Assembly (NCBI RefSeq): GCF_028368935.1
Contig: NZ_JAQNDK010000001.1
Location: 1,116,001-1,180,000 of the forward strand
Source of the DNA: Sorangium aterium
Lineage (GTDB): Bacteria > Myxococcota_A > Polyangia > Polyangiales > Polyangiaceae
Length of the DNA: 64,000 nt
Reading direction: 5' to 3'
Shown piece by piece: positions 1 to 64,000 of this stretch. Numbering within the stretch: the stretch's first letter is position 1; each line of letters begins with the position of its first letter. The position numbers were made by a program, and so were the translations under genes. The notes beneath the pieces are model-generated. The model was not told where the DNA came from. It ran no database searches and worked only from the letters and a program-made list of their open reading frames with translations.

Positions 1-367
1 CGTTGAGGCGCGCGCGGTAGGCGCTCTCCATCGCCTCCATCGCCGCCGGCGAGGTCACGCCGGGCACGCCGGGCAGATCGCCCTCGAAGCGCGCGAGGAC
101 GAAGCAGTTGTGCGGCGAGCACGCGGACGGATCGAGCGCCACGCAGAGCGCCTTGCCGCGCCGGAAGAGGCCGCGGATCGCTGTGTAAGGCACCCCGAAG
201 CGGACCGGCGCCGCCACGGCGCCCAGGGCGAACCCCTCGGCGTAGCCGGCGACGCGGACCAGCTCGACCTCGAGCTCCGCCTCGGCGCAGGTGAAGCGCA
301 CCGCGCCAACGGCATTGGCGCCCCCCTCGGCGATCGCCAGGGCAGCGACGGAGAACGCGCGAGCCAA
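1..367 (-). CDS. Hypothetical protein, 3' end outside window
   Basis: A reading frame on the minus strand runs off the left edge. The likely start is a TTG at 367, because an in-frame TAG sits five codons upstream (382-380). The visible 122 residues are Ala/Val-rich and include ALDPSACSPHNCFVLARFEG, with cysteines but no domain I recognise. Codon use is strongly GC3-biased as in neighbouring real genes, and the other frames give Arg/Ser/Pro-rich nonsense. It is divergent from the FKBP gene, with a 121-bp gap between them. Function unknown. Confidence 0.55.
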   Translation of the reverse strand, partial: MARAFSVAALAIAEGGANAVGAVRFTCAEAELEVELVRVAGYAEGFALGAVAAPVRFGVPYTAIRGLFRRGKALCVALDPSACSPHNCFVLARFEGDLPGVPGVTSPAAMEAMESAYRARLN

Positions 368-488
368 GGTGGCCGCACCCTAACCGCGCGGGCCGGAGCG
401 CTGCAACGGAAACCCGGACGGCCAGGAGGCCCCGGGCGCGGCGGGTGACCGTTGATCGCCCCGCGCCGGGTGCGTAATACGTGGCGCC

Positions 489-1097
489 ATGAAGCCTCTC
501 CAGATCGTCATCGCCATCTCCTGCGCTGTCCTCCTCGGCCCGGTCGCGGGCTGCGAGGAGAAGGTCCCCGAGCCGGATCTGCCGCCGGGCAGCGCCGTGC
601 CGGCGGTGAAGCCCGCCGAGCCGGAGCCCGCCGATCTCATCAAGGAAGACACCGTCGTGGGCACCGGCCCGGAGGCGAAGGACGGCGACAAAGTCCGCGT
701 CCACTACACGGGGCGCCTGCTGAAGAACAACGCCGAGTTCGACTCCTCCGTCGGCCGCGAGCCGTTCGAGTTCACGCTCGGCGCGTCGGAGGTCATCAAG
801 GGCTGGGACCAGGGCGTGGCCGGGATGAAGGTGGGCGGCAAGCGCAAGCTCACGATCCCCTCCCGCCTCGCGTACGGCGACGCGGGCAGCCCGCCGAAGA
901 TCCCGGCCAAGGCGACGCTGGTCTTCGACATCGAGCTGCTCGGCGTCGGCGACGCGGCGAAGGACGCGGCCGGGGAGGACAAGGCCGGGAAGACCACGGC
1001 CGACAAGGCGGCCAAGCCCGCGGGCGACAAGGCGGCCAAGGGCAACAAGCCCGCGGCGCCGGCCGAGAAGAAGGAGGCGCCCAAGGAGGCGAAGTGA
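489..1097 (+). CDS. FKBP-type peptidyl-prolyl cis-trans isomerase, lipoprotein
   Basis: Catalyses cis-trans isomerisation of prolyl bonds and probably acts as a folding helper outside the cytoplasmic membrane. The 202-residue product begins with a signal peptide ending in a lipobox (LGPVAGC, Cys22). A single FKBP domain spans about residues 57-155. It keeps the expected active-site elements VHYTGRL, EFDSS, EVIKGWDQGVAGM and RLAYGD. The last ~45 residues are a low-complexity Ala/Lys/Pro tail. It stands alone, with a divergent gene on the left and the convergent aminotransferase on the right. The family call is secure; the substrate is unknown. Confidence 0.93.
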   Translation: MKPLQIVIAISCAVLLGPVAGCEEKVPEPDLPPGSAVPAVKPAEPEPADLIKEDTVVGTGPEAKDGDKVRVHYTGRLLKNNAEFDSSVGREPFEFTLGASEVIKGWDQGVAGMKVGGKRKLTIPSRLAYGDAGSPPKIPAKATLVFDIELLGVGDAAKDAAGEDKAGKTTADKAAKPAGDKAAKGNKPAAPAEKKEAPKEAK

Positions 1098-1137
1098 GCC
1101 GCGGGCGGCCGCGCGAAGTAAGCCGCGGGCGCCGCGC

Positions 1138-2253
1138 TCAGACGACGCGCGCGAGCGCCTTGAGGAAGATCTCGTAGGCCTCGAGCGGGTACTCGCCCAT
1201 GTGGAAGATCCGGAACAGCCGGTCCGAGAGCTTCCCCTGGGCCGCGTAGATCTCGAACACGTGCCCATCGACCGGCTCGCTGGCGAGCCGGCTCGCCATC
1301 TCGTCATAGGTCCGCCCGGCCGGGATGTGCAGCGCCGTCCCGATCGACTGGAGCGGCATGTTCTCCCAGCGCGCGATCGTCAGCCCGAGGCGCTCGTAGC
1401 CGGGGCGCAGGATCGCGCAGCGCGCCTGGTACACGGCGTGACGCCCGGCGACGCCGCCGGTCGCGGCGAGGTGATCCAGCGCTGCGATCACCTGGCAGAG
1501 GCTCATCGGATCGATCGTGTACGGGTGCGCGCCGCCCTGCTGGGCGCGCCACGTCTTGTGGAGCTCCAGGCTCGGTACGCGGGCGGGGATCCGCTCCATC
1601 TCGGCGAGCAGGTCCTTGCGGACCAGCGCCACCGTCAGGTTGGGGTGGCTGTGGAGGCCCTTGTTGCACGAGCCCATGACGGCGGCGATGCCTGAGCCCT
1701 CGAGGGCCAGCGGCTCGACGAAGAGCGCGCTGATGCCGTCGACGAGGAGCTTCTTGCCGTACTTCCGGGCGAGCGCGCCGACCTCGGGCACGGGGTTCAA
1801 CGTGCACGTCGACGTGCCCCCGTAGACCATGGCCACCGCGTCGACCTCGTCCGCCGCCAGGATGGCCTCGATCCTCGCGAGGTCCGGCCTCTCGCCGTAG
1901 GGCAGGCACATGTCGACCGCCGGCTGGCCGAGCGTGGCGGCGTACTCGAAGATCCGGTCGCCGTAGGCGCCGTTCCGGACGACGAGGAGCCGCTCGTCGC
2001 GCCGCAAGCAGGAGCCGAGCACGGCGGCCATGGAGGTCGATCCCGAGCCCGTGAGGAGGATGGCCTCGTAGCCGGGCGCGCCGAGGGCCTCGACGATGCC
2101 GTGCCGGGCCCTGTCGAGCAGCGGCCGGAGCCGGGGGCCACGCGGGACGATCGGGCTCTCCCCGTAGGTGCGGGAGACCTGGTTCACCGCGTCCGGCAGG
2201 TGGAAGACCGCGGGCGTGAGCGAGACGACGCGTGGCGTTGCGGCGGCGATCAT
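1138..2253 (-). CDS. Class V aminotransferase (PhnW/AGT-like)
   Basis: A PLP-dependent fold-type I enzyme of 371 residues, a normal length for the family. The phosphate-binding segment TGSGSTSMAAV lies near residue 70. LLVDGISALF gives the PLP-ring aspartate (about Asp172). SCNKGLHSHPN supplies the Schiff-base lysine (Lys198). Overall it resembles 2-aminoethylphosphonate-pyruvate and alanine-glyoxylate/serine-pyruvate transaminases. The substrate cannot be assigned: no phosphonate genes lie nearby. It is a single gene, ATG start at 2253, 48 bp from the next upstream gene on the same strand (2302-3159), so they may share a transcript. Confidence 0.85.
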   Translation of the reverse strand: MIAAATPRVVSLTPAVFHLPDAVNQVSRTYGESPIVPRGPRLRPLLDRARHGIVEALGAPGYEAILLTGSGSTSMAAVLGSCLRRDERLLVVRNGAYGDRIFEYAATLGQPAVDMCLPYGERPDLARIEAILAADEVDAVAMVYGGTSTCTLNPVPEVGALARKYGKKLLVDGISALFVEPLALEGSGIAAVMGSCNKGLHSHPNLTVALVRKDLLAEMERIPARVPSLELHKTWRAQQGGAHPYTIDPMSLCQVIAALDHLAATGGVAGRHAVYQARCAILRPGYERLGLTIARWENMPLQSIGTALHIPAGRTYDEMASRLASEPVDGHVFEIYAAQGKLSDRLFRIFHMGEYPLEAYEIFLKALARVV

Positions 2254-2301
2254 GCCGCGAGATCTAGCCCGGAACGCGCGCGGGACGCAGCGGAGATCGC
2301 G

Positions 2302-3159
2302 CTACGCCCAGCGGAGCTGGCGCAGATCGTCCCAGACATCGCGCGCGGAGTGGTAGCGGTAGGCGTCGCGGCGGCGCAGCAGCTTGGCGATCACCTGGCT
2401 GAGCGGCGTGCCGAGCGCCTCGGCCTTCTGCCGGGGGGTGCCCTCGGCGATCTGCCGCGTGATCTCCTCGTAGGCGACGTTCACGTCGATGGCCGGTTGC
2501 CCTGTGTGCATCTGGTACATGAGCAGGCCGAGCTGGTAGAGGTCGCTCTGCGTCGTCGTGTAGCCCGCCGTCACGAGCTCCGGCACGAGGATCTTCGGGT
2601 TCGCGACCTGCGGGCGGAACCAGCGGGTGACGCCGTCGAGCTGGTGCGCCACGCCGAAGTCGGTGAGCTTGACGAGCGGCCTGTGGTCGAGCTGCGAGAT
2701 GAGCACGTTGCCCGCGTGCAGATCGGCGTGCACGACGCCGTTGTCGTGCAGGTACTGCAGCGTCATCAGCAGCTGGCGCGAGAGCTCCAGGAGCAGCGGC
2801 GGCTGGAACGGGGCGCCGAGCAGCGCCCGGAGGCTCGTGTCGCACCGCTCGAGCGCCAGGTAGAACAGGTAGTTCACCTCGAACGCGTCGTGGATGTAGA
2901 CGATGTTCGGATGGCGGAAGCTCTCCAGGCGGAGCATCTCGCGCGACCACTCTTCCTTGACGACCTGGTAGGGCTTGTTCGCAGGCCGCAGCATCTTCAG
3001 GGCGTACACCTGATCGAACGGCCCGCTGCACTCGTACACCGAGCCATACTGCCCGTCGCCGATGAGCGCCCCGATCACGTACGTCCCCCGAGTGGACGTC
3101 AGCGCTGAGCCCGGCACCGGAAACGGGATCAGGAAACTGCCAGTCGAGGACCAGGTCAC
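2302..3159 (-). CDS. Small Ser/Thr protein kinase with atypical catalytic loop
   Basis: A 285-residue, essentially kinase-only protein with no membrane segment. The glycine loop is GDGQYG (34-39), the ATP lysine is in YALK (Lys55), and the Mg-binding DFG is at 167-169. The catalytic loop reads HADLHAGN (144-151) instead of HRDLKPxN. The catalytic Asp146 and Asn151 are kept, but Arg is replaced by Ala and the loop Lys by His, so this is a non-RD kinase. APE becomes VPE. Activity is likely but altered. Same strand as the downstream aminotransferase. Confidence 0.85.
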   Translation of the reverse strand: MTWSSTGSFLIPFPVPGSALTSTRGTYVIGALIGDGQYGSVYECSGPFDQVYALKMLRPANKPYQVVKEEWSREMLRLESFRHPNIVYIHDAFEVNYLFYLALERCDTSLRALLGAPFQPPLLLELSRQLLMTLQYLHDNGVVHADLHAGNVLISQLDHRPLVKLTDFGVAHQLDGVTRWFRPQVANPKILVPELVTAGYTTTQSDLYQLGLLMYQMHTGQPAIDVNVAYEEITRQIAEGTPRQKAEALGTPLSQVIAKLLRRRDAYRYHSARDVWDDLRQLRWA

Positions 3160-3292
3160 GGCGAGGCCATCGTAACCGAAAACGCCGGCGCCCGTTCACC
3201 CCGCCACGCTCGCCCCGCGCAGCAGCCCGCCTTCGCGGCGCAGGGGGCGTCCATGGCGCCCCGGACGCGGAGCGCCGAGGGCGGCCGGCCGC

Positions 3293-3718
3293 TCATGAAG
3301 CGGCGAGCTTCCGCACGATCTCCGCGGCCTCGGCCTGATCGAGCTCGAGCGCCGCGGCCACGTCGAGCAAGAGCTCGCGCTCGCTGCTCCTGACGATCCC
3401 GTCGGCGACCACGACCTGAGCGGCCAGGAAGAAGGCGACCTTCCGGGCCTGCGGGCTGGCCAGCCGCTCCTTGAGCGACGCGAGCCGGGCCGCGCGGCCC
3501 TCCCTGTGGAGCTGCTCCACCACGCTCTGGAGGAGCGTGTCCATGGTGCTCTGCGGGATCCGTCGATCCGTGAGCGACTCTACGCTCCGGGCGAAATGGA
3601 TCTTCTCCTCCGGGCTGAACTCGCCGTCGGCGAACGCCGCGAGGAACATCAGCTCGACGAGCGCCTCGAGGTTCGGCTCATCAAGCGTTTGCAGCGGAGG
3701 AGGGCTCATCTGGGGCAT
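3293..3718 (-). CDS. TerB-like domain protein
   Basis: A 141-residue soluble, mostly helical protein. The segment LMFLAAFADGEFSPEEK followed later by AAQVVVADGIVRSSEREL has the paired acidic ADGxxxxxE pattern of TerB/TerB-like (tellurite resistance B, DjlA N-terminal) domains, which may bind metal. I chose ATG 3718 because the sequence upstream in the same frame is low-complexity Arg/Ala/Pro; a second ATG at 3709 is possible. It is divergent from the Sel1 lipoprotein. Specific role unknown; the family does not imply tellurite resistance. Confidence 0.7.
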   Translation of the reverse strand: MPQMSPPPLQTLDEPNLEALVELMFLAAFADGEFSPEEKIHFARSVESLTDRRIPQSTMDTLLQSVVEQLHREGRAARLASLKERLASPQARKVAFFLAAQVVVADGIVRSSERELLLDVAAALELDQAEAAEIVRKLAAS

Positions 3719-3868
3719 CGGCCCCGTGTACACCGAGGCCCGGCGCGGGACCAGCCCTGGAGCGTCCCCGTACCCCGCGCGCCCGGGGCAAACGCGCGCG
3801 CCCGGGGCAAACGCGGCGGCGCTGAACGCGCCCGATGGGCGGCATTGGGAGAGCGCTCCCTGTGTGTC

Positions 3869-4618
3869 ATGAGTTCGAGCATGCACGTGCGCGAACTCGC
3901 CCCGCCGCTCCTCGGCGCGCTCTTCCTCTGCGGCTGCAGCAGCGCGACCGCGGCGCGGCGCCCCGCCGAGCCGGGTCGACCTGCACCCGAGGGGCGCGCG
4001 GCGACCCCGCGGGCCGCGGTGAGCGCCGAGGCGGCCCCGCCGCCGCTGCGGCTGCCCTGCGAGGCGGACGATCTCGTCGGCTGCACGAACGGCTGCGCCG
4101 ACCACCAGATCGAGGACTGCGTGACGCTGGGTTCGATGTACCTGGGTGGAGCGATCGTCTCGATCGATGTGGAGCGAGCGATGACGCTGTTCGAGAAGGC
4201 GTGCGCGGAGGGGAGCGCGCGCGGCTGCTTGCGGCTCGGCGACGCCTACCACGATCGGCTCGCGCGCGCGGACGGCGCCGGCGGGGCGAGCGGGGCGGAC
4301 GAGGCGGCGCTCTACTGGCACGCGCGCGCGTGCCACGCGGGCGCGAACCTCGGGTGCCTCGCGGCAGGCAGGGCCTACCTCCACGGCCAGGGCGCGAGCG
4401 CCGATCCCGGTCGCGCGGCCGCGCTGTTCCAGCGCGTCTGCGAGCGCGGGAACGCCCACGCGTGCGTCGAGCTCGGGCACCTCCACGCGGAGGGTGAGGG
4501 CGTGCAGCGCGACGACCGGAAGGCGGTCGAGCTGTTCACGAAGGCGTGCAAGCTCGGCCTCGACGAGGGGTGCCTGCGGGCGAGCCGATCCGGCGACGTC
4601 CTCCCGCCGCGCGACTGA
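3869..4618 (+). CDS. Sel1-repeat (TPR-like) lipoprotein
   Basis: A 249-residue exported lipoprotein. The start ATG at 3869 is followed by a hydrophobic stretch ending LFLCGC. From about residue 75 there are four Sel1-like helical repeats of 36-40 residues, with signature blocks such as AMTLFEKACAEGSARGC and AVELFTKACKLGLDEGC. Each repeat carries a pair of cysteines, as in Helicobacter Hcp-type Sel1 proteins where these form disulphides. Such repeats scaffold protein contacts. A Pro/Ala linker separates the lipid anchor from the repeats. Partner unknown. Confidence 0.85.
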   Translation: MSSSMHVRELAPPLLGALFLCGCSSATAARRPAEPGRPAPEGRAATPRAAVSAEAAPPPLRLPCEADDLVGCTNGCADHQIEDCVTLGSMYLGGAIVSIDVERAMTLFEKACAEGSARGCLRLGDAYHDRLARADGAGGASGADEAALYWHARACHAGANLGCLAAGRAYLHGQGASADPGRAAALFQRVCERGNAHACVELGHLHAEGEGVQRDDRKAVELFTKACKLGLDEGCLRASRSGDVLPPRD

Positions 4619-4645
4619 CGCGGCCTCGACCGCGGCTCGTCGCCA

Positions 4646-5014
4646 TCAGTCGGTCCGGCGGCGCTGGGCGATGTCCAGCGCCGCCGTGATCATCGCGGCG
4701 AGCTGTGTATCCGGCACGCTCTCGGAGGGGAGCACCACGAGCTCGGCGCCGATGCGCCGCGACAGCTCGATGAACCCTTCCGGGTCGAACGCCCGCACGT
4801 CCTGGGTCATCACGATGGCCAGCGGGTTCAGCCATGCCGCGCTGCCGCGCAGCGACACGAGATCGCACGCGAGCAGGTCGGCGCCCTCGACGAAGACCAG
4901 CCGCCGGCAACGCTCCGCGAGCTGCTCGCTGGCGCTCACGATGAGCACCACCGAGGCCGATGCCGTCCGCTTGCTGCGCCCCGCTGGGCGTGTCGGTAGC
5001 TCTCGCGTGCTCAT
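4646..5014 (-). CDS. Hypothetical protein, receiver-like fold possible
   Basis: A 122-residue protein with alternating beta/alpha pattern (ASVVLIVSASEQLAERC, NPLAIVMTQDVRAF, GAELVVLPSESV) resembling a response-regulator receiver without a clear acidic pocket or conserved C-terminal Lys. It may be a degenerate pseudo-receiver. It sits 10 bp downstream of the gene at 5025-5375 on the same strand, so the two are probably one transcript. No output domain is present. Function unknown. Confidence 0.6.
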   Translation of the reverse strand: MSTRELPTRPAGRSKRTASASVVLIVSASEQLAERCRRLVFVEGADLLACDLVSLRGSAAWLNPLAIVMTQDVRAFDPEGFIELSRRIGAELVVLPSESVPDTQLAAMITAALDIAQRRRTD

Positions 5015-5024
5015 GAAGCCCAGG

Positions 5025-5375
5025 TCAGCGAGCGAGCAGCAGGCGCCCGTACGGGATGGGCCCGGCGCCCGGCGCCCGAGCGCGCGCCTCGTCGGCCAGG
5101 GCGAGATCCATGACGAAAGAGCCGAACGGCAACCGGAAATCCCGGTCGTTCGGCTTGGTCGCGTAGAGGGCGAGCAGCGAGAGCACGCTCCCGATCTGCG
5201 CCGCGGCCGGATCGTCCTCGCAGGCGTTGAAGCGGTCAGCGAGCGTGCACAGCTGCCGGAAGAGCGGACCGCCCGGGTGCGGGCCGGCGCTGCACATCGC
5301 GAAGGTGCCGCTGCCTCGATATCCGAGCTTCCGGCGCTTCCTGGCGGGGGTACGGGAGGGAGGTACCATCGTCAT
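5025..5375 (-). CDS. Hypothetical protein
   Basis: A predicted 116-residue soluble protein starting at ATG 5375 (another ATG at 5369). The N-terminus is basic (RTPARKRRKLGYRG). It contains two cysteines and a central segment LRFQ-like helical region around QIGSVLSLLALYATKPNDRD. No domain is recognised. The frame continues upstream past 5375 with unconvincing composition. It forms a two-gene unit with the receiver-like gene at 4646-5014 and is divergent from the nucleotidyltransferase. Confidence 0.5.
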   Translation of the reverse strand: MTMVPPSRTPARKRRKLGYRGSGTFAMCSAGPHPGGPLFRQLCTLADRFNACEDDPAAAQIGSVLSLLALYATKPNDRDFRLPFGSFVMDLALADEARARAPGAGPIPYGRLLLAR

Positions 5376-5564
5376 GATTGCTGCCCAAGTCGCCTGTGAA
5401 GGGTGAATCGCCCCACGCCGGGGCTGACCTGCCGCGGGACGCTCTCCAACCAGTAATAGAGCAGCCCGAAGAGAGTCAATCGGAGAGGACGCTGCAGGCC
5501 GGGCGAGCGTGAAATTCTGCGGAATGGTCCCCCGTCGGGGCAGCGCGTGGGTATACGTCACCGC

Positions 5565-6275
5565 ATGAAGGCAGTCGTGCTTGCCGGCGGCAAAGGCTCC
5601 CGGCTCCGCCCCTACACCGCGCTTATCCCGAAGCCGTTGATGCCGATCGGGGATCACACGATCGTCGAGATCCTCCTCCGGCAGCTGGCCCGGGCGGGGG
5701 TCACCGACGTCGTGATGTGCGTCGGCCACCAGGCCGCGCTCATCGAGGCGGTCGTCGGCGAGGGGAGCCGATACGGGCTGCGCATCTCCTACCAGCGCGA
5801 GGACACACCGCTCGGGACCGTGGGTCCGCTCCGGGTCATCGAGCGGGACCTGCCGGAGCGCTTCCTCGTGATGAACGGCGACATCCTCAGCGATCTCGAC
5901 TTCACGGCGCTCCACCGGACGGGCGAGTCGACCGGATCGCCCCTCACCGTCGCCGTCTGCGAGCGCGCCTCGAAGATCGACCTGGGCGTGCTCGACCTCG
6001 GCCCCGACGGGCGCGTCGTCAGCTTCCGCGAGAAGCCGACGTACACGTTCTGGGTCAGCATGGGCATCTACGCGATGAGCCGCGGCGTGCTGCGCTTCAT
6101 CCCCGAGGGCCGGCCGTTCGGGTTCGACGACCTGATGCACGCGCTGCTCGGCGCCGGCGAGCCGGTCGCCACCTTCCCCTTCCGGGGCCACTGGCTCGAC
6201 ATCGGAAGGAGCGACGACTTCGCCGAGGCGCAGGACGAGTTCGAGAAGAACCGGCAGCGGTACCTACCCGAGTGA
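5565..6275 (+). CDS. Sugar-1-phosphate nucleotidyltransferase
   Basis: Transfers a nucleotidyl group to a sugar-1-phosphate, making an NDP-sugar. The 236 residues form one NTP_transferase domain. MKAVVLAGGKGSRLRPYT gives the GGxGxRLxP nucleotide loop, IPKPLMPIGD the second signature and VMNGDIL the metal-binding Asp. No acetyltransferase (left-handed helix) domain follows, so this is the minimal form. I chose ATG 5565 over an in-frame GTG at 5547 because MKAVVLAGG is the canonical N-terminus. Its 3' end overlaps the convergent aminotransferase by 12 bp. It probably supplies the substrate for the dehydratase and aminotransferase next to it. Confidence 0.88.
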   Translation: MKAVVLAGGKGSRLRPYTALIPKPLMPIGDHTIVEILLRQLARAGVTDVVMCVGHQAALIEAVVGEGSRYGLRISYQREDTPLGTVGPLRVIERDLPERFLVMNGDILSDLDFTALHRTGESTGSPLTVAVCERASKIDLGVLDLGPDGRVVSFREKPTYTFWVSMGIYAMSRGVLRFIPEGRPFGFDDLMHALLGAGEPVATFPFRGHWLDIGRSDDFAEAQDEFEKNRQRYLPE

Positions 6276-7409
6276 CGCGGCGAGCGCCTCGCACACGGCG
6301 TCGACGTCGGCGTCGGGCATGCGCGGGTGGAGCGGCAGCGTGAGCTGGCGGCCCGCGATCGCGTCCGTCCGCGAGAGCCCCTCCTTGCGCACCCGTTCGG
6401 AGGCACCGTGGTGCGAGAAGCGGTGGATCGGCGTGTAGTGCACGCTCGTCTGGATCCCGCGCGCCTTCATGGCCTCCATCACGGCCTCACGCGAGGTGCC
6501 CTCGGGCAGGAGCACCGGCATGAGGTGGTGCGCGCTCTCCCCCAGCCCGCGCGCGTAGAAGTCGCGGTACGGCAGCCCGAGGCCCCGCACCCCGGCGAGG
6601 CGCTCGTGGTAGCGCGCCGCGAGCGCGCGCCGACGCGCGTTTCCCGCCGCGAGCCGGCCGAGCTGCACGAGGCCGATGGCGCTGCGGATCTCGTCGATGC
6701 GGTAGTTCATGCCCGCCTCCACGACGTCGTAGGTGAACGCGTGCCCCTTGTGCCGATCGAGGGTGAGCGTCGTCATCCCGTGCGCGCGGAGGAGCCGCAT
6801 GCGCGCGTGGAGCGCGTCGTCCCTCGCGATCACGGCGCCCCCCTCGCCCACCGCGAGGTTCTTGTTCGAGAAGAAGCTCAGGCAGCCGACGTCCCCCAGC
6901 GTCCCGAGCGCCCTGCCCCGGTAGCTCGCGAGCGGCGCGTGCGCCGCGTCCTCGACCACCGCGAGCCCCCGCTCGGCCGCGATCGCGGAGATCGCGTCCA
7001 TGTCGCAGGGGTAGCCGGCGTAATGGACGACCGCGATCGCCCGCGTCCTCGGGGTGATCTTGCGGACGATGTCGGCGGGATCGACGCCGAGGTCGTCGTC
7101 GCCGACGATGTCGGCGAGCACCACGTTGGCCCCGCACAGGAGCGCGGCGTTGGCGGTCGCCACGAACGTGAGGCTCGGGCAGATCACCTCGTCGCCGGGG
7201 CCCACGGAGAGCGCGGTGTACGCGAGGTGCAGAGCGGCGGTGCAGTTCGTCACGGCGAGCACCCTCGGGGTGCCGAGCGCCTCGCCGAGCTCCCGCTCGA
7301 ACTGCGCCGTCCGCTCCCCCATCGTCAACCAGCCCGACGCGACGACCTGCCGCGCGGCCTCGGCTTCTTCAGGGCCGAACGAGAGATCGCTGAGAGGTAT
7401 CTTCCACAT
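6264..7409 (-). CDS. DegT/DnrJ/EryC1/StrS sugar aminotransferase
   Basis: A PLP-dependent enzyme converting NDP-keto sugars to amino sugars. Its 381 residues are the usual length. ECPSLTFVAT-like ICPSLTFVATANA, VVEDAAHA (Asp154/His157) and FFSNKNLAVGEGG (Schiff-base Lys183) are all present, so it should be catalytic, not a regulatory or dehydratase variant (those replace the Lys by His). It lies 77 bp downstream of the dehydratase gene on the same strand, which likely provides its 4-keto substrate. Confidence 0.9.
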   Translation of the reverse strand: MWKIPLSDLSFGPEEAEAARQVVASGWLTMGERTAQFERELGEALGTPRVLAVTNCTAALHLAYTALSVGPGDEVICPSLTFVATANAALLCGANVVLADIVGDDDLGVDPADIVRKITPRTRAIAVVHYAGYPCDMDAISAIAAERGLAVVEDAAHAPLASYRGRALGTLGDVGCLSFFSNKNLAVGEGGAVIARDDALHARMRLLRAHGMTTLTLDRHKGHAFTYDVVEAGMNYRIDEIRSAIGLVQLGRLAAGNARRRALAARYHERLAGVRGLGLPYRDFYARGLGESAHHLMPVLLPEGTSREAVMEAMKARGIQTSVHYTPIHRFSHHGASERVRKEGLSRTDAIAGRQLTLPLHPRMPDADVDAVCEALAASLG

Positions 7410-7486
7410 GGCCTTCCATCCATCCAGCCGGCGCCTCGCGGAGAGGGCGCGCGAGGCGCTGGCCCCCGGCCGCGCGGCGGCGCGCG

Positions 7487-8485
7487 TCAGATCGCGTACT
7501 CGCGCGGCCGGTAATCGGTGAGGTGACGCTCGACATAGGCGTACGTCCGCGCGAGCCCCTCCTCGAGCGGCACGCGGGGCGCGTAGCCGACGAGCTCCGC
7601 GGCGCGACGGAAATCGGCGAGCAGCACCATGACCTCGCTCGCGTCAGGGCGCACCCGGGCCTCGTCCGTCACGAGCTCCGCGCGCTTGCCCGTCACCTCG
7701 AAGATGAGCCGGATCAGATCGCCGATCGAGATGGCGCGCCCGCTCCCGACGTTGAGCGTCTGCCCCACGGCCCGCGCGCTCGATCCGACGAGGAGGAAGC
7801 CGGCGACGGTGTCGGTCACGAAGTTGAGGTCCCGCACCGGCGTGGTGCTCCCGATGCGGAGCGCGGCGCTGCCGGCCGCGAGCTGCTGCATCACGCTCGG
7901 GATGATCGCGCGCGACGACTGCCGCGGGCCGTAGGTGTTGAACGGCCGGATGGTCGCCACCTCGAGGCCGAACGAGAGGTGATAGCTCTCGGCGAGCTTG
8001 TCGGCGCCGATCTTCGTGGCCGAGTACGGGGACTGGCCGGTCAGGGGGTGCGCCTCGTCGATGGGCGTGTAGCGCGCGGTGCCGTAGGTCTCGCTCGTCG
8101 ACGTGTGGACAACGCGCGCGCCGTGCTCGCGCGCCGCCTCGAGGACGTTCAGCGTGCCCTGCACGTTCGTCGCCACGTACTGCTGCGGGGCCACGTACGA
8201 GTACGGGATCCCGATCAGGGCCGCGAGGTGGAACACGACGTCTGCGCCGCGCACGAGCGACCGGACCGCGCCCGCGTCCTCCACGTTGCCGGGGACGACC
8301 TCGACCTCCACGAGGACGTCCTCGGGGAGCCGGTCGAGGTGCCCGCGCCGCGAGCCCGAGGTGTACCGGACGAGCGCCCTCACGCGCGCGCCCTCCCGGA
8401 TCAGCGCCTCGACGAGGTGGCTGCCGATGAACCCGCCGGCGCCGGTCACCACGACGCGCTTGCCGCGATAGAAGCCTTCGCTCAC
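7487..8485 (-). CDS. NDP-sugar 4,6-dehydratase, LegB-like extended SDR
   Basis: An extended short-chain dehydrogenase of 332 residues from a GTG at 8485 (MSEGFYRGKRVVVTGAGGF). The NAD-binding GAGGFIG lies at 15-21. The catalytic region THSTSE-type TSTSETYG supplies Thr130 and Glu132, the Glu being typical of GMD/LegB-style 4,6-dehydratases. YSATK gives Tyr154 and Lys158. FHLAALIGIPYSYVAPQQYV and RPFNTYGPRQSSRA are like LegB of legionaminic acid pathways. With the aminotransferase and nucleotidyltransferase it probably makes an NDP-4-amino-4,6-dideoxy sugar for surface polysaccharide. The exact sugar is inferred only. Confidence 0.85.
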   Translation of the reverse strand: MSEGFYRGKRVVVTGAGGFIGSHLVEALIREGARVRALVRYTSGSRRGHLDRLPEDVLVEVEVVPGNVEDAGAVRSLVRGADVVFHLAALIGIPYSYVAPQQYVATNVQGTLNVLEAAREHGARVVHTSTSETYGTARYTPIDEAHPLTGQSPYSATKIGADKLAESYHLSFGLEVATIRPFNTYGPRQSSRAIIPSVMQQLAAGSAALRIGSTTPVRDLNFVTDTVAGFLLVGSSARAVGQTLNVGSGRAISIGDLIRLIFEVTGKRAELVTDEARVRPDASEVMVLLADFRRAAELVGYAPRVPLEEGLARTYAYVERHLTDYRPREYAI

Positions 8486-8554
8486 GGCCGCGTCCGTGGC
8501 CTCTGCGGGTTCGCGCGTCAAGCGCGTACCGAGGCGGCGCGCCCGTTTGCGCCC

Positions 8555-8613
8555 GGCGGCGCTGCCCCGCGCGCGGGGCGGGCCGGCGCGCGCCACGCGC
8601 GGGCAGCGCCGCC
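8555..8613 (-). terminator. GC-rich hairpin downstream of the 8658-9089 gene
   Basis: Perfect 13-bp arms (8555-8567 and 8601-8613, GGCGGCGCTGCCC and complement) flank a 33-nt GC-rich loop that can pair further. It lies after the lipoprotein stop and before the dehydratase start, so it fits termination of lipoprotein transcripts. There is no U-tract. Confidence 0.5.
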
Positions 8614-8657
8614 GCGCAGCGGCCCGCGAGGCGCGCTGGCGGACGGCGTCGCGGGGA

Positions 8658-9089
8658 TCACTGGATCTGGATCTGGTCGGTGGGCGTGTTGCCCGCCCCC
8701 TCCGCCGTGCCGAGCTCGCGGTGAACGCAGAGCCCCTGCTTGCAGTACGACTCCGGCGGGGGCTTGCAGTCCACGTTGGGCTCCTCGCACTTGCCCGTCT
8801 TGTAGCTCTCCGACATGGGCTTGATCTTGTCGAAGGTCGCGTTGCTGATGGGCTTCGCACAGCCCGGCCACTCGCTCTGACGGCAGTCGGCGTCCGTGTT
8901 GCAGTGCTGCGCCTTGTTCACCAGCTCGAAGGCGTCGCCGCGGACTTTGTCGCACTCCTTGGGATCCATCTTGCTCTCGCAACCGGCGGCCAGCGCGAGC
9001 AGGAGGAAGCTCGCGGTCATGCAGAGCGAGGTCCGAGGTCGGAAGGAGGCCGATCCTGGCCGCCCGCGTCGACGAGCACACGTGATCAT
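8658..9089 (-). CDS. Cysteine-rich lipoprotein, unknown function
   Basis: A 143-residue exported protein. The start ATG at 9089 is supported by GGGAGA seven bases upstream. An internal ATG at 9020 has no such site and would give a signal without positive charge. The signal ends LLLALAAGC, followed by a mature domain with eight further cysteines (for example HCNTDADC, PNVDC, YCKQGLC), a spacing seen in myxobacterial secreted proteins and suggestive of disulphides. No enzyme motif. A strong hairpin follows. Confidence 0.72.
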   Translation of the reverse strand: MITCARRRGRPGSASFRPRTSLCMTASFLLLALAAGCESKMDPKECDKVRGDAFELVNKAQHCNTDADCRQSEWPGCAKPISNATFDKIKPMSESYKTGKCEEPNVDCKPPPESYCKQGLCVHRELGTAEGAGNTPTDQIQIQ

Positions 9090-9200
9090 TCAGGGTTCTC
9101 CCGGTCAAGGCCGCCCTTCCGCGCCGGAGGGGCAGCGGCCTGCGCCGGGCCCTTCGTATCACGGCTGGATCCGGGCGCGCAGCTGGCGTAGCCCGTCGAC

Positions 9201-10061
9201 ATGGAACGTCCTCGAGAAGGCTCCGGGGTCAGCGGCGCCCCGCACGGCGGATCCGGCATCCGTGTTCGCAGCTCCCTCCGGGTGCTCACCCTGAACATCT
9301 GGAACCGCCACGACCCGTGGGAGGCGCGCCTCGAGCTCATCCGGGAGGGGCTCCGCGAGCTCGATCCCGACGTTGTCGGCCTCCAGGAGGTCCTGTCGTA
9401 CGAGGGCCGATCGCTGGCCGACAGCATCGCGGACGGGCTCGGCTACGAGGCCGCGTTCGGCGCCGCGCACGACCTCGGCGGCGGCGTGCTCTTCGGCAAC
9501 GCCGCGCTGTCGCGCTGGCCGATCGCGCGGAGCCAGGCGTTCCCCCTGCCCACGGGCGAGACCGACGAGAAGCGCTCGATCCTGCTCGCCGAGCTCGGGT
9601 CGCCCCACGGCGCGATCCCGTTCTTCGTCACCCACCTCAACTGGAAGTTCCACCACGGCGCCGTGCGCGAGGCGCAGGTCGCGGCCGTGGCCGACATCGT
9701 CATGCGCGAGGCGCCCATGGAAGGCCTGCCGCCCATCGTCGTCGGCGACTTCAACGCGCAGCCCGAGGCCACGGAGATCCGGTTCATGAAGGGGCTGCAC
9801 GCCCTGAACCAGAAGAGCGTGTACTTCGCCGACACCTTCGACCAGGCGGGCAAGGGCCCCGGGTTCACCTTCGATCCCGCGCGGAACCCGTTCGCGGCCA
9901 TCACGAACGAGTACCCGCGCCGCATCGATTACGTCTTCGTCCGCGGCCCGGACGCGCAGGGGCGAGGCAAGCCCCTCTCGTCGAGGGTCGTCTTCGAGGA
10001 GATCCGCAACGGCGTCGCCGCTTCGGATCATTACGGGGTGCTCTCGGAGATCTCGATGTAA
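9201..10061 (+). CDS. Endonuclease/exonuclease/phosphatase (EEP) family hydrolase
   Basis: A metal-dependent phosphoesterase of 286 residues. The fold's catalytic elements appear in order: LTLNIWN (Asn), GLQEV (metal Glu), THLNWKFHH, VVGDFNAQPEA (Asp/Asn) and the C-terminal SDHYGVLSE (Asp-His). There is no clear signal peptide, and the first ~25 residues are Gly/Arg-rich. Family members cut phosphodiester or phosphoinositide/sphingomyelin bonds, so the substrate cannot be decided. It lies 77 bp upstream of the cysteine synthase homologue on the same strand. Confidence 0.88.
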   Translation: MERPREGSGVSGAPHGGSGIRVRSSLRVLTLNIWNRHDPWEARLELIREGLRELDPDVVGLQEVLSYEGRSLADSIADGLGYEAAFGAAHDLGGGVLFGNAALSRWPIARSQAFPLPTGETDEKRSILLAELGSPHGAIPFFVTHLNWKFHHGAVREAQVAAVADIVMREAPMEGLPPIVVGDFNAQPEATEIRFMKGLHALNQKSVYFADTFDQAGKGPGFTFDPARNPFAAITNEYPRRIDYVFVRGPDAQGRGKPLSSRVVFEEIRNGVAASDHYGVLSEISM

Positions 10062-10138
10062 AGCGGGCCGGCGCCCCCGGAGGGGCGCGCGCTCCGGCGC
10101 GTGCCCGGGGGTGCCCTGTTCACGTGTACACTGGCGGC

Positions 10139-11134
10139 ATGTCGTCCCCTCGAGCGCCGGGCGGCGAACCGCCGAGCCCGCCCGACGCGCCCGGCGATAG
10201 CTCGGCTCCTCCGCCTGCTGTCGCGGTCCGCGTCGGTCCGGTCGTGCCGGACGCCCTGTCGCTCATCGGCGGCACGCCGCTCGTCCGCCTCGCCCGGATC
10301 TCGCCCGAGGGCGGAGGCGTCGTCTACGGCAAGCTCGAGTCGATGAACCCGGGCGGCAGCGTCAAGGACAGGGCGGCGCTCGGCATGGTGCTCTGCGCCG
10401 AGCGCGAAGGGATCCTCAGGAGAGGGTCGACCATCGTCGAGGCGACGAGCGGCAACACGGGGATCAGCCTCGCGATGATCGCCGCCGTGCGCGGCTACCG
10501 CTGCGTGGTGGTCATGCCCGAGGACATGAGCGTCGAGCGCCGGCACGTCCTCCGCGCGTACGGCGCCGAGATCGTCCTCACGCCCGAGGGCCAGGGCATG
10601 GCCGGCGCGGTCGCCCGCGCGATCGAGATCTGCGAGGCGACCCCCGGCGGGTGGATGAGCCAGCAGTTCCAGAACCCGGCGAACCCCGGCGCCCACGCGC
10701 GCGCCACCGGCCTCGAGATCCTCGCGCAGACCGGCGGCGACATCGCGGCCTTCGTCGCCGGCGTGGGCACGGGCGGCACGCTGACCGGCTGCGGTCGCGT
10801 GCTCCGGGATCAGCTCGGCAGCGCGGTCCGCATCTGCGCCGTCGAACCGACGAAGAGCGCCGTGCTCTCCGGGCGAGGCCCCGGCCCCCACGGCATCCAG
10901 GGCATCGGCCCCGGCTTCGTCCCGGCGATCCTCGAGCGATCGCTCATCGACGAGATCCTCACGGTGACCGAAGCGGGCGCCTCGCGCATGGCGCGGCGGC
11001 TCGCCCGCGAGGAGGGGCTCCTCGTCGGGCCGAGCTCCGGCGCCAACGTCCACGCGGCCGTGGAGATCGCGCGCAGGGTGCGCGGGACGATCGTGACCGT
11101 GCTGCCCGACTCGGGAGAACGCTACCTGCTCTGA
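10139..11134 (+). CDS. Cysteine synthase / cystathionine beta-synthase family protein
   Basis: A fold-type II PLP enzyme that would form cysteine (or cystathionine) from an activated serine. Of 331 residues, the first ~36 are a Pro/Ala extension absent from most CysK/CysM proteins. IGGTPLVRL, NPGGSVKDRAA (PLP Lys76), TSGNTG (103-108) and GVGTGGTLTG (phosphate loop) are intact. The C-terminus GPSSGAN is also typical. No CBS regulatory domain is present. Which of CysK, CysM or CBS it is cannot be told from motifs alone. A strong hairpin follows the stop. Confidence 0.88.
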   Translation: MSSPRAPGGEPPSPPDAPGDSSAPPPAVAVRVGPVVPDALSLIGGTPLVRLARISPEGGGVVYGKLESMNPGGSVKDRAALGMVLCAEREGILRRGSTIVEATSGNTGISLAMIAAVRGYRCVVVMPEDMSVERRHVLRAYGAEIVLTPEGQGMAGAVARAIEICEATPGGWMSQQFQNPANPGAHARATGLEILAQTGGDIAAFVAGVGTGGTLTGCGRVLRDQLGSAVRICAVEPTKSAVLSGRGPGPHGIQGIGPGFVPAILERSLIDEILTVTEAGASRMARRLAREEGLLVGPSSGANVHAAVEIARRVRGTIVTVLPDSGERYLL

Positions 11135-11138
11135 GGCA

Positions 11139-11183
11139 CGTCCGGCGGCTGCGGCGCGCGCAGCGCGCGCCAGCCGCCGGACG
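11139..11183. terminator. Strong bidirectional hairpin between convergent genes
   Basis: Perfect 13-bp arms CGTCCGGCGGCTG (11139-11151) and CAGCCGCCGGACG (11171-11183) enclose GCGCGCG/CGCGCGC that pair further. It lies between the cysteine synthase stop (11134) and the NuoM-like stop (11194), so it can serve both strands. No T-tract. Confidence 0.65.
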
Positions 11184-11193
11184 CGGCTCGTGG

Positions 11194-12735
11194 CTACGGC
11201 CGTCCGCCACGACGGGTCGCTCGGCCGTCCGCGTCGGTGAAGCGGCGGTTCGCCGCTGCCGCGAGGCGCGCCTGCGCGCCGTGCGCCACGTCGTGGAGGA
11301 CCCGCTCGACCACCGGCTCATGGATCGCGATCAGCCGCGCCGGGGCCACCCCCAGGACGACGGTGAGTGCGACGAGCGCGAGCAGGAACGCGCGCTCGCG
11401 AAGCACGAGCGCCTCCAGCGCGGCGCCCTTCAGGTGGCGCCGGAGCGGCCCCAGGAAGGTCCGCTGGAACGCCCGGAACAGCGTGATCCCGTTGAGCGCC
11501 GCCGCCGTCAACGCGAGCACCGCGAGCACGGGATGGGCATGCAAGATTCCATGCAGGAGCAGGTCCTCGCTCACGAACGAGAGCGCTCCCGGCATCCCGA
11601 TCATGGCGCAAGCGAGCAGGAAGAAGAAGGCGGCCATGCGGGGCGTCCGGGCGACGAGGCCGCCGAGCTCGCGCGTGTCCGCCGTACCGGCGCGCGCCTC
11701 GATCGCGCCGACGACCATCGTGAGCCCCGTGATCGCGATCGACAAGGCGACGCTCTGCAGGAGCGCGCCGCTCACGCTCTGCGGGCTCAGCGAGGCGACC
11801 CCCAGGAGCACGAGCCCCTTCTGGCTCGCCACGAGGTAGCCGAGCAGCCGGCGCAGATCGGTCTGGACCAGCGCGAGCACCGCGCCGTGCAGCGCGCTGA
11901 TCAGGCCGAGGACGGCGAGGATCGGCATGCCGTCGGCGCAGCCAACGGGCAGGAGCGTCGCCCCCACGCGAACGAGCACGCAGACGCCGACCTGCATCTG
12001 GGCGAGCAGGATGGTCACGCCGAGCGGCCCCCGCTCCAGCAGCACCGGCAGCCAGCCGTGGAACGGCACGGCGGCCATGCGCATCAGCACCGCGATGCCG
12101 ACGAGCGCGAACAGGGGCGACTGCCATGCTTCGGGGACGCCGACGCGGGCGATCTCCTCGACGTCGAACGGCAGGGCGGCGCCCTGGCGCGCGGCGAGCA
12201 CGGCGATGGCGCCGATCGCCACGACGAGCGGCGCCGTGCCCCCCAGCAGGAAGATGCGGCAGGTGCGCCGGAGGAGCGGGTCCTGGGCGCCCTTCCTGGC
12301 GACCAGGCGATCCACCGGCACGAGCGCAGCGACCCACGCCGCCGCGAGCACCGCGAGATCGACGGAGCAGAACACGCCGAGGATGGCGCTGCCGGTGGCG
12401 AGCAGCGCGGCGGCGCCGGGCCGATCGATCGCGGCGCGCGGGCTCGCGGCGAGCAGGGCGAGCAGGACGAAGCCGAGCAGAGGGAGCAGGGTGATGGTGA
12501 AGCCGTCGAGGCCGAGGCGGAGGCGCGCCCCGAGGAGCGGCAGGGCGGGCCCCCCGGCGGTCAGCGCGACGCCGGCGTACGAGAGCGCGAGCGGCAGCAG
12601 CGAGAGGAGCAGGGTGAGCGCCGCGCCGATGAGGGCGACGCGGCGCGCGCGCTCGTCGCTGCGCGCCCGGGCGGCGAACAGCGCCGCGATCGCGGGCGTG
12701 AGGATGAGCGTCCCGAGGAGCGGAAAGGCGTTCAT
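11194..12735 (-). CDS. NuoM-like antiporter subunit, degenerate, in DAB operon
   Basis: A 513-residue polytopic membrane protein of the proton-conducting antiporter family (NuoL/M/N, MrpA/D). Aligned by eye to E. coli NuoM, the TM5 Glu (NuoM E144) is Val in AAAWVAALVPV. The TM7 Lys (K234) is Arg in VLMRMAAVPFHGWLP. The TM8 Lys (K265) is Ala in TILLAQMQVG. The C-terminal Glu (E407) is kept in SFVSED. A working proton channel is therefore doubtful; it may be structural. Its ATG overlaps the DabB stop by 4 bp, so they are translationally coupled. Standard DAB systems have only DabA and one NuoL-like DabB. Confidence 0.85.
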   Translation of the reverse strand: MNAFPLLGTLILTPAIAALFAARARSDERARRVALIGAALTLLLSLLPLALSYAGVALTAGGPALPLLGARLRLGLDGFTITLLPLLGFVLLALLAASPRAAIDRPGAAALLATGSAILGVFCSVDLAVLAAAWVAALVPVDRLVARKGAQDPLLRRTCRIFLLGGTAPLVVAIGAIAVLAARQGAALPFDVEEIARVGVPEAWQSPLFALVGIAVLMRMAAVPFHGWLPVLLERGPLGVTILLAQMQVGVCVLVRVGATLLPVGCADGMPILAVLGLISALHGAVLALVQTDLRRLLGYLVASQKGLVLLGVASLSPQSVSGALLQSVALSIAITGLTMVVGAIEARAGTADTRELGGLVARTPRMAAFFFLLACAMIGMPGALSFVSEDLLLHGILHAHPVLAVLALTAAALNGITLFRAFQRTFLGPLRRHLKGAALEALVLRERAFLLALVALTVVLGVAPARLIAIHEPVVERVLHDVAHGAQARLAAAANRRFTDADGRATRRGGRP

Positions 12736-14165
12736 GTGCGAGCCCTCTTCGTGCCGCGCGCGCGGGGCTGAAAGGCCGCCGCGCCCTCTGTCGCGTCGCG
12801 GGCGTCCTCGTCGCCGGGCTCTGCGGGGGTGCGCTCAGGCCAGCCGCTCAACGCCGCCACCCAGCGGCGCTCGCTCTGGTCGAGCAGGCGCCCGAGGCGC
12901 ATCAGCGGCGCGGCGACGAGCCGCTCCTGCAGCCCCTCGAGGTGGAAGCGGTCGAGGGACAGCCAGTACGCGCGCCGCACGAGCGCCGCCGGCAGGAGCC
13001 GGCCAGCGAGCCCGAGGTGCGGCAGCGGCTCGCCGGCGTGCGCGGCCCGGATGTCCTGCGCGTCGCGGAGCGCCGAGGGGGCGCGCAGCAGCTGGAGGCA
13101 GCGCAGGCAGGCGTGGGCGAACAGGTGGACGAGCGCGAGCCAGTAGAGCCCGAGCCCGATCTCCACGAACATGAGCCCCACCTGCGTCATCGTCGCGTGC
13201 GCGAGCGCGCCCTTCACGTCCGCCTGCACGCGCCCCACCATCGTGCCGTAGACGGCCGTCGCCGCCCCGACGCAGGCGACCACCACGCTCGCGGCGAGCG
13301 AGCGCTGGAGCAGCGGGGCCGCGCGGAGCATGAGGTACACGCCGGCGTGCACCGAGATGGCGCCGTAGAAGAGCGCGCTCGACGGCGTCGGCCCCTCCAT
13401 GGCCCGCGGCAGCCAGCTGCCCACGGGAAACTGCGCGCTCTTGCCCATCGCGGCGAGGAACAGGCACAGCGCGAGCGCCGTGGCCGCGCCGGGCCCGAGC
13501 GACGCGGCGGTCCCGGGCCAGGGCGAGCCGCCGAACACCTCGCCCCACTGCGAGGAGCGGGCGACGTCGTGCATGAGCACCGCGCCCCCGAGCAACCCGA
13601 TGTCGCAGAGCCGGTAGGTGATGTACACGCGCACCGCGGCCCGCGGCGGCGCCTCGCGCTCGTGGAAGAAGGCCACGAGCAGCACGCTCGTCGCGCCGAC
13701 CAGCTCCCAGCCGGCGAAGAGGAGGTCGACGGTGCCCGCCGACACGAGCCCCAGCATCCCGGTCGAGAACAGCGCGAGGAGCAGGAAGAAGCGCGCGAAG
13801 CCCGGCTCGCGGTGCAGGTACGCCACCGAGAACCTGCCGACCAGGAGCGCGATCAGCGAGACGAGGAGCATCATCGTCGCCGACAGCCGATCAACGAGCA
13901 GGACGACCTCGAACGCATAATCGCCGAGCTCGAACCAGTGGCCGAGCGCCACCGGGACGAACGCGTAGGGCGCCGCGACGGCCGAGAGCCATATCGCCAG
14001 CGAGGCCGCGAGCGAGAGCGCGAGCGTGGAGAGCACGACGCGCGACACGACGCGCTCGCTCGGCGTGCGAACGAGCAGCAGGTAGGCGCCGAGCGCGGCG
14101 AACGCCGCCGCCGGAGAGAGCACGGCGAGCGCGGCGAGCTTGCCGAGGAGCACATCAGACAGCAT
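12732..14165 (-). CDS. dabB: NuoL-like membrane subunit of DAB inorganic carbon transporter
   Basis: In DAB systems this subunit conducts cations (proton or sodium) and energises carbon hydration by DabA. The 477-residue polytopic protein keeps the key residues: Glu in FAGWELVGATS and Lys in MGKSAQFPVGSWLP, followed by SSALFYGAISVHAGVYLM. I chose ATG 14165 (GAGG about 10 bp upstream) over an in-frame GTG at 14180. The start lies inside the 3' end of dabA, so translation is coupled. The C-terminal ~60 residues are hydrophilic. The adjacent DabA homologue is what separates this call from a stand-alone NuoL. Confidence 0.88.
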   Translation of the reverse strand: MLSDVLLGKLAALAVLSPAAAFAALGAYLLLVRTPSERVVSRVVLSTLALSLAASLAIWLSAVAAPYAFVPVALGHWFELGDYAFEVVLLVDRLSATMMLLVSLIALLVGRFSVAYLHREPGFARFFLLLALFSTGMLGLVSAGTVDLLFAGWELVGATSVLLVAFFHEREAPPRAAVRVYITYRLCDIGLLGGAVLMHDVARSSQWGEVFGGSPWPGTAASLGPGAATALALCLFLAAMGKSAQFPVGSWLPRAMEGPTPSSALFYGAISVHAGVYLMLRAAPLLQRSLAASVVVACVGAATAVYGTMVGRVQADVKGALAHATMTQVGLMFVEIGLGLYWLALVHLFAHACLRCLQLLRAPSALRDAQDIRAAHAGEPLPHLGLAGRLLPAALVRRAYWLSLDRFHLEGLQERLVAAPLMRLGRLLDQSERRWVAALSGWPERTPAEPGDEDARDATEGAAAFQPRARGTKRART

Positions 14166-17100
14166 GGTCGACGACCTCACGTGGCCGCGTTGACGCGGCT
14201 CGGATGAGCGCAGGCGGAACGAAGCCGGACCTCCCGGCGTACCAGTCGGCGGAGCGCTGGACCGCAGGCAGGGGTTGATGCGGTGGAGAGAACGGCGCGA
14301 AGCCGTCGCCCGTGAAGCACGCGATCCGGCCCGTCGCCGGATCGACGCAGGCGAGCTGGATCCAGCCGTTGCCGATGAGCTCGCGGAGGGCCGGCTGCCG
14401 CGCGTAGAGCGCGCCTGCCGTCTCCGTGCTCGCCTCGACGATGACGAGCAGGCGCACCGGCTCGTGGATCTCGATCATCTGCTTCGGCAGCCCGGTGCGC
14501 AGGTCGCTCAGCGATCCCTCCATGACCCCGAGCAGCGAGGCGAGGTTGTGCGGGAGCTTGGTGCCGGCGCCATAGCGGCGGTTGTCGACGCAGGAGAAGT
14601 AGTACTCGAGGTTGATCCCTGCCCCGACCGGGCCGACCGCGAGCAGGATGCGCTCGAGGATCGTCCCGCCCTGGTCCTGGGTCGGGTCGTACGAGACGAG
14701 GAACGCCCTGCGGTCGAGGAACAGCCCGCGGGTGAGCGAGCGGCGGCCGACGACGCAGACCGCGTTGGTGACGTGCCCCAGCTCGGGCCGCGCCTCGCTG
14801 AGATCCGCGGCGCGCGCCTCGACGTGCGCGAGCGCCCGCGCGGCGTCGCCCTCGCGCGGCGCCGACGCGAACCTCCGGCAGCGCTCGTGCGCGTGCTGCT
14901 GGCGCGCAGCGTCGAGCGCCCCGACCAGCGCCGAGAGCTCGCCGCGGTGGGACGCCGGCACGAGGTTCTGGTCGTAGAGGACGATCTCGTCCGTCGTCGT
15001 GTTGTTCATGCCGCCGAGGAAGAAGGTCCCGTCCGGGATGTCGATGCCGCGCGCGGCGAGCAGCACGCGGACCTCGGGATCGTTCGCCATGGCCGCGAAC
15101 AGCCGCGCGTTCGGGCCGCCGTGGCGGCCGCCGCACGCGCCGCAGTCGTACGCCGACTGGTGCGGGTTGTTCACGCTGGTCGCCCCGTGGCCGAGCACGA
15201 CCACGATCGGCGCAAAGACGCGCGTGAGCCCCATGTTCTCCAGCGTGGCAGCCACGCGGGCCGCCTTGGCCGCGGCGGTGAACGGCTGCCCCTCGCCGCC
15301 CGCGGCCGAGCCCTCGTCATGCGGGCTGTGGAGCCGCGTCGGCACCGGCGGGAGCAGACGCCGCTCGAGGGCGCGGCGCAGCCTCGCCACGGCCCGCGGA
15401 AACAGGGTGCGTCCCACGAGCGGCACGGTGGACAGGAGGCCCAGGGTCGGGGTGAGCAGCACGCCGCGCGCCATGGTGTGGGTACCGCGCCCCAGCGCGT
15501 GCAGGAGCCGCGCCCAGCGCTTGCGGCGAGCCTTTCGGCGCCAGCCCGCCTCCTCCTCGTGCGGCCGCTCGACGATCTCGTGCGCCGGCTCCACGCCGAC
15601 CGGGCAGAGGCTCACGTGGCCGGCGTCGTCGAGCCCGCGGTAGCGGATCGGCACGCCGAAGAACCCGGCCACGCCGAAGGTCTCGTGCCGCGGCGACAGC
15701 TCCTCGAAATGCCGCCGGAGGCCCTCGCAGCGGTCGTCGATGCAGAACGCGACCTGGAAGCGCGGCGCCTCCACGGAGCGCTCCTCCTCCGGGCGCCGGA
15801 GGTTCGCGGCGATCCCGTGCAGCACCTCGGTCCGGTGGTGGTGCTCGTAGGCCTCGTGCAGGACGCGGCGCCGCGCGATCTCGTCGAACGCCTCGAGCGC
15901 CTCGAGCGCCCAGACGCGCTCCGCCGTGGACAGCGGCTCGATCTCGGCGGCCGAGAGGCCGGCGAGCTGAGCGAGCTGGAACAGGCGGAACGGCCTGGCG
16001 TGGTCGGGAGAGCTCGACGGCGGCGCAGGGGGCCGCGCGGCCCGCCGGGCATGCTCGACGAGGCCAGCGAGGGGCCCCCGGTACCCGAGCCGCCGGCGCG
16101 CGACGTCGCGCAGCGCGTACCGGGCGAGCGTCAGGCGCACGGCGAGGTACTCGACCAGCGACACGGGCGGCGATCCCGGAGGCCGGTCGCTCGGGGTGTG
16201 CTCGAGGCGGTGGATCATGCCGGCCCAGCCCGGAAGCTCGAGCAGCACGCGCGTCACGTACACGTCCCAGTGATCCTCGGTGACGGAGAGCTCCTCGAGG
16301 GCGCGCAGCGCGATGGCGGGCGGCGACAGCGCCTCCGCGTCGAGCCGGCGGAGCTCCACGTCGAGCCCGACGAACGCCGGAGCGGCCAGCCAGGAGCCCT
16401 CGAGCGCCATGTCGCGAAAGCAGCGCCAGAGCCCCTGCGCTCGATCGGGCATCGCCCAGTGCGCGATGCCCTCGTCAAGGTAAGCGCCAAGGAAGCGGAT
16501 CACGAGCGGATCGACGAGCTCGGCCGGGTCCTCGCCTGCGAGCTCGATCAGCAGATCGCGGTGCGACCGGTCGGCGCCCACGCGCTCGACGAGCGGCGGC
16601 TCCACGGGAGGGGCGGGCGGCAGCGGAACGGCGCGGCACGCGTCCCAGAGCGCGAGGGCGGCGCGCGACTCCGGATCGCGGCCCCCCCGGTCGAGGAGGC
16701 GCGCCGCGATCTCCGGGTGCGCCTCGAGCCAGCGCTCCGTGTTCTGGACGATGCGCCGGCGTCGCTCGTCGGGGACGTCGGCCCGGAGCCTGCGCGTCTC
16801 CCCCGCCTCGGAGATACGCCACAGGAGGCCCGCCGCGGTCTCGGCGTCGATCGGGTGGCGCAGCGCGAGCCGCTCGATCTCGTGCCGGGACAGCGGGCCT
16901 CGGCGCTCGTCCGGCCGCGCGGCGAACCGCCCCGCGAGCGCGGCCTCGAGGTCCTCGTCGCCGATCCGACCCGACGCGATGTGCGCGCGGTAATCTGCCT
17001 CGGAGAGATACGGCTCGGCCTCGAAGACGGCGCTCGCCGCGGCGAGCGCGTCGTGGAACGGCAGGTGCTGGAACGCGTGCAACGTGTTGTGGTGGACGAA

Positions 17101-17214
17101 CACGCCGATCGGCCCCTGCGCCGGCAGGAGGTGTCCGGCGTGCTCGACCACGTCGGACAGGTGCTTCTGCCGGGCGGCGCTCGAGCGAAGATCCTGAGAG
17201 AGCTCGCTGTTCAT
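14155..17214 (-). CDS. dabA: DabA (DUF2309), zinc subunit of inorganic carbon transporter
   Basis: DabA is a cytoplasmic beta-carbonic-anhydrase-like subunit thought to hydrate CO2 in one direction, driven by DabB. The 1019 residues are near the family's usual length. The zinc ligands defined in Halothiobacillus DabA (Cys-x-Asp, His, Cys) are all here: FCIDDRC gives Cys491 and Asp493, VLGHGATSVN gives His676, and YDCGACGG gives Cys691. The His-Cys spacing (15) matches. There are no membrane spans. It lies between the SulP gene (78 bp upstream) and dabB. In a presumed heterotroph, bicarbonate supply for carboxylases is the likely use. Confidence 0.93.
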   Translation of the reverse strand: MNSELSQDLRSSAARQKHLSDVVEHAGHLLPAQGPIGVFVHHNTLHAFQHLPFHDALAAASAVFEAEPYLSEADYRAHIASGRIGDEDLEAALAGRFAARPDERRGPLSRHEIERLALRHPIDAETAAGLLWRISEAGETRRLRADVPDERRRRIVQNTERWLEAHPEIAARLLDRGGRDPESRAALALWDACRAVPLPPAPPVEPPLVERVGADRSHRDLLIELAGEDPAELVDPLVIRFLGAYLDEGIAHWAMPDRAQGLWRCFRDMALEGSWLAAPAFVGLDVELRRLDAEALSPPAIALRALEELSVTEDHWDVYVTRVLLELPGWAGMIHRLEHTPSDRPPGSPPVSLVEYLAVRLTLARYALRDVARRRLGYRGPLAGLVEHARRAARPPAPPSSSPDHARPFRLFQLAQLAGLSAAEIEPLSTAERVWALEALEAFDEIARRRVLHEAYEHHHRTEVLHGIAANLRRPEEERSVEAPRFQVAFCIDDRCEGLRRHFEELSPRHETFGVAGFFGVPIRYRGLDDAGHVSLCPVGVEPAHEIVERPHEEEAGWRRKARRKRWARLLHALGRGTHTMARGVLLTPTLGLLSTVPLVGRTLFPRAVARLRRALERRLLPPVPTRLHSPHDEGSAAGGEGQPFTAAAKAARVAATLENMGLTRVFAPIVVVLGHGATSVNNPHQSAYDCGACGGRHGGPNARLFAAMANDPEVRVLLAARGIDIPDGTFFLGGMNNTTTDEIVLYDQNLVPASHRGELSALVGALDAARQQHAHERCRRFASAPREGDAARALAHVEARAADLSEARPELGHVTNAVCVVGRRSLTRGLFLDRRAFLVSYDPTQDQGGTILERILLAVGPVGAGINLEYYFSCVDNRRYGAGTKLPHNLASLLGVMEGSLSDLRTGLPKQMIEIHEPVRLLVIVEASTETAGALYARQPALRELIGNGWIQLACVDPATGRIACFTGDGFAPFSPPHQPLPAVQRSADWYAGRSGFVPPALIRAASTRPREVVDHAV

Positions 17215-17292
17215 GGGGTTCCCGAGTGGCGGTTGTTCATGGAGAGCCCCACGCGCGCTTCCCCCTCCCGCGCCATGGCGTCTCGACTCGAT

Positions 17293-18933
17293 TCAACGCT
17301 CGGCGACGGGGCTGATGACGGGCCGCTTCCTCGCCGAGAGCGGGTGGGAGGACATCTGGAAATGATCGCCGAGGCCGGCGAGGGTCAAGGTCCGCCCATT
17401 TCGTTCCATCACGCCCTGGAGCTCATGCAGATTGGACATGACCGTGTGATCGACCAGGCGGGCATCCGCGAAGTTGATCTCGATGTTCGCAACCTGCGCG
17501 TGGTTGTCGATCTTCCGCTGGATGCTGAGGTAATTGCTGAAGATGGCGGCGTGCTTGACGCGCAGCACGACCCGCCCGTCCTCGACGCGCTCGTCCACAT
17601 CGGGGCGGAAGACGACGCGCAGCGGCGCGCCGTTCGTGAGGTGAATGAGCAGCTTCACGGCGATGCCGGCCGCGACGCCGACGAGCAGATCGGAGACGAT
17701 GCACATCACAGCCGTGGTGGCGAAGATGACGAGCTGCTCCCTGCCGATGCGGAGCGTCTTCGCGAACTCCTTGGGCGACGCGAGGCGGGTGCCCGTGAAG
17801 GTGAGCATGGCGGCGAGCGCGGCGAGGGGGATCCGGTGGATGAGGCCCGGCGCGAAGGCCACGAAGAGGAGGAGGAAGGTCCCGTGAAAGAAGTTGGACA
17901 ACCGGCTCTTCGCGCCGTAGCCGATGTTCGCGGAGCTGCGAACGATTTCGGAGATCATCGGCAGCCCGCCGAGCAGGCCCGCGATGAGGTTGCCCACGCC
18001 CGTGGCAAGCAGATCCTTGTCGAGGTTGGACCGGCTCTTCGCGGGATCGAGCGAGTCGACGGCCTTCGCGGACAGGAGCGACTCGATGCTGCCCACCAGC
18101 GAGAACATGACGATATATTTGATGGACGCGGGCGTGCCGACGTGGCTGAAGTCCGGGAAGACGATCGCCTGGAGGAGGTTTCCAGGCAGGTTGACGAGGA
18201 AGCTCGGCCCGATCGCGTACGTCGCCTGGGTCGCCGCGAGCGTGTACGTGTGCTCGTGCTCGAGATCGAAGACATAAGCGAGCGGCACGGACAGCGCGAG
18301 CACCAGCATCGGCGCGGGGATCTTCTGCATCCAGCTCGCTCTCTTGGCGAGCAGCGGATAGCCGAAGAGGAGGATCATCGAGAGGACGCCGATCGAGGCG
18401 ATCTCGGGGTTCAGGCGCGACAGGCTGCGCGGGATCTCGAGGATCAGGTGGAGCGGATCTTTCGCCGAAGGCGTGACGCCGACGAGCGTGTGGACCTGCT
18501 TCGAGCAGATGATGATCCCGATGGCCGCCAGCATGCCGTGGACCACCGAGGAGGGGAAAAAGTCGCCGAGCGTGCCCGCGCGCGCCAGGGCGAAGGCGAT
18601 CTGTGTCACCGCGGCGATGGCGATGCAGGCGAGCGCGCGGCGGTAGCCCACGGCGTTGTCCCCACCGCCGAGCTCCTGGACGGCGCCGAGCGCAATGACG
18701 ATGAGGCCCGCGGCGGGCCCCTTGATGGTCAGCGGCGCGCTGCCGAGCCAGGTGGCGACCATGCCACCGACGACGGCGGTGAGCACGCCCGCGATGGGGG
18801 GGAACCCGCTCGCCATGGCGATGCCCAGGCAGAGCGGTAGGGCGATCAAGAAAACGAGGAACCCTGAAACCAGGTCGTTCCTCCATGTGGACGCCGCGGA
18901 CGTCGACGTCCTAGAAATCTTCGGATTGGACAT
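17293..18933 (-). CDS. SulP-family anion (possibly bicarbonate) transporter with STAS domain
   Basis: A 546-residue permease with ~12 membrane spans (WRNDLVSGFLVFLIALPLCL is the standard SulP opening) and a C-terminal STAS-like domain from ~residue 430 (ANIEINFADARLVDHTVM). SulP members carry sulphate, bicarbonate (BicA) or other anions. Its position as first gene of the DAB operon favours bicarbonate, but this is inference. I chose ATG 18933 (MSNPKISR). An in-frame ATG at 18963 would add ten residues, and neither has a strong ribosome site. It is divergent from the ECF sigma gene across 287 bp. Confidence 0.85.
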   Translation of the reverse strand: MSNPKISRTSTSAASTWRNDLVSGFLVFLIALPLCLGIAMASGFPPIAGVLTAVVGGMVATWLGSAPLTIKGPAAGLIVIALGAVQELGGGDNAVGYRRALACIAIAAVTQIAFALARAGTLGDFFPSSVVHGMLAAIGIIICSKQVHTLVGVTPSAKDPLHLILEIPRSLSRLNPEIASIGVLSMILLFGYPLLAKRASWMQKIPAPMLVLALSVPLAYVFDLEHEHTYTLAATQATYAIGPSFLVNLPGNLLQAIVFPDFSHVGTPASIKYIVMFSLVGSIESLLSAKAVDSLDPAKSRSNLDKDLLATGVGNLIAGLLGGLPMISEIVRSSANIGYGAKSRLSNFFHGTFLLLFVAFAPGLIHRIPLAALAAMLTFTGTRLASPKEFAKTLRIGREQLVIFATTAVMCIVSDLLVGVAAGIAVKLLIHLTNGAPLRVVFRPDVDERVEDGRVVLRVKHAAIFSNYLSIQRKIDNHAQVANIEINFADARLVDHTVMSNLHELQGVMERNGRTLTLAGLGDHFQMSSHPLSARKRPVISPVAER

Positions 18934-19220
18934 GCGGTGCTCGCCTTGGAGTTGGGGCACCATGTGGGCCCGCTGTTCGTCAGAACACGGCCCAGGACGG
19001 GACCACTCAGCCCGAGGTTCCCGCTCGGGGTGACAATTTCGTGCGGCGCCCAGGAACCTCGGCGCGGCTCCGTTCCGTCCCAGGGCGGCCGATGCACATT
19101 TCCCCCTCCTCCGGGGCGCCGTCGCTCGCCCCCCCGTGGCGCGAGCGGCGGGCGCTACCGTTCCGTCCATTCCACGCTAGAGTTCCGGCCTTCGACGCTC
19201 TAGATGCTCGAACGGCCCTC

Positions 19221-19808
19221 ATGACCGAATCGCGACCCTCCCTCGGCGAATCGCGTGCGGCGTTCGAGTCGGCGGTGCGCCCGGTGCTCCCCCGGCTCTA
19301 TCGATTCTGCGCCTCGCTCTGCGGCGCGCGAGACCAGGCGGACGATCTTTTCCAGAACGCGTTGCTCAAGGCATACCTGCACGCGGCGTCCTTCGAAGGG
19401 CGCTCGGACCTCGGCGTCTGGCTGTGCGGGATCGCTCGGCACGAGTACCTGGAGGCCTACCGGACCGAGGCGCGGCGCCGCGGCCTGCTCGATCGGCTCG
19501 TCGAGGTGTGCAGCGAGGCGCTCGGCATCCTGCCTCGCGCCGAGGTCTCGAGCCCGGAGGCGGCCGCGATCTTGAACCAGGACACCGGAGTGCTCCTTGC
19601 GTGCCTCCAGGAGCTGCCGGAGGAGTTTCGCACCGTGGTGGTGCTATGCGACATCGAGGAAGTGGGCTATGACAACGTGGCCGAGCTCCTCGGGATCCCC
19701 AAGGGGACGGTGAAGAGCCGCCACGCTCGCGGGCGCGCGCGGCTGCGCGACGCCTACGAGCGTCTGGCGGCGCCGCGTGTCGTCGCGGCGCGGGAGGGTT
19801 CGACATGA
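19221..19808 (+). CDS. ECF RNA polymerase sigma factor
   Basis: A 195-residue extracytoplasmic-function sigma factor. Region 2 (about 20-85) includes DQADDLFQNALLKAYLHAAS, and region 4 (about 125-180) has YDNVAELLGIPKGTVKSRHARGRARLR, a classic helix-turn-helix. Start ATG at 19221; the frame extends upstream but with poor composition. The stop overlaps the next ATG by 4 bp, coupling it to a membrane protein that is probably its regulator. Imperfect CTAGAG/CTCTAG arms (19177-19182, 19198-19203) lie just upstream. Targets unknown. Confidence 0.9.
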   Translation: MTESRPSLGESRAAFESAVRPVLPRLYRFCASLCGARDQADDLFQNALLKAYLHAASFEGRSDLGVWLCGIARHEYLEAYRTEARRRGLLDRLVEVCSEALGILPRAEVSSPEAAAILNQDTGVLLACLQELPEEFRTVVVLCDIEEVGYDNVAELLGIPKGTVKSRHARGRARLRDAYERLAAPRVVAAREGST

Positions 19809-20407
19809 GCGGGCACGACCGCGAACTGCCTCCGATTCCGCAGGATCTCGAGGCGAGCGTGCGGGCCCTGCGCTCGATGACCCCCCCCGATGCGCTCGTC
19901 GAGCGCGCGCTGAGCAAGCTCCCCGAGCGGCCGAAGCGCCCGGCGGCTGCAGAAGGGTCGCAGCGGGCGAGCAGCCTCTGGGGGTGGAAAGCCTTCCTCG
20001 CGGTCCCGGCGCTCGCGGCGCTGGCGAGCGCCGCCTTCGTGGTGGGCGACATGGGCGCAATATCACCGGCGATCGAGCGCTCCGAGGAGCTTGCGATCGC
20101 CTTGCCTGAAGAAGGGGACGCGTGGATGCACCTCGATCTGTGGACCCACGGCCACGCGGACGAGCCGGCGGTGGTCCATCTCGAGGTGCCCGAGCACGTG
20201 CGCGTGAGGTTGCCTGACGGCGAAGGAGGATCGCGGGAGCAGCACTGCCAGCAGGAGCGCTGCTCGCACAGGCTGACGCGCTACCGCGGCGACGCGCCGC
20301 TCAGCGTGGCCGTCGCTCAGCCGGGCCGGTACGAGATCCACGTCCGCCACGAGTCGAACGAGGCGCGCGTGCGCGAGCGCTTCATTCTGATAGCGGCGCG
20401 CGATTGA
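19805..20407 (+). CDS. Membrane-anchored putative anti-sigma partner, copy A
   Basis: A 200-residue protein with an N-terminal cytoplasmic part of ~60 residues, one transmembrane helix (AFLAVPALAALASAAFVV) and a ~110-residue outer domain. This is the layout of a membrane anti-sigma factor, and it is translationally coupled to the ECF gene (ATGA overlap). It lacks the zinc HxxxCxxC motif of ZAS anti-sigmas. The outer domain has EQHCQQERCSH, two cysteines six apart, which could sense redox, and a beta-rich end (GRYEIHVRHES). A second copy lies at 21982-22593. Anti-sigma function is inferred from context. Confidence 0.72.
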   Translation: MSGHDRELPPIPQDLEASVRALRSMTPPDALVERALSKLPERPKRPAAAEGSQRASSLWGWKAFLAVPALAALASAAFVVGDMGAISPAIERSEELAIALPEEGDAWMHLDLWTHGHADEPAVVHLEVPEHVRVRLPDGEGGSREQHCQQERCSHRLTRYRGDAPLSVAVAQPGRYEIHVRHESNEARVRERFILIAARD

Positions 20408-20497
20408 GCCCAGGGGGCGTGAAGACGACCTCCTCTTCGAGGGGTGCTCCTCGCGGGCGCTCGACCGCTTCCGGGTGAGCCTTCCAGGTTGGTAGGA

Positions 20498-20517
20498 AGC
20501 GCCTTGCGGAAGGCGCT
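20498..20517. terminator. Hairpin between convergent genes
   Basis: AGCGCCTT (20498-20505), loop GCGG, AAGGCGCT (20510-20517). It lies between the copy A stop (20407) and the activator stop (20523). Near-perfect extension on both sides. Confidence 0.5.
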
Positions 20518-20522
20518 CCGGT

Positions 20523-21596
20523 TCACCTCTTCGCCGCCTTCTGCTCTCCACGAACACGCACACTTGGCACCCGCACGCGCCCCGCTGCGACGTAGCGTTG
20601 CACCGTCCTCAGGCTGATCCGAAGCCGCGCCGCCGCCTTGATCTTGTCGCCCCCGTCGCGCTCCAGCGCCGCCTCGACGATCTGCTGGATGAGCGACTCC
20701 AATCCGTCGTCGAGGTCGAGCACGAGCGAGGTGCTGGCGCGCGACACGCCCGCGGCGGCTTCTTCGGGCATGACCTGCGAACGGACGCCCTCGGGCAGAT
20801 CGGCCACGCGCACCTGCCGCCCATCCCGGAGCAAGCAGAGCGTCTCCACGACGTTCCGGAGCTCGCGCACGTTGCCAGGCCAGTCGTAACGGAGTAGCAG
20901 CGCCTTGGCCTGCCGGCTGAACCTCGGCGGGCGAACCCCGTGTCGCGCCGAGTGCTGCGCGGTGAACTGATTCAGCAGGGGCGCGATGTCGGCGCGCCGC
21001 TCCCGCAAAGCGGGGACATTGAGCGTGATGCCCTGGATTCGATAGAACAGGTCGGCGCGAAAGCGGCCCGCGCGCACCTCCTGATCGAGCGGTCGCAGCG
21101 TGGCAAACATCAACCGGACATCCGCCTCGATCTTGGTCGCGCCGCCCACGCGCATGTACCGGCGGTTCTCGAGGAATCGCAGGAGCTTCGCCTGCATCGG
21201 CATCGGCATCTCGCCGATCTCATCGAGCAAGAGCGTGCCCCGCTCGGCCGCTTCGACTTTGCCCTTCGCCCGCTCGCTCGCCCCGGTGAACGCGCCGCGC
21301 TCGTGACCGAAGAGCTCGCTTTCAAAGAGCGCGTCGGGGATCGCCGCGCAATTGATGGGCACGAACGGCCCGCGCCGACGCTCCGAAAGCTCGTGCGCGC
21401 GCCTCGCCAGCACCTCCTTGCCGCAGCCGCTCTCGCCGATCAGCGTCAGGGTGACGTCCTTCGCGGCGACGGCGCGGAGGATTTGGTCCGCCTTTTTCAT
21501 GGCGTGGGAGCGCATGATCGGCTCGAATACGACGTCAGGTCGTCGTTTTCGCTCTCGCACGCGAGAAATAGTGAGCGATCTGGTCGCAACCTGCAA
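20523..21596 (-). CDS. Sigma-54-dependent transcriptional activator
   Basis: A bacterial enhancer-binding protein of 357 residues. The AAA+ core has Walker A GESGCGKE (54-61), the sigma-54 contact loop GAFTGA (101-106) and Walker B LLLDEIGE (122-129). A Fis-type helix-turn-helix is at the C-terminus ([20 protein letters not shown]). There is almost no N-terminal sensor domain (first ~25 residues only), so it is regulated by another protein or constitutive. It is divergent from a sequence matching a sigma-54 promoter at 21733-21748, which is a plausible target. Confidence 0.9.
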
Positions 21597-21732
21597 GCCC
21601 GACGACGAAAGCGGCTCCAGCGATCCACGTCACCCCTCGACTGGCGAAAGCCGTCGGCTGTCTGGCTTGGAAATGCCGAGAAAGCACGCCGCTTCGAGCG
21701 CTCCAGGCACGGCCCACGGCCAAGCCGTGTTC

Positions 21733-21748
21733 CGGCACGGATTCTGCT
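21733..21748 (+). promoter_or_regulatory. Candidate sigma-54 (-24/-12) promoter
   Basis: CGGCACGGATTCTGCT matches the consensus TGGCACGNNNNTTGCW, with the invariant GG and GC correctly spaced. Only the first base and the first T of TTGC differ. It sits 13 bp before the GTG at 21761, giving an almost leaderless transcript, and a sigma-54 activator gene is divergent alongside. Not tested experimentally. Confidence 0.55.
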
Positions 21749-21760
21749 GTAGCAAATACC

Positions 21761-21985
21761 GTGAACGAAGGTCCCACGACGAACCGCGCGCTCCGCGCCT
21801 GGGTCCAGGCGATCGCCGAACACACGCGGCCAGCACGCATCCGTTGGTGCGACGGCAGCGCGGAGGAGCGGACCCCCGTCGAGCGCGACATGGCGCTCTC
21901 CGGTTCGTTCATCGAGCTGGATCCGCAGACCCCCGAGCGTCTGGCGGCGCCACGCGTCGTCGCGGCGCGCGAGGGTTCGACGTGA
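21761..21985 (+). pseudogene. 5' remnant of GTP-type PEP carboxykinase joined to ECF sigma tail
   Basis: The first ~58 codons read as the N-terminus of GTP-dependent PEP carboxykinase (NRALRAWVQAIAEHTRPARI, then WCDGS and GSFIELDPQ). At 21934 the sequence switches to the 3' end of the ECF sigma gene: from CGAGCGTCTGGCGGCG it matches 19757 onward, giving ERLAAPRVVAAREGST and stop. The result is a 74-codon chimera, too short for any enzyme. The catalytic core of PEPCK is absent. Its GTGA end overlaps the copied partner gene, so it could serve as a translated leader for that gene. Confidence 0.8.
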
Positions 21986-22593
21986 GCGGGCGCGACCACG
22001 ATCTGCCTTCGATTCCCCCGGATCTCGAGGCGAGCGTGCGGGCGCTGCGCTCGATGAACCCATCCGATGCGCTCGTCGAGCGCGCGCTGAGCAAGCTCCC
22101 CGAGGGGTCGGAGCGCCCGGCGGTGACAGGCAGCGCGCGGTCGCAGCGGGCGAGCTGCCCTTGGCGGTGGAGGGCCTTGCTTGCAGCCCCAGCGCTCGCG
22201 GCGCTGGCGACCGCCGTCGTCGTGGCGGGCGACAGGGGCGCGGGATCTCCGGCGATCGAGCGCTTGGAGGAGCGTGCCATCGCCTTGCCTGAGGAAGGGG
22301 ACGCGTGGATGCACCTCGATCTGTGGACCGACCGCCACGCGGACGAGCCGGCGGTGGTTCACCTCGAGGTGCCCGAGCACGTGCGCGTGCGGCTACCTGA
22401 CGGCGACGGTGGAGCGCTGGAGCAGCACTGCCAGCAGCAGCGCTGCTCGCACTGGCTGACGCGCTACCGTCGTGGCGACGCGCCGCTCAGCGTGGCCGTC
22501 GCGCAGCCGGGCCGCTATGAGATCCACGTTCGTCACGAGTCGAACGAGGCGCGCGTACGCGAGCGCTTCGTGCTGATCGCCGCACGCGAGTGA
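21982..22593 (+). CDS. Membrane-anchored putative anti-sigma partner, copy B (duplicate)
   Basis: A 203-residue paralogue of the protein at 19805-20407, about four-fifths identical by eye, with the same cytoplasmic segment, single membrane helix (LLAAPALAALATAVVVAGD), EQHCQQQRCSH pair and C-terminus. It starts with GTG 21982, overlapping the chimeric upstream frame by 4 bp just as copy A overlaps the sigma gene. No complete sigma factor accompanies it. The frame is intact, with no stops, suggesting selection or fairly recent copying. It may cross-talk with the ECF sigma at 19221, or be idle. Confidence 0.7.
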   Translation: MSGRDHDLPSIPPDLEASVRALRSMNPSDALVERALSKLPEGSERPAVTGSARSQRASCPWRWRALLAAPALAALATAVVVAGDRGAGSPAIERLEERAIALPEEGDAWMHLDLWTDRHADEPAVVHLEVPEHVRVRLPDGDGGALEQHCQQQRCSHWLTRYRRGDAPLSVAVAQPGRYEIHVRHESNEARVRERFVLIAARE

Positions 22594-22630
22594 GCCTGGC
22601 TCTACTGCGGGAAGTCGGCCAAGGAAGCGA

Positions 22631-22656
22631 ACCGCCAAGCCGCCAAGGGCGCCAAG
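22631..22656. repeat. CGCCAAG direct repeat
   Basis: CGCCAAG occurs three times, at 22633, 22641 and 22650, between the duplicated partner gene and the PEPCK 3' remnant. Strings of this type recur in intergenic DNA of many high-GC bacteria. Function unknown. Confidence 0.6.
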
Positions 22657-22692
22657 AAAACCGGGGGATACGGCGAAGCGCGGAGCTCTCGT

Positions 22693-22971
22693 CACGGCGT
22701 CTACATCGGTGCGACCATGGCGAGCGAGACGACCGCCGCGGCGACCGGCGCTGTCGGCGTCCTCAGACACGATCCCATGGCGATGCTCGCCTTCTGCGGG
22801 TACAATATGGGCAGTTACTTTGCGCACTGGCTCGCGGTCGACAGCGGCGCGTGGTTGAGCGAAGCCGATGGTGTCCTCGACCTCCTCCGCAAGTTCGCGG
22901 ATCGACTCCCCGCGGCGCCGCTGGCCGAGCACCGGTTGCTCGTCAAGCGACTGCACGATTCGCTGCATTGA
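22693..22971 (+). pseudogene. 3' remnant of GTP-type PEP carboxykinase with internal deletion
   Basis: From [19 protein letters not shown] through [16 protein letters not shown] this matches the late core of GTP-PEPCK (HGVxxGAxMxSExTAAA). Directly after HW the frame jumps to [14 protein letters not shown] and FADRLPA, which is the extreme C-terminus (compare LAVDxxxW in mycobacterial PEPCK). So about 95 residues are missing at ~22833. Together with the 5' piece at 21761 this shows a pckG gene that lost its middle and gained a sigma-partner cassette. An ATG at 22717 could still give an 84-residue product, but not an enzyme. Confidence 0.8.
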
Positions 22972-22989
22972 GCTGAGCTGGGAGAACTC

Positions 22990-23730
22990 GTGGAAAACCG
23001 TATCAAATCTTCGGCGGCGAACGTCTGCCGCGATAGAGACCAGGCCTCCGCAGATGGCCGCGCTGCCGGACCACCGGCAGGTGCCGTCGCGGAAGCGCTG
23101 CGAGCAGGGCGCAGCCCCAGGAATCGCGACTTCGACCGCTTCCTTCCTGATAAGCTGCGCGCCGTCTCCGCTCAGTTCTGGACGCCGATCGAGGTCGCTG
23201 TTCGCACGGCCCAGTGGCTTGACGAGTTCGACGTCCGCACCGTCGTCGATGTCGGGTCGGGCGCCGGCAAGTTCTGCGTGGCGGCGGCGCTGGCGGGACG
23301 CAGCCACTTCACGGGGATCGAACAGCGACCTCGGCTCGTCATGGCGGCGCGCAGCCTCGCGCGGATCTTCGAGATCGAGGACCGCGCTTGTTTCGTCGAA
23401 GCCGCCCTGGGGAGAGCGGAGGTTCCTCGCGCGGACGCCTACTACTTCTTCAACCCGTTCGGCGAGAATCTCTTCGGACGAGAAGAGCACCTCGATGAAG
23501 ACGTCGAGCTGGGCGTCGATCGATACCAGCACGACACTGCGGCCGCCGAAAGGCTCCTGGACGAGGCGCCACTCAACACCTATCTCCTGACGTACAACGG
23601 CTTCGGCGGACGGGTACCGGACAGCTATGACGAAGTCCGCGTCGATCGGGAGCTCCCAAACGTCCTGCGGATGTGGCGAAAGGCGCGCCTTGTGGCGACC
23701 GGTCCGGGTCTAGCGCCGGATGAGCGCTGA
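22990..23730 (+). CDS. Class I SAM-dependent methyltransferase-like protein
   Basis: A 246-residue protein with a Rossmann-type SAM site, VVDVGSGAGKFCVAAAL (about 86-102), and an acidic end of beta-2 (HFTGIEQR). Later YYFFNPFGENLF sits where methyltransferases have their motif IV. The GTG start at 22990 has GGGAGA six bases upstream. The N-terminal ~50 residues are polar and divergent. The substrate is unknown. It is convergent with the Ehr operon and ends at a hairpin. Confidence 0.75.
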   Translation: MENRIKSSAANVCRDRDQASADGRAAGPPAGAVAEALRAGRSPRNRDFDRFLPDKLRAVSAQFWTPIEVAVRTAQWLDEFDVRTVVDVGSGAGKFCVAAALAGRSHFTGIEQRPRLVMAARSLARIFEIEDRACFVEAALGRAEVPRADAYYFFNPFGENLFGREEHLDEDVELGVDRYQHDTAAAERLLDEAPLNTYLLTYNGFGGRVPDSYDEVRVDRELPNVLRMWRKARLVATGPGLAPDER

Positions 23731-23742
23731 TCACCACGACGA

Positions 23743-23770
23743 CGCGTGATGCGCCGTCGCACATCACGCG
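23743..23770. terminator. Hairpin between methyltransferase and Ehr operon ends
   Basis: CGCGTGATG (23743-23751) pairs perfectly with CATCACGCG (23762-23770) around a 10-nt loop. The right arm contains the stop codon of the Ehr small-subunit gene. Suitable as a bidirectional terminator. Confidence 0.55.
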
Positions 23771-24516
23771 ATCCCGAGCAGATCGAGTATCGCGTTTACG
23801 AAGGTGAGCGGGTGCGGGGGACATCCAGGGACGTAGAGTGAAGGGCCAACGCTCTCCAGGAAGCCGCGGTCGACGCCCGCCGCGCCGTCGTAGAGGCCCC
23901 CGGAGATCGCGCAGGCCCCCACGGCGACGACGAACCGCGGCTCGGGCATCGCATCCCAGGCCAGCCGAACCGCCTCCTTCATGTTGCGCGTGAGCGGACC
24001 TGTCAGGACGAGCGCATCCGCGTGCCGCGGAGAAGCTACCCACTCGATCCCGAACCGCTGCACATCGAAGTTGACGTTGGTGACGGCGTTCAGCTCGAGC
24101 TCGCAGGCGTTGCAGCCGCCGGCCGAGACCTGGCGCATCTTCAGAGACCGCCCGAACAACCTCGAGAACGCCGCGGAAGCGCGGACCCGCACCATCTCCT
24201 CTTCGCCCTCTCGAACCGTGAGGTCAACGGGCTCGTTCCCGCCCATCCTGGGCTCCGGCCTGAACTCGATCTTCGTCTCGGGACAGACCTCCGCGCAAGC
24301 GTTGCAGAAGACGCAGCGGCCCAGATCGAGCGCCACCGGAGCCAGCCGGATGGCCTGGGTCGGGCACGCGTCGCGGCACGCGCTGCAATCGGCCGCGCAG
24401 GGGTCGCGGCGGATCGTCGGGCGACCACGAAACCCGGTTGGTACTGCCTTGCGGAGATCCGCGATGGCCTGCGTGCCCTGGGAGGCACGTACACGGAGCG
24501 ACAAAAACATGCTCAT
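23764..24516 (-). CDS. Ehr complex: fused ferredoxin (HyfH/NuoI) and small subunit (HyfI/NuoB)
   Basis: A 250-residue iron-sulphur protein. Residues 40-51 (C40, C44, C47, C51) and 68-78 (C68, C71, C74, C78) form two 4Fe-4S ferredoxin motifs, as in NuoI/HyfH. Residues ~130-250 are a NuoB/HyfI-type small subunit with Cys135, Cys138, Cys202 and Cys232 as ligands of the proximal 4Fe-4S cluster. In hydrogenase-4 and complex I these are normally two separate genes, so this is a fusion. It should pass electrons between a soluble carrier and the large subunit. Last gene of the operon; its ATG overlaps the previous stop by 4 bp. Confidence 0.88.
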   Translation of the reverse strand: MSMFLSLRVRASQGTQAIADLRKAVPTGFRGRPTIRRDPCAADCSACRDACPTQAIRLAPVALDLGRCVFCNACAEVCPETKIEFRPEPRMGGNEPVDLTVREGEEEMVRVRASAAFSRLFGRSLKMRQVSAGGCNACELELNAVTNVNFDVQRFGIEWVASPRHADALVLTGPLTRNMKEAVRLAWDAMPEPRFVVAVGACAISGGLYDGAAGVDRGFLESVGPSLYVPGCPPHPLTFVNAILDLLGIA

Positions 24517-25985
24517 AGATCGTTCCCGCAGTAGGAGAGGTCGAAGCTCTTGTTGCAGATCGGGAAGTCCGAGATCTCGTTGCCGCGCACCGCGAGGGCG
24601 AGCCCCATCCAGTTGCGGAGCGATGGGTCCTGGACTTTGTAATGGACCACCTCGCCGTGCGCGCCGGTCTCGATGCAGTGGACGACCTCTCCCCGAAAGC
24701 CCTCCACGAGCGAAATGGCAAGCTGGTTCGGCGCGAGCTCGCCGATCGATAGCGGCGGATGCTCCCAGTTCGGGTAGAGCGCGATGACGGTCGATATCCA
24801 CGACAGGGACGCTTCGATCTCCGCGATGCGGATACGCGCGCGTGCCCAGCAGTCGCCGTCCGGCAAGACGGCGGGCTGGATGGGCACCACGCTGTACGCC
24901 CCGTGCTCCATGAGGTGGCGCGCGTCGAGCTCGATCCCCGAGGCGCGCGCGGCCAGCCCGACGAGCCCGAGCTCCCGCGCTTGCGCGGTCGTCAACGTTC
25001 CCGTGGAACGCAGCCGGTGCTGAACCGTTCGTGCCATGAGAAAGCAATCGTTGATGATCGGCAGATCTGCTTGAAGCAGCTCGAGGTTCGCGCGAATGTC
25101 GCGCAGCGTCTCCGGCGGCAGCCGCATCCGGACTCCGCCGGGACGTAGCGCTCCTCTGCCGAAGCGGCTGCCACACAGCCGCATCATCGTGTTGATCGCC
25201 GTGGTTCGGAGCCGGCCGTAGGTCGTCGCTCCCTGCAGAAATCCGACATCCGCCGCCATCCCGGCGAGCCCCGAGAGGTGCATCGCGACCCGCTCGAGCT
25301 CGAGAGCGACCGCCCGGGCGAGCTCGGTTTCGCCGTCCAGCTGGCATCCCGCGAGGCCCTCGAGGGCGGAGCAGTACGCCCATGCGTGAGCGACGCTGGT
25401 ATCTCCCGCGATGGTCTCGATGAGCGGGGTCAGGCTCCGCGGATCACGCTCGAGGAGCCGACGTTCGACGCCACGGTGCTGATAACCGAGGTGGATCTCC
25501 AGGTGATGCACCTGCTCCCCGAGGCACATGAAACGAAAGGAGCCGGGCTCGATCACCCCGGCATGGATGGGGCCGACAGCGACCTCGTGCACCTCCTTCC
25601 CTTCAATCTTGTAGAATGGGTGCGAGCGCATCGCCGATTGCTCCTGCCCCTCGTAGCGGATCGGCTTGAGCCACGGATGTCCGGCGATTCGCACGCCGGT
25701 CTGCTCGTGGAGCTCGCGCTCGAAGCAGTGAAGCGCGGCGTGCTCTGTCGTCATCTCGTGGTACCCGCGCTCCGGGGCCACCTCGGTCCTCGAGACGCGC
25801 AGGGAACGGTCCGACGCCTGAAGAACCGCCGTGATCGCGACGCGGTCGAGGTCGCGCCTGCCGACCAGCGTGACCACACGCATGTCCGCGCGGAGCTGCT
25901 TCAAGAGATCTTCGCGCCACGGCCCCGGCTCGAGCCTCGGGATCGCGTCCACGGCGACCTGGTGGGCGGTCATCGATGCCTTCAC
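24513..25985 (-). CDS. Ehr complex large subunit (HyfG/NuoCD-like) without Ni-Fe ligands
   Basis: A 490-residue protein: NuoC-like domain (~30-150) fused to a NuoD/hydrogenase large-subunit domain (HLGYQHRGVERRL at ~165). Where Ni-Fe enzymes have RxCGxC this has IAGDTSVAH (Ala193, Thr196). At the C-terminus DPCxxC is replaced by DLSYCG (Ser484, Gly487). All four Ni ligands are gone, so it cannot be a Ni-Fe hydrogenase, and no C-terminal processing site follows. The GTG start at 25985 overlaps the previous stop (GTGA). It belongs to the energy-converting-hydrogenase-related (Ehr) group, whose reaction is unknown. Confidence 0.87.
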   Translation of the reverse strand: MKASMTAHQVAVDAIPRLEPGPWREDLLKQLRADMRVVTLVGRRDLDRVAITAVLQASDRSLRVSRTEVAPERGYHEMTTEHAALHCFERELHEQTGVRIAGHPWLKPIRYEGQEQSAMRSHPFYKIEGKEVHEVAVGPIHAGVIEPGSFRFMCLGEQVHHLEIHLGYQHRGVERRLLERDPRSLTPLIETIAGDTSVAHAWAYCSALEGLAGCQLDGETELARAVALELERVAMHLSGLAGMAADVGFLQGATTYGRLRTTAINTMMRLCGSRFGRGALRPGGVRMRLPPETLRDIRANLELLQADLPIINDCFLMARTVQHRLRSTGTLTTAQARELGLVGLAARASGIELDARHLMEHGAYSVVPIQPAVLPDGDCWARARIRIAEIEASLSWISTVIALYPNWEHPPLSIGELAPNQLAISLVEGFRGEVVHCIETGAHGEVVHYKVQDPSLRNWMGLALAVRGNEISDFPICNKSFDLSYCGNDL

Positions 25986-27418
25986 GGCCCCTCCAAGCAA
26001 CCAGCCACCTGCGCGAGCAGCGAGTTGATGGGCGGCGGGATGTAGACGCCCAGCACCACCAGCGCGACGAGGAACCCGAGCTTGGGCAGAGCGACCGGCA
26101 GCGTCTGCCGAGGCCAGCTGCGCTGCCTCGTGGGTTCACCCCAGATCATCGGAAACACCGCTCGCCCCGTCGCCACGAACGTCATCGTGATCAGCACGCA
26201 GAAGGCGGCGAAGACGAGCATCTGCCCCGAGCCGACGAGGGCAGACAGGATCAGGAGCTCTCCGAGAAAGCTGCCGAACGGCGGAAAGCCGAGCAGCGCG
26301 AAGGTGCCGACCATCAAGAACCCGCCGCTGTACGGGAGGTCCTCGATGAGGCCCGATATCGCGCGCGTGTCCTTGGTACGATAATGAGCCTTGATCGTGC
26401 CCGCCGTGAGGAAGAGGATCGCCTTGATGAAGGCGTTGCTCAGGACATAGAGCAGAAGTCCGTAGGACGCCGACTTGCCGACGCCGAGGCCGATCGCGAT
26501 CACTCCGGCATGGTTGATCGACGCATAAGCGATGAGGCGCTTCAGGTTGCGGGTCGCTATGATGCCGACCGTCGACACGACCACCGAGACGATGCCCATC
26601 GTGAGGAGCTCGCCTTCCAAGAGCGCCGCGTGGGTCGGTCGGACCACCTGAACGACGCGGAGCAGCGCGACGAGAACGCAGTTGAACTGGACGGCGCCGA
26701 GGAGCGCCGCGACGGCCGGCGGGGCCTCGTCGTAGGCCTCCGGGAGCCAGCTGTACATCGGCGCGAGGCCCAGCTTGGTGCCCAGCCCGAGGAGCGCCAG
26801 CGCGGCCCCGAGCTTCGTCCAGTGGTTCACCGGGATCGCGGAAGGCTCGAGGAGGCGATCGAGGAAGAACGTCGGAGCCTGGCCGCCGGCTTCGAGCCCG
26901 CGCCCCAGGCAGATGAAGCCGACGAGGAGCACGCCGAGCCCGACGGACGAGAAGAGCAAATAGCGCCATGACGCTCGATGGGACGCCGGTACGCCGGGTC
27001 GCACGATGAGGGGCGCGGCCGCGAGGGTGGTCGCCTCGAGCGCGATCCAGAGCAACACCAGGTGATTCGCGATAAGCACCGTGTTGGCTGCAGCCAGGAA
27101 CAACAGCGCCAGCCACACGAACCGCGCGATGTCCTGGCGGAGCGCCGGGGTCGTGTACACCCGATGCATCACGTACAGGGAGATGCCGAGGAAGATCGAG
27201 TCCACGACGGTCATGAAGAGCCGTGAAGTCGCGTCCAGGCGAAAGAATCCGCCGAGAGAGCCCGGGACGTCGGGGGGCATCGCGGCTCCCATGATCGCGA
27301 GGGCCGTCGTTATCGCGGAGGCGCCGACAAGGACCAGCGTGGCTCGTTCGCGGGCGGCGCGCGCGATGAGCGCCACGGATGCGAGCGCTGGAAGCAGGAC
27401 GAGGGCGATCGTGCTCAT
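25982..27418 (-). CDS. Ehr complex membrane subunit, HyfF/NuoN-like antiporter
   Basis: A 478-residue polytopic antiporter-type subunit (~14 helices). The TM5 Glu is kept in LLWIALEATTLAAA and the TM7 Lys in GLGTKLGLAPMYSWLPEAY. The TM8 position (LGAVQFNCVLVALLR) has no lysine. It probably pumps ions when the hydrophilic arm transfers electrons. The start overlaps the preceding gene's stop by 4 bp and its stop overlaps the next start, so it is tightly coupled within the six-gene unit. Confidence 0.87.
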   Translation of the reverse strand: MSTIALVLLPALASVALIARAARERATLVLVGASAITTALAIMGAAMPPDVPGSLGGFFRLDATSRLFMTVVDSIFLGISLYVMHRVYTTPALRQDIARFVWLALLFLAAANTVLIANHLVLLWIALEATTLAAAPLIVRPGVPASHRASWRYLLFSSVGLGVLLVGFICLGRGLEAGGQAPTFFLDRLLEPSAIPVNHWTKLGAALALLGLGTKLGLAPMYSWLPEAYDEAPPAVAALLGAVQFNCVLVALLRVVQVVRPTHAALLEGELLTMGIVSVVVSTVGIIATRNLKRLIAYASINHAGVIAIGLGVGKSASYGLLLYVLSNAFIKAILFLTAGTIKAHYRTKDTRAISGLIEDLPYSGGFLMVGTFALLGFPPFGSFLGELLILSALVGSGQMLVFAAFCVLITMTFVATGRAVFPMIWGEPTRQRSWPRQTLPVALPKLGFLVALVVLGVYIPPPINSLLAQVAGCLEGP

Positions 27419-28047
27419 AGCGTGGGCCCCTCCACGGCGCCCTCGGGCTGCGCGGCGGTGCTCGCGCCGAGCATCTTGAGATACCAGCGATAGAGCGCGA
27501 TCGTCACGGCGACGACGGCGACCTGACCGAGCTGAACGGCGAGCATGTCGTGCTCGTGCGCGCCGCCGAGCTCGAATAGAGCGATCGCGTTCTCGACGCG
27601 AAGAACACCCACCATCTGGCTGAACGGACCGGATTGCGTCGATAGCACGAGGAAGCCGAGCAGCACCCCCGCTGCAGCCACCGCGACGAGCGTTCGCTGC
27701 TCTCCGTGCTCGGGGACGAGCGACTCGGAGAAGTTGAAGGCGAGGAGGACGATGCCGAGGGCGATCGTCCAGGAGAGGAGGTTCGGCGAGATGACGTCGT
27801 TGCGCCGGGGCGCGTTCTGCGACCGAAGCACGCGGTAGAGCGCGATCGGCGCGGCGAGCCCGCGCAGGAGGACCAGATCGCCCAGGGTGACCCAGTCACT
27901 CACGGCGTCGAGCTCCGGATTCAGGCGGTACGCCACCCACGCCATCAAGAACCCTTGGCAGGACAGGCCGAGCAGGCTCGTCCGCCACGTCGCGACGAAC
28001 AGGGGGATGAGCAGCACGCCGAGCAGCGTATTCAAGAGGGGGCTCAT
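27415..28047 (-). CDS. Ehr complex membrane subunit, HyfE-like
   Basis: A 210-residue hydrophobic protein with about six membrane spans (LLNTLLGVLLIPLFVATW, LLSWTIALGIVLLAFNF). It contains the HyfE-type segment GVLRVENAIALFELGGAHEH, where conserved Glu residues sit in a helix like that of NuoK. It presumably links the antiporter subunits to the hydrophilic arm. ATG 28047 overlaps the stop of the NuoH-like gene by 4 bp. Confidence 0.82.
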   Translation of the reverse strand: MSPLLNTLLGVLLIPLFVATWRTSLLGLSCQGFLMAWVAYRLNPELDAVSDWVTLGDLVLLRGLAAPIALYRVLRSQNAPRRNDVISPNLLSWTIALGIVLLAFNFSESLVPEHGEQRTLVAVAAAGVLLGFLVLSTQSGPFSQMVGVLRVENAIALFELGGAHEHDMLAVQLGQVAVVAVTIALYRWYLKMLGASTAAQPEGAVEGPTL

Positions 28048-28967
28048 TCGGGGCCCCCCGCCCGCCACACGGTCGCGAGGAGCGCGACCGAGCCAGCGGC
28101 GAGCGCGATGACGATGTACTGGGGAACCGAGCGTAGCTTCAGCCGGGCTACCAGGGATTCGATCGTTCCAATCACGACGCCGGCCGCGAGGGTCAAGGCG
28201 AGGTTCGCGGCGGCGCAGGCCGCGCCGCCGGAGCCCGCCCACGGATTGAGGAGCGTCGCGACGATGGACGCGCCGACGAAGAGCTTGATCGCGGAGCCGA
28301 GGTGGATGCACGCGAGATCCGGGCCGCTGTGGTCGAGGATCATGACCTCATGCACCATCGTGAGCTCGAGGTGGGTCGTCGGGTCGTCGACGGGCATGCG
28401 CGCCGCCTCGACCTGAAGCACGATGAGCATCGCCACGACCGCGGCGCCCCAGACGAGCGCGGGTGCGCCGGCGTGGAGGTGCGGCGCCAGCGCCTCGTGC
28501 AGGGTGCGTCGGCCCCCGACGAGGCTCAGCGCGCCGGTGACGAGGAACAGCGCCGGCTCGAGGAGCGACGAGAAGACAGCCTCCCGCGCTGCGCCCATCC
28601 CCTCGAAGGAGCTCCCCGTATCGAGCGCGGCGAGCATGATGGCGACGCGGCCCAGCCCCCACACGTACGCGAACCACACGAAATCGAGCTGGAACGACGC
28701 GAGGGGCGTCGAACCGAGGAGAGGCGCGATGAGGGCGGAGCCCACCGCGGTCGCGAGGAACACGTACGGCGCGACCCGGAACAGCGGTGTCGTCGTCGTG
28801 CTGTAGACAGACGATTTCCGAAAGAGCCGCCTCACGTCATGGACGAGCTGAAGGACCGGCGGTCCCTTGCGCCCGGACCAGAGCGACTTCACGCGGTTGA
28901 TCACGCCGGTGAGGACGAACGGCATGACGACGAGCACGGCGACGTTCGCGAGGCGGGTGAGCATCAT
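28044..28967 (-). CDS. Ehr complex membrane anchor, HyfC/NuoH-like
   Basis: A 307-residue NuoH-family protein with about eight helices. The loop WSGRKGPPVLQLVHDVRRLF and the segment DDPTTHLELTMVHEVMILDH are diagnostic of the HyfC/HycD/NuoH group (in hydrogenases DDPxTHLELTMxHE). In complex I this subunit forms the quinone chamber; in membrane hydrogenases it docks the large subunit. The ATG at 28967 overlaps the preceding stop by 4 bp. Confidence 0.9.
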   Translation of the reverse strand: MMLTRLANVAVLVVMPFVLTGVINRVKSLWSGRKGPPVLQLVHDVRRLFRKSSVYSTTTTPLFRVAPYVFLATAVGSALIAPLLGSTPLASFQLDFVWFAYVWGLGRVAIMLAALDTGSSFEGMGAAREAVFSSLLEPALFLVTGALSLVGGRRTLHEALAPHLHAGAPALVWGAAVVAMLIVLQVEAARMPVDDPTTHLELTMVHEVMILDHSGPDLACIHLGSAIKLFVGASIVATLLNPWAGSGGAACAAANLALTLAAGVVIGTIESLVARLKLRSVPQYIVIALAAGSVALLATVWRAGGPE

Positions 28968-30940
28968 CGGCCGACCCCTCCGACGACCATCGCGCCGATG
29001 ATGACGAGCGCCACGAGCCCTGCGGCGAACGCGAAGCGCGGCTGCTCTGGGATGCGGTCAAAGGCTTGAGCGATGAAGTTCTCTCCGTGCCCGAGCACCT
29101 CGAACATGCGTCGCTCGACGGCGTCGACATGGTGCGTCGACAGATGGCCGGGCTGCTGCGGGAACGGCCCCTCGGGCAGCCGCTCCCTTCGAAGCGACGG
29201 CAAGAAGGATGCGAAGAACCGCGTGAATTGCTCGGAGAACGAGCTCCCCGTGTACTGCATGCGAGAGGAGGTGGCGGTGGTTCCACACCCCCACGTGACG
29301 CTTCGCCGCGCCGCTCGACCTCGACGCCAGCCGATCACGCCGGCGACGAGCAAGGCGCCGGCGAGCGCGCGGCTCGCCCACGCGAGCGGAGCGAGCAGGG
29401 CCGGCAGCGTGCTCGCGCTGGACTCGATGGGAAAGAGCCTCAGCGCGGCGCCTATCGCTGCGATGCCCAGGTCTGGAGCCACGCCGATGGCGACCACGAG
29501 CGCGGCGTGGATCACCATGGGCCAGAGCATCGAACCCGGCGCGTCCTCGCCGACGTGGAGCCCTGGCTCCCGAGGCACGCCGAGGAACGTGAGCCCGAAG
29601 GCCCTTGTCATCGACAGCGCGCTCACCGCGCCGACGAACGCCAGGGCCGCCGCCGCTGCGATGGTCACCACGCTGCCTTGACTGGAAGGCGCGCGCCCTG
29701 CGAGGAGCCCGGCGTAGATCAGGAACTCGCTGACGAAGCCGTTGAGCGGCGGGAGCGCGGAGATGGCCAGGGATCCGATGAGGAAGAGGATGGATGTCCG
29801 CGGGAGACGCCTCGCGAGCCCGCCGAGCCGCTCGAGATCGACGGTGTGCGCAGCCCGGTAGATCGCTCCAGCGGCGTAGAACAGAAGGCACTTGAACAGC
29901 GCGTGATTCAGGACGTGCAGGAGGCCGCCGCCGAAGCCGCACACGGTCAGCGCAGGGACTCCCCAGGCCCATCCCAGGTATCCCACCCCGAAGCCCATCG
30001 CTGCGATGCCGACGTTCTCTGTCGACGAGTACCCGAGCAGGCGCTTCAGATCGCGCTCGGCGGACGTGGAGAGGACGCCGAAGAACGCGGAGAGCGCGCC
30101 GAAGCCGAGCACGCTCCATCCCATCCACTCGTCGGGTCGTCCCATGAGCAGCGTGAAGCGGAGAAAGGCAAAGAGACCGGCCTTGTGGATCACGCCGGAC
30201 ATGAGCGCCGAGATGTGCGCCGGCGCCGCGGAGTGGGCTCGGGGAAGCCACGTGTGAAACGGAAAAAACGCGGATTTCAGCGCGAACGACGCCCCGAGGA
30301 GCAGGAAGAGCGTCCCCCGCGTCGGATCCTGGCTCGACAGGAATTTGCCGAACACGGCGAAGTCCATGGAGTCGGTCTTGCTGTGGAGCAGCATGAACGC
30401 CGCGACAAGGACGAAGAGCCCGACATGGGTTGAGATGAGATAGTTGAAGCCGGCAAAGCGGATCTTCTGGTTTCGGTAGTCCCAGATGACGAGCAGCCAC
30501 GCTGCGAGGGCGGCGATCTCCCATCCCAGCAAGAACACGAGGGCGTTCTGCACCGAGTAGATCAGCACGAAGGACAGGGCGACCATGTTCAAGAGAGCGA
30601 AGTGGGAGCCGCCGTTCCTCCCTCGATCGAAGTAGGGGCGGAGGTATCCGACGGCGTAGATCGTTCCGAGCAGCGTCATCGGGAGGGACCACGCGAGGAA
30701 GAACGCTCCGAGCGCGTCGACGCGAAACGCCATGCTGTCGATGGGCGTCGGCCAGGGCCACACGATCTCCAGAGCCTCGCCGCCTCGAAGGAGGGGGGCG
30801 ACCCTCGCGAGCACGAGCGCTGCGGCGATCGCTTGCGAGGCGATCGCCGCAGCGCTTCGCGCGCCGTTCGAGCGCAGGCCCAGCGAGAGCGCCGCCCCGA
30901 CGAGCAGCACGGGCACGCTGAGAAGCAGGGATCCCGTCAC
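28964..30940 (-). CDS. Ehr complex membrane subunit, HyfB/NuoL-like antiporter
   Basis: First gene of the six-gene Ehr operon; 658 residues with ~15 membrane helices. Key ion-path residues are intact: Glu in VFLLGWEIAALAAWLL, Lys in FALKSAFFPFHTWLPRAH, and His-Lys in SGVIHKAGLFAFLRF. The antiporter family (HyfB, MrpA, NuoL) uses these to move protons or sodium. The C-terminal ~90 residues include polar stretches and a final helix. The start ATG is at 30940; a receiver-like gene lies 79 bp upstream on the same strand. Confidence 0.88.
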   Translation of the reverse strand: MTGSLLLSVPVLLVGAALSLGLRSNGARSAAAIASQAIAAALVLARVAPLLRGGEALEIVWPWPTPIDSMAFRVDALGAFFLAWSLPMTLLGTIYAVGYLRPYFDRGRNGGSHFALLNMVALSFVLIYSVQNALVFLLGWEIAALAAWLLVIWDYRNQKIRFAGFNYLISTHVGLFVLVAAFMLLHSKTDSMDFAVFGKFLSSQDPTRGTLFLLLGASFALKSAFFPFHTWLPRAHSAAPAHISALMSGVIHKAGLFAFLRFTLLMGRPDEWMGWSVLGFGALSAFFGVLSTSAERDLKRLLGYSSTENVGIAAMGFGVGYLGWAWGVPALTVCGFGGGLLHVLNHALFKCLLFYAAGAIYRAAHTVDLERLGGLARRLPRTSILFLIGSLAISALPPLNGFVSEFLIYAGLLAGRAPSSQGSVVTIAAAAALAFVGAVSALSMTRAFGLTFLGVPREPGLHVGEDAPGSMLWPMVIHAALVVAIGVAPDLGIAAIGAALRLFPIESSASTLPALLAPLAWASRALAGALLVAGVIGWRRGRAARRSVTWGCGTTATSSRMQYTGSSFSEQFTRFFASFLPSLRRERLPEGPFPQQPGHLSTHHVDAVERRMFEVLGHGENFIAQAFDRIPEQPRFAFAAGLVALVIIGAMVVGGVGR

Positions 30941-31019
30941 CTTGCTGTCCTCCCGCGACGTCCGATGGCGCGTCGCGCTGCGCCAGGAGGAGATGAATGC
31001 AGGCGAGCCGTTGAAGCAA

Positions 31020-31415
31020 TCATATGGACCTCGGATGAGCGTGGGCGCGAAGAGCGTCGAGGAGGTTCCAGCCGAACGCCGGCTTCGGCAGCACCATGGG
31101 TGGCAAGGAGTGGCCGTCCGGCCCCAGCGCGGAGCGAAAGGACTGTGGTGTGCCCGTCACGAGGAGGATGAGGAGCTTCGGTCGCGCGCTCCGCAGCGAC
31201 GTGATGAACGTCACGATGTCGCCGGGATCGAAGTCGTCGGGAAACAGGACCAGAGCGGTGGTCGCGGGCACCATCCTGTCCGCGTCGTTCAATGTCCTCG
31301 TGCCGTTCGACGCAATCCCGGCCTGGCTGAAGTAGGCATGAAGCGCGTCGATCGTCTCGGGATTGTCCGCGACGACGGCGACGTGGAGCGACCTGGCGGA
31401 GGGGCGGTTTGCCAT
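31020..31415 (-). CDS. Response-regulator receiver-like protein
   Basis: A 131-residue single-domain protein from ATG 31415 (MANRPSARSLHVAVVADNP). The alternating beta/alpha pattern and LPKP (conserved Lys-Pro of receivers) support a CheY-like fold. LVTG fits the conserved Thr strand. The phospho-acceptor Asp expected after strand 3 is unclear (LVLFPDDFD: either Pro at the exact position or a shifted Asp), so it may be a pseudo-receiver. It is just upstream of the Ehr operon on the same strand and may be co-transcribed. Confidence 0.62.
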   Translation of the reverse strand: MANRPSARSLHVAVVADNPETIDALHAYFSQAGIASNGTRTLNDADRMVPATTALVLFPDDFDPGDIVTFITSLRSARPKLLILLVTGTPQSFRSALGPDGHSLPPMVLPKPAFGWNLLDALRAHAHPRSI

Positions 31416-31761
31416 GGCTGCCCGGGCGTGTAGCAAGCCGGGGGCCGCCTCGTGAAAGGCGCAAAAACCTCGAGTACGCGCCTGGTGGGACGGGAGAGCT
31501 GACGACCCTCTCGGAGGGCAGTGCCACAAAACGACAGATTGACGCAGGAAACGGCGACATCTGCCGTGACTTTCGTCATGGGTAGGTCGCCTTTTGACGC
31601 GATGGCGCCTACTTGACGCGATGGCGCCTACTTGACGCTCCGAACGCCAGCCAGCGGAGGAATCGTCATGCCGAGCTCGACGCCGTCGGAGCGCGCCGCT
31701 CGCCCGGGGTTGACCGCTTGCTCAGAGCGTCCGATCCGGGGGTCCCTGCTTCGCGCCGCGG
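31416..31761. other. Intergenic stretch with short tandem repeat
   Basis: A stretch of about 346 bp between the MazG stop and the receiver gene start, both on the minus strand. Apart from the 19-bp repeat at 31594-31639 I see no convincing gene. A plus-strand reading frame here has poor composition. Promoters for the receiver/Ehr unit should lie here. Confidence 0.6.
31594..31639. repeat. 19-bp tandem repeat, two full copies plus a part
   Basis: TTGACGCGATGGCGCCTAC occurs at 31594-31612 and 31613-31631, followed by TTGACGC. Copies are identical. Each begins with a TTGAC that resembles a -35 box. Confidence 0.85.
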
Positions 31762-32616
31762 TCAGGTCCGCCGCTCGCCGCGCTTGGCCTCGTCCCAGTA
31801 GCCGTCGAGCTCCTCCAGCGTGAGCGTGTCGCGCGACGCCTTGACGGGCCAGCCCCCGTGCCGCTCGACGACCCGCCGCTCGACATGCTCGAAGCGCCGG
31901 GTGAACTTGTCGATCGTCCGGCGCAGCGCCCCCTCCGCGTCGACGCCGGCGTGGCGCGCCAGGTTTCCGAGCGCGAAGAGCACGTCGCCGAGCTCCTCCT
32001 CGATCGCGGCGGGATCGCCGCTATCGAGGGCCCTATCGAGCTCTCCGATCTCCTCGTCCACCTTCGCGCGCGAACCCCGCGCGTCCGGCCAATCGAAGCC
32101 CACGCGCGCGACCTTCTCGCCTACCCGCTGCGCCCGGGTCAGCGCCGGCAGGCTGCGGGGAACGCCGCCGAGCACGCCGCGGTCCTTGCCCTGGCTCGCC
32201 CGCTCGGCCGCCTTGATGCGCTCCCAGTTCTGGAGCACCTCGTCGGCGTTCTCGGCGCTCTCGTCCGCGAACACGTGCGGGTGGCGCCGCACGAGCTTCT
32301 CGCAGATCGCCGCGATCACGTCGTCCGGCCCGAACGCCCCCTCGGCCCGGGCGAGCTCGGCCTGGAAGACGACCTGGAGCAGGAGATCGCCGAGCTCGGC
32401 GCACAGCTCCTTGCGGTCGCCGCCGTCGATGGCGTCGATGACCTCGCACGCCTCCTCGAGCACGTAGCGCCGGAGCGTCGCGAAGCTCTGCTCGCGATCC
32501 CAGGGACATCCGTCGGGCGCGAGGAGCCGCTGCATCAGCTCGACCATGCGCGGAAACGTACGACCGGCCTGCTCGGGGAGCGGCGGAGCCTCCACGGGCT
32601 CGAAGGAACGAGGCAT
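31762..32616 (-). CDS. mazG: Nucleoside triphosphate pyrophosphohydrolase MazG
   Basis: Hydrolyses (d)NTPs to NMP and pyrophosphate, and in E. coli MazG lowers ppGpp-linked stress and cleans aberrant nucleotides. The 284 residues contain two MazG domains. The first has CPWDREQSFATLRRYVLEEACE and ELGDLLLQVVFQAELA (the EExxE-12-28-ExxD metal site). The second is in EIGELDRALDSGD and EEELGDVLFALGNLARH. Length and order match E. coli MazG. Single gene. Confidence 0.92.
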   Translation of the reverse strand: MPRSFEPVEAPPLPEQAGRTFPRMVELMQRLLAPDGCPWDREQSFATLRRYVLEEACEVIDAIDGGDRKELCAELGDLLLQVVFQAELARAEGAFGPDDVIAAICEKLVRRHPHVFADESAENADEVLQNWERIKAAERASQGKDRGVLGGVPRSLPALTRAQRVGEKVARVGFDWPDARGSRAKVDEEIGELDRALDSGDPAAIEEELGDVLFALGNLARHAGVDAEGALRRTIDKFTRRFEHVERRVVERHGGWPVKASRDTLTLEELDGYWDEAKRGERRT

Positions 32617-32768
32617 GCCGTGCTACTAGCGCAAACCACCCCCGCTCCGGAAGCATGAGCATGAGGAAGAGGAGATGATGCAGGGCGCGCTATCGCAGAG
32701 CGTCATCCTGGCTTCCAAGGCCGTAGCATGAGAAAAATACGGAGGGCATCGAGGCTCCGCCGACGAGG

Positions 32769-33983
32769 ATGACCATGAGGAGCGCAGGCTATGTGGTGCT
32801 GTTCGCGATCGCCGGCTGCTCGCAGGGGGTGTGTCGGAGCATCGGGAGCGCGCCAGGCGCGGCGCCGAGCCCGGGAGCAGCTGCCGAGGACCCCGTGACG
32901 GCGGCCCTGGACAACAGCGGCGAGCAGCAGGCCCTGGACGAGGAGATCGCCCCGCTGCGCAAGGGCGGGCGCAACCTCGTCGCGGAGCCGCCGGACGACG
33001 CGGAGCAGGCGACGTACGCCGCATGGATCGCGGCGGCAGGGCTCGCCGCGCAGAACAGGCGGCCGCCTCCGGCTGCACCACCGGGGTTCGCGCTGCGGGC
33101 CGTCCCCGGGCGCGACCTGTGGGTGCTCTCCGAGGACGGCACGCGCCGCCGCGGGGCAGCCGCCGTCGTGCTGCGCGTAGGAGCGGCCATGCCGCTGCTC
33201 GTCGAGGCGCCGCACACGTTCTTCGATCAGGGGACGCTGCCCGTCGCGCTGGCCATCTTCGAGGCGCAACGGGCGCGCGCGCTGATCGTGAATACGTCGC
33301 ACCGGTACGGCGGGCGACCCAACCCACGCGGCGCCAGCGTGGACGATGAGGGCGCAGGCGGCGGACGCGCAGACCTGGGTACCGCTGTCGGGGGCGGGCG
33401 CAGCCCGGGTCACACCGCGGAGGATGACGAGAGCTTGGAAGGCGCAGGTGGCAAGGACGGCGGTGACGGCAAACCCACGCAGGACGGCTCCCAGGGCATT
33501 GGCGGCAGCGCTCGTGGAGAGGACCGTGCTTCCCGAGAGCGGCTGATTGCGTCGCTCGCCTTCGCAGACGTCGCCCACGCCGAGCGCTCGTTCTTCCTTT
33601 CGGTGCACAGGGCGCTGCTCCAGACCTTCCCCGGCACGCCCACGGTGCAGCTGCACGGCTTTCAAGACCGCTCGGCTCCGAACGCCGCCGTCATCGCCAG
33701 CGCGGTGGGGCATGGCGCCGCGCTGGAGCGGCTGCTCACGCCTCTACGGCCGATCATCAACGAGGGAAAGGTCCTCGCCTACCCCACGGAGATCGACAGG
33801 CTGGGCGGTGCCACGAACGTGCAAGCACGCTGGTCGCGCCAGATGGGCGCGCCCTTCTACCATGTTGAGCTGTCCCGAACGCTGCGCGACAAGCTGGTCG
33901 TGGACACAGATCTCCGGCGCCGCTTCGCGGCGGCCTTCGCGGGGCTCACGGTCGGAACAAGTCAGACGCGCGACCCGGGGTGA
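32769..33983 (+). CDS. Lipoprotein with possible zinc hydrolase domain, unknown
   Basis: A 404-residue exported lipoprotein; the signal ends VVLFAIAGC (Cys17). ATG 32769 is used, but ATG 32775 is better placed after GAGG. The middle is interrupted by a Gly/Asp-rich low-complexity run (~190-235). On either side are histidine-containing blocks: VEAPHTFFDQGTLP, IVNTSHRYGG, DVAHAERSFFLSVHRA and TVQLHGFQDR. The pattern loosely recalls N-formylglutamate amidohydrolase-type zinc hydrolases. That is a guess; the enzyme class is unproven. It is convergent with the P450. Confidence 0.6.
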   Translation: MTMRSAGYVVLFAIAGCSQGVCRSIGSAPGAAPSPGAAAEDPVTAALDNSGEQQALDEEIAPLRKGGRNLVAEPPDDAEQATYAAWIAAAGLAAQNRRPPPAAPPGFALRAVPGRDLWVLSEDGTRRRGAAAVVLRVGAAMPLLVEAPHTFFDQGTLPVALAIFEAQRARALIVNTSHRYGGRPNPRGASVDDEGAGGGRADLGTAVGGGRSPGHTAEDDESLEGAGGKDGGDGKPTQDGSQGIGGSARGEDRASRERLIASLAFADVAHAERSFFLSVHRALLQTFPGTPTVQLHGFQDRSAPNAAVIASAVGHGAALERLLTPLRPIINEGKVLAYPTEIDRLGGATNVQARWSRQMGAPFYHVELSRTLRDKLVVDTDLRRRFAAAFAGLTVGTSQTRDPG

Positions 33984-34048
33984 TCGCATCCGCACCGCTG
34001 TGGCTAGCTCGGGTCGCGCGCGCCGCGCGCCGCGCGCCGTCGCGAAAA

Positions 34049-35227
34049 TTACACGAGCAACGCCGGAATCTGGTCGGGCCCGAACGCGGCCGCGCCGCGC
34101 GGCGCCGTCGAGAACGTCGGCCGCAGGGTCGGATCGGCCCGGAGCGCCGGAAACCGCTCGAGCAGGAGCGACACGCCGATCCTCGCCTCCATCCGCGCCA
34201 GCGGCGCCCCGACACAGTAGTGCAGACCGCCGCCGAAGTTCAGCATTCCCACGGGTCGTCGATGGATGTCGAAGATCTCCGGGCGGGGGTAGATCTCCTC
34301 GTCGTAATGGCGAGCCATCAGCGACAGGTAGAGGATCGTCCCCGCAGCCAGCGTTTCGCCGCCTATCGTCGCCTCACGCTCGACGAACCGCACGATGCCC
34401 GCCACGCTGCTGCACCAGCGGGTCGACTCCTCGATGGCCTGCGGCAGGAGCGAAGGTTGCTGCCGCAGCTGGTTCATCGACTCGGGGTGGGCGAGCAGCG
34501 CCACGAGCAGGTTGGCCAGCATCCAGCTGGTCGTCTCGTAGCTGGCGAGGATCAACGTGAGCACGACCCCCTCGCACGCCTCCACACCGCCCAGCCCCTC
34601 CGCGACGATCGCCCGCGCGATCTCGCCGAGCAGCGTATCGCTCGGGTGCGCCACCTCGCGCTCAGCGATCTCCCGGAGCTGCGCCTCCATCGCGGCGTGG
34701 GCACTCCGCCCCTCGGCCATGACGACGGGATCCTGCGGCATCACGACGCTGCGGATCATCTTGCGGATCAGCACGTCGTTCTCGGCGATCCGCTCCTCCG
34801 GGAGCCCGAAGAGGGCGCTCGTCACGCCCATGGGCATCGACATCGCAAAATCATCAAAGAGATCCGCCTGCTCCTTCCGCGCGAGCCGCTCCACGACCCT
34901 GCGCGCCACCGGGGTCACGATCGCCTCCTCGTAGCGGGAGATCACGCGTGGGGAGAGGACCGCGTTGAAGAGCCGCCGCATGCGCGTGTGCGACTCACCG
35001 CCGAGCGTCACGAGCGTCCCTTTCATGATCCCGTTGTCGTAGGCCCGGGTGCTGAAGGTCTCGCTGTCGCGCAGCACCGCGGTCACGTCGGCGCCGCGGA
35101 GCACGACTGGCACGCCGAGTCCCTCGTCGAAATAGACGGAGTGCTCCCTCGCCGCAGCGGCGAGGTGGATCGCGAACGCCGAAGGGTCTTTCGAGGTGAA
35201 AGAAAATAGATTCTTACGAGGCAGCAT
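34049..35227 (-). CDS. Cytochrome P450
   Basis: A soluble bacterial-type haem monooxygenase of 392 residues. The haem-binding loop is FGGGLHYCVG (Cys338 ligand). The K-helix ExxR is EESTR (267-270). The oxygen-activation I-helix has ASYETTS (Ala228 to Ser234), close to the usual AGxxT but with Ser for Gly. No fused reductase; it needs external ferredoxin, none of which is adjacent. An FAD monooxygenase on the same strand is ~300 bp upstream, suggesting tailoring of one small molecule. A 51-codon frame ends 9 bp before its ATG. Confidence 0.93.
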   Translation of the reverse strand: MLPRKNLFSFTSKDPSAFAIHLAAAAREHSVYFDEGLGVPVVLRGADVTAVLRDSETFSTRAYDNGIMKGTLVTLGGESHTRMRRLFNAVLSPRVISRYEEAIVTPVARRVVERLARKEQADLFDDFAMSMPMGVTSALFGLPEERIAENDVLIRKMIRSVVMPQDPVVMAEGRSAHAAMEAQLREIAEREVAHPSDTLLGEIARAIVAEGLGGVEACEGVVLTLILASYETTSWMLANLLVALLAHPESMNQLRQQPSLLPQAIEESTRWCSSVAGIVRFVEREATIGGETLAAGTILYLSLMARHYDEEIYPRPEIFDIHRRPVGMLNFGGGLHYCVGAPLARMEARIGVSLLLERFPALRADPTLRPTFSTAPRGAAAFGPDQIPALLV

Positions 35228-35535
35228 ACATAAAACTTAGTATTCCATATCGAAACGCGAATCAAGCCGCTTTGCCGTGACCTCGACTGGGACATAGGTG
35301 GGGAAGAGCCGGTATTGCGGACGCTCCTCCCACGTTGGCTTCGAGCGCGGGCCCTGTGGGTGAGGCCCCCGGACGAGCCGAGATCCGTCCATGGTGATTC
35401 GTCGAATCCCTGGCGACGTCGAAAAGCTGCTCGACTCGGGAGCTCTGCTCGACCCGGGAGGAAGGCGGCGAGTGTCGCGGACCGGAGGCGCGGTTCCCCG
35501 ATGGCGGCAGCGAAGCCCGCCGATCGTCGCGCCGA
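35228..35535. other. Gap between FAD monooxygenase and P450
   Basis: A stretch of about 308 bp of somewhat lower GC content near 35230. The only candidate gene is the 51-codon minus-strand frame at 35237-35392. Nothing else is supportable. Confidence 0.5.
35237..35392 (-). CDS. Possible small peptide gene upstream of P450
   Basis: A 51-codon frame (ATG 35392 to TAA) on the same strand as the P450 and ending 9 bp before its ATG. The peptide starts MDGSRLVRGPHPQ and ends KRLDSRFDMEY. It has no hydrophobic signal. The frame is open further upstream to 35590 and into the monooxygenase. The ribosome site is weak. It could be a leader peptide, a P450 RiPP precursor (those end in aromatic cores), or chance. 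Kept at low confidence because spacing and strand are suggestive. Confidence 0.28.
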   Translation of the reverse strand: MDGSRLVRGPHPQGPRSKPTWEERPQYRLFPTYVPVEVTAKRLDSRFDMEY

Positions 35536-36834
35536 TCACCGAGAGGATGAATGGATTCCATCGCCTGCTTCGAGAAAGCGCGCGCTCCACGACGGCCGGG
35601 CGTTGAGCTCCTCGACGTCGGTTCCAATCATCTTCGTGTAGCTGCGGCCCATCTCCTCCAGCTCTTCCCCGCTCAGCACGTCCTCGATCCGGGTGAAGCC
35701 CGCCGGCGCTCGCTGCTCCACCATCGAGAGGACCCGGTCGGCGCCCATCGCACGGTTCGCGAGGACGAGGGTGCTCGTCGGCGGACGGCGCGCGGCTTCA
35801 TAGCCGGCGAGCGCCTCTTCGGGGGTGCTCGTCTGGGCGAGGTGCCAGGCCAGCACGCGAGCATCGAGGATCGCCTGGGAGGCGCCGTTGGAACCGACAG
35901 GGTACATGGGGTGCGCCGCGTCGCCGAGCAGGGTGACCCGGCCAGCGCCCCACGACGGCAGCGGATCGCGATCGATCATGGGATACTCGAAGATGACGGG
36001 CGCCGCGGCGATGAGCGCCGGAATGTCGAGCCAGGAGAAGCGCCACGCCGCGAAGTGGGGCAGCACGTCCTCCACGCGTCCTCGCCGGTTCCAGCTCCCC
36101 GGCGCGACCGCCGCCCCCTCGTGCAGCCGCACCTCCGCCACCCAGTTGATCGCGGCCCGCCCGCCGAGCTCCGCGCGGCGGGAGATCGGGTAAGCGACGA
36201 ACTTGGCGGCCACGTTGCTGCCGGCCATGATCATGGTGCGCCCCGAGAGGAAGGGCTCGCCCTCGGTCACGCCACGCCACATGTGAATCCCGTTCCACCG
36301 GGGCGGCCCCTCCGCCGGGTGGAGCTGCGCGCGAACCACGGAGTGGATGCCGTCGGCCCCGACGAGCACGTCCGCAGGGGCCACGTGGCGCTCACCGGTC
36401 CGCCGATCCCGCACCGTGACCTGCACCTCGGATGCCGTCTGCTCGAACCCCTCCACCGCCGACCCGACGCGCACGCTGGAGGCCCCCAGGCGCCGCTGCA
36501 CCGCCGCGAGCAGCATCAACTGGAGCTCACCGCGGTGGATCGACACCTGTGGCCAGCGATACCCGGCGGAGATCCCCCGCGGCTGGCCCCATATCCGGCC
36601 CCCGAACCGATCGTGGTGCACGACCTCGGCGGTCGGGATCCCTGTCGCCAGCAGCGCATCAGCGAGGCCAAGCTCGGTCAGCTCTCGCACGGCGTGAGGC
36701 AGGAGGTTGATGCCGACACCGAGCGGCCTGATCTCTCGCGCGGCCTCCACGACGCTCGCATCGATGCCGGCCGCGTGCAGGCTCAGGGCCGCCGTCAGCC
36801 CGCCGATGCCGCCCCCCGCGATCAACACCCGCAT
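35536..36834 (-). CDS. FAD-dependent aromatic monooxygenase (salicylate hydroxylase/PhzS-like)
   Basis: A group A flavin monooxygenase of 432 residues. MRVLIAGGGIGGLTAALSL is the GxGxxG FAD site. LVGADGIHSVVR is the DG motif that binds FAD and NAD(P)H. LLGDAAHPMYPVGSNG is the GD motif contacting the flavin ribityl. This family hydroxylates or oxidatively decarboxylates aromatic or quinone substrates. I chose ATG 36834; ATG 36891 would add a 19-residue Ala-rich leader. It lies upstream of the P450 on the same strand. Confidence 0.88.
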   Translation of the reverse strand: MRVLIAGGGIGGLTAALSLHAAGIDASVVEAAREIRPLGVGINLLPHAVRELTELGLADALLATGIPTAEVVHHDRFGGRIWGQPRGISAGYRWPQVSIHRGELQLMLLAAVQRRLGASSVRVGSAVEGFEQTASEVQVTVRDRRTGERHVAPADVLVGADGIHSVVRAQLHPAEGPPRWNGIHMWRGVTEGEPFLSGRTMIMAGSNVAAKFVAYPISRRAELGGRAAINWVAEVRLHEGAAVAPGSWNRRGRVEDVLPHFAAWRFSWLDIPALIAAAPVIFEYPMIDRDPLPSWGAGRVTLLGDAAHPMYPVGSNGASQAILDARVLAWHLAQTSTPEEALAGYEAARRPPTSTLVLANRAMGADRVLSMVEQRAPAGFTRIEDVLSGEELEEMGRSYTKMIGTDVEELNARPSWSARFLEAGDGIHSSSR

Positions 36835-36935
36835 CGCGCGACGCTCGCACGGCGCGCCGGACGCGGCAACGGCGCTCATGGCGCCCGCCACCGCGGCGCC
36901 GAACCCGGGTAAGATCCTCGAAAGAGGGACATACC

Positions 36936-38546
36936 ATGCGATTGCTCGTCTCGATGGACTCTTGGGGTGCGAGGCTGCTGTCGGTGCTGGCGATCGCGCC
37001 TGCGCTGAGTTGCGGTGGAACCGTCACGCCCGGTGAAGGCACAGGCGGAGGCACCTCCAGCAGCTCAGGTGAAGGCACCTCCAGCGCCACAGGCGAAGAC
37101 ACCGCCAGCAGCTCAGGCGAAGGCACCTCCAGCAGCTCAGGTGAAGGCACCTCCAGCAGCTCAGGAGGCCTGCCACCGGAAGGGTTTCCGTTCGCTTGCG
37201 ACGATCCGGAGCCCATCGTCGTCGCGGACCGGAACACCGGGTACGTGCGCTGCGCCGGCGGCTGGATCCACCGCGCGGAGGTCGTCACCTGTCCGAGCCC
37301 GCTCCCGCGCGCCAAGGCCTGCGCGGACCCGAGCGGCGCGACGGGGAACTGCAAATCCGACGCCGACTGCACCGAGCAGCCACACGGCTACTGCGACGTC
37401 ATGACCGGCGGCGAGGTGGCGCCAGGGTGCTTCTGCCAGTACGGATGCACGACCGACGCCGATTGCGGCGAGGGGCAGATCTGCCTGTGCGGCGATCCGG
37501 TCGGGCGGTGCGCGCTCTCGCGGTGCACCAGCGACCAGGACTGTGGACTGTTGCTCTGCTCCAGCTACGTCCTGCACCCCGGATGCGGCGGGACCGCCTT
37601 CGCGTGCCAGACGCCCGCCGACGAGTGCGCCAGCGACCAGGACTGCTCAGGGGACACGCAATGCTCGCTCGAGGCCCTGCGGCACGCCTGCACCGAGCAG
37701 AACTGCGTGATCGGCAGGCCGTTCCTCGTGGATGGCGTCGTGCGCACCGCGCAGCCGGCCGCGCGCGACGACTGGCGGACCACAGCTCCCGACGCGCCGC
37801 CTCGCCTGGAGGAGCTGTCCTCCGAGCAACGGGCGGCCCTCGCCGAGCACTGGACCCGCGCCGCCCTCCTCGAGCACGCGTCCATCGCCGCGTTCGCGCG
37901 CTTCGCGCTGCAGCTCCTGTCGCTCGGCGCGCCGCCGGAGCTCGTCGGCGCCGCGCAGGCGGCCATGGGCGACGAGGCCGACCACGCGCGCGCGTGCTTC
38001 GAGCTGGCCAGCGCGTTCGCCGGCCGCGGCGTCGGCCCGGGGCCCCTCGCCATCGAGGGCGCCCTCGGCGGCGAAGGCGCCCGCGAGATCCTCGTGACGA
38101 CCCTCCGCGAGGGGTGCATCGGCGAGACCGTCGCCGCGATCGAGGCGGCAGAGGCCGCCCTCCACGCGACCGATCCCGCGGTCCGGCGCGCGCTCGAGAA
38201 GATCGCCGAGGACGAGACGCGGCACGCCGAGCTCGCCTTCCGGTTCACGGCCTGGGCCCTCGACCGCGATCCCTCCCTGGCGAGCGCCGTCGTCGACGAG
38301 CTCGCCACGGCCTCCTCGGATCTCCCCGCCCCGAGCGAGGCGAGCCACAGCGGCCCGCTGCTCGGCTTCGGCGTGCTCTCCCCGCAGCACCGGCGCGCGA
38401 TCCGGGAGCGCGCGCTCGCTCAGGTCATCGCGCCCTGCGCGCGGGCGCTGCTCTCGCGCGGCGGAGACGGCATCGAGCGCAGCCGCCCGCGCCCGCCGCA
38501 CGGCCGTCAGAGCGAGGAGACCGACAGCTTGGCGACGAACAGCTGA
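36936..38546 (+). CDS. Exported ferritin-like diiron lipoprotein with Cys-rich region
   Basis: A 536-residue lipoprotein (signal ends LAIAPALSC, Cys26). Residues ~33-80 are a Gly/Ser/Thr/Glu repeat encoded by a 24-bp tandem repeat. Residues ~88-260 hold over 20 cysteines in SDADC/SDQDC-type repeats, likely disulphide-bonded. Residues ~300-440 are a four-helix ferritin-like domain with ligands Glu313 (LLEHASIAAF), Glu347/His350 (GDEADHA), Glu397 (CIGETVA) and Glu427/His430 (EDETRH). Two ExxH motifs make a diiron site likely. A ribosome site (GAGGGAC) precedes the ATG. Its end overlaps the convergent gene by 40 bp. Confidence 0.82.
   Translation: MRLLVSMDSWGARLLSVLAIAPALSCGGTVTPGEGTGGGTSSSSGEGTSSATGEDTASSSGEGTSSSSGEGTSSSSGGLPPEGFPFACDDPEPIVVADRNTGYVRCAGGWIHRAEVVTCPSPLPRAKACADPSGATGNCKSDADCTEQPHGYCDVMTGGEVAPGCFCQYGCTTDADCGEGQICLCGDPVGRCALSRCTSDQDCGLLLCSSYVLHPGCGGTAFACQTPADECASDQDCSGDTQCSLEALRHACTEQNCVIGRPFLVDGVVRTAQPAARDDWRTTAPDAPPRLEELSSEQRAALAEHWTRAALLEHASIAAFARFALQLLSLGAPPELVGAAQAAMGDEADHARACFELASAFAGRGVGPGPLAIEGALGGEGAREILVTTLREGCIGETVAAIEAAEAALHATDPAVRRALEKIAEDETRHAELAFRFTAWALDRDPSLASAVVDELATASSDLPAPSEASHSGPLLGFGVLSPQHRRAIRERALAQVIAPCARALLSRGGDGIERSRPRPPHGRQSEETDSLATNS
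37068..37163 (+). repeat. 24-bp in-frame tandem repeat (four copies)
   Basis: Units of the form GGTGAAGGCACC-TCCAGCAGCTCA at 37068, 37092, 37116 and 37140. Each encodes GEGTSSSS or a near variant. Copies 3 and 4 are almost identical, and a degenerate copy precedes them. Likely length-variable between strains. Confidence 0.9.
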
Positions 38547-39979
38547 CCGTCCGCGGCCTCGACAGGGCAGTTCAGGAGCGCGAAGTCGGCGCTGGACGTG
38601 CCCGCGAGGAACACGTCCGTTCCGGAGACGGCGAGCGCCAGGATCCGCTGGAGCGCAGGGCCGCCGAGCGCGCCCAGCCACTCGACCTCGCCGTCCGTGG
38701 CCCGGAGCCGCGCGAGGAAGGCGTCTCCCTCGCCGGCCTCCCCGCCGATCTCGACGTCAGCGATCTTCATCTGCTGCTCGAACTGCCCGGCCACGACGAG
38801 CTTTCCGAGCTCGTCGACCCCGACGACCTGCGCCGATTGAGCCCCGCTGCCCCCGAGCTGCTTGGCCCACGTGGCGACGCCGTTCCGGTCGAGGTGCGCG
38901 GCGAAGCCGTCCTCTCCGGTGGAGGCGATCTCTCCGGTGAGATCGATCTGCCCATCGAACGAGCCGGTCAGGACGACGCCGGCCTCGTGCAACGCCACGG
39001 CGCTGATGCGCTGATCGCCGCGGAGGGCGGAGTAGTGTCGATACCAGACGTCCGCCCCCTCGGCGCTCCATCCATCGCAGATCCACGACGCCGGAAACGA
39101 CGCCAGGAAAGCGTCGATCCCGTCCGAGGCCGCGCCGCCGGGCGGCAGCGCGCTCTCGAAGCCAGGGAAGCCCACGTTCACCCGTCCCTCGAAATCGGAG
39201 GCCACGAAGGCGTCGCCGGAGGCCACACGGAGGTCGCGAGGCCAGTAACGCGCTCCCTCACGGCCCGCAAAGACGCCGCTGCACGGATTCAGGAGGGTCT
39301 GTCCATCGTAGCTGGAGAACCCGATGTCCGACCCGCCCTGGAGCGACGTCAGGACGAAGACGCGGTCGCCCTCCGCCGCGACCGCCTTCGCCTCGTCAAG
39401 GCCGCTGGACCCGTGCGTCACGCACACCGCGACCCCGTCGGGATCGCTCGTGTCGAGCCGCGCCACGAACGCGTCGCCCTCGCCGGCGCCCTCGGGCAGC
39501 CCGCAGTCCGCGCCGAACGACAGGCTGCCCGTGAAGCCGCCCGCCACGTAGACGCTGCCGCCGCCCAGCGTGATCGCGGTCGCCTGGTGGACGTGGGTCG
39601 CGGTGTCGTTCTCCGCGTTCCCGAAGCGCCCGCTCCATATGTGGTTCCCGTCCCGCGCGAGGTGCGCCACGAAGACGTCCTTGCCGACGCCTCCCGCCGT
39701 GAGCGGCGCGCCGCCGGCGACGGTGAGATCCCCCTTGAAGCCGCCCGCCAGCCACAGGGTGCCGTCCTCGTCGGCCGCGATCCCGCCGAGCGTGGTCTCG
39801 GCGTCACCGAAGGACATCGCCCACTGGCACGTATAGCCGGGCTCGCTGAACGAGCCGCCCCCGACGCCCTGCTCGTCGATGAGCTGAATGCCGACGATCT
39901 CCGCGCATCCCGCGCTGCCCGCCGCCAGGAGAGAGCTCGCCAGCCACAGCCGGGCGCGCCGTTCGAGCCTCATCGACAT
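38507..39979 (-). CDS. Beta-propeller (SBBP-repeat) lipoprotein
   Basis: A 490-residue exported lipoprotein; the signal ends LLAAGSAGC (Cys25). At least six blocks of the form GDAFVARLD, KDVFVAHLARDG, DGFAAHLDRNG or DAFLARLRATDG recur every ~50-70 residues. This is the SBBP-type beta-propeller repeat common in myxobacterial surface proteins. No catalytic motif. The ATG at 39979 touches the stop of the upstream gene (TGATG), so the two are coupled. The 3' end overlaps the convergent diiron lipoprotein gene by 40 bp. Confidence 0.82.
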   Translation of the reverse strand: MSMRLERRARLWLASSLLAAGSAGCAEIVGIQLIDEQGVGGGSFSEPGYTCQWAMSFGDAETTLGGIAADEDGTLWLAGGFKGDLTVAGGAPLTAGGVGKDVFVAHLARDGNHIWSGRFGNAENDTATHVHQATAITLGGGSVYVAGGFTGSLSFGADCGLPEGAGEGDAFVARLDTSDPDGVAVCVTHGSSGLDEAKAVAAEGDRVFVLTSLQGGSDIGFSSYDGQTLLNPCSGVFAGREGARYWPRDLRVASGDAFVASDFEGRVNVGFPGFESALPPGGAASDGIDAFLASFPASWICDGWSAEGADVWYRHYSALRGDQRISAVALHEAGVVLTGSFDGQIDLTGEIASTGEDGFAAHLDRNGVATWAKQLGGSGAQSAQVVGVDELGKLVVAGQFEQQMKIADVEIGGEAGEGDAFLARLRATDGEVEWLGALGGPALQRILALAVSGTDVFLAGTSSADFALLNCPVEAADGQLFVAKLSVSSL

Positions 39980-40692
39980 CAGAACACCCCGACGACGGAG
40001 CCACCGACGACGCCCGGAGCGAGCTGGACGCTGGCGGCCGCGCGCGGCCCGTCCGAGGGCAGCGTCAGCCAGAGGACGGCCGTTCCGGCGAGCGCCACGC
40101 TCGCGGCGATGAAGGAGAAATCGGACACGGTCGCATACGACATCGCCTTGCTGGCCAGATCGGGCACCGGCTGCGCGCAGTCCCGGTAGCGCCTCGGGTT
40201 CGCGCACGCCGTCTTCGCCTCGTCATCGACCTTGTCCCACGTGGCGATCGCCAGGCCACCGAAGCTGCTTCCGAGCGCGATGCCCGCCAGCGTGAGCCCG
40301 CCCGTCACCCACATCAGGCTCCGGTGAATCGGATCCGGCCTTACGCCGTAGGGCGTGGGCCTGCGCGGCTCCATGTCGCCGGCGGAAGGTGCGGGATCCT
40401 GCGCTGCTGCGCTGGGCGCGAGCGCCCTCCCGGGGACCTCGACGCCCTCTCCCGGCCGCGTCGCCTGGTGCTTCTCCGGCTCGACAGGGCGGGCCGCGCC
40501 GGCCCCCTTCGCGGGCGACCCCTCGGCCTGCGCGCGCGCTGCGGCGGTCGGCTCCGCCTGGGCCGCGCCCGCCTGCGCCCAGGCGGCCAGCGTCACGAGG
40601 AGCCCGAGCGCTGGGCGACCGAGCCCCCTTCGCCTCGCGCGCCCCACCCCCTTTGCGGAGCGCCGGGAGCCTCTGGTGATCGCTTCAGGCAT
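39979..40692 (-). CDS. Membrane protein, unknown function
   Basis: A 237-residue protein from ATG 40692 (MPEAITRGSRRSAKGVGRA) with a basic N-terminus and a signal-like hydrophobic run ending QAGAAQA. An Ala/Pro/Glu-rich linker follows (~35-90), then two hydrophobic helices (MWVTGGLTLAGIALGSSFGG and SFIAASVALAGTAVLWLTL) flanking a segment with two cysteines. This arrangement is frequent in myxobacterial genes of unknown role paired with lipoproteins. Translationally coupled to the propeller lipoprotein. Confidence 0.65.
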   Translation of the reverse strand: MPEAITRGSRRSAKGVGRARRRGLGRPALGLLVTLAAWAQAGAAQAEPTAAARAQAEGSPAKGAGAARPVEPEKHQATRPGEGVEVPGRALAPSAAAQDPAPSAGDMEPRRPTPYGVRPDPIHRSLMWVTGGLTLAGIALGSSFGGLAIATWDKVDDEAKTACANPRRYRDCAQPVPDLASKAMSYATVSDFSFIAASVALAGTAVLWLTLPSDGPRAAASVQLAPGVVGGSVVGVF

Positions 40693-41028
40693 CGAGTCCC
40701 CTGGAAGGTCGGCGAGCGACACCTGCTTCAGGTCCCCGCGCTGGACCACGACGACCGATAACAGGGCACCGCGACGAGCGCCAGACGAAAGACCCCCCAC
40801 GCCAGCCACGACGCCACGCCCTTGCGCTCATGTTGCCGCCCGCTGCGCCCGTCGCGCCCCTTGCGCCCCTTGCGCCGCCTTGCACCGCGTTCCCGCTTCG
40901 ACGCACGCGGCCTTTGCGCTAGCGTTCCGCTCGCGGTTCCCCTCGGTTTCTCTCGGTTCCGGTCTCGCCCCTCGCTCCCCAGGTCGTCGAGCGTACCGGC
41001 TGGAGCGCCCTCGCGAACAGGTGCCCTG
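40693..41028. other. Divergent intergenic region with short GC repeats
   Basis: About 336 bp between divergent genes. It contains direct repeats of a 9-bp unit, roughly TTGCGCCCC, near 40853-40883. I see no gene with good composition, though the frame of the 41029 gene is open for some distance upstream. Promoters for both neighbours should lie here. Confidence 0.5.
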
Positions 41029-42069
41029 ATGCCCTCCGTGCCAGCCCCCAAGAAGAAGCGGTCCAAGAAGAGCGCGCGCTCGCTGCCTCGCAGGGACGAG
41101 GAGTGGATCGGCGGCTTCTTCTCCCTGCGCGCGTTCGTGCACGAGGGCGACGACGCGTACCGCCCCGAGGCGGTCGTCTGGATGACCGAGCGAGGCTTCG
41201 TCCTGAGCTGCGCCGCGCTGCGCCCCGGCGACGTCGTGACGGGCGCGGTCGACAGCTTCGAGGCCGCCGCCAGCGGGCCCCTGGAGGGCAAGCCGCGCCT
41301 GCCCGAGCGCGTGCGCGTGGCCTCGCCGGCGCTCGCGGAGGCCCTGCGGGCGCGGCTCGGCCCGGAGGTCGAGGTCCGCGTCGCGCCCACGCCCGAGATC
41401 GACGTCGTGGCCGAGGACCTGGAGGCCCACCTCGGCGCGCGGGACGGCCGCCTGACGCCGAGCTTCCTCGGGGGCGGCATCGAGGCGCCGGCGATGGCCT
41501 CGTTCTTCCGCGCGGCGGCCGCGCTCTACCGCGCGACGCCCTGGAAGGCGGTGCCCAGCGACGCCGACATCATGGCGCTGTCGATCCCGTCGCTCGGCGC
41601 GCGCGATCTCGCGCTGTGCGTCGTCGGGCAGGCTGGCCAGAGCCACGGCGTCCTCCTGTTCGAGAGCGCGCGCGGGTTCGAGCTCTACCTGGCCGAGACC
41701 GCCAAGCTGCCGGACGCGCCGCCCGCGTCGCTGCCGGCGAGCTTCTTCTCGCTGAGCTTCGATCGCGCGAGCGACCTGCACCCCGCGCTGCGCGCCGAGG
41801 TCGCCGAGCAGCGCTGGGAGCTGGCCGACCCGGACGCCTACCCCACGCTCGCGATGGTCGACGAGGACCTCATCGGCCGCAAGCCGACGCCGAAGGAGCT
41901 CACGGCCTCTGAGGCGCTCGCGCTCGGCCTCGTCGAGCTGATGAAGCGGCGCAAGGAGATCACGAAGGCGTTCCGCGGCGGCCCCCCGGTGGACGCGAGC
42001 TACGTCGTGGAGACGCACGCGGGCCCGGTGGAGGTGCTCTTCCGCGCGCCCCACCCGGAGCGGAGCTGA
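41029..42069 (+). CDS. Conserved hypothetical protein
   Basis: A 346-residue soluble protein from ATG 41029. The N-terminus is a Lys/Arg cluster (APKKKRSKKSARSLPRR), followed by an alpha/beta body with EEWIGGFFSLRAFV, IEAPAMASFFRAAAALYRATPWK and QSHGVLLFESARGFELYL. The AxALYxxxPWK and GLxxF/FES-type blocks recur in bacterial proteins of unknown function. No signal, no catalytic motif I can name. Single gene. Confidence 0.65.
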   Translation: MPSVPAPKKKRSKKSARSLPRRDEEWIGGFFSLRAFVHEGDDAYRPEAVVWMTERGFVLSCAALRPGDVVTGAVDSFEAAASGPLEGKPRLPERVRVASPALAEALRARLGPEVEVRVAPTPEIDVVAEDLEAHLGARDGRLTPSFLGGGIEAPAMASFFRAAAALYRATPWKAVPSDADIMALSIPSLGARDLALCVVGQAGQSHGVLLFESARGFELYLAETAKLPDAPPASLPASFFSLSFDRASDLHPALRAEVAEQRWELADPDAYPTLAMVDEDLIGRKPTPKELTASEALALGLVELMKRRKEITKAFRGGPPVDASYVVETHAGPVEVLFRAPHPERS

Positions 42070-42148
42070 TCCCGGCCGCGGGCGCCGGCGAATCAGTGAA
42101 GGCTCGGGCGATCCGACGAGCGAGCGGAGCAGCGGCGAAGCCGCGTCC

Positions 42149-42685
42149 TCAGCGAGCGGCGAGCCGGTAGAGATCGGCGTTCACGATGAACTCGCAGACG
42201 ACGTTGCCGAGCTGGATCATGTCGCCGCTGCGGAGGGGCACGCCGTCCCCGGACGGCGTCAGGAGCCGGTCGTTCAGGAAGGTCCCGTTGGTGCTCTTTC
42301 TCGCGTGGAGCAGCGGGGTGTCCGCGACCAGCACCGAGATGTGGGCGTGGACCTTGGAGACGGACGCGTCGCGGAGCACGATATCGCTGTTCAGCGCCCG
42401 CCCGATGAGGATGCGATCCTGCCAGGGGCTCTCGGGGCGCTTCGCCACCGGCAGGAGCTCGCAGCCGTGCGACGTGGCGATCATCCCTGACGAGATCCGG
42501 TGGCGCGACGTGGTCGGCTGGCCGCTCATGCCAGGCGAGGTCCCGGCGACGAGGGTCTTGAACGACGGAGGGGGCTGGTCATCGGGGCCGAGCTCCCGGA
42601 GCAGCCAGGCGTGCGGGTACTTCCGATCGAACGCCATCCGTGAGATCGCCCGGGTCTGAGCACAAAGCGCCGCGAAGGTCAACAT
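42149..42685 (-). CDS. FHA-domain protein
   Basis: A 178-residue protein. The C-terminal ~90 residues are a forkhead-associated domain: RILIGRALNSDIVLRDASVS (GR and S), KVHAHI and STNGTFLNDRLL (NG), the residues that bind phosphothreonine. The N-terminal part is variable with Ser/Thr-rich stretches (MSGQPTTSRHRISSG) that could be phosphorylated. It likely reads phosphorylation by one of the many Ser/Thr kinases. Start ATG 42685. Single gene. Confidence 0.86.
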   Translation of the reverse strand: MLTFAALCAQTRAISRMAFDRKYPHAWLLRELGPDDQPPPSFKTLVAGTSPGMSGQPTTSRHRISSGMIATSHGCELLPVAKRPESPWQDRILIGRALNSDIVLRDASVSKVHAHISVLVADTPLLHARKSTNGTFLNDRLLTPSGDGVPLRSGDMIQLGNVVCEFIVNADLYRLAAR

Positions 42686-42951
42686 GACGAGATCTTCCCC
42701 CAGGTTCCGGGCCGTTCGAGAGAGCCGAGCTCCCCGAGCGGCGATCGCCCACTCCGGCGGGGCCTGATAGGCCCTTATACATCAGGAGGCGACGGAATCA
42801 CCGGACGCCACGAGACACCGTCGAGACGACCTACGGCGCTGAGCTGACTACATCGTCGGCGCTCGCCATACTCGGCTCCCGCGCGGGCAGCTCCGCGCGC
42901 GGCGCCGGCCGCCGAGACGCGCGGGACGAGGGGCGCGCCGGCAGCGGGGCT

Positions 42952-44190
42952 TCAGGGCAGGTTCGCCAGCGGATCCGTCTTGCCGACGCCCGCGTGCTCC
43001 AGGACGAGGGCCTTGACGGAGGCCGCGCGGTCGAGCGGGTACTCGTACGGCGCGGTCCAGGAGCAGTCTTCACCCGACGCCTGCGTCCCGGTGGTCTCCT
43101 CGAACAGGTTGTCGATGCGGTGCGTACCGCCGGCCGGGCTGTCCAGGGTGGTGATGGGGTTCTTCACCTTGTAGAAGTGATTGCCCTCCACCCTCAGGCA
43201 GGCGCCGACCCGCGAGTTCACCCCCGACGCGAGGACGTCCTCGAAGTAGTTGTTGAAGACGTGCCCGTTGCCGCCGCGGTAGCTCGGGACGCGGGAGTTC
43301 ACGTTGCGGAAGCGGTTGTGATGGAAGGTGATGCGGCGGTCGCTGTCGTCCTTGTCCGACGAGCCGACCAGCATGCCCTTCCAGTGGTCGTGCAGGTAGC
43401 TCCACGAGATCGTGATGTTCGAGGACTCGTGGGTCGCGTCGATGAGGCCATCGTACTTGTCCTTGTCGGAGTTCACGGCGGGAGACTCGGCCCAGAGCTC
43501 GCAGTGGTCGATCCAGACGTTGTGGCTCTCGTCCATGTGGATGCCGTCGCCGTTGCCGCTGCTGGCCAGCACGTGGTGGATCTTCAGGTTGCGGACGATG
43601 ATGTTGGAGGACCTCCTTAGATTGAGCCCGATCCCCTCCAGCTCTCCGCTCGACCCGACCCCCACGAGGGTCTTGTCGGAGGTGACGTCCACGTCGTCGC
43701 CGCTGCCGCTGATCTTGCCGGTGATCTGGATGATCAAGGCGCCGTCCCTCGCGGCCTCCCTCCTCAGGGCGTCGAGCGAGCTCACGGAGACGACCTGCCC
43801 GCCCTTGCCGCCGGTGGTGCCGTCGCCGGTCGTGGCATAGCCGTAGAGCCTGAAGTCGACGGCGCCGGGGTCGCCGCCGGCGCCGCTGCCAGAGCCGCCC
43901 TCACCGCTGCTGGAGCTTCCGGTGCCTTCGTCCGAGCCGCCCTCACCGCTGCCGGAGCCGCCCTCACCGCCGCCGGAGCCCCCGGTCGCGCCGCTGGCGC
44001 TGCCGGTGCCGCTGCCCGCGCCGGTCCCGCCGGAGCCGGCGGCGCCGACGCTCGCCGTGGAGCCTGCGCTCCCGCTGCTCGTCGGCTGACCCGCATCGTC
44101 TTCCGGCGCTGACGTCTCCGAGCCGCACCCGACCACCGAAACGCCGAGCGCGATCAGCGCAGCCCAAGCGACTCGAGATTCGCACTTCAT
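42952..44190 (-). CDS. Pectate lyase family 1, lipoprotein
   Basis: Cleaves polygalacturonate by beta-elimination, using Ca2+. The 412-residue product has a lipobox (GVSVVGC, Cys22) and a ~100-residue Gly/Ser/Glu linker. A right-handed beta-helix catalytic domain runs from ~110. VWIDHCELW is the vWiDH motif, and SRVPSYRGGN supplies the RxPxxR arginine. Ca-site acidic residues are plausible in DKDKYDGLIDATH. Start ATG 44190 follows AAGGTGA. A lipid-anchored, surface-displayed pectate lyase fits plant-debris feeding. The CBM-like gene and a palindrome lie upstream. Confidence 0.9.
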   Translation of the reverse strand: MKCESRVAWAALIALGVSVVGCGSETSAPEDDAGQPTSSGSAGSTASVGAAGSGGTGAGSGTGSASGATGGSGGGEGGSGSGEGGSDEGTGSSSSGEGGSGSGAGGDPGAVDFRLYGYATTGDGTTGGKGGQVVSVSSLDALRREAARDGALIIQITGKISGSGDDVDVTSDKTLVGVGSSGELEGIGLNLRRSSNIIVRNLKIHHVLASSGNGDGIHMDESHNVWIDHCELWAESPAVNSDKDKYDGLIDATHESSNITISWSYLHDHWKGMLVGSSDKDDSDRRITFHHNRFRNVNSRVPSYRGGNGHVFNNYFEDVLASGVNSRVGACLRVEGNHFYKVKNPITTLDSPAGGTHRIDNLFEETTGTQASGEDCSWTAPYEYPLDRAASVKALVLEHAGVGKTDPLANLP

Positions 44191-44548
44191 GAGCAAGTCA
44201 CCTTTCCGTGATGAACCAAGGCCAAGCAGCTCGCGCGACGCGGGCGGAGGCGCCGGACAGCACACAAGCCGTTCGCTGGAGCTCCACAGCAACGCACATG
44301 CCATCAGTTCAGGACGAACCGGCCCTGTCTCGATCGCACGGTTCCACCGCATTTCCCGCAGGAATCTCTGCAGCGCCGCGCCTCTCCTCCGGAGGCTCCG
44401 GGGCGGCGTCACGACCGAGGCTGTCAACCACGGGTTGACACGGTGGACACGTGCGACACCGCGTCATCAGTCCTGACGATGTCCGAGGCCCGCGATATCG
44501 AGCGCCGCGGCGTGGCCCCGGGCTCGGCGCCGCGGCTGGCCCCGGGGA
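44191..44548. other. Regulatory gap upstream of pectate lyase
   Basis: About 358 bp between two minus-strand genes, holding a perfect palindrome at 44422-44440. No gene with convincing composition. Confidence 0.55.
44422..44440. promoter_or_regulatory. Perfect palindrome, candidate operator
   Basis: TGTCAACC-ACG-GGTTGACA: 8-bp arms, 3-bp centre, in the gap upstream of the pectate lyase. Each arm ends in TTGACA. It is the size of a dimeric repressor site. The cognate regulator is unknown. Confidence 0.5.
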
Positions 44549-45196
44549 TCAGGGGCCGATTCGAACGAGCTCGACCCAGTCGAGCCTGGCCGCGTCCTCG
44601 CGGCACCCGAACGAGACGATGTGCATCCCGGGCCCGAGCGCGAACTTGAGCAGCAGGCCTGTCGCGTCCTTCGAGTCGTGAACGTAATCTTCGTGGAACT
44701 CGGTCCCGTTGAAGTCGTACCTGGTCCCGAGCTCCGGCTCATGGTCCACGCGGACCAGGAACGAGTTGTCCGTGCTCTCGTCGGGCCCCGTGGCGACCCT
44801 GGCCCTGATCTGGTACGTGCCGGCCTCGCCGATCTCGAACGAGCAGTCGACCCGGTCGCTCTCGCAATTCGCCTCCTCGGGGACAGCCACGTACGTCCCG
44901 CCGCTCGCCAGCGGGTCGTCCACACGCTCGAAGCGGCCGGAGAGCTCGCAGTCCTCGGCCTCGATCCTGATCCTGGACAGGCTGCCCCCCCCTCCCGTGG
45001 GCGCCGACGACGCGTCCCACTCGGCAGACAACCCTTCCAGCGAGCACGCGCAGGCAAGCACCGGCAAGAGCGCCCCCCAGCGCCCCCACCGCGCTTCACG
45101 CGCGACGGCTGCCGCCGCGAGCGCCGTGGGAGCCTCCCCCGCGCTGCGGCCCGCGCGAGGTCTCGTGTCCGCCCCAGGTCCCGAGATCTCGTTCAT
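44549..45196 (-). CDS. CBM-like carbohydrate-binding lipoprotein
   Basis: A 215-residue protein from ATG 45196. A hydrophobic segment ending LLPVLACACS suggests a lipobox, though it is ~45 residues in and preceded by an Ala-rich stretch, so a later start is possible. The mature domain is a beta-sandwich with EAEDCELSGRFERVDDPLAS, GGTYVAVPEEANC and GTYQIRARVATG, as in CBM6/CBM35-type modules. It has no catalytic residues. Next to the pectate lyase on the same strand, it may bind plant polysaccharide for it. Confidence 0.68.
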   Translation of the reverse strand: MNEISGPGADTRPRAGRSAGEAPTALAAAAVAREARWGRWGALLPVLACACSLEGLSAEWDASSAPTGGGGSLSRIRIEAEDCELSGRFERVDDPLASGGTYVAVPEEANCESDRVDCSFEIGEAGTYQIRARVATGPDESTDNSFLVRVDHEPELGTRYDFNGTEFHEDYVHDSKDATGLLLKFALGPGMHIVSFGCREDAARLDWVELVRIGP

Positions 45197-45300
45197 CTCC
45201 CACGACGCTAGCAAGACGCGCACCGCCGGCGCGGCACAAGTTGTCGAGCCGGCGCGATTCACGCAGGGCGCGCGGACGTCAGGGGCACGCCCCGCGCGCT

Positions 45301-46008
45301 TCAGCTCGCGGCGGGACGCGCGTAATCCTGCGCGCGGAAGAGCACCCCGTGGACCTCACCGTCGAGCAGCGCCGGGACGAGCGCCCCAGGAAGCACCGAC
45401 TCGACGTCGTTCGGCGCCTTCGGCCCGCCGAGATCGGTCCGCAGCCACCCCGGGTCGAGGAGGTTCATCAGCACGCCCGTGCCACGGAGCGAAGGCGCCA
45501 TGTCGCGCACGAACTTGTCGAGCGCGGCCTTCGACGCCGCGTAGGCCATCAGCTCGGGCTGATCCTGGATCCCGGAGGTCACCTGGACGATGCGCCCGAA
45601 GCGGCGCTCCAGCATCGTCGGCAGCAACCGGTGCGTGATCCGTATCGGGCTGATGACGTTCACCTCGAAGCTGAGCCGGTAATCGTCCGCCGGCGTCTGC
45701 AGGTACGAGGCGCGGAACGGCGTCATGATGGCGGCGTTGTTGAACAGGAGGTCGATCCCGCCCGACGCCGCGATGGCGTCGTCCAGCATGCGATCGACCG
45801 CCGCCTGATCCGACAGCTCGCCCGAGACGGCGCTCACCCGGATCCCCTTGCCAGCGAGCTCCCCTTCGAGCTCGCGCGTGTGCGCCCCGTCGCGGCTGTG
45901 CAGGACGACGTTGCAGCCGAGGTCCGCGAGGCCGCGCGCGATCCGCTTTCCGATACCCCGGCTCGCGCCGGTGACCAGCGCCCACTTTCCACGAATGTTA
46001 AGCGTCAT
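45301..46008 (-). CDS. Short-chain dehydrogenase/reductase
   Basis: A classical SDR of 235 residues: TGASRGIG nucleotide loop (14-21), NNAA, catalytic Ser in VTSGIQ, and YAASK giving Tyr and Lys. After the catalytic site LDPGWLRTDLGG is typical. The substrate is not predictable. It lies between the CBM gene and the PAS-STAS gene, same strand, with gaps of ~100 bp, so an operon is possible but not certain. Confidence 0.88.
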   Translation of the reverse strand: MTLNIRGKWALVTGASRGIGKRIARGLADLGCNVVLHSRDGAHTRELEGELAGKGIRVSAVSGELSDQAAVDRMLDDAIAASGGIDLLFNNAAIMTPFRASYLQTPADDYRLSFEVNVISPIRITHRLLPTMLERRFGRIVQVTSGIQDQPELMAYAASKAALDKFVRDMAPSLRGTGVLMNLLDPGWLRTDLGGPKAPNDVESVLPGALVPALLDGEVHGVLFRAQDYARPAAS

Positions 46009-46120
46009 GACGGCCCTTATGGCAGAGGCCGTCCGGCCTGGCAGCTCGAAAAGCGCTGCGGCGGGCGCAGGCGCCGGCGGACGCCGCCGCGCGTCCCGAT
46101 CGCGCCGCGCGCGCCGGCGC

Positions 46121-47317
46121 CTACGCCCGCCGCCGCGCGTCTCCGCGCGCGCGCTTCCGGCTGACCTCCAGGCCGCGGCCGAGGCTGCGCAGGACGAGCA
46201 GGTCCTCGCCGAGGTCGACGTCGACGAGCGCGCGCGCGACCTCCGGGCGGACGCCGGTGAGGATCGGCCTGGAGCCGAGCAGCTGGATCGCGTGCGCCAG
46301 CCGCTCCAGGGCCGCGGCGCCGTCCGGATCGAGCGCCTCCGCGCCGGTGACGTCGAGGACCACGTGCGACGCCCGATGCGCCACGATCGCGGGGAGGAGC
46401 CGCTCTCCCAGCTCGCTGCCGCGCTCCGCGTCGAGGCGCCCGATGAGCGGCACCGCGAGCGTGCCCCGGCCGACGTCGAGGATCGGCGCGGAGAGGTTGA
46501 GGATCTGCCGCCGTTGCTCCTCCACGAGGGCGAGCGAGCGGTTCAGCTGGTCGATGAGCCGGCCCTGCTCCTCGACCTGCCCCTCGGCGCGCCGCTGCGC
46601 CGTGACGTCGAGCTGCTGCACGAGCACCGCGCGCGCGCCGGTCACGGGATCGGTCGTCGGGCGCGCCTCCACCTGGTGCCACCGCTCGCCGTCGGTCGTG
46701 ACGACCCGCACCTCCCCTGCCCACGGCGCCTCGGCGTCGATCGCGCCATGGACCGCCGCGCTCACGCCCTCGTCCGGGAACGCCGCGTCGATCGTCGGCG
46801 CGTCGCCGAAGGCGCGCAGGGCCGCGGGGTTGTGGAAGAGCACCTCCCCCTCCCGGTCGACGAGGCTGACCAGCACCGACGAGTGGCGGACCGCCTCCAC
46901 GCCGCGCACCATCGACGCGCCGACGCTGGCGGCCTGGGGGAGCGCCTGGAACAGGATCGCGAGCCGCCCGTCATCGAGGTCGATCGGCTGCCCGTGGAGC
47001 GTCACCGTCGCGGGCGCCCCGCGCGGGTAGAGCGTCCAGTCCTCCAGGACCGTGCCCCCTTCCGCGAGGACGCGGAGGTAGCCATCGAGCCGCGCGCGGA
47101 CGGCCGGCGACAGGTCCGAGAGGTCGCGGGAGAGCAGCTCGGCGCGATCCGTCGCGCGCCAGAACTCGATGGCCTTCGCGTTCGCCCAGGGGAAGCGGTG
47201 CCGACCGTGGTCGTAGACCCAGGTCGGCAGGACGGACAGATCGAGAGCCGACAGGCGCTGGTCGAGGGACGTCATCTCGTGGCGGCACGTCATACGACGC
47301 CCCCGTCCGTCCTGCAC
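46121..47317 (-). CDS. PAS and STAS domain protein (RsbR-like)
   Basis: About 398 residues if it starts at GTG 47317; ATGs at 47293 and 47275 are alternatives. Two PAS-like modules (about 20-120 and 135-240; RWHQVEARPTTDPVTGARAV) precede a coiled segment (QVEEQGRLIDQLNRSLALVE). A C-terminal STAS domain follows: LNLSAPILDVGRGTLAVPLI, then HVVLDVTGAEALDPDGAAAL. This is the RsbR stressosome layout. The first phosphorylatable Thr (LDVTG) is kept; the second, usually VDT, is Asp-Pro. Likely a partner of a STAS/kinase switch. Confidence 0.8.
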   Translation of the reverse strand: MQDGRGRRMTCRHEMTSLDQRLSALDLSVLPTWVYDHGRHRFPWANAKAIEFWRATDRAELLSRDLSDLSPAVRARLDGYLRVLAEGGTVLEDWTLYPRGAPATVTLHGQPIDLDDGRLAILFQALPQAASVGASMVRGVEAVRHSSVLVSLVDREGEVLFHNPAALRAFGDAPTIDAAFPDEGVSAAVHGAIDAEAPWAGEVRVVTTDGERWHQVEARPTTDPVTGARAVLVQQLDVTAQRRAEGQVEEQGRLIDQLNRSLALVEEQRRQILNLSAPILDVGRGTLAVPLIGRLDAERGSELGERLLPAIVAHRASHVVLDVTGAEALDPDGAAALERLAHAIQLLGSRPILTGVRPEVARALVDVDLGEDLLVLRSLGRGLEVSRKRARGDARRRA

Positions 47318-47362
47318 GCCCCTTGCCGTCTCTTCACCCGCGCGGCCGGCGCGCGCGGACGC

Positions 47363-48091
47363 TCAGCGGGTGATTCGCCACAAGAGCTCGAGCAGCTCCG
47401 CCACGGCGGCCCGCCGGTGTTCCCAGCGGGATTCCCAGGACGAGGCCGCCACGACGGCGCTCGCCCGGCGCGCCGTCTCCCTGGCGATCTCGGCCTCCCG
47501 GCGCGACCTCGCTTCTTCCTCGATCTGCTGCTGCCGCGCCCTCGCGGTGCCGCCCGACGCCGCGAAGGCGAGGAGCTGCGGGAGCTCGCCCCGGTCGAAC
47601 CAGGTGCCGTGTTCCCTGCAGATGTCGACGATGATGCCGCTCTTGCCTGCGAAGTTCTTGCGGTTCATCCGCTGGCCGCACGCCGGGCACCGGACGTAGC
47701 GCACGCGGACGTCGACGTGCTCCGGGCGCTGCGGCGGCGGCCTCGGCGCGCTCGTCCCATAGCTCTCCCGGCGCTCCAGGAGGTCCCGCAGGAGCGCGTG
47801 GTCGACGAGCTGGCCGCCGCACCGGCTGCAGTCGCGCAGGAGGCCGGCCGCGGCGCGGAACGCCGAGAAGGGCACGCCGCAATCGGAGCAGAGGAGGGCG
47901 TCGGGCTCGGGGATGGGCTCCAGGCCGAGCTCGTGCCCGCAGCCGTCGCAGCGCTCCGCGTCGGGGAGGTTCAGCTGGTAGCAGCCGCCGCAGCGCACGG
48001 TGGCGAGCGGCCGCTGGCACCCGGGGTAACAGAGCCCCTCCGCGTTGATCAGGAGGCCGCAGCTCGGGCACGTGCTGCGATCGGCGCGCAC
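47363..48091 (-). CDS. Multi-zinc-ribbon (TFIIB-type) protein
   Basis: A 242-residue soluble protein with five CxxC-type zinc knuckles: CPSCGL, CGGCYQLN/CDGCGHE, CSDCG/CSRCGGQ, and a C-terminal CPACGQRMNRKNF with CREHGTWFDRGEL. The last is the zf-TFIIB signature (GxWFDRGEL). A basic, charged helix follows (QQQIEEEARSRREAEIARE). Such proteins are widespread with unknown function. Start ATG 48091. Confidence 0.8.
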   Translation of the reverse strand: MRADRSTCPSCGLLINAEGLCYPGCQRPLATVRCGGCYQLNLPDAERCDGCGHELGLEPIPEPDALLCSDCGVPFSAFRAAAGLLRDCSRCGGQLVDHALLRDLLERRESYGTSAPRPPPQRPEHVDVRVRYVRCPACGQRMNRKNFAGKSGIIVDICREHGTWFDRGELPQLLAFAASGGTARARQQQIEEEARSRREAEIARETARRASAVVAASSWESRWEHRRAAVAELLELLWRITR

Positions 48092-48191
48092 CCCGGGAGT
48101 CTAGACGCCCGGAGCGCTCACGAGAAGCGCCGAGACAGGCGCCCTCGCCCCGGGCGCCGGGGCGGCCTTCACGTCGCCGGGCCTCTCGGGC

Positions 48192-48680
48192 TCAGCGCTG
48201 CCTGGCGGGGCGCATGAAGGGATTGGGATGGGAGCTCCGGGGGCGGCTGTGCGGCGGCGCGCTGGACCGGCGCGCCTGCTTTCCGAGCTCCTCGAGGAGA
48301 ACTCCCACGGCGGCGTCGTCGTCCTGAAGCACGACGACATGGTCGTTGCTCTCCTCACGCAGGAGCCGGTTCACCTGGAGGGCGCCGACCGCCGTCCGCA
48401 CGACGATGGCGACGCAGGCGAACTCGCTGACGAGCATGCTGCGCGTGCGCATCGTCGCGGCCTCGAACGCCGGATCGTTGTTCATGGGCGCCCGGCGGAG
48501 GTCGATCAGGTGGCCGAGGCTCCAGCGATCCAGCGACTCGTAGACCTTGAGCGCGTCGGAGTGGACCCGGATGAAATCGTCGGGCGACGGATAGGGGAGC
48601 TCGGAGCGGGTGCTGCGGACGATCGACATCTCCTGATCGAGTGTGACCGTCAGATGATCGTTCTGCAGCAGGACATCCAT
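48192..48680 (-). CDS. Hypothetical protein (SpoIIAA/STAS-like fold possible)
   Basis: A 162-residue protein. The first ~120 residues (LTVTLDQEMSIVRSTRSELP, WSLGHLIDLRRAPMNNDPAF, VVRTAVGALQVNRLL) have the strand-helix pattern of SpoIIAA-like proteins seen in several copies in myxobacteria. The C-terminal ~30 residues are a Pro/Arg/Ser tail. No motif fixes its function. Start ATG 48680. Confidence 0.58.
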   Translation of the reverse strand: MDVLLQNDHLTVTLDQEMSIVRSTRSELPYPSPDDFIRVHSDALKVYESLDRWSLGHLIDLRRAPMNNDPAFEAATMRTRSMLVSEFACVAIVVRTAVGALQVNRLLREESNDHVVVLQDDDAAVGVLLEELGKQARRSSAPPHSRPRSSHPNPFMRPARQR

Positions 48681-49007
48681 CCCACCACAGGATAGCGAGC
48701 CGGCGCCGCGCCGGCACTGAAAAGCAATGGCGAGCTCAGCGCTGCGCCGGCAAACACTGCGTGATCGGCCGGAACGGACCGCCGCGCACAGGCGTGGGTC
48801 CGGGTGTGCGTGGAGCGATGAGCGGCCCAGAACGAGCGGTGTCTGCGTTCCCTCGCGACGGGCGCGGGCTGCGGGAATGAGCCTCCTTCAGACCAGGGAG
48901 TTGGTTCTCGGGACGACGAGCAGCGGTCATGTGTCCCGGTCATGCTTCTCTATCGTCCAGCACGCCCGAGACTCCCCCCTTCAACCCGTACCTTTCCCAT
49001 CGCCCGC
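48681..49007. other. Intergenic region, nothing recognised
   Basis: About 327 bp between two minus-strand genes. It contains no reading frame with good codon bias and no strong hairpin. The permease gene ends at its right edge. Confidence 0.5.
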
Positions 49008-50219
49008 TCACTCGAACCGCAGCGCCTCCACCGGATCGAGCCTCGACGCGCGCCTGGCAGGCCCCACGCCGAACGTGATCCCGATGAGGATCGACACCCC
49101 GAGCGCCAGCCCGACCGCGTAGGGCGGCACGATGGTGGCCCACTCCCCGAACCGCGACAGCAGCACCGCCGCCCCGTACCCGAGGCCCACCCCGGCCACG
49201 CCGCCCGCGAGCGACACCACGACCGCCTCGACAAGGAACTGCCGCAGGATGTCCCCGCGCCGCGCCCCGACGGCCATCCGCACGCCGATCTCGCGCGTCC
49301 GTTCCCGCACCGAGACCAGCATGATGTTCATGATCCCGATGCCCCCCACGATCAGCGACACCGCCGCCACGCTGCCGAGCAGCATCGTGAAGGTGCCCGT
49401 GATCTGCCCCATCGTCGCCAGCATCTCGGCCTGCGACCGCACCTCGAAATCGCTCGCCTGATCCGCGCGCAGCCGGTGGCGCAGGCGGAGCAGCTGATCG
49501 AGCTGCGCGATCACCACCTCGGACCGATCCTCGCTCGCCAGCTGCAGCGAGATCGTCGACAGGTGATCTTGCCCGAACAGCACCGACCGGTGCGTCGACA
49601 TCGGCACGAACACCCCGTCGTCCGGCGAGCCCATGCCCGACCCCTTCTCCGTCAGCACCCCGACCACCCGGAACGCGTTCCCGTTGATCTGGAGCCGCGT
49701 CCCGAGCGGAGACGCGCTCACGTTAGCCGCGTAGAGCTGACGCGCGACATTGGCCCCGAGCACGACCACGCGCGCCCGCTGCTGCTCGTCAAGGTCGGAG
49801 AACGAGACGCCGCTCGCCACCGACAGCGAGCGGACCTCGAGGTACGCCGGCGTGATCCCCGTCACGGACGCGTTCAGGTTGCTCGCCATGTACCGCAGCT
49901 GCGCGCTGCCGCTCCGCTCCGGGGCGACCGCCGCCACGCCGGCGAGCCCCTTGAGCGCCTCGGCGTCGCCCTCGGTCAGCGTCTTCACCGTGCCCGACCG
50001 CACCCCGCTCGCCGACGCGGACCCCGGGCGCACCATCAGCAGGTTCGCGCCCAGCGACCGGATCCGCCCCTCGACGCTGCTGCGCGCGCCCTCCCCGATC
50101 CCGAGCACCGCCACGACCGCCGCGGTCCCGATGATCATGCCGAGCATCGTCAGCAGCGTGCGCAGTCGGTTCGAGGCGAGCGAGCGCCACGCGCTCTTCG
50201 CCGTCTCCTTGATCAGCAT
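49008..50219 (-). CDS. ABC transporter permease (MacB/FtsX type)
   Basis: The membrane half of a MacB-type exporter: 403 residues with one N-terminal helix (LLTMLGMIIGTAAVVAVLGI), a large MacB_PCD periplasmic domain, and three C-terminal helices. SVRERTREIGVRMAVGARRGDI and PARRASRLDPVEALRFE are the FtsX/MacB hallmarks. In E. coli MacB the ATPase and permease are one chain; here they are two genes. The ATG at 50219 overlaps the ATPase gene by 7 bp. Confidence 0.92.
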   Translation of the reverse strand: MLIKETAKSAWRSLASNRLRTLLTMLGMIIGTAAVVAVLGIGEGARSSVEGRIRSLGANLLMVRPGSASASGVRSGTVKTLTEGDAEALKGLAGVAAVAPERSGSAQLRYMASNLNASVTGITPAYLEVRSLSVASGVSFSDLDEQQRARVVVLGANVARQLYAANVSASPLGTRLQINGNAFRVVGVLTEKGSGMGSPDDGVFVPMSTHRSVLFGQDHLSTISLQLASEDRSEVVIAQLDQLLRLRHRLRADQASDFEVRSQAEMLATMGQITGTFTMLLGSVAAVSLIVGGIGIMNIMLVSVRERTREIGVRMAVGARRGDILRQFLVEAVVVSLAGGVAGVGLGYGAAVLLSRFGEWATIVPPYAVGLALGVSILIGITFGVGPARRASRLDPVEALRFE

Positions 50220-50944
50220 GCCGCCTCCATCTCGCCCGCGTGGAACGCCGACACCACGTCGCCCGAAGGGCCGTCGGCCACGATGTGCCCGTCCCTCATG
50301 TGGATGGCGCGCGAGAGCGACCGCGCCACGCCGAGGTCGTGGGTCACCATGATCAGCGTCGTCCCGTCCGCGTTCAGCGACAGGAGCAGCTCCAGCACGT
50401 CGCGCCCCGTCTTGCTGTCGAGCGCGCCCGTCGGCTCGTCGCACAGCAGGATCGACGGCCGCGTCACGATCGCCCGCGCGATCGCGACGCGCTGCCGCTG
50501 CCCGCCGGAGAGCTCCGACGGCAGGTGCCGCGCGCGCGCCGCGAGCCCCACGCGCTCGAGCGCGCCCTCCGCGAGCGCGCGGCTGTTCTTCACCGCCCCG
50601 TAGAGCAGCGGCAGCTCGACGTTCTCCGCCGCCGTCATCCGCGGCAGCAGGTTGAAGCTCTGGAACACGAACCCGATGTGGCGGTTCCTGAGCGCCGCGA
50701 GCTCGTCGTCGTCGAGCTCCGCCACGTTGCGCCCCCCGAGCCGGTACGTGCCCTCCGTCGGCCGATCCAGGCACCCGAGGATGTTCAGCAGGCTCGACTT
50801 CCCGCAGCCGGAGGGCCCGATGATCGCGACCGACTCGCCCCGGCGCACCTCGAAGCCGATCCGGTCGACCGCCCGCACCGCGAGGTCCTCGCGATCGGCG
50901 TGGTACACCTTCGAGAGCCCGCTCACGAGGACCGGGACGTCCAT
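50213..50944 (-). CDS. ABC transporter ATP-binding protein (MacB/LolD type)
   Basis: A 243-residue ATPase: Walker A GPSGCGKSS, Q-loop VFQSFNLLP, signature LSGGQRQR, Walker B ILLCDEPTGALD and switch His in VTHD. It pairs with the permease gene downstream. Only one base separates it from the adaptor gene. Energises export through the MacA-like adaptor and TolC-like channel. Confidence 0.94.
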   Translation of the reverse strand: MDVPVLVSGLSKVYHADREDLAVRAVDRIGFEVRRGESVAIIGPSGCGKSSLLNILGCLDRPTEGTYRLGGRNVAELDDDELAALRNRHIGFVFQSFNLLPRMTAAENVELPLLYGAVKNSRALAEGALERVGLAARARHLPSELSGGQRQRVAIARAIVTRPSILLCDEPTGALDSKTGRDVLELLLSLNADGTTLIMVTHDLGVARSLSRAIHMRDGHIVADGPSGDVVSAFHAGEMEAAC

Positions 50945-50945
50945 C

Positions 50946-52202
50946 TCAGCGCCCTCCTCGGCTGGCGCCGGCGCCCATCCCCATGCCCATCCCCCGCATC
51001 GGGTTCTGGCCGCCGCCCTGCCGCTGCCCCTGCCCCTGCGGCCCCGCCGCGCTCGAGACGGGCGCGCTCGCGAGCACGTCGTCGCCCTCGCTCAGCCCCG
51101 CGGTCACGACCATCTGCGAGCCGTCCGTCGCCCCGGTTTGGATCGGCCGCTCCTCGCCGCTCGCGAGCCGCACGAACCGCCGCTTGCCCTGCGACTGCAC
51201 GGCCAGGAGCGGCACGAGCAGCACGTCCTTCTGCTCCGCGGTCACGATCTCCACGTCCGCGCTCATCCCCGACCGGAGCAGCGACGCGTCCTTGTCCTTG
51301 ACGACGATCTCGACGTCGAAGGTCACGACGCTCGACACCTCCTTGCCGAGCGGGCTCACGCGGTCGACGACGCCCTGGAACACCCGGTCCCCGTAGGCGT
51401 CGACGCGGATGTCGACCCGCTGGCCCGGCGCGACGCGCCCGATCTGCGCCTCGTCGATCGCGCCGATGATGCGCAGGTTCGACAGATCGGCGAGCGTCAT
51501 CACGGAGCTGCCGCCGCTCACGTTGGTGAGCGCCGACGAGACGAGCGTCCCCTTCTCCACGGCCACGTCGAGCACCGTCCCGGCGATCGGCGCGTAGATC
51601 TGCGTCTCCTTCAGGCGCGTCTCGGCGTCCTGCACCGCCAGCTCGGCCGCCTTGAGCTGCGCCTGCGTCGAGCTCAGCTGCGCCCGCCGCAGCGTGATGT
51701 TGGCGCCCGCGACCTTCGTCGAGTGCGCCGCCGTGCGGGCCGCGTCGGTCGACCCGAGGCCCATCTCGGCGCTCTTCTCGGCGACCTCCTGGCTCGTCTG
51801 GCTGTTCTTGCGCTCGAGCTCGGCGACCGCGACCGACGCGTTCGCCGCGGCGAGATCGGCCTTCACGCGGTCGCGCGCCACGCGCGCCGCGGCGAGGTCG
51901 CGCTCCGCGTCGGTCGGGTCCAGGCGCACGAGGAGCTGCCCCGCCTCGACCGTGTCGCCCTCCTTGACGAGCACCTCGATGACCTGGCCCGGCGCGCGCG
52001 ACTTCACCTCGACCTGCACGTCGGGCTCGATCTTCCCGGACGCGGCGGCGGTCTCGGTCAGGCTCCCGCGGCGGATCTCGACGGTGGGGCCGGCGGGGGT
52101 CTTCTCGGGCTGCTTGTACCAGGCGTACCCGCCGATCGCGAAGCTCGCCACGGCCAACGCGGCCACGCCGGACATCAGGTAGCGCTTCTTGTTCCTGTTC
52201 AT
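50946..52202 (-). CDS. MacA-like periplasmic adaptor (HlyD family)
   Basis: A 418-residue adaptor with an N-terminal membrane anchor (YLMSGVAALAVASFAIGGYAW). Barrel-sandwich/lipoyl halves are AAASGKIEPDVQVEVKSRAPG and ETQIYAPIAGTVLDV, with a coiled-coil between. The beta-barrel has MTLADLSNLRIIGAIDE. The Gly/Met-rich tail (GMGMGMGAGASRGGR) is unusual. It bridges the inner-membrane exporter and TolC. The ATG at 52202 overlaps the tolC-like stop by 4 bp. Confidence 0.93.
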   Translation of the reverse strand: MNRNKKRYLMSGVAALAVASFAIGGYAWYKQPEKTPAGPTVEIRRGSLTETAAASGKIEPDVQVEVKSRAPGQVIEVLVKEGDTVEAGQLLVRLDPTDAERDLAAARVARDRVKADLAAANASVAVAELERKNSQTSQEVAEKSAEMGLGSTDAARTAAHSTKVAGANITLRRAQLSSTQAQLKAAELAVQDAETRLKETQIYAPIAGTVLDVAVEKGTLVSSALTNVSGGSSVMTLADLSNLRIIGAIDEAQIGRVAPGQRVDIRVDAYGDRVFQGVVDRVSPLGKEVSSVVTFDVEIVVKDKDASLLRSGMSADVEIVTAEQKDVLLVPLLAVQSQGKRRFVRLASGEERPIQTGATDGSQMVVTAGLSEGDDVLASAPVSSAAGPQGQGQRQGGGQNPMRGMGMGMGAGASRGGR

Positions 52203-53716
52203 GACGACCTCCTGGGGAGCACCGACGCGAAGCGGACGAGCAGCGCGCCCGTCTCGTGATCGAGCTGGAGGCGCGACGTCAGCTCCGTCACCGCGGCCCG
52301 CAGCCTGCGGAGCTCCGCCTCCCTCCGCGTCTGCTCCGCCTGCACCACGTCCGCCGACGTCGCGGTCCCGAGCGAGAGCCGCTGCCGCTCGGCCTCGGCC
52401 AGCTCGCCCGCCATGCGCGCCGTCTCGGTGGCCAGCGCGACCTGCTCGGCCGCGGCCTCGAGGCTCGCGCGCAGCGAGCTGACGTCCGCCGCGATCGCCT
52501 CGGCGCGCGCCTGGTACCGCGCCTCCGCGGCCGCGAGCTGCGTGCGCGCGCGGGCCGCGTCCGCGGACGCCCGCCCGCCGCCGAGCGGCAGCTCGACCTC
52601 GATCCCGCCCAGCACCCCGAACGCGGGCCGGCCGCCCGGCAGCGAGAGCCCCGGCAGGCCGTCGCGCACCCACTGCCCGTCCATCGAGGCCGTCGCGAAC
52701 AGGTCGAGGCGGATCTGGTCCGCGTCCTCCGCCGCGCTCACCCGCGCGCGCTGCGCGTCGAGGTCGGCGCGCAGGGCCGCGAGCTCCAGGGACCGCTCGC
52801 TCGCCGCGCGCACGAGCGCGTCGGCCGACGGCAGCGCCCCGAGGGACGGCGGCGCGCCGGTCGGGGCGAGCGACGCGGCGCTCGCCGGGGCCATGCCGAG
52901 CGCGCGCCCGAGCGCGATGGCCCGCGCCGCGCGCGTCGCCCGCGCCTGCGACAGCGCGTCCGCGATCGACGCCGCCGAGGTCGAGAAGCGCAGGACGTCG
53001 ACCTTCGTGCCGGTGCCGAGGGTCTCGGCGCGCGCCTTCGCGTCGGCGAGCAGCCGCTGCGCGGCCGCGAGCGCCTGCTCCTGCACGAGGATCGCCTGCT
53101 CCGCGTACCAGAGCTCCCAGTAGGCCCCGAGCACGTCGAGCGCGGTCTGGCTCGCCGCGAGCTCGCGCTCCTGCTCCGCGGCGACGGCCGACGCCTGCGC
53201 CTGCGCGTACGGCGCGAGGACCGCGTCGGTCCCGGCCCCCCGCAGGAGCGGCTGCCGCGCGGAGACGTACGCCTGGGCGCCGTAGTTCGGCCCCGGGGTC
53301 CCGTCCGCGGGCGAGCGCCCCGACGCGCCCACCTCGAGGCTCGTCCCGACGTCGGTCGTGTACCGCAGCGCCACGTTCGACGCGACGGACGTGCCGCCGG
53401 AGCGCCGGAGCGCGCCGGCGCCGTTGCCCGGGGCGCCGCCGTTGGCGTCGGCGACCCTGCCGTAGCTTTCCTGGTACTGTCCGGTCACCGAGGCCGAGAG
53501 CGTGGGCTTACGGGCGCCCTCCTCGGCGGCGACGGCCTGCCGCGCCGCGGTGGCCTCGAGCAGCGCCGCGCGGAGGGACGGGTTCTGGGAGGCTGCGCGG
53601 CGGACCGCCTCCTCGGCGGTGAGCGTCTCGGCGCGCGCCGCGACGCTCAGCGAGCACGTGGCGGCGAGGGCGAGAGACGCCAGCCACGGCAAGGGAACGG
53701 AGCGAGTCAACGTCAT
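52199..53716 (-). CDS. TolC-family outer membrane efflux protein
   Basis: A 505-residue outer-membrane channel protein. The signal peptide ends around AARA-E (~30). Two OEP repeats follow: LTAEEAVRRAASQNPSLRAA starts the first, and RASADAARARTQLAAAEARY starts the second. Long alpha-helical stretches rich in Ala, Arg and Glu match TolC hairpins. ATG 53716 is used. First gene of the operon, convergent with nothing and divergent from the response-regulator gene (116 bp gap). Confidence 0.9.
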   Translation of the reverse strand: MTLTRSVPLPWLASLALAATCSLSVAARAETLTAEEAVRRAASQNPSLRAALLEATAARQAVAAEEGARKPTLSASVTGQYQESYGRVADANGGAPGNGAGALRRSGGTSVASNVALRYTTDVGTSLEVGASGRSPADGTPGPNYGAQAYVSARQPLLRGAGTDAVLAPYAQAQASAVAAEQERELAASQTALDVLGAYWELWYAEQAILVQEQALAAAQRLLADAKARAETLGTGTKVDVLRFSTSAASIADALSQARATRAARAIALGRALGMAPASAASLAPTGAPPSLGALPSADALVRAASERSLELAALRADLDAQRARVSAAEDADQIRLDLFATASMDGQWVRDGLPGLSLPGGRPAFGVLGGIEVELPLGGGRASADAARARTQLAAAEARYQARAEAIAADVSSLRASLEAAAEQVALATETARMAGELAEAERQRLSLGTATSADVVQAEQTRREAELRRLRAAVTELTSRLQLDHETGALLVRFASVLPRRSS

Positions 53717-53832
53717 GCACCGCAACCTAGAGGGCAGTGTCTCAAGAGGTGTCCTGGTCGTGTAAAGATTCGTCAAGACGCCTCTTGACCAGGCCTTACA
53801 CGGCGGTGCGACAGCCGCGCTACAGTCGCGAC

Positions 53833-54579
53833 ATGACGGATCCGCCCCAGATCCTGGTCATCGACGACGACGCCGAGCTCTGCGAGCTCCTGGCCGAGCT
53901 GCTCGGTCAGGAGGGTTACGCGGTGGAGAGCGCGCGCGACGCGATCTCCGGCCTCGCGCGAGCGCAGGAGGAGAAGGAGAGGCCGTTCACGCTCGTGGTG
54001 CTCGACGTGATGCTGCCTGGGCTCAACGGGTTCGAGGTCCTCACGCGGCTGCGGCAGACCTCGCGCGTCCCTGTCCTGATGCTCACCGCGCGGGGCGAGG
54101 ACGTCGACCGCATCGTCGGCCTCGAGATGGGCGCCGACGACTACCTGCCGAAGCCGTTCAACCCGCGCGAGCTGGTCGCCCGCGTGCGCGCGCTCCACCG
54201 GCGCGCCTCTCACGCCGGCGCGGCGGCTGGGCCGGGCGCGGCCGCCGGCGCTTCCGCCGCGGAGGCGCAGGGCGCGCTGACGGTCGACGATCTCGAGGTG
54301 CTCCCCGCCGCGCGGCGCGTCCGTGTCCGCGGCGAGGAGGTCCGGCTCACGACGGCCGAGTTCGACCTGCTCGAGGTCCTGGCGCGGCAGGCGGGGACGG
54401 TGGTCTCGCGCGAAGATCTCGCGCGGCGCGTCCTCGGCCGCCGGCTCGCGGCGTACGACCGCGGCATCGACATGCACGTCTCGAACCTCCGCCGCAAGCT
54501 CGGGCCTGGGCCGGGCGGCGGCGAGCGCATCAAGACGGTCCGCAACGCGGGCTACATCCTCGCGAGGGAGCGCGCGTGA
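53833..54579 (+). CDS. OmpR/CpxR-type response regulator
   Basis: A 248-residue two-component regulator. The receiver (~6-120) has DDD at 11-13, phospho-acceptor Asp58 in VVLDVMLPG, and Lys in YLPKPF. The C-terminal winged helix (LTTAEFDLLEVLARQAGTVV, HVSNLRRKLG) binds DNA. It is divergent from the efflux operon and 25 bp upstream of its sensor kinase, so it probably controls the exporter. Confidence 0.93.
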   Translation: MTDPPQILVIDDDAELCELLAELLGQEGYAVESARDAISGLARAQEEKERPFTLVVLDVMLPGLNGFEVLTRLRQTSRVPVLMLTARGEDVDRIVGLEMGADDYLPKPFNPRELVARVRALHRRASHAGAAAGPGAAAGASAAEAQGALTVDDLEVLPAARRVRVRGEEVRLTTAEFDLLEVLARQAGTVVSREDLARRVLGRRLAAYDRGIDMHVSNLRRKLGPGPGGGERIKTVRNAGYILARERA

Positions 54580-54604
54580 AGCGCTTCCTCCCCGGAGGGC
54601 GTCC

Positions 54605-55960
54605 GTGAAGAGCCTATTTTTGCGCCTCCTCGTCTCGCTGTGGCTCGCCATGGCGCTGCTCGTCGGCCTGCTCGCTGTCATCCACGGCTGGGCGTTCTCC
54701 GCCGAGCCGAGCGGGCTGCGCCGCCGCCTCAACACGCGCAGCGTCGAGCTCCGGGCGGAGAGCGCGCTCGCCTGCGCGCGGGACGGGCTCCCCGGCTGCG
54801 AGCAGCGCCTCGCGCCGCTCGATCCGCGGGATCAGCGCGTCGCTGTGTACCGGGCCAGCGCGCTCGTGATGGGCGACCCCATCGAGGGCGCGCCGCTCGT
54901 CGAGGACAAGGCGAGGCGCTCGGGCGACGGCATCGCCATCGAGCTCGGCGAGGAGCGGGAGCTCGTCGCGGTCGTCCTGCGCCGCGACCCTGCCCTCGCC
55001 GCGGTCGCGGCCGGTCCGGTCCGGTCGCCGTGGATGTTCTTCATCGTGCCGGAGACGCTGCCGCAGCGGCTCCTCGCGATCGTCGCCGTCACCGGGCTCG
55101 TCGCGGTGCTCCTCGCGCGGTACCTGTCCCGTCCGATCCGCATCCTGCGCGGCGCCACGCAGCGGATGGCCGCGGGCGATCTCTCGGTGCGCGTCTCGCA
55201 GAAGCTCGCGGGCGCGGACGGCGAGACGCTGGCGCTCGGGAGCGACATGGACCGGATGGCCGAGCGCATCGACGAGCTCCTGGAGACGCAGCGCCGGCTC
55301 CTGCGCGACGTCTCGCACGAGCTCCGATCGCCGCTCGCGCGGCTCAACATCGCGCTCGAGCTCGTCCGCCGGCGCTCGCCGCCGGACGTGGCGCCGGCGT
55401 TCGACCGGATCGAGCGGGAGACGGAGCGGCTCAACGGGATGATCGGCGAGCTGCTCACGCTGAGCCGCCTGGAGTCGGGCCGGGGCATGGAGCGCACCGA
55501 GCGGGTCGATCTCACGGCGCTCCTGGAGCAGCTGGTCGAGGACGCCGCGTTCGAGGCCGAGCAGCGGGGTTGCTCGGTCGAGCTCGGGGCGCGCGACGCG
55601 TGCTCGCTGGACGGGAACGAGGAGCTCCTGCGGCGCGCCATCGAGAACGTCGTGCGCAACGCGGTGCGCTTCACCGAGCCGGGCACGGCGGTCCGCATCG
55701 ATCTCGAGTGCTCCGGCGGGACGGCCGAGGTGCGCGTCCGCGATCGCGGCCCTGGCATCCCGGAGGGCGCGCTCGGGGACATCTGGAGGCCGTTCTACCG
55801 GGTCGACGACCACAGGGCGCGCGGCGCGGGCGGCACGGGGATCGGGCTGGCCATCACGCACCGGGCGGTGCGGATCCACGGCGGCGAGGTCGAGGCGAGG
55901 AACGCGGACGGCGGCGGCCTCGAGGTCGCGCTGCGGCTGCCGGTCGGCGCGGGGGGCTGA
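54605..55960 (+). CDS. Sensor histidine kinase (CpxA-like)
   Basis: A 451-residue kinase from GTG 54605 (GGAGG seven bases before). Two membrane helices (LLVSLWLAMALLVGLLAVI and LLAIVAVTGLVAVLLARYL) bracket a ~130-residue sensor. HAMP follows, then the H-box DVSHELRSPLARL, N-box ENVVRNAVRF, G1 DRGPGIPEG and G2 GGTGIGLAI, all intact. Overall like CpxA. It should respond to envelope or drug stress and phosphorylate the adjacent regulator. Coupled gene pair. Confidence 0.93.
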   Translation: MKSLFLRLLVSLWLAMALLVGLLAVIHGWAFSAEPSGLRRRLNTRSVELRAESALACARDGLPGCEQRLAPLDPRDQRVAVYRASALVMGDPIEGAPLVEDKARRSGDGIAIELGEERELVAVVLRRDPALAAVAAGPVRSPWMFFIVPETLPQRLLAIVAVTGLVAVLLARYLSRPIRILRGATQRMAAGDLSVRVSQKLAGADGETLALGSDMDRMAERIDELLETQRRLLRDVSHELRSPLARLNIALELVRRRSPPDVAPAFDRIERETERLNGMIGELLTLSRLESGRGMERTERVDLTALLEQLVEDAAFEAEQRGCSVELGARDACSLDGNEELLRRAIENVVRNAVRFTEPGTAVRIDLECSGGTAEVRVRDRGPGIPEGALGDIWRPFYRVDDHRARGAGGTGIGLAITHRAVRIHGGEVEARNADGGGLEVALRLPVGAGG

Positions 55961-56519
55961 GCAGAGGGCCGGCGGGCAGGATCGACCGGCCCCCCCTCTC
56001 GAGGCCATTCGTTTCGATCCCAGATCGACCCGCCGCCCCCCCGAGCCAGCCTCGCCACGTCGCGACCGCTCCGCGCCGCCTTCCTAGGCCACCCCACCTC
56101 GGTCCCACACCGATCCGCCCCCCTTCCGAGCCGGTCCCGCCACGTCGCGACCTCTCCGCGCCGCCTTCCGAGGCCGCCTCTCTCGGTCCTGCACCAGCCC
56201 CCCCCATCCCGAGGCGACACCGTCACGTCGCGACCGCTGCCGGCCGCCTTTCGAGGCGACCTCTCTCGGTCCCGCACCGACCCGCCCGCGTCCCAAGGCG
56301 ATCTCCAGCCCGAGACACCCACTCCAGGCTCACCGCCTCTACGCTCCCCCGATCCAGAACGATTCAAATCGCGTGCAAGAGCTCAGCTCCGGCGCGAGCG
56401 CCGCACGAAACCAGCGCAGCACTGCCCTTGACGGACGACACGGCAGGACTTCCCTTGTCTGTCCGTCAGCAATGCGCCCTCAGGCATTGCCCTTATCACC
56501 CCATCAGGAGGTGTCTCTC
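55961..56519. other. Intergenic region with 84-bp tandem repeats
   Basis: About 559 bp between the kinase stop and the next gene. The left part is the tandem repeat at 55985-56310. The right part (from ~56320) likely holds the promoter of the 56520 gene. Frames through the repeat are shifted by unit lengths of 85 and 83, so it is not coding. Confidence 0.65.
55985..56310. repeat. Imperfect ~84-bp tandem repeat, about four copies
   Basis: The anchor CACGTCGCGACC recurs at 56056, 56141 and 56224 (85 and 83 bp apart). Around it are blocks such as CGCCGCCTTCCGAGG and CTCTCGGTCC-GCACC. Partial units flank both ends. The array is pyrimidine-biased on the plus strand. Confidence 0.8.
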
Positions 56520-57392
56520 ATGCTGAAGCATCTGAATATCGACGAGATGGTCGCGCTCCTCTCCCCGTGGGTCGAGGACCGGGAGCAACGCCGGCTGTTC
56601 CTGGCGATCCCCGAGATCGCGGCGCTCCACCCGCGGGTCGTGGAGGCCCACGACGCAGTGCTCGCGGTCCAGCCGAGCAGCCGCGGGGGCCGGATGTCGT
56701 CGAAGCTGCGCGCCATCGTCGACGAGACAAGCGAGGTCGACAGGCGCCACGACCACCTCGCGCGGGCCGTATCGTACGGAATCGATGCGCACCGCGAGCT
56801 CTGCCTCGCCGAGGAGCCCTCCGACGCAGTCCGTGCCGCGCAGTGTGATGCCGTCCAGAGACAGCTCTTCCCGGGCGGCCTGTCCATCGTCAACGCCTCG
56901 ACGCTCGCCGAGGTGGGCAACACCACGCGCATCGCCCGCCTCCTCGAGGACGACCCTGCCGTCAGCAACTTCCTCAAGTCCGTCCCCACCCACGGCAAGG
57001 CGTCGCTGCTCGATGTCGTGAAGCGCTGGCTCGCCAAGGGCCGGGAGCTCCAGACGCTCGAGCGCGCCCGCGCAGAGCTCGAGGCCACCGAGACCACCAC
57101 CCCCGCCAGCAAGACCACGATCCAGGCCGCGCGCAGCCAGTGGTTCAAGATCGTGGCGCTGGTGCTCTCCAACCTCGAGCTCTCCCGCGCTCCGGCGCGC
57201 GATATCGAGATCATCCGCGGGCCCGTGCTCCGGGCCTCGAGCCGCGCGGGCAAGCGCTACGCGAACAGCAAGCCGGCGCAGGCTCCGCAGGAGGAGGACG
57301 AGGCGGGCATCCCCGCAACCGAGCCGAGCGGAGCCCCGCCCGGCGCGTCGGACGAAGGCAAGCGCGGCGACGCGAGCGCGATGCCCGGATAG
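56520..57392 (+). CDS. Conserved-looking hypothetical protein
   Basis: A 290-residue soluble, mostly helical protein. AGGAGGTG six bases before the ATG at 56520 is a near-perfect Shine-Dalgarno, rare in this window, suggesting strong translation. The N-terminal half has RRLFLAIPEIAALHPRVVEA and a charged RRHDHLARAVSYGIDAHREL. The middle is helical (VSNFLKSVPTHGKASLLDVV). The C-terminal ~50 residues are disordered Pro/Ala/Glu/Gly. No family recognised. A strong terminator follows the stop. Confidence 0.72.
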   Translation: MLKHLNIDEMVALLSPWVEDREQRRLFLAIPEIAALHPRVVEAHDAVLAVQPSSRGGRMSSKLRAIVDETSEVDRRHDHLARAVSYGIDAHRELCLAEEPSDAVRAAQCDAVQRQLFPGGLSIVNASTLAEVGNTTRIARLLEDDPAVSNFLKSVPTHGKASLLDVVKRWLAKGRELQTLERARAELEATETTTPASKTTIQAARSQWFKIVALVLSNLELSRAPARDIEIIRGPVLRASSRAGKRYANSKPAQAPQEEDEAGIPATEPSGAPPGASDEGKRGDASAMPG

Positions 57393-57399
57393 CCCTGCC

Positions 57400-57433
57400 G
57401 CTGCCCGGCGCGACGACACCCGCGCCGGGCAGC
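57400..57433 (+). terminator. Strong hairpin after the 56520-57392 gene
   Basis: GCTGCCCGGCGCG (57400-57412), 8-nt loop, CGCGCCGGGCAGC (57421-57433): a perfect 13-bp stem starting 8 bp after the stop. No U-tract. Confidence 0.65.
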
Positions 57434-57643
57434 GCCGCCATCGACACACCATCACGAGAGGGTCGTAGGGGCGGGACTCGACCTCTTGCTCCTGCTCCGC
57501 CCACGCGCGGGGCCGCCTGTCCGTCCGAGCGGCAGCCCCCAGGTCCGCCTGGAATCATGCGAAGATCTGACTGGGAGACCGTTCCGCCTCTCTCGTGGAC
57601 ACCAGACTCGCTCGGGGCGCGCGCCGCGCGAGGAGGGAGACCG

Positions 57644-58732
57644 ATGCAACCCATCCAGGAGGGCGATCTCCGCCCCGTCAAGACACTCACCAAGTCGTTC
57701 TTCCGGGCGGTGAACCCGCACCTCGATGCCGACGAGTTCGAGGAGAAGTGGCGGGCAGCCATGAAGTCGCCCCTCCGCTTCATGCGGAGCTTTCCTCAGG
57801 CGTGGCACGTCGATCTCCTCGACGTGCCGCGGAGCAAGGTGCCCGGCGGCCGCTGCCTCTGCTTCGGCGACGCGCACCCCGAGAACTTCGGCTTCGTCAC
57901 GTTCGAGGAAGGTCCACGCTACGTCTTCAACGATCTCGACGACGCGGGCACCGGCCTCGCCGCGCTGGACGCGCTCCGGTACTTCACGACGCTCCGGCTC
58001 CTCCTCGACGCCGCCAAGGTCACCGAAGGCCTCGTGGAGCTCTACGAGGACATCGTTCAGGGGAACGAGCCGCCGCGCGAGCTCTCCGCGGCGATGATCC
58101 CCGACATCGCGGCCAGCGACGCGCACGAGCTCGCGAAATGGACGGACGGCGAGGCGTTCCGGTTCGACGAGCCCGGGCTCAAGCTCTCGCGCGTGCACGC
58201 GGACACCGGCCAGCAGCTCGTCGAGGCCCTCGGCGGGCTCGCGTCGAACGCCCATCTCCAGATGATCGAGGTCGCCCGCCGGGCGCGGGAGGGCGGCGGC
58301 TCGGGCGGCCTCGACCGTTACTACGTCCTCGCGCGCGAGGAGCGGCGCGAGGGCCTGCGCCTGCTCGAGCTCAAGGAGACCACCCACGCCGCCACGAGCT
58401 GGAGCAACTTCCTGCACGAGGAAGAGGGGCGCCTCGATCACGCCAAGGCGTCGATATGGCGGGGGCTCACGGCCCCCTACCACGTCGAGGTGCAGGTGGG
58501 CCGGACCGTGTACCTGCTCCGCGATCGCCTCGGCCGTGCCTCGTTCGACCTCGAACATCTCGGCAAGCGCGACCTCCGGGCGGTGCTCGAGGTGCAGGTG
58601 AGCATCCTCGCCCGGCAGCACGCCGCTTCGTTCGCGGACCTCGACCTGCGCGCGCTCGACGACTGGCTCAAGGCGAGCCTCGATGTCACCGCCGAGCGCT
58701 GGTCGAAGGCCCATGACGACGCGCGCGGCTGA
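57644..58732 (+). CDS. DUF2252 family protein (kinase-like fold)
   Basis: A 362-residue protein of the DUF2252 family. It carries CFGDAHPENFGFVTF and FNDLDDAGTGLAALDALRY, the HxxN and Asp signatures related to aminoglycoside phosphotransferase/protein-kinase-like folds, so ATP-dependent phosphotransfer is plausible but unproven. The start ATG 57644 is preceded by AGGAGGGA. The frame is open upstream with poorer composition. Substrate unknown. Single gene. Confidence 0.83.
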   Translation: MQPIQEGDLRPVKTLTKSFFRAVNPHLDADEFEEKWRAAMKSPLRFMRSFPQAWHVDLLDVPRSKVPGGRCLCFGDAHPENFGFVTFEEGPRYVFNDLDDAGTGLAALDALRYFTTLRLLLDAAKVTEGLVELYEDIVQGNEPPRELSAAMIPDIAASDAHELAKWTDGEAFRFDEPGLKLSRVHADTGQQLVEALGGLASNAHLQMIEVARRAREGGGSGGLDRYYVLAREERREGLRLLELKETTHAATSWSNFLHEEEGRLDHAKASIWRGLTAPYHVEVQVGRTVYLLRDRLGRASFDLEHLGKRDLRAVLEVQVSILARQHAASFADLDLRALDDWLKASLDVTAERWSKAHDDARG

Positions 58733-58763
58733 CCGCCGCGGCTCCGCTCGCCGGGCAAAGGGG

Positions 58764-58795
58764 CACGGAGGCGCTGAAGCACGGAGGCGCTGAAG
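58764..58795. repeat. 16-bp direct repeat
   Basis: CACGGAGGCGCTGAAG twice in tandem (58764-58779, 58780-58795), then CATGGAAGGAG. CACGGAG strings are common intergenic repeats in several high-GC phyla. Located between DUF2252 and ppnP. Confidence 0.75.
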
Positions 58796-58889
58796 CATGG
58801 AAGGAGACGCCCAGCACGCCTGTCGCGCCCTGCGGCGAGCCCGCCTGTCCGGGCTGGTCTCTCGCGGCGGGACGCGGTAGGAGGGCGCC

Positions 58890-59171
58890 ATGCTCAAGCA
58901 CAACAGCTACTTCAACGGCAACGTCCAGAGCGTCGGCTTCGAGCGCCACGGGCGCCGGCAGACGGTGGGTGTCATCGACACCGGCGAGTTCCACTTCTCG
59001 ACCGAGGCGCCGGAGCGGATGACGGTCGTCGCCGGCGAGCTCGCGATCCGCATCGACGGCTCCACGGAGTGGCGCGCCTATCCGGCAGGGACGTCGTTCG
59101 AGGTGGCGGGCAAGAGCGGCTTCGACGTCAGGGCCACGCAGCCCACCGGCTACTTCTGCGAGTTCCTCTGA
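58890..59171 (+). CDS. ppnP: Pyrimidine/purine nucleoside phosphorylase PpnP (DUF1255)
   Basis: A 93-residue cupin-fold enzyme. PpnP of E. coli phosphorolyses many nucleosides (adenosine, uridine, thymidine and others) to base and (deoxy)ribose-1-phosphate. The protein runs from MLKHNSYFNGNVQSVGFERH to FDVRATQPTGYFCEFL, full length for the family. TEAPERMTVVAGELAIRIDG and WRAYPAGTSFEVAG are family hallmarks. Start ATG 58890. Convergent with the giant kinase. Confidence 0.92.
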   Translation: MLKHNSYFNGNVQSVGFERHGRRQTVGVIDTGEFHFSTEAPERMTVVAGELAIRIDGSTEWRAYPAGTSFEVAGKSGFDVRATQPTGYFCEFL

Positions 59172-59184
59172 GCGCGCCGGCGAC

Positions 59185-63045
<3,861 letters not shown>

Positions 63046-63805
63046 TGCCTGCCGTCGCTCCGGATCGTCCGCCCTGTGTGGGAGCTACGCGAAGTTCACC
63101 TGGATGGCCAGCGGTTCGGGGTTACGGGCGTGTCACCGGAAGCGGGCGTCGCGAGGCGCCGCCGCCGTCATGCAATCACCACCGATTGCCGCGCTCAGCT
63201 GCGCATCGTCACCAGAGAGCGCGGCCAGGGGCAACTCTGCAGCGTCGAAGCGCCCGGCGGTCTCCGGTCCAGCGCCACCTGGGCAGTCCGGTGCTCCGCC
63301 GCCGTCCACCGGAGCGCGGTCGGACGAGGCCCCCGCTCGGCCCTCCGGCGGCGCGCGACGATGGCAATGCGGCACACCGGCGCGGCCGTGGCGGCCCACC
63401 CGCTGAGACCGGTGCGGCGCTGGGTGGGCCAGTGGATCGGTCGCTGGCCGCTCCCGCCGCCGCGACGCGCCTCGGCCGGCGGCCCGCGCTCCGGCTCCCC
63501 CGGGACCGCGTTCGCCCCGCTGTCCCGCGGGCCGCGCGTGGCCCACGCGTCGCCCACGCGTGGCCCACGCACGATTTCCCGTGCCCCGCGGCTTTTTCGT
63601 CCAGGCGACCTCGGGTGCGGCGGGCGGCCGATGTGAAGCGGCGCTCCCCGGGTCCCAAAAACGAGGCGTGGGAGCCGTTCGTCGTGTGACGCTGCGCGCG
63701 GCGCTTCCTCTGTCGCGTCTGCGTGATAAATGAGCTTGTCTGGGGAGAGGGGGGAGGCGACCGGAACGCGCTGGACCCCCTTTGTCAAGCGAAGGAGGCC
63801 GCTCT
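63046..63805. other. Long intergenic region between two divergent kinase genes
   Basis: About 760 bp. Open frames exist on both strands but all are Arg/Pro/Ala-rich and none has a clear start site or domain. It contains the 11-bp repeat at 63535. Promoters for both kinases should lie here. Confidence 0.5.
63535..63573. repeat. 11-bp tandem repeat, three copies
   Basis: CGCGTGGCCCA (63535), CGCGTCGCCCA (63546), CGCGTGGCCCA (63557), then CGCACG. Confidence 0.8.
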
Positions 63806-64000
63806 TGTCAATCGTGCCCGGAACCGTTCTGCTCCAGCGCTACCGCGTGGTACGTCATCTCCGCCGCGAAGGCCTCGGTGAGGTGTTCAGCGCCGAGGAC
63901 GCGAGCACCGGCCGGCGCGTCGCGGTCAAGGTGCTCGGTGAGCCCCCGGTGCGCCAGGAGCCGGGAGGCGTGCTCAACACGCCAGAGCGCATGCCCCAGC
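63806..64000 (+). CDS. Ser/Thr protein kinase, N-terminal part
   Basis: A gene cut by the right edge; 65 residues are visible. LLQRYRVVRHLRREGLGEVF is the start of a kinase domain with a Gly-loop variant (REGLGEVF), and GRRVAVKVLGE gives the VAVK lysine. I chose TTG 63806, which has AAGGAGG six bases upstream. An in-frame ATG at 63731 would add 25 residues but has no ribosome site. Divergent from the giant kinase. Confidence 0.75.

Follow-up and report, generated by a model that had tools for sequence, protein, structure and literature searches.

What does a protein resembling the complex I subunit NuoM do in a DAB operon, when DAB2 of Halothiobacillus neapolitanus consists of the two subunits DabA2 and DabB2 (PDB 9rd0; PMC13144422)? 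We found such a protein, here called M, encoded by the last gene of a minus-strand operon (SulP, dabA, dabB, M) in a stretch of 64,000 nucleotides from Sorangium aterium, referred to below as the window. DAB complexes are bacterial CO2-uptake pumps that hydrate CO2 vectorially, and DAB operons that carry M are termed class 2. The four genes are:

17293..19170, minus strand: gene of a SulP-family transporter, first in the operon, with its true start probably near 18933 and the same order in relatives
14155..17214, minus strand: dabA (PF10070, 844 bits), 1019 aa, with putative Zn-ligand motifs and a non-acidic residue at the finger Glu444 site
12732..14180, minus strand: dabB, class-2 NuoL-like, 482 aa, with 11 TM helices and an amphipathic C-terminus, without TM12-15
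11194..12735, minus strand: M gene, NuoM-like third subunit, 513 aa with 14 TM helices (ORF, Pfam and AF2)

The locus has the sequence hallmarks of a DAB/DAC system: a PF10070 DabA with the ligand motifs CxD...GHG...CGAC (FCIDDR, GHGATSVNNPH and DCGACGG) lies beside a PF00361 DabB. It shares with DAB2 a PF10070 cytoplasmic subunit carrying CxD/H/C ligand motifs and a NuoL-like DabB with path residues in TM4-11. DAB2, however, has two subunits in the order dabB-dabA and a DabB2 of 15 TM with Ile151 in TM5 and Lys347 in TM10, whereas the window encodes a third subunit, an 11-TM DabB that has Glu in TM5 and Arg in TM10, and a DabA finger without an acid. By gene content and order, with dabA upstream of a nuoL-like gene and accompanied by SulP and a NuoM-like gene, the operon is a member of the COGNAT 'clade C' of 2017 (COG3002 + COG1009 + COG1008 + COG0659; PMC5700660). 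MpsABC of Staphylococcus aureus also comprises DabA and DabB homologues with a third gene downstream; mpsC is dispensable and outside staphylococci is not collocated with mpsAB homologues (PMC6689103), and MpsC is no precedent for M. The host genome gave no match to the RuBisCO large subunit and three beta-carbonic anhydrase matches alongside the DAB operon, which suggests that the operon probably serves DIC supply in a heterotroph.

The start codon of M overlaps the stop codon of dabB (ATGA, 12732-12735), so that the translational coupling asserted in a preliminary description of this locus is plausible. M contains a Proton_antipo_M domain (Pfam 2e-33), and E. coli NuoM is both its closest solved structure by sequence (1.8e-40) and the top PDB match of its AF2 model (TM-score 0.88). 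This confident model (pLDDT 95.3) predicts 14 TM helices with broken TM7 and TM12, as in NuoM/ND4 of respiratory complex I. Unlike NuoM/ND4, M lacks the TM5 Glu, TM7 Lys, TM8 Lys and TM11 His, and its gene lies outside any nuo operon; its score also falls below the curated NuoM cut-off (228.5 bits vs 263.8; TIGR01972 / COG1008). The sites concerned are:

12331..12333, minus strand: M V135, position of NuoM TM5 Glu144, non-acidic in 94/94 homologues
12079..12081, minus strand: M R219, position of NuoM TM7 Lys234, Arg in 90/94
11992..11994, minus strand: M Q248, position of NuoM TM8 Lys265, Lys lost in 92/94
11563..11568, minus strand: M E390-D391 in TM12b, positions of NuoM Glu407 and NuoL Asp400, second site D/E in 91/94

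These counts, like those for DabB and DabA below, refer to related sequences and not to independent events. The multiple alignment pairs NuoM E144, K234, K265 and E407 with V135, R219, Q248 and E390 of M. Val in TM5 and Arg in TM7 had been read correctly by eye before; the TM8 residue had been taken for Ala a few positions away, and the loss of the Lys itself holds. The TM8 region aligns to NuoM with a 2-residue gap, and no TM8 Lys occurs within 8 columns in 90/94 M homologues; in 89/94, the TM5 site and the 5 columns on either side of it are free of acidic residues. Judged from this alignment of 94 homologues, the proton-path residues are lost from M and not displaced. All three are kept in 33/33 NuoM control proteins (32 from the phylum of the window, plus E. 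coli).

M is not devoid of path residues altogether. Its earlier portrayal as stripped of them is borne out for TM5, TM7 and TM8 but is too strong, as the acidic site in TM12 (E390, D391), which had been overlooked, is conserved; the column of NuoM E407 itself is acidic in just 50/94 M proteins, and the conserved acid stands one residue further on. The C-terminal half has other losses, with Gln in most homologues at NuoM H322 and Val or Ser at H348, and would thus be no ordinary half-channel. Mean column identity is 0.27 in M vs 0.64 in NuoM for TM3-8 and 0.39 vs 0.57 for TM9-14, a drop that is larger in TM3-8 than in TM9-14 (permutation p < 0.0002). Conservation within the M family is highest at Gly, Pro and Arg positions, for example P224, R348 and P382. 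This residue pattern appears to be new.

These losses bear on the proposal of 2017 that more membrane genes move more ions, which does not appear to take up the residues of M (PMC5700660). Applied to this operon, it would make M a second, independent ion channel, with more ions moved per CO2 as the result. The gene-number argument of that COGNAT study, the full 14-TM fold of M and the six-gene operons with additional intact M copies (see below) speak for such a channel, but a single class-2 M lacks all three N-half residues that every NuoM of the control set keeps, and the losses count against the more-genes idea. We therefore regard a second channel as improbable. The extra proton, and hence altered pump stoichiometry, envisaged in the preliminary description becomes less likely for the same reason; its view of M as a third subunit that is kept in the operon stands, and M would be unable to act as a complete antiporter alone.

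Since M lacks residues on which the antiporter-like subunits of complex I depend, it might also be a pseudogene in decay or a passenger present by chance, and it had indeed been called a dead paralogue. We find the opposite. For M, pairwise maximum likelihood omega between Sorangium homologues is 0.19 and 0.12; dabB gives 0.13 and 0.18 and dabA 0.11 and 0.10, and omega = 1 is rejected (LRT 70-146). These values come from an ML codon model with F3x4 frequencies, which replaced NG86 because the latter gives misleadingly high dN/dS (0.53 for M against L094, one of its Sorangium homologues) at a GC3 of about 0.95. M itself has a GC3 of 0.95, holds its position across many phyla and has near-invariant residues of its own. 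The gene is not dead and is under purifying selection as dabB is; omega, GC3 and cross-phylum conservation rule out decay, an explanation to which we attach next to no credence.

How firmly M belongs to this operon is evident from its distribution. DabA occurs in 43/282 genomes of the phylum of the window, and DAB operons fall into two main classes, canonical ones with dabB-dabA and no third gene, and class 2 with dabA-dabB-M, in many cases preceded by SulP. Both classes occur together in some genomes of the phylum (e.g. G134 and G234), and Sorangium cellulosum So0008-312 has two class-2 operon copies (L094 and L095). A profile search of genome contigs with class-2 DabB found at least 584 relatives, the best 80 of which were compared as contig loci. 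According to their record titles, these 80 belong to Myxococcota (Sorangium, Nannocystis, Myxococcus), Planctomycetota, Verrucomicrobiota, Acidobacteriota, Gemmatimonadota, Armatimonadota, Wallbacteria and Streptosporangium. Among these best 80 of at least 584, M directly follows dabB in 78/78 class-2 loci whose contig extends past dabB; it is thus neither missing from related operons nor pseudogenised, with one degraded exception. This is a nearly unrecognisable membrane ORF of 369 aa that takes the place of M (L083, 4227-5333, minus strand); it matches only the C-terminal half of the M family, and that faintly, and is an extreme degenerate. The M clade is monophyletic (UFBoot 100), as is M together with M2 and M3 of the six-gene operons (also 100).

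The partner of M could in principle be SulP, in which case M would serve bicarbonate or Na+ movement and not DabB. SulP is part of the operon, often as its first gene, and for the related MpsAB a function as Na+/HCO3- symporter has been proposed (PMC6689103). M is, however, contiguous with dabB even where SulP is absent or lies elsewhere, and in one locus it is fused in frame to DabB, not to SulP (L061, 6183-9257, minus strand; about 1025 aa, including an additional TM as linker). We see little chance for SulP as the partner. The natural fusion supports a 1:1 contact of DabB and M, and 11 TM of DabB plus the linker TM would leave the two halves oriented alike. A second apparent fusion (L184) was dropped because the assembly has a stretch of X/N within it.

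Complementary changes are seen in DabB, where the sites concerned are:

13704..13706, minus strand: DabB E159 (TM5 Glu), Glu in 108/108 class-2 and 0/22 canonical proteins
13440..13442, minus strand: DabB K247 (TM7 Lys), conserved in 108/108 class-2 proteins
13101..13103, minus strand: DabB R360 (TM10), site of NuoL K342 and DabB2 K347, Arg in 108/108 class 2 and Lys in 22/22 canonical
13365-13367 and 13347-13349, minus strand: DabB Y272 and H278, NuoL TM8 His replaced by Tyr and a new His six residues on

The Glu and Lys that the preliminary description had assigned to DabB are thus present, and Arg at the TM10 Lys site and the lack of TM12-15 can be added to it. In DAB2, mutagenesis showed that K347 and Ile151 of TM5 matter, along with E444 of DabA (PMC13144422). 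Canonical DabB proteins, which have no third subunit (n=22, among them proteobacterial and haloarchaeal ones encoded on plasmids), are acidic at TM5 in 0/22 and have the TM10 Lys in 22/22, so that DabB of the window departs from the DAB2 type, defined by TM12-15, a non-acidic TM5 and TM10 Lys, in all three respects (11 TM, E159, R360). A plasmid search with the class-2 DabB query gave no matches. The TM8 His is Tyr in 108 of 108 class-2 DabB proteins, with a His six residues further in 107; the Tyr count is partly built in because the patterns P[RK]AMEGPT and [PAS]SSA[ILV]FYG[AG][LI] had served to find the 80 contig loci, and TM5, TM7 and TM10 lie outside these patterns. In the predicted model of DabB, 11 TM helices are followed by an amphipathic C-terminus (pLDDT 92-94 for the block of residues 401-440), so that TM12-15 are missing. 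Class-2 DabB retains its N-half and lacks the end of the C-half.

DabA has changed as well. In DAB2, the finger Glu444 of DabA is essential and replaces NuoL K399/D400, and the coupling model drawn from the 2026 structure rests on this Glu inside the 15-TM DabB, an arrangement termed highly conserved (PMC13144422). In the multiple alignment, the Glu444 column holds P589 in DabA of the window. The column is E/D in 21/22 canonical DabA proteins vs 5/106 of the remaining ones, nearly all of which are class 2. Of these five exceptions, three belong to six-gene operons (L058, L060, L184), one locus has no class-2 DabB (L087), and one has a canonical-type finger with no DabB detected at the locus (L178).

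We propose that M, as an antiporter-like third subunit, is obligate in a distinct class of DAB complexes and that, itself a half-antiporter, it shares one proton path with DabB, a reading for which we judge the chances to be even. The data directly show conservation, gene order, residue pattern, predicted folds, purifying selection and one fusion, from which the assembly, the side of contact and the proton route are inferred. DabB would supply an intact N-terminal half-channel (TM5 E159, R190, D193, TM7 K247, K323, H352, H356 and R360). M, whose own N-terminal half-channel would be switched off by the missing TM5 Glu, the Arg for Lys in TM7 and the missing TM8 Lys, would contribute its C-terminal half with the acidic TM12 site. 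In complex I, the TM12 Glu of NuoM adjoins the TM5 region of NuoL across the subunit interface. If M adjoins DabB as NuoM adjoins NuoL, its TM12 acid would lie at the M-DabB interface beside DabB E159, and could assume the role that the finger Glu444 of DabA has in DAB2. DabA, DabB and M would then form a physical complex, with the contact side of DabB taken from the analogy with complex I. A disabled N-half of M combined with a TM12 acid facing DabB would amount to one path split between two half-antiporters, so that M would anchor and complete, or gate, a single path and add no second proton.

The residues kept in class 2 (the M TM12 acid and DabB TM5 Glu and TM7 Lys) match the sites at such an interface, and those lost would lie away from it. 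The change is also reciprocal: DabB has the TM5 Glu in 108/108 cases with M and in 0/22 two-subunit operons. Tentatively, and short of an even chance, we place the class-2 proton route between the M TM12 acid and the DabB N-half-channel at the subunit interface, with the coupling acid moved off the DabA finger. The strongest competing view sees M as purely structural, filling or bracing the space of the lost DabB TM12-15 and holding the DabA finger, without any role in proton movement. It would account for the truncated DabB, the loss of the TM5, TM7 and TM8 residues and the TM11 His in M, and the peak conservation at Gly, Pro and Arg (P224, R348, P382). A filler, however, would not need the TM12 acid, which is kept in 91/94, and would leave the TM7 site free to vary, which is Arg instead; nor would it explain why DabB has its TM5 Glu only with the M class. 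We consider a mere brace possible, if rather doubtful. Compared with a changed stoichiometry, a structural or coupling subunit is the better reading of M.

Some DAB operons comprise six genes. The arrangement INTERMEDIATES (SulP-M1-dabA-dabB-M2-M3) is found in two genomes of the phylum of the window and in several actinobacterial genomes (loci L058, L059/L060, L179-L181 and L184), and in G068 the operon lies on two contigs. As far as the assembly reaches, M1 and M3 retain E, K, K and E. The copy that follows dabB directly, M2, is degenerate and has no TM5 Glu; actinobacterial M2 retains both Lys, and in G174 and G068 the TM7 Lys is already Arg. This series suggests that, in the copy next to DabB, loss of the TM5 Glu preceded that of the Lys.

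The gene content of the class-2 operon has been known since 2017, and what appears new is the residue pattern; our literature search, which covered few subscription journals, found no paper on the residues of M or on a three-subunit DAB. Our data describe a widespread second DAB class without the finger Glu and DabB TM12-15, with a TM5 Glu and with a third subunit of complementary pattern. These natural mutants allow the DAB coupling mechanism to be tested directly, and in them a complex I-type antiporter is dissected by nature into separate half-channels. If true, the path split between M and DabB would mean a different coupling geometry for CO2 hydration.

The window also holds a separate complex I/hydrogenase-4-like cluster (23764-30940, minus strand) with 49-kDa, 20-kDa and NuoH-like subunits, two antiporter-like subunits and ferredoxin domains. 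Its large subunit matches Complex1_49kDa and none of the NiFe-hydrogenase models, so that the complex may be of the hydrogenase-related Ehr type, without a metal site.

Follow-up and report, generated by a model that had tools for sequence, protein, structure and literature searches.

Ehr complexes, which are reportedly the Ech-hydrogenase-related complexes of Marreiros et al. 2013, have to our knowledge been known for about 20 years and have never been assigned a reaction; some authors regard them as dead hydrogenases. Two of their relatives, Escherichia coli hydrogenase-3 and hydrogenase-4, are regulated by the sigma-54 activators FhlA and HyfR. Described Ehr members from Geobacter sulfurreducens (GSU0739-0745) and Sulfobacillus have no assigned reaction (PMC7894505, PMC4378227, PMC6349859), and a six-gene stand-alone hyf cluster of Cupriavidus metallidurans (hyfBCEFGI, Rmet_4666-4671) and C. 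necator (H16_A2196-2201) was judged unlikely to have a role in lithotrophy (PMC2864759). The MBS complex of Pyrococcus furiosus, a Ni-less group-4 relative that is ferredoxin fed and ion translocating, is a precedent for such a relative coupling ferredoxin oxidation to ion gradients (PMC7684303). Here, we report an Ehr operon of Sorangium aterium that shares a genomic island with genes for a sigma-54 activator and a methyltransferase and with a short upstream gene; this setting is what the analysis newly adds. The stretch analyzed (64,000 nucleotides; NZ_JAQNDK010000001.1, positions 1,116,001 to 1,180,000) is called the window below.

Judged by its sequence, the complex belongs to the already known Ehr kind, as a six-gene member. 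Like those of Geobacter and Sulfobacillus, it has HyfB/NuoL-, NuoH-, and HyfE-like membrane subunits, with large and small subunits lacking Ni-Fe motifs. The Geobacter complex has seven genes, two of them for EhrA; in the window there are six, HyfB is encoded once, and genes for a sigma-54 activator and a methyltransferase lie next to the operon. The large subunit is 34% identical to its homolog in Cupriavidus CH34, whose hyf cluster, by gene set alone, corresponds to type-2 relatives (Burkholderia, Rhizobium, and Variovorax; small subunit without a ferredoxin domain). The subunit families and the proton-relay Glu are those of E. coli hydrogenase-3/-4 (HycE/HyfG), but all four Ni ligands and the processing tail are lost, HyfA, HyfD, and HyfJ are absent, and the large subunit falls in a separate clade.

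Operon organization

The Ehr operon comprises six genes on the minus strand (30940 to 23764), with a 4-bp overlap at all five junctions. It opens with a HyfB-like (EhrA-type) antiporter-like membrane subunit (28964 to 30940; 658 amino acids [aa], GTG start; Pfam Proton_antipo_M, 2e-50), whose match to NCBIfam HyfB (1e-133) is under that model's cut-off. There follow a HyfC/NuoH-like membrane anchor (28044 to 28967; 307 aa; Pfam NADHdh, 7.5e-25), a HyfE/NuoK-like membrane subunit (27415 to 28047; 210 aa) recognized from a weak NCBIfam hydrogenase-4 membrane subunit match (6.6e-4), a membrane Glu, and its operon position, and a HyfF-like antiporter-like membrane subunit (25982 to 27418; 478 aa; Pfam Proton_antipo_M, 1e-41; NCBIfam HyfF, 7e-63). 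The last two genes encode an EhrL/HyfG-like large subunit with a NuoC-like N terminus and a NuoD-like core (24513 to 25985; 490 aa) and a fused ferredoxin-like (HyfH) and small (HyfI/NuoB) subunit with three [4Fe-4S] sites (23764 to 24516; 250 aa; Pfam Oxidored_q6, 1.3e-26, and Fer4). This layout of six overlapping genes, claimed in the first-pass annotation, was borne out by open reading frames and family matches, as was its claim that maturation genes are absent nearby, no hyp or protease gene being found among the window genes examined.

A GTG start at 25985 gives the large subunit its 490 aa, the 4-bp overlap, and a residue numbering equal to that used in the first pass. The assignment of this subunit draws on a motif table, trees, PDB matches (best, E. 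coli FHL HycE, 3e-36, and P. furiosus MbhL, 1e-35), and an AF2 model whose closest structure is FHL HycE (7z0s; TM score, 0.80). Because the model is unreliable at residues 113 to 174 and 491 to 495 (495-aa numbering) and poor at the pocket, pocket geometry was left out of the argument.

The proximal cluster of the small subunit is complete and hydrogenase-like (CNAC..GAC..GCP), and both ferredoxin clusters have their full number of ligands, in agreement with the earlier description of all three as complete; the first ferredoxin cluster is one residue longer (CxxxCxxCxxxCP), an addition common to nearly all type-1 and type-B relatives. In the alignment, the ligands of the three clusters are strictly kept across type 1 (the clade of the window) and type B. 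Type-2 relatives (Rhizobium, Burkholderia, and Variovorax) have no ferredoxin domain and one cluster left, and an Allomeiothermus silvanus relative has lost every proximal-cluster cysteine, its membrane genes being intact. Transmembrane Glu/Lys residues are conserved in both antiporter-like subunits (HyfB and HyfF), and the HyfC acidic motif EAARMPVDDPTTHLELTMVHE and the HyfE membrane Glu are conserved among relatives.

Large subunit and phylogeny

The group-4 [NiFe]/hydrogenase-4 motifs RxCGxCxxxH and DPCxxCxxH/R are lacking in the large subunit. At the Ni-Fe cysteine positions, the alignment places A193, T196, S484, and G487, the same four residues that had been named from the sequence in the first pass, and 0 of 64 aligned relatives have the four-cysteine set, which is replaced by a fixed signature (D195 in 64/64, S484, and G487). 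Ehr large subunits as a clade are marked by GD[T/S] and LSYxGxDL. Since the same replacements recur in all 64 aligned relatives, they are neither chance nor sequencing error. In all 93 motif matches (a redundant count over fetched loci), the protein stops right at the C-terminal motif; in E. coli HycE and HyfG, a 32-aa tail extends beyond it, and the large subunit of the window has none. That tail is also absent from a Cys-bearing relative (L123) and is hence not universal among Cys-bearing forms. The count of 0/64 with four cysteines, the Asp195 present in all, and the missing maturation tail indicate that loss of the Ni-Fe cysteines is a conserved state rather than decay.

The hydrogenase proton-relay Glu is kept as Glu146, and D246 is the equivalent of Nqo4 D139, the coupling Asp of complex I. 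Complex I has the same NuoB/C/D/H/K/L-like core, whereas the window has no NuoE/F/G and its large subunit lies outside the NuoD clade. In the Ehr family, Pro147 and Gly194 stand where Nqo4 has its quinone ligands His38 and Tyr87, so a complex-I-like quinone headgroup site is missing, and no acceptor-binding residues could be assigned in the pocket.

In a tree sampled without Geobacter and Sulfobacillus EhrL and, in its careful version, without two long-branch rows (L054 and L148), the Ehr relatives form one clade (support, 99/97) beside Cys-bearing group-4 hydrogenases and outside hydrogenase-3/-4 and complex I. Its members come from Myxococcota, Betaproteobacteria, Alphaproteobacteria, Deinococcota, and Elusimicrobia. 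L123 is the closest Cys-bearing sister, the clade does not include E. coli HycE or HyfG, and complex I (NuoD) forms a separate clade (100/100). A placement inside canonical complex I or hydrogenase-4, which would contradict an Ehr identity, was checked for and is not the case. This tree position and the lost Ni ligands support the Ehr-type identity originally proposed, and a single operon unites a large subunit without Ni-Fe motifs with antiporter-like, NuoH-like, HyfE-like, and small subunits.

Genomic island and regulation

The operon and its companions occupy an 11.3-kb island (20411 to 31748) that is absent from three congeners (G001, G004, and G005). Congeners are collinear with the window to 20410 to 20419 and again from 31749 to 31755; the gap holds ~2.2 kb of other DNA in G001 and just 18 bp in G005. 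GC content is 67.7% in the island versus 72.1 to 72.6% in the flanks, and a 663-bp repeat inside it (21934 to 22596; blastn) is 88% identical to 19757 to 20410. The island was recently acquired by this soil myxobacterium.

A sigma-54 transcription activator with AAA+ and HTH_8 domains and without a receiver domain (20523 to 21596; Pfam Sigma54_activat, 4e-63) is encoded on the minus strand, as is the operon, and its orthologs (60 to 78% identity) adjoin Ehr at five type-1 loci (L057, L058, L102, L103, and L105) and one type-B locus (L117). Convergent with the operon is a class I methyltransferase-like gene (22990 to 23730, plus strand; weak match to Pfam Methyltransf_31, 1e-4), with homologs beside Ehr in L057 (64%), L102, and L105. 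Upstream of HyfB lies a short gene (31020 to 31415, minus strand; 131 aa), receiver-like by eye only, for which a Pfam search gave no match at an E value of ≤10 and an AF2 model was discarded (pLDDT, 54); its L057 ortholog (56% identity) has the equivalent place and there overlaps HyfB. Immediately upstream of this gene is a weak sigma-54 promoter-like site (CGGCCCCCGGCTTGCT; 31432 to 31447, minus strand), with a p of ~0.08 in the window alone; such sites are enriched only at loci with an adjacent activator and are significant over that set. Activator, methyltransferase, short upstream gene, and operon recur as an identical set, in identical order, in another family. The first-pass annotation, right about the Ehr identity, had limited the unit to six genes and missed the island with its activator and methyltransferase.

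Genome content and proposed function

Genome content was judged by family searches, and co-occurrence was assessed in 379 Myxococcota genomes. NifJ-type PFOR (pyruvate:ferredoxin oxidoreductase) was present in 30/45 Ehr genomes and 62/334 others (odds ratio, 8.8; p = 1e-10), an association that persisted when stratified by family (odds ratio, 4.6; p = 2e-4). HypD, lacking in 27 of the 45 Ehr genomes (p = 0.075, significant in neither direction), correlates with PFOR in this set, so the Ehr-PFOR co-occurrence may reflect a general anaerobic lifestyle. In the genome of the window itself, a PFOR-type enzyme was not found (POR_N best E value, 3e-7), and HypD is encoded on a different contig (C6, 915 to 921 kb), beside an unrelated [NiFe]-hydrogenase.

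We lean, at slightly better than even chances, toward Ehr being a group-4-derived, H2-independent, ferredoxin-fed ion pump with its acceptor in the vacated pocket, encoded as a mobile, sigma-54-controlled module. The six-subunit machine, derived from a group-4 hydrogenase, would have given up hydrogen handling and would take up electrons of low potential at the two [4Fe-4S] clusters of the fused ferredoxin domain, with reduced ferredoxin as the most likely donor. These electrons would then pass through the proximal [4Fe-4S] cluster to an acceptor bound at the former Ni-Fe site, a pocket that would have retained the proton-relay Glu146 and gained Asp195, and this redox step would power pumping of an ion by HyfC/E/F/B. 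The operon would have moved horizontally, under putative control by the adjacent activator.

The ferredoxin-driven pump was already the first-pass reading, and the pump residues, Fe-S ligands, and PFOR co-occurrence back it indirectly; counter to it are the missing PFOR of the window's own genome, the type-2 relatives without a ferredoxin domain, and the A. silvanus relative without proximal cysteines. The quinone then suggested as acceptor finds no support in the sequence, given Pro147 and Gly194 at the Nqo4 His38 and Tyr87 positions, and a quinone may be bound in other than a complex-I-like mode. The Ehr family emerges as a conserved, mobile, regulated module of soil bacteria with a clade signature; PFOR/ferredoxin is its likely electron source, the linked sigma-54 activator is a handle on the timing of its production, and naturally redox-stripped relatives offer a possible means of telling electron transfer and ion transport apart. 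Together, these make the Ehr question directly testable in culturable carriers (Anaeromyxobacter oryzisoli and plasmid-bearing Variovorax).

The complex could also run in reverse, with proton-motive force lifting electrons from a membrane donor (e.g., menaquinol) to ferredoxin and so supplying an aerobe with low-potential reductant. Both energy-converting hydrogenases and complex I can work in either direction, Ehr relatives are found in aerobic soil bacteria, and the genome of the window is without PFOR-type ferredoxin reducers; we nonetheless consider this direction unlikely, as Ehr phylum-wide accompanies PFOR, itself a source of reduced ferredoxin, and the quinone ligands of complex I are missing. 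A mostly redox-free, Mrp-like ion transporter, its peripheral arm retained for assembly or gating, would fit pump residues that outlast the redox centers (one cluster in type 2; no proximal ligands in A. silvanus), but is doubtful given the three clusters strictly kept in the type-1 clade of the window and in type B and the association of the family with PFOR. To be doubted to the same degree is that the Ehr lineage is a redox machine progressively stripped, with the ion-moving arm retained, from a Ni-Fe ancestor through Fe-S-complete (the window) and one-cluster (Rhizobium and Burkholderia) to proximal-cluster-free (A. silvanus) forms; in that case, the pocket and its invariant Asp195 and Glu146 would serve new proton-coupled chemistry or mere ion gating.

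A docked formate dehydrogenase passing electrons via Ehr to quinone or another acceptor, as proposed for Margulisbacteria and Saganbacteria (PMC6349859), would agree with the greater abundance of Geobacter Ehr subunits on formate (PMC7894505) and with eight molybdopterin-family matches in the genome of the window. It appears improbable, however: a formate dehydrogenase gene was found neither among the window genes examined nor in annotated plasmid loci, none was a conserved neighbor in ~37 related loci (by gene clustering, with few clusters annotated singly), and a HycB/HyfA-type linker gene is absent. The association was rejected for type-1 loci, where no such recurrent neighbor was found. 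Ferredoxin-fed reduction of sulfane sulfur (polysulfide) is very improbable; MBS is also Ni-less and also without Nqo4 H38/Y87 (PMC7684303), but it retains two Ni ligands, the Ehr family zero. MBS moreover has a three-cysteine proximal cluster and has lost MbhL E21 (PMC7684303), neither of which applies to the window, the Ehr family having a four-cysteine CxxC-type cluster and the Glu.

Neighboring SulP-DabA-DabB locus

A SulP-DabA-DabB locus lies at 11194 to 19170 in the window. A link of Ehr to inorganic-carbon uptake was rejected, and the proximity is taken as coincidence, because this locus is also resident in congeners without Ehr, several genomes that carry Ehr (G042, G051, G054, and G056) gave no DabA match, and SulP genes in the vicinity of Ehr at other loci share just 25 to 28% identity with that of the window.

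The Ech-hydrogenase-related (Ehr) operon on the minus strand (30940-23764) is a further member of a set of hydrogenase-4-like complexes already described. Ehr complexes without Ni-Fe motifs are known from Geobacter (PMC7894505), Sulfobacillus (PMC4378227), and candidate phyla (PMC6349859), and a six-gene hyfBCEFGI set is known from C. metallidurans (PMC2864759). Added here to what is known of Ehr are a genomic island, a linkage to regulators, and an association with pyruvate:ferredoxin oxidoreductase (PFOR); no prior report of these three was found in the open-access literature searched, although such reports may exist elsewhere.

On re-examination, the genes for HyfB, HyfC, HyfE, HyfF, a HyfG-like large subunit, and a fused HyfH-HyfI protein occupied the positions assigned in the first-pass annotation, and the 4-bp overlaps that it described were present at five of five junctions. 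The large subunit starts with GTG at 25985 (490 amino acids, unchanged numbering, 4-bp overlap with HyfF), and its Ni-Fe cysteine positions are indeed occupied by Ala193, Thr196, Ser484, and Gly487. Its best relatives of solved structure are HycE of the E. coli FHL and MbhL of P. furiosus, with complex I NuoD ranking behind, and an AF2 model of the subunit concurs (match to 7z0s_E; TM, 0.80). Within the fused protein, a two-cluster ferredoxin domain precedes the small subunit, whose cluster, previously read as complete, was confirmed (proximal cluster ligation of the hydrogenase-type CxxC). The first ferredoxin cluster is one residue longer (CxxxCxxCxxxCP), a feature common to nearly all type 1 and type B relatives.

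Conservation among relatives argues that the Ni-less state of the large subunit is not decay. The four Ni-Fe cysteines occur together in none of 64 aligned relatives, two of which retain a lone Cys at the first Ni-ligand position. Asp195 is invariant across all 64 and absent from the Cys-bearing and complex I sequences compared, and Ser484 and Gly487 are near-invariant. A stop codon lies directly at the motif end in 93/93 motif matches of the fetched loci (a redundant count, with overlapping loci entered more than once); E. coli HycE and HyfG carry a 32-residue tail. The hydrogenase maturation gene HypD was present in only 18 of the 45 Ehr-bearing Myxococcota genomes.

Large-subunit trees (one rooted on complex I and a bigger quick tree) were built, a check proposed in the first-pass annotation, and the Ehr large subunit fell outside both the complex I outgroup and E. 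coli HycE/HyfG. Ni-less sequences formed a single clade (support, 99/97), sister to a Cys-bearing group-4-like protein of genome G167 (locus L123; support, 100/100), with E. coli HycE/HyfG and a second Cys-bearing protein (L122) further out. The simplest reading of this topology is that the Ni site was lost once, within group 4. The clade comprised three subclades plus one plasmid-borne Allomeiothermus silvanus form: type 1, which includes the window sequence (support, 100/100); type B, in which the HyfB gene is often doubled; and type 2, from Beta- and Alphaproteobacteria, in which the ferredoxin domain is missing.

Locus L153 (G167:C671, 1007-2621) encodes a Cys-bearing group-4-like large subunit (motifs ICGVC and SFELCYACTDR), the nearest Ni-site-bearing sister of the Ni-less clade, which has no maturation tail and terminates at the motif. 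The six-gene Ehr-like cassette of A. silvanus pMESIL01 (L073, 7011-14186) has a small subunit without any proximal-cluster cysteine, and despite this loss its membrane genes and pump residues are intact. Type 1 and type 2 Ni-less hyf-like cassettes adjoin on Variovorax sp. PBL-E5 plasmid 3 (L072, 8890-26770). In Anaeromyxobacter oryzisoli SG63 (L043), a second Ehr-like operon, represented by HyfB/HyfC-like genes at 129-3229 (minus strand), is divergent from the type 1 operon, and in genome G056 type B genes likewise adjoin a type 1 operon.

The first-pass annotation had suggested a quinone as a possible electron acceptor. The Ehr pocket retains a Glu matching MbhL E21, unlike that of the Ni-less P. 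furiosus sulfane sulfur reductase MBS (PMC7684303), and lacks the His38 and Tyr87 of complex I Nqo4; together, these residues make quinone use in the manner of complex I unlikely, and the suggestion was not borne out in that form. Conserved pump residues were the transmembrane Glu and Lys residues of both HyfB and HyfF, together with the acidic motif of HyfC and the Glu of HyfE. An exception is the TM8 lysine of HyfF, which is likewise missing from the E. coli protein; the assignment of these residues to helices is assumed from complex I. Among 379 Myxococcota genomes, NifJ-type PFOR (POR_N best E value, ≤1e-74) was found in 30 of 45 with Ehr versus 62 of 334 others (odds ratio [OR], 8.8). The co-occurrence held when stratified by family (OR, 4.6; p, 2e-4), with strata transcribed from printed tables and unlisted PFOR-negative, Ehr-negative genomes omitted, which is conservative. 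At the same threshold, the window's own genome contained no PFOR.

The operon lies in an island (20411-31748; GC content, 67.7% versus approximately 72%) that is missing from three congeners otherwise collinear with the window. Besides the Ehr operon and a short gene upstream of it, the island encodes a sigma-54 activator and a methyltransferase, and the identical gene set recurs in identical order in a genome from a different family (G051). A 663-bp repeat (copies 88% identical) lies at the island edge (19757-20410) and within the island (21934-22596) and may reveal the route by which the activator or the island was acquired. An inorganic carbon locus of the DAB type (11194-19170, minus strand), with a SulP permease, DabA (PF10070; E value, 1e-253), and two antiporter-like DabB-type genes, is resident in the congeners and apparently unrelated to the island.

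Orthologs of the window's sigma-54 activator (60 to 78% identity) adjoin Ehr at six loci (L057, L058, L102, L103, L105, and L117), and different sigma-54 activators do so at four (L036, L040, L041, and L043). Sigma-54 -24/-12 sites were enriched upstream of HyfB at activator-adjacent loci (n = 11; Fisher p, 2e-6) and not elsewhere (n = 24 loci; p, 0.71), with related loci counted as independent and the site score weighted manually. In type B and at two type 1 loci, the operon is instead preceded by a regulator that combines HTH_17 with PTS-EIIA. Regulator genes combining HTH_17 and PTS_EIIA_2 were located directly upstream of, or inside, Ehr operons at L045, L052, L058, L061, L062, L104, L112-L115, L117, and L119, hinting at PTS-type control.
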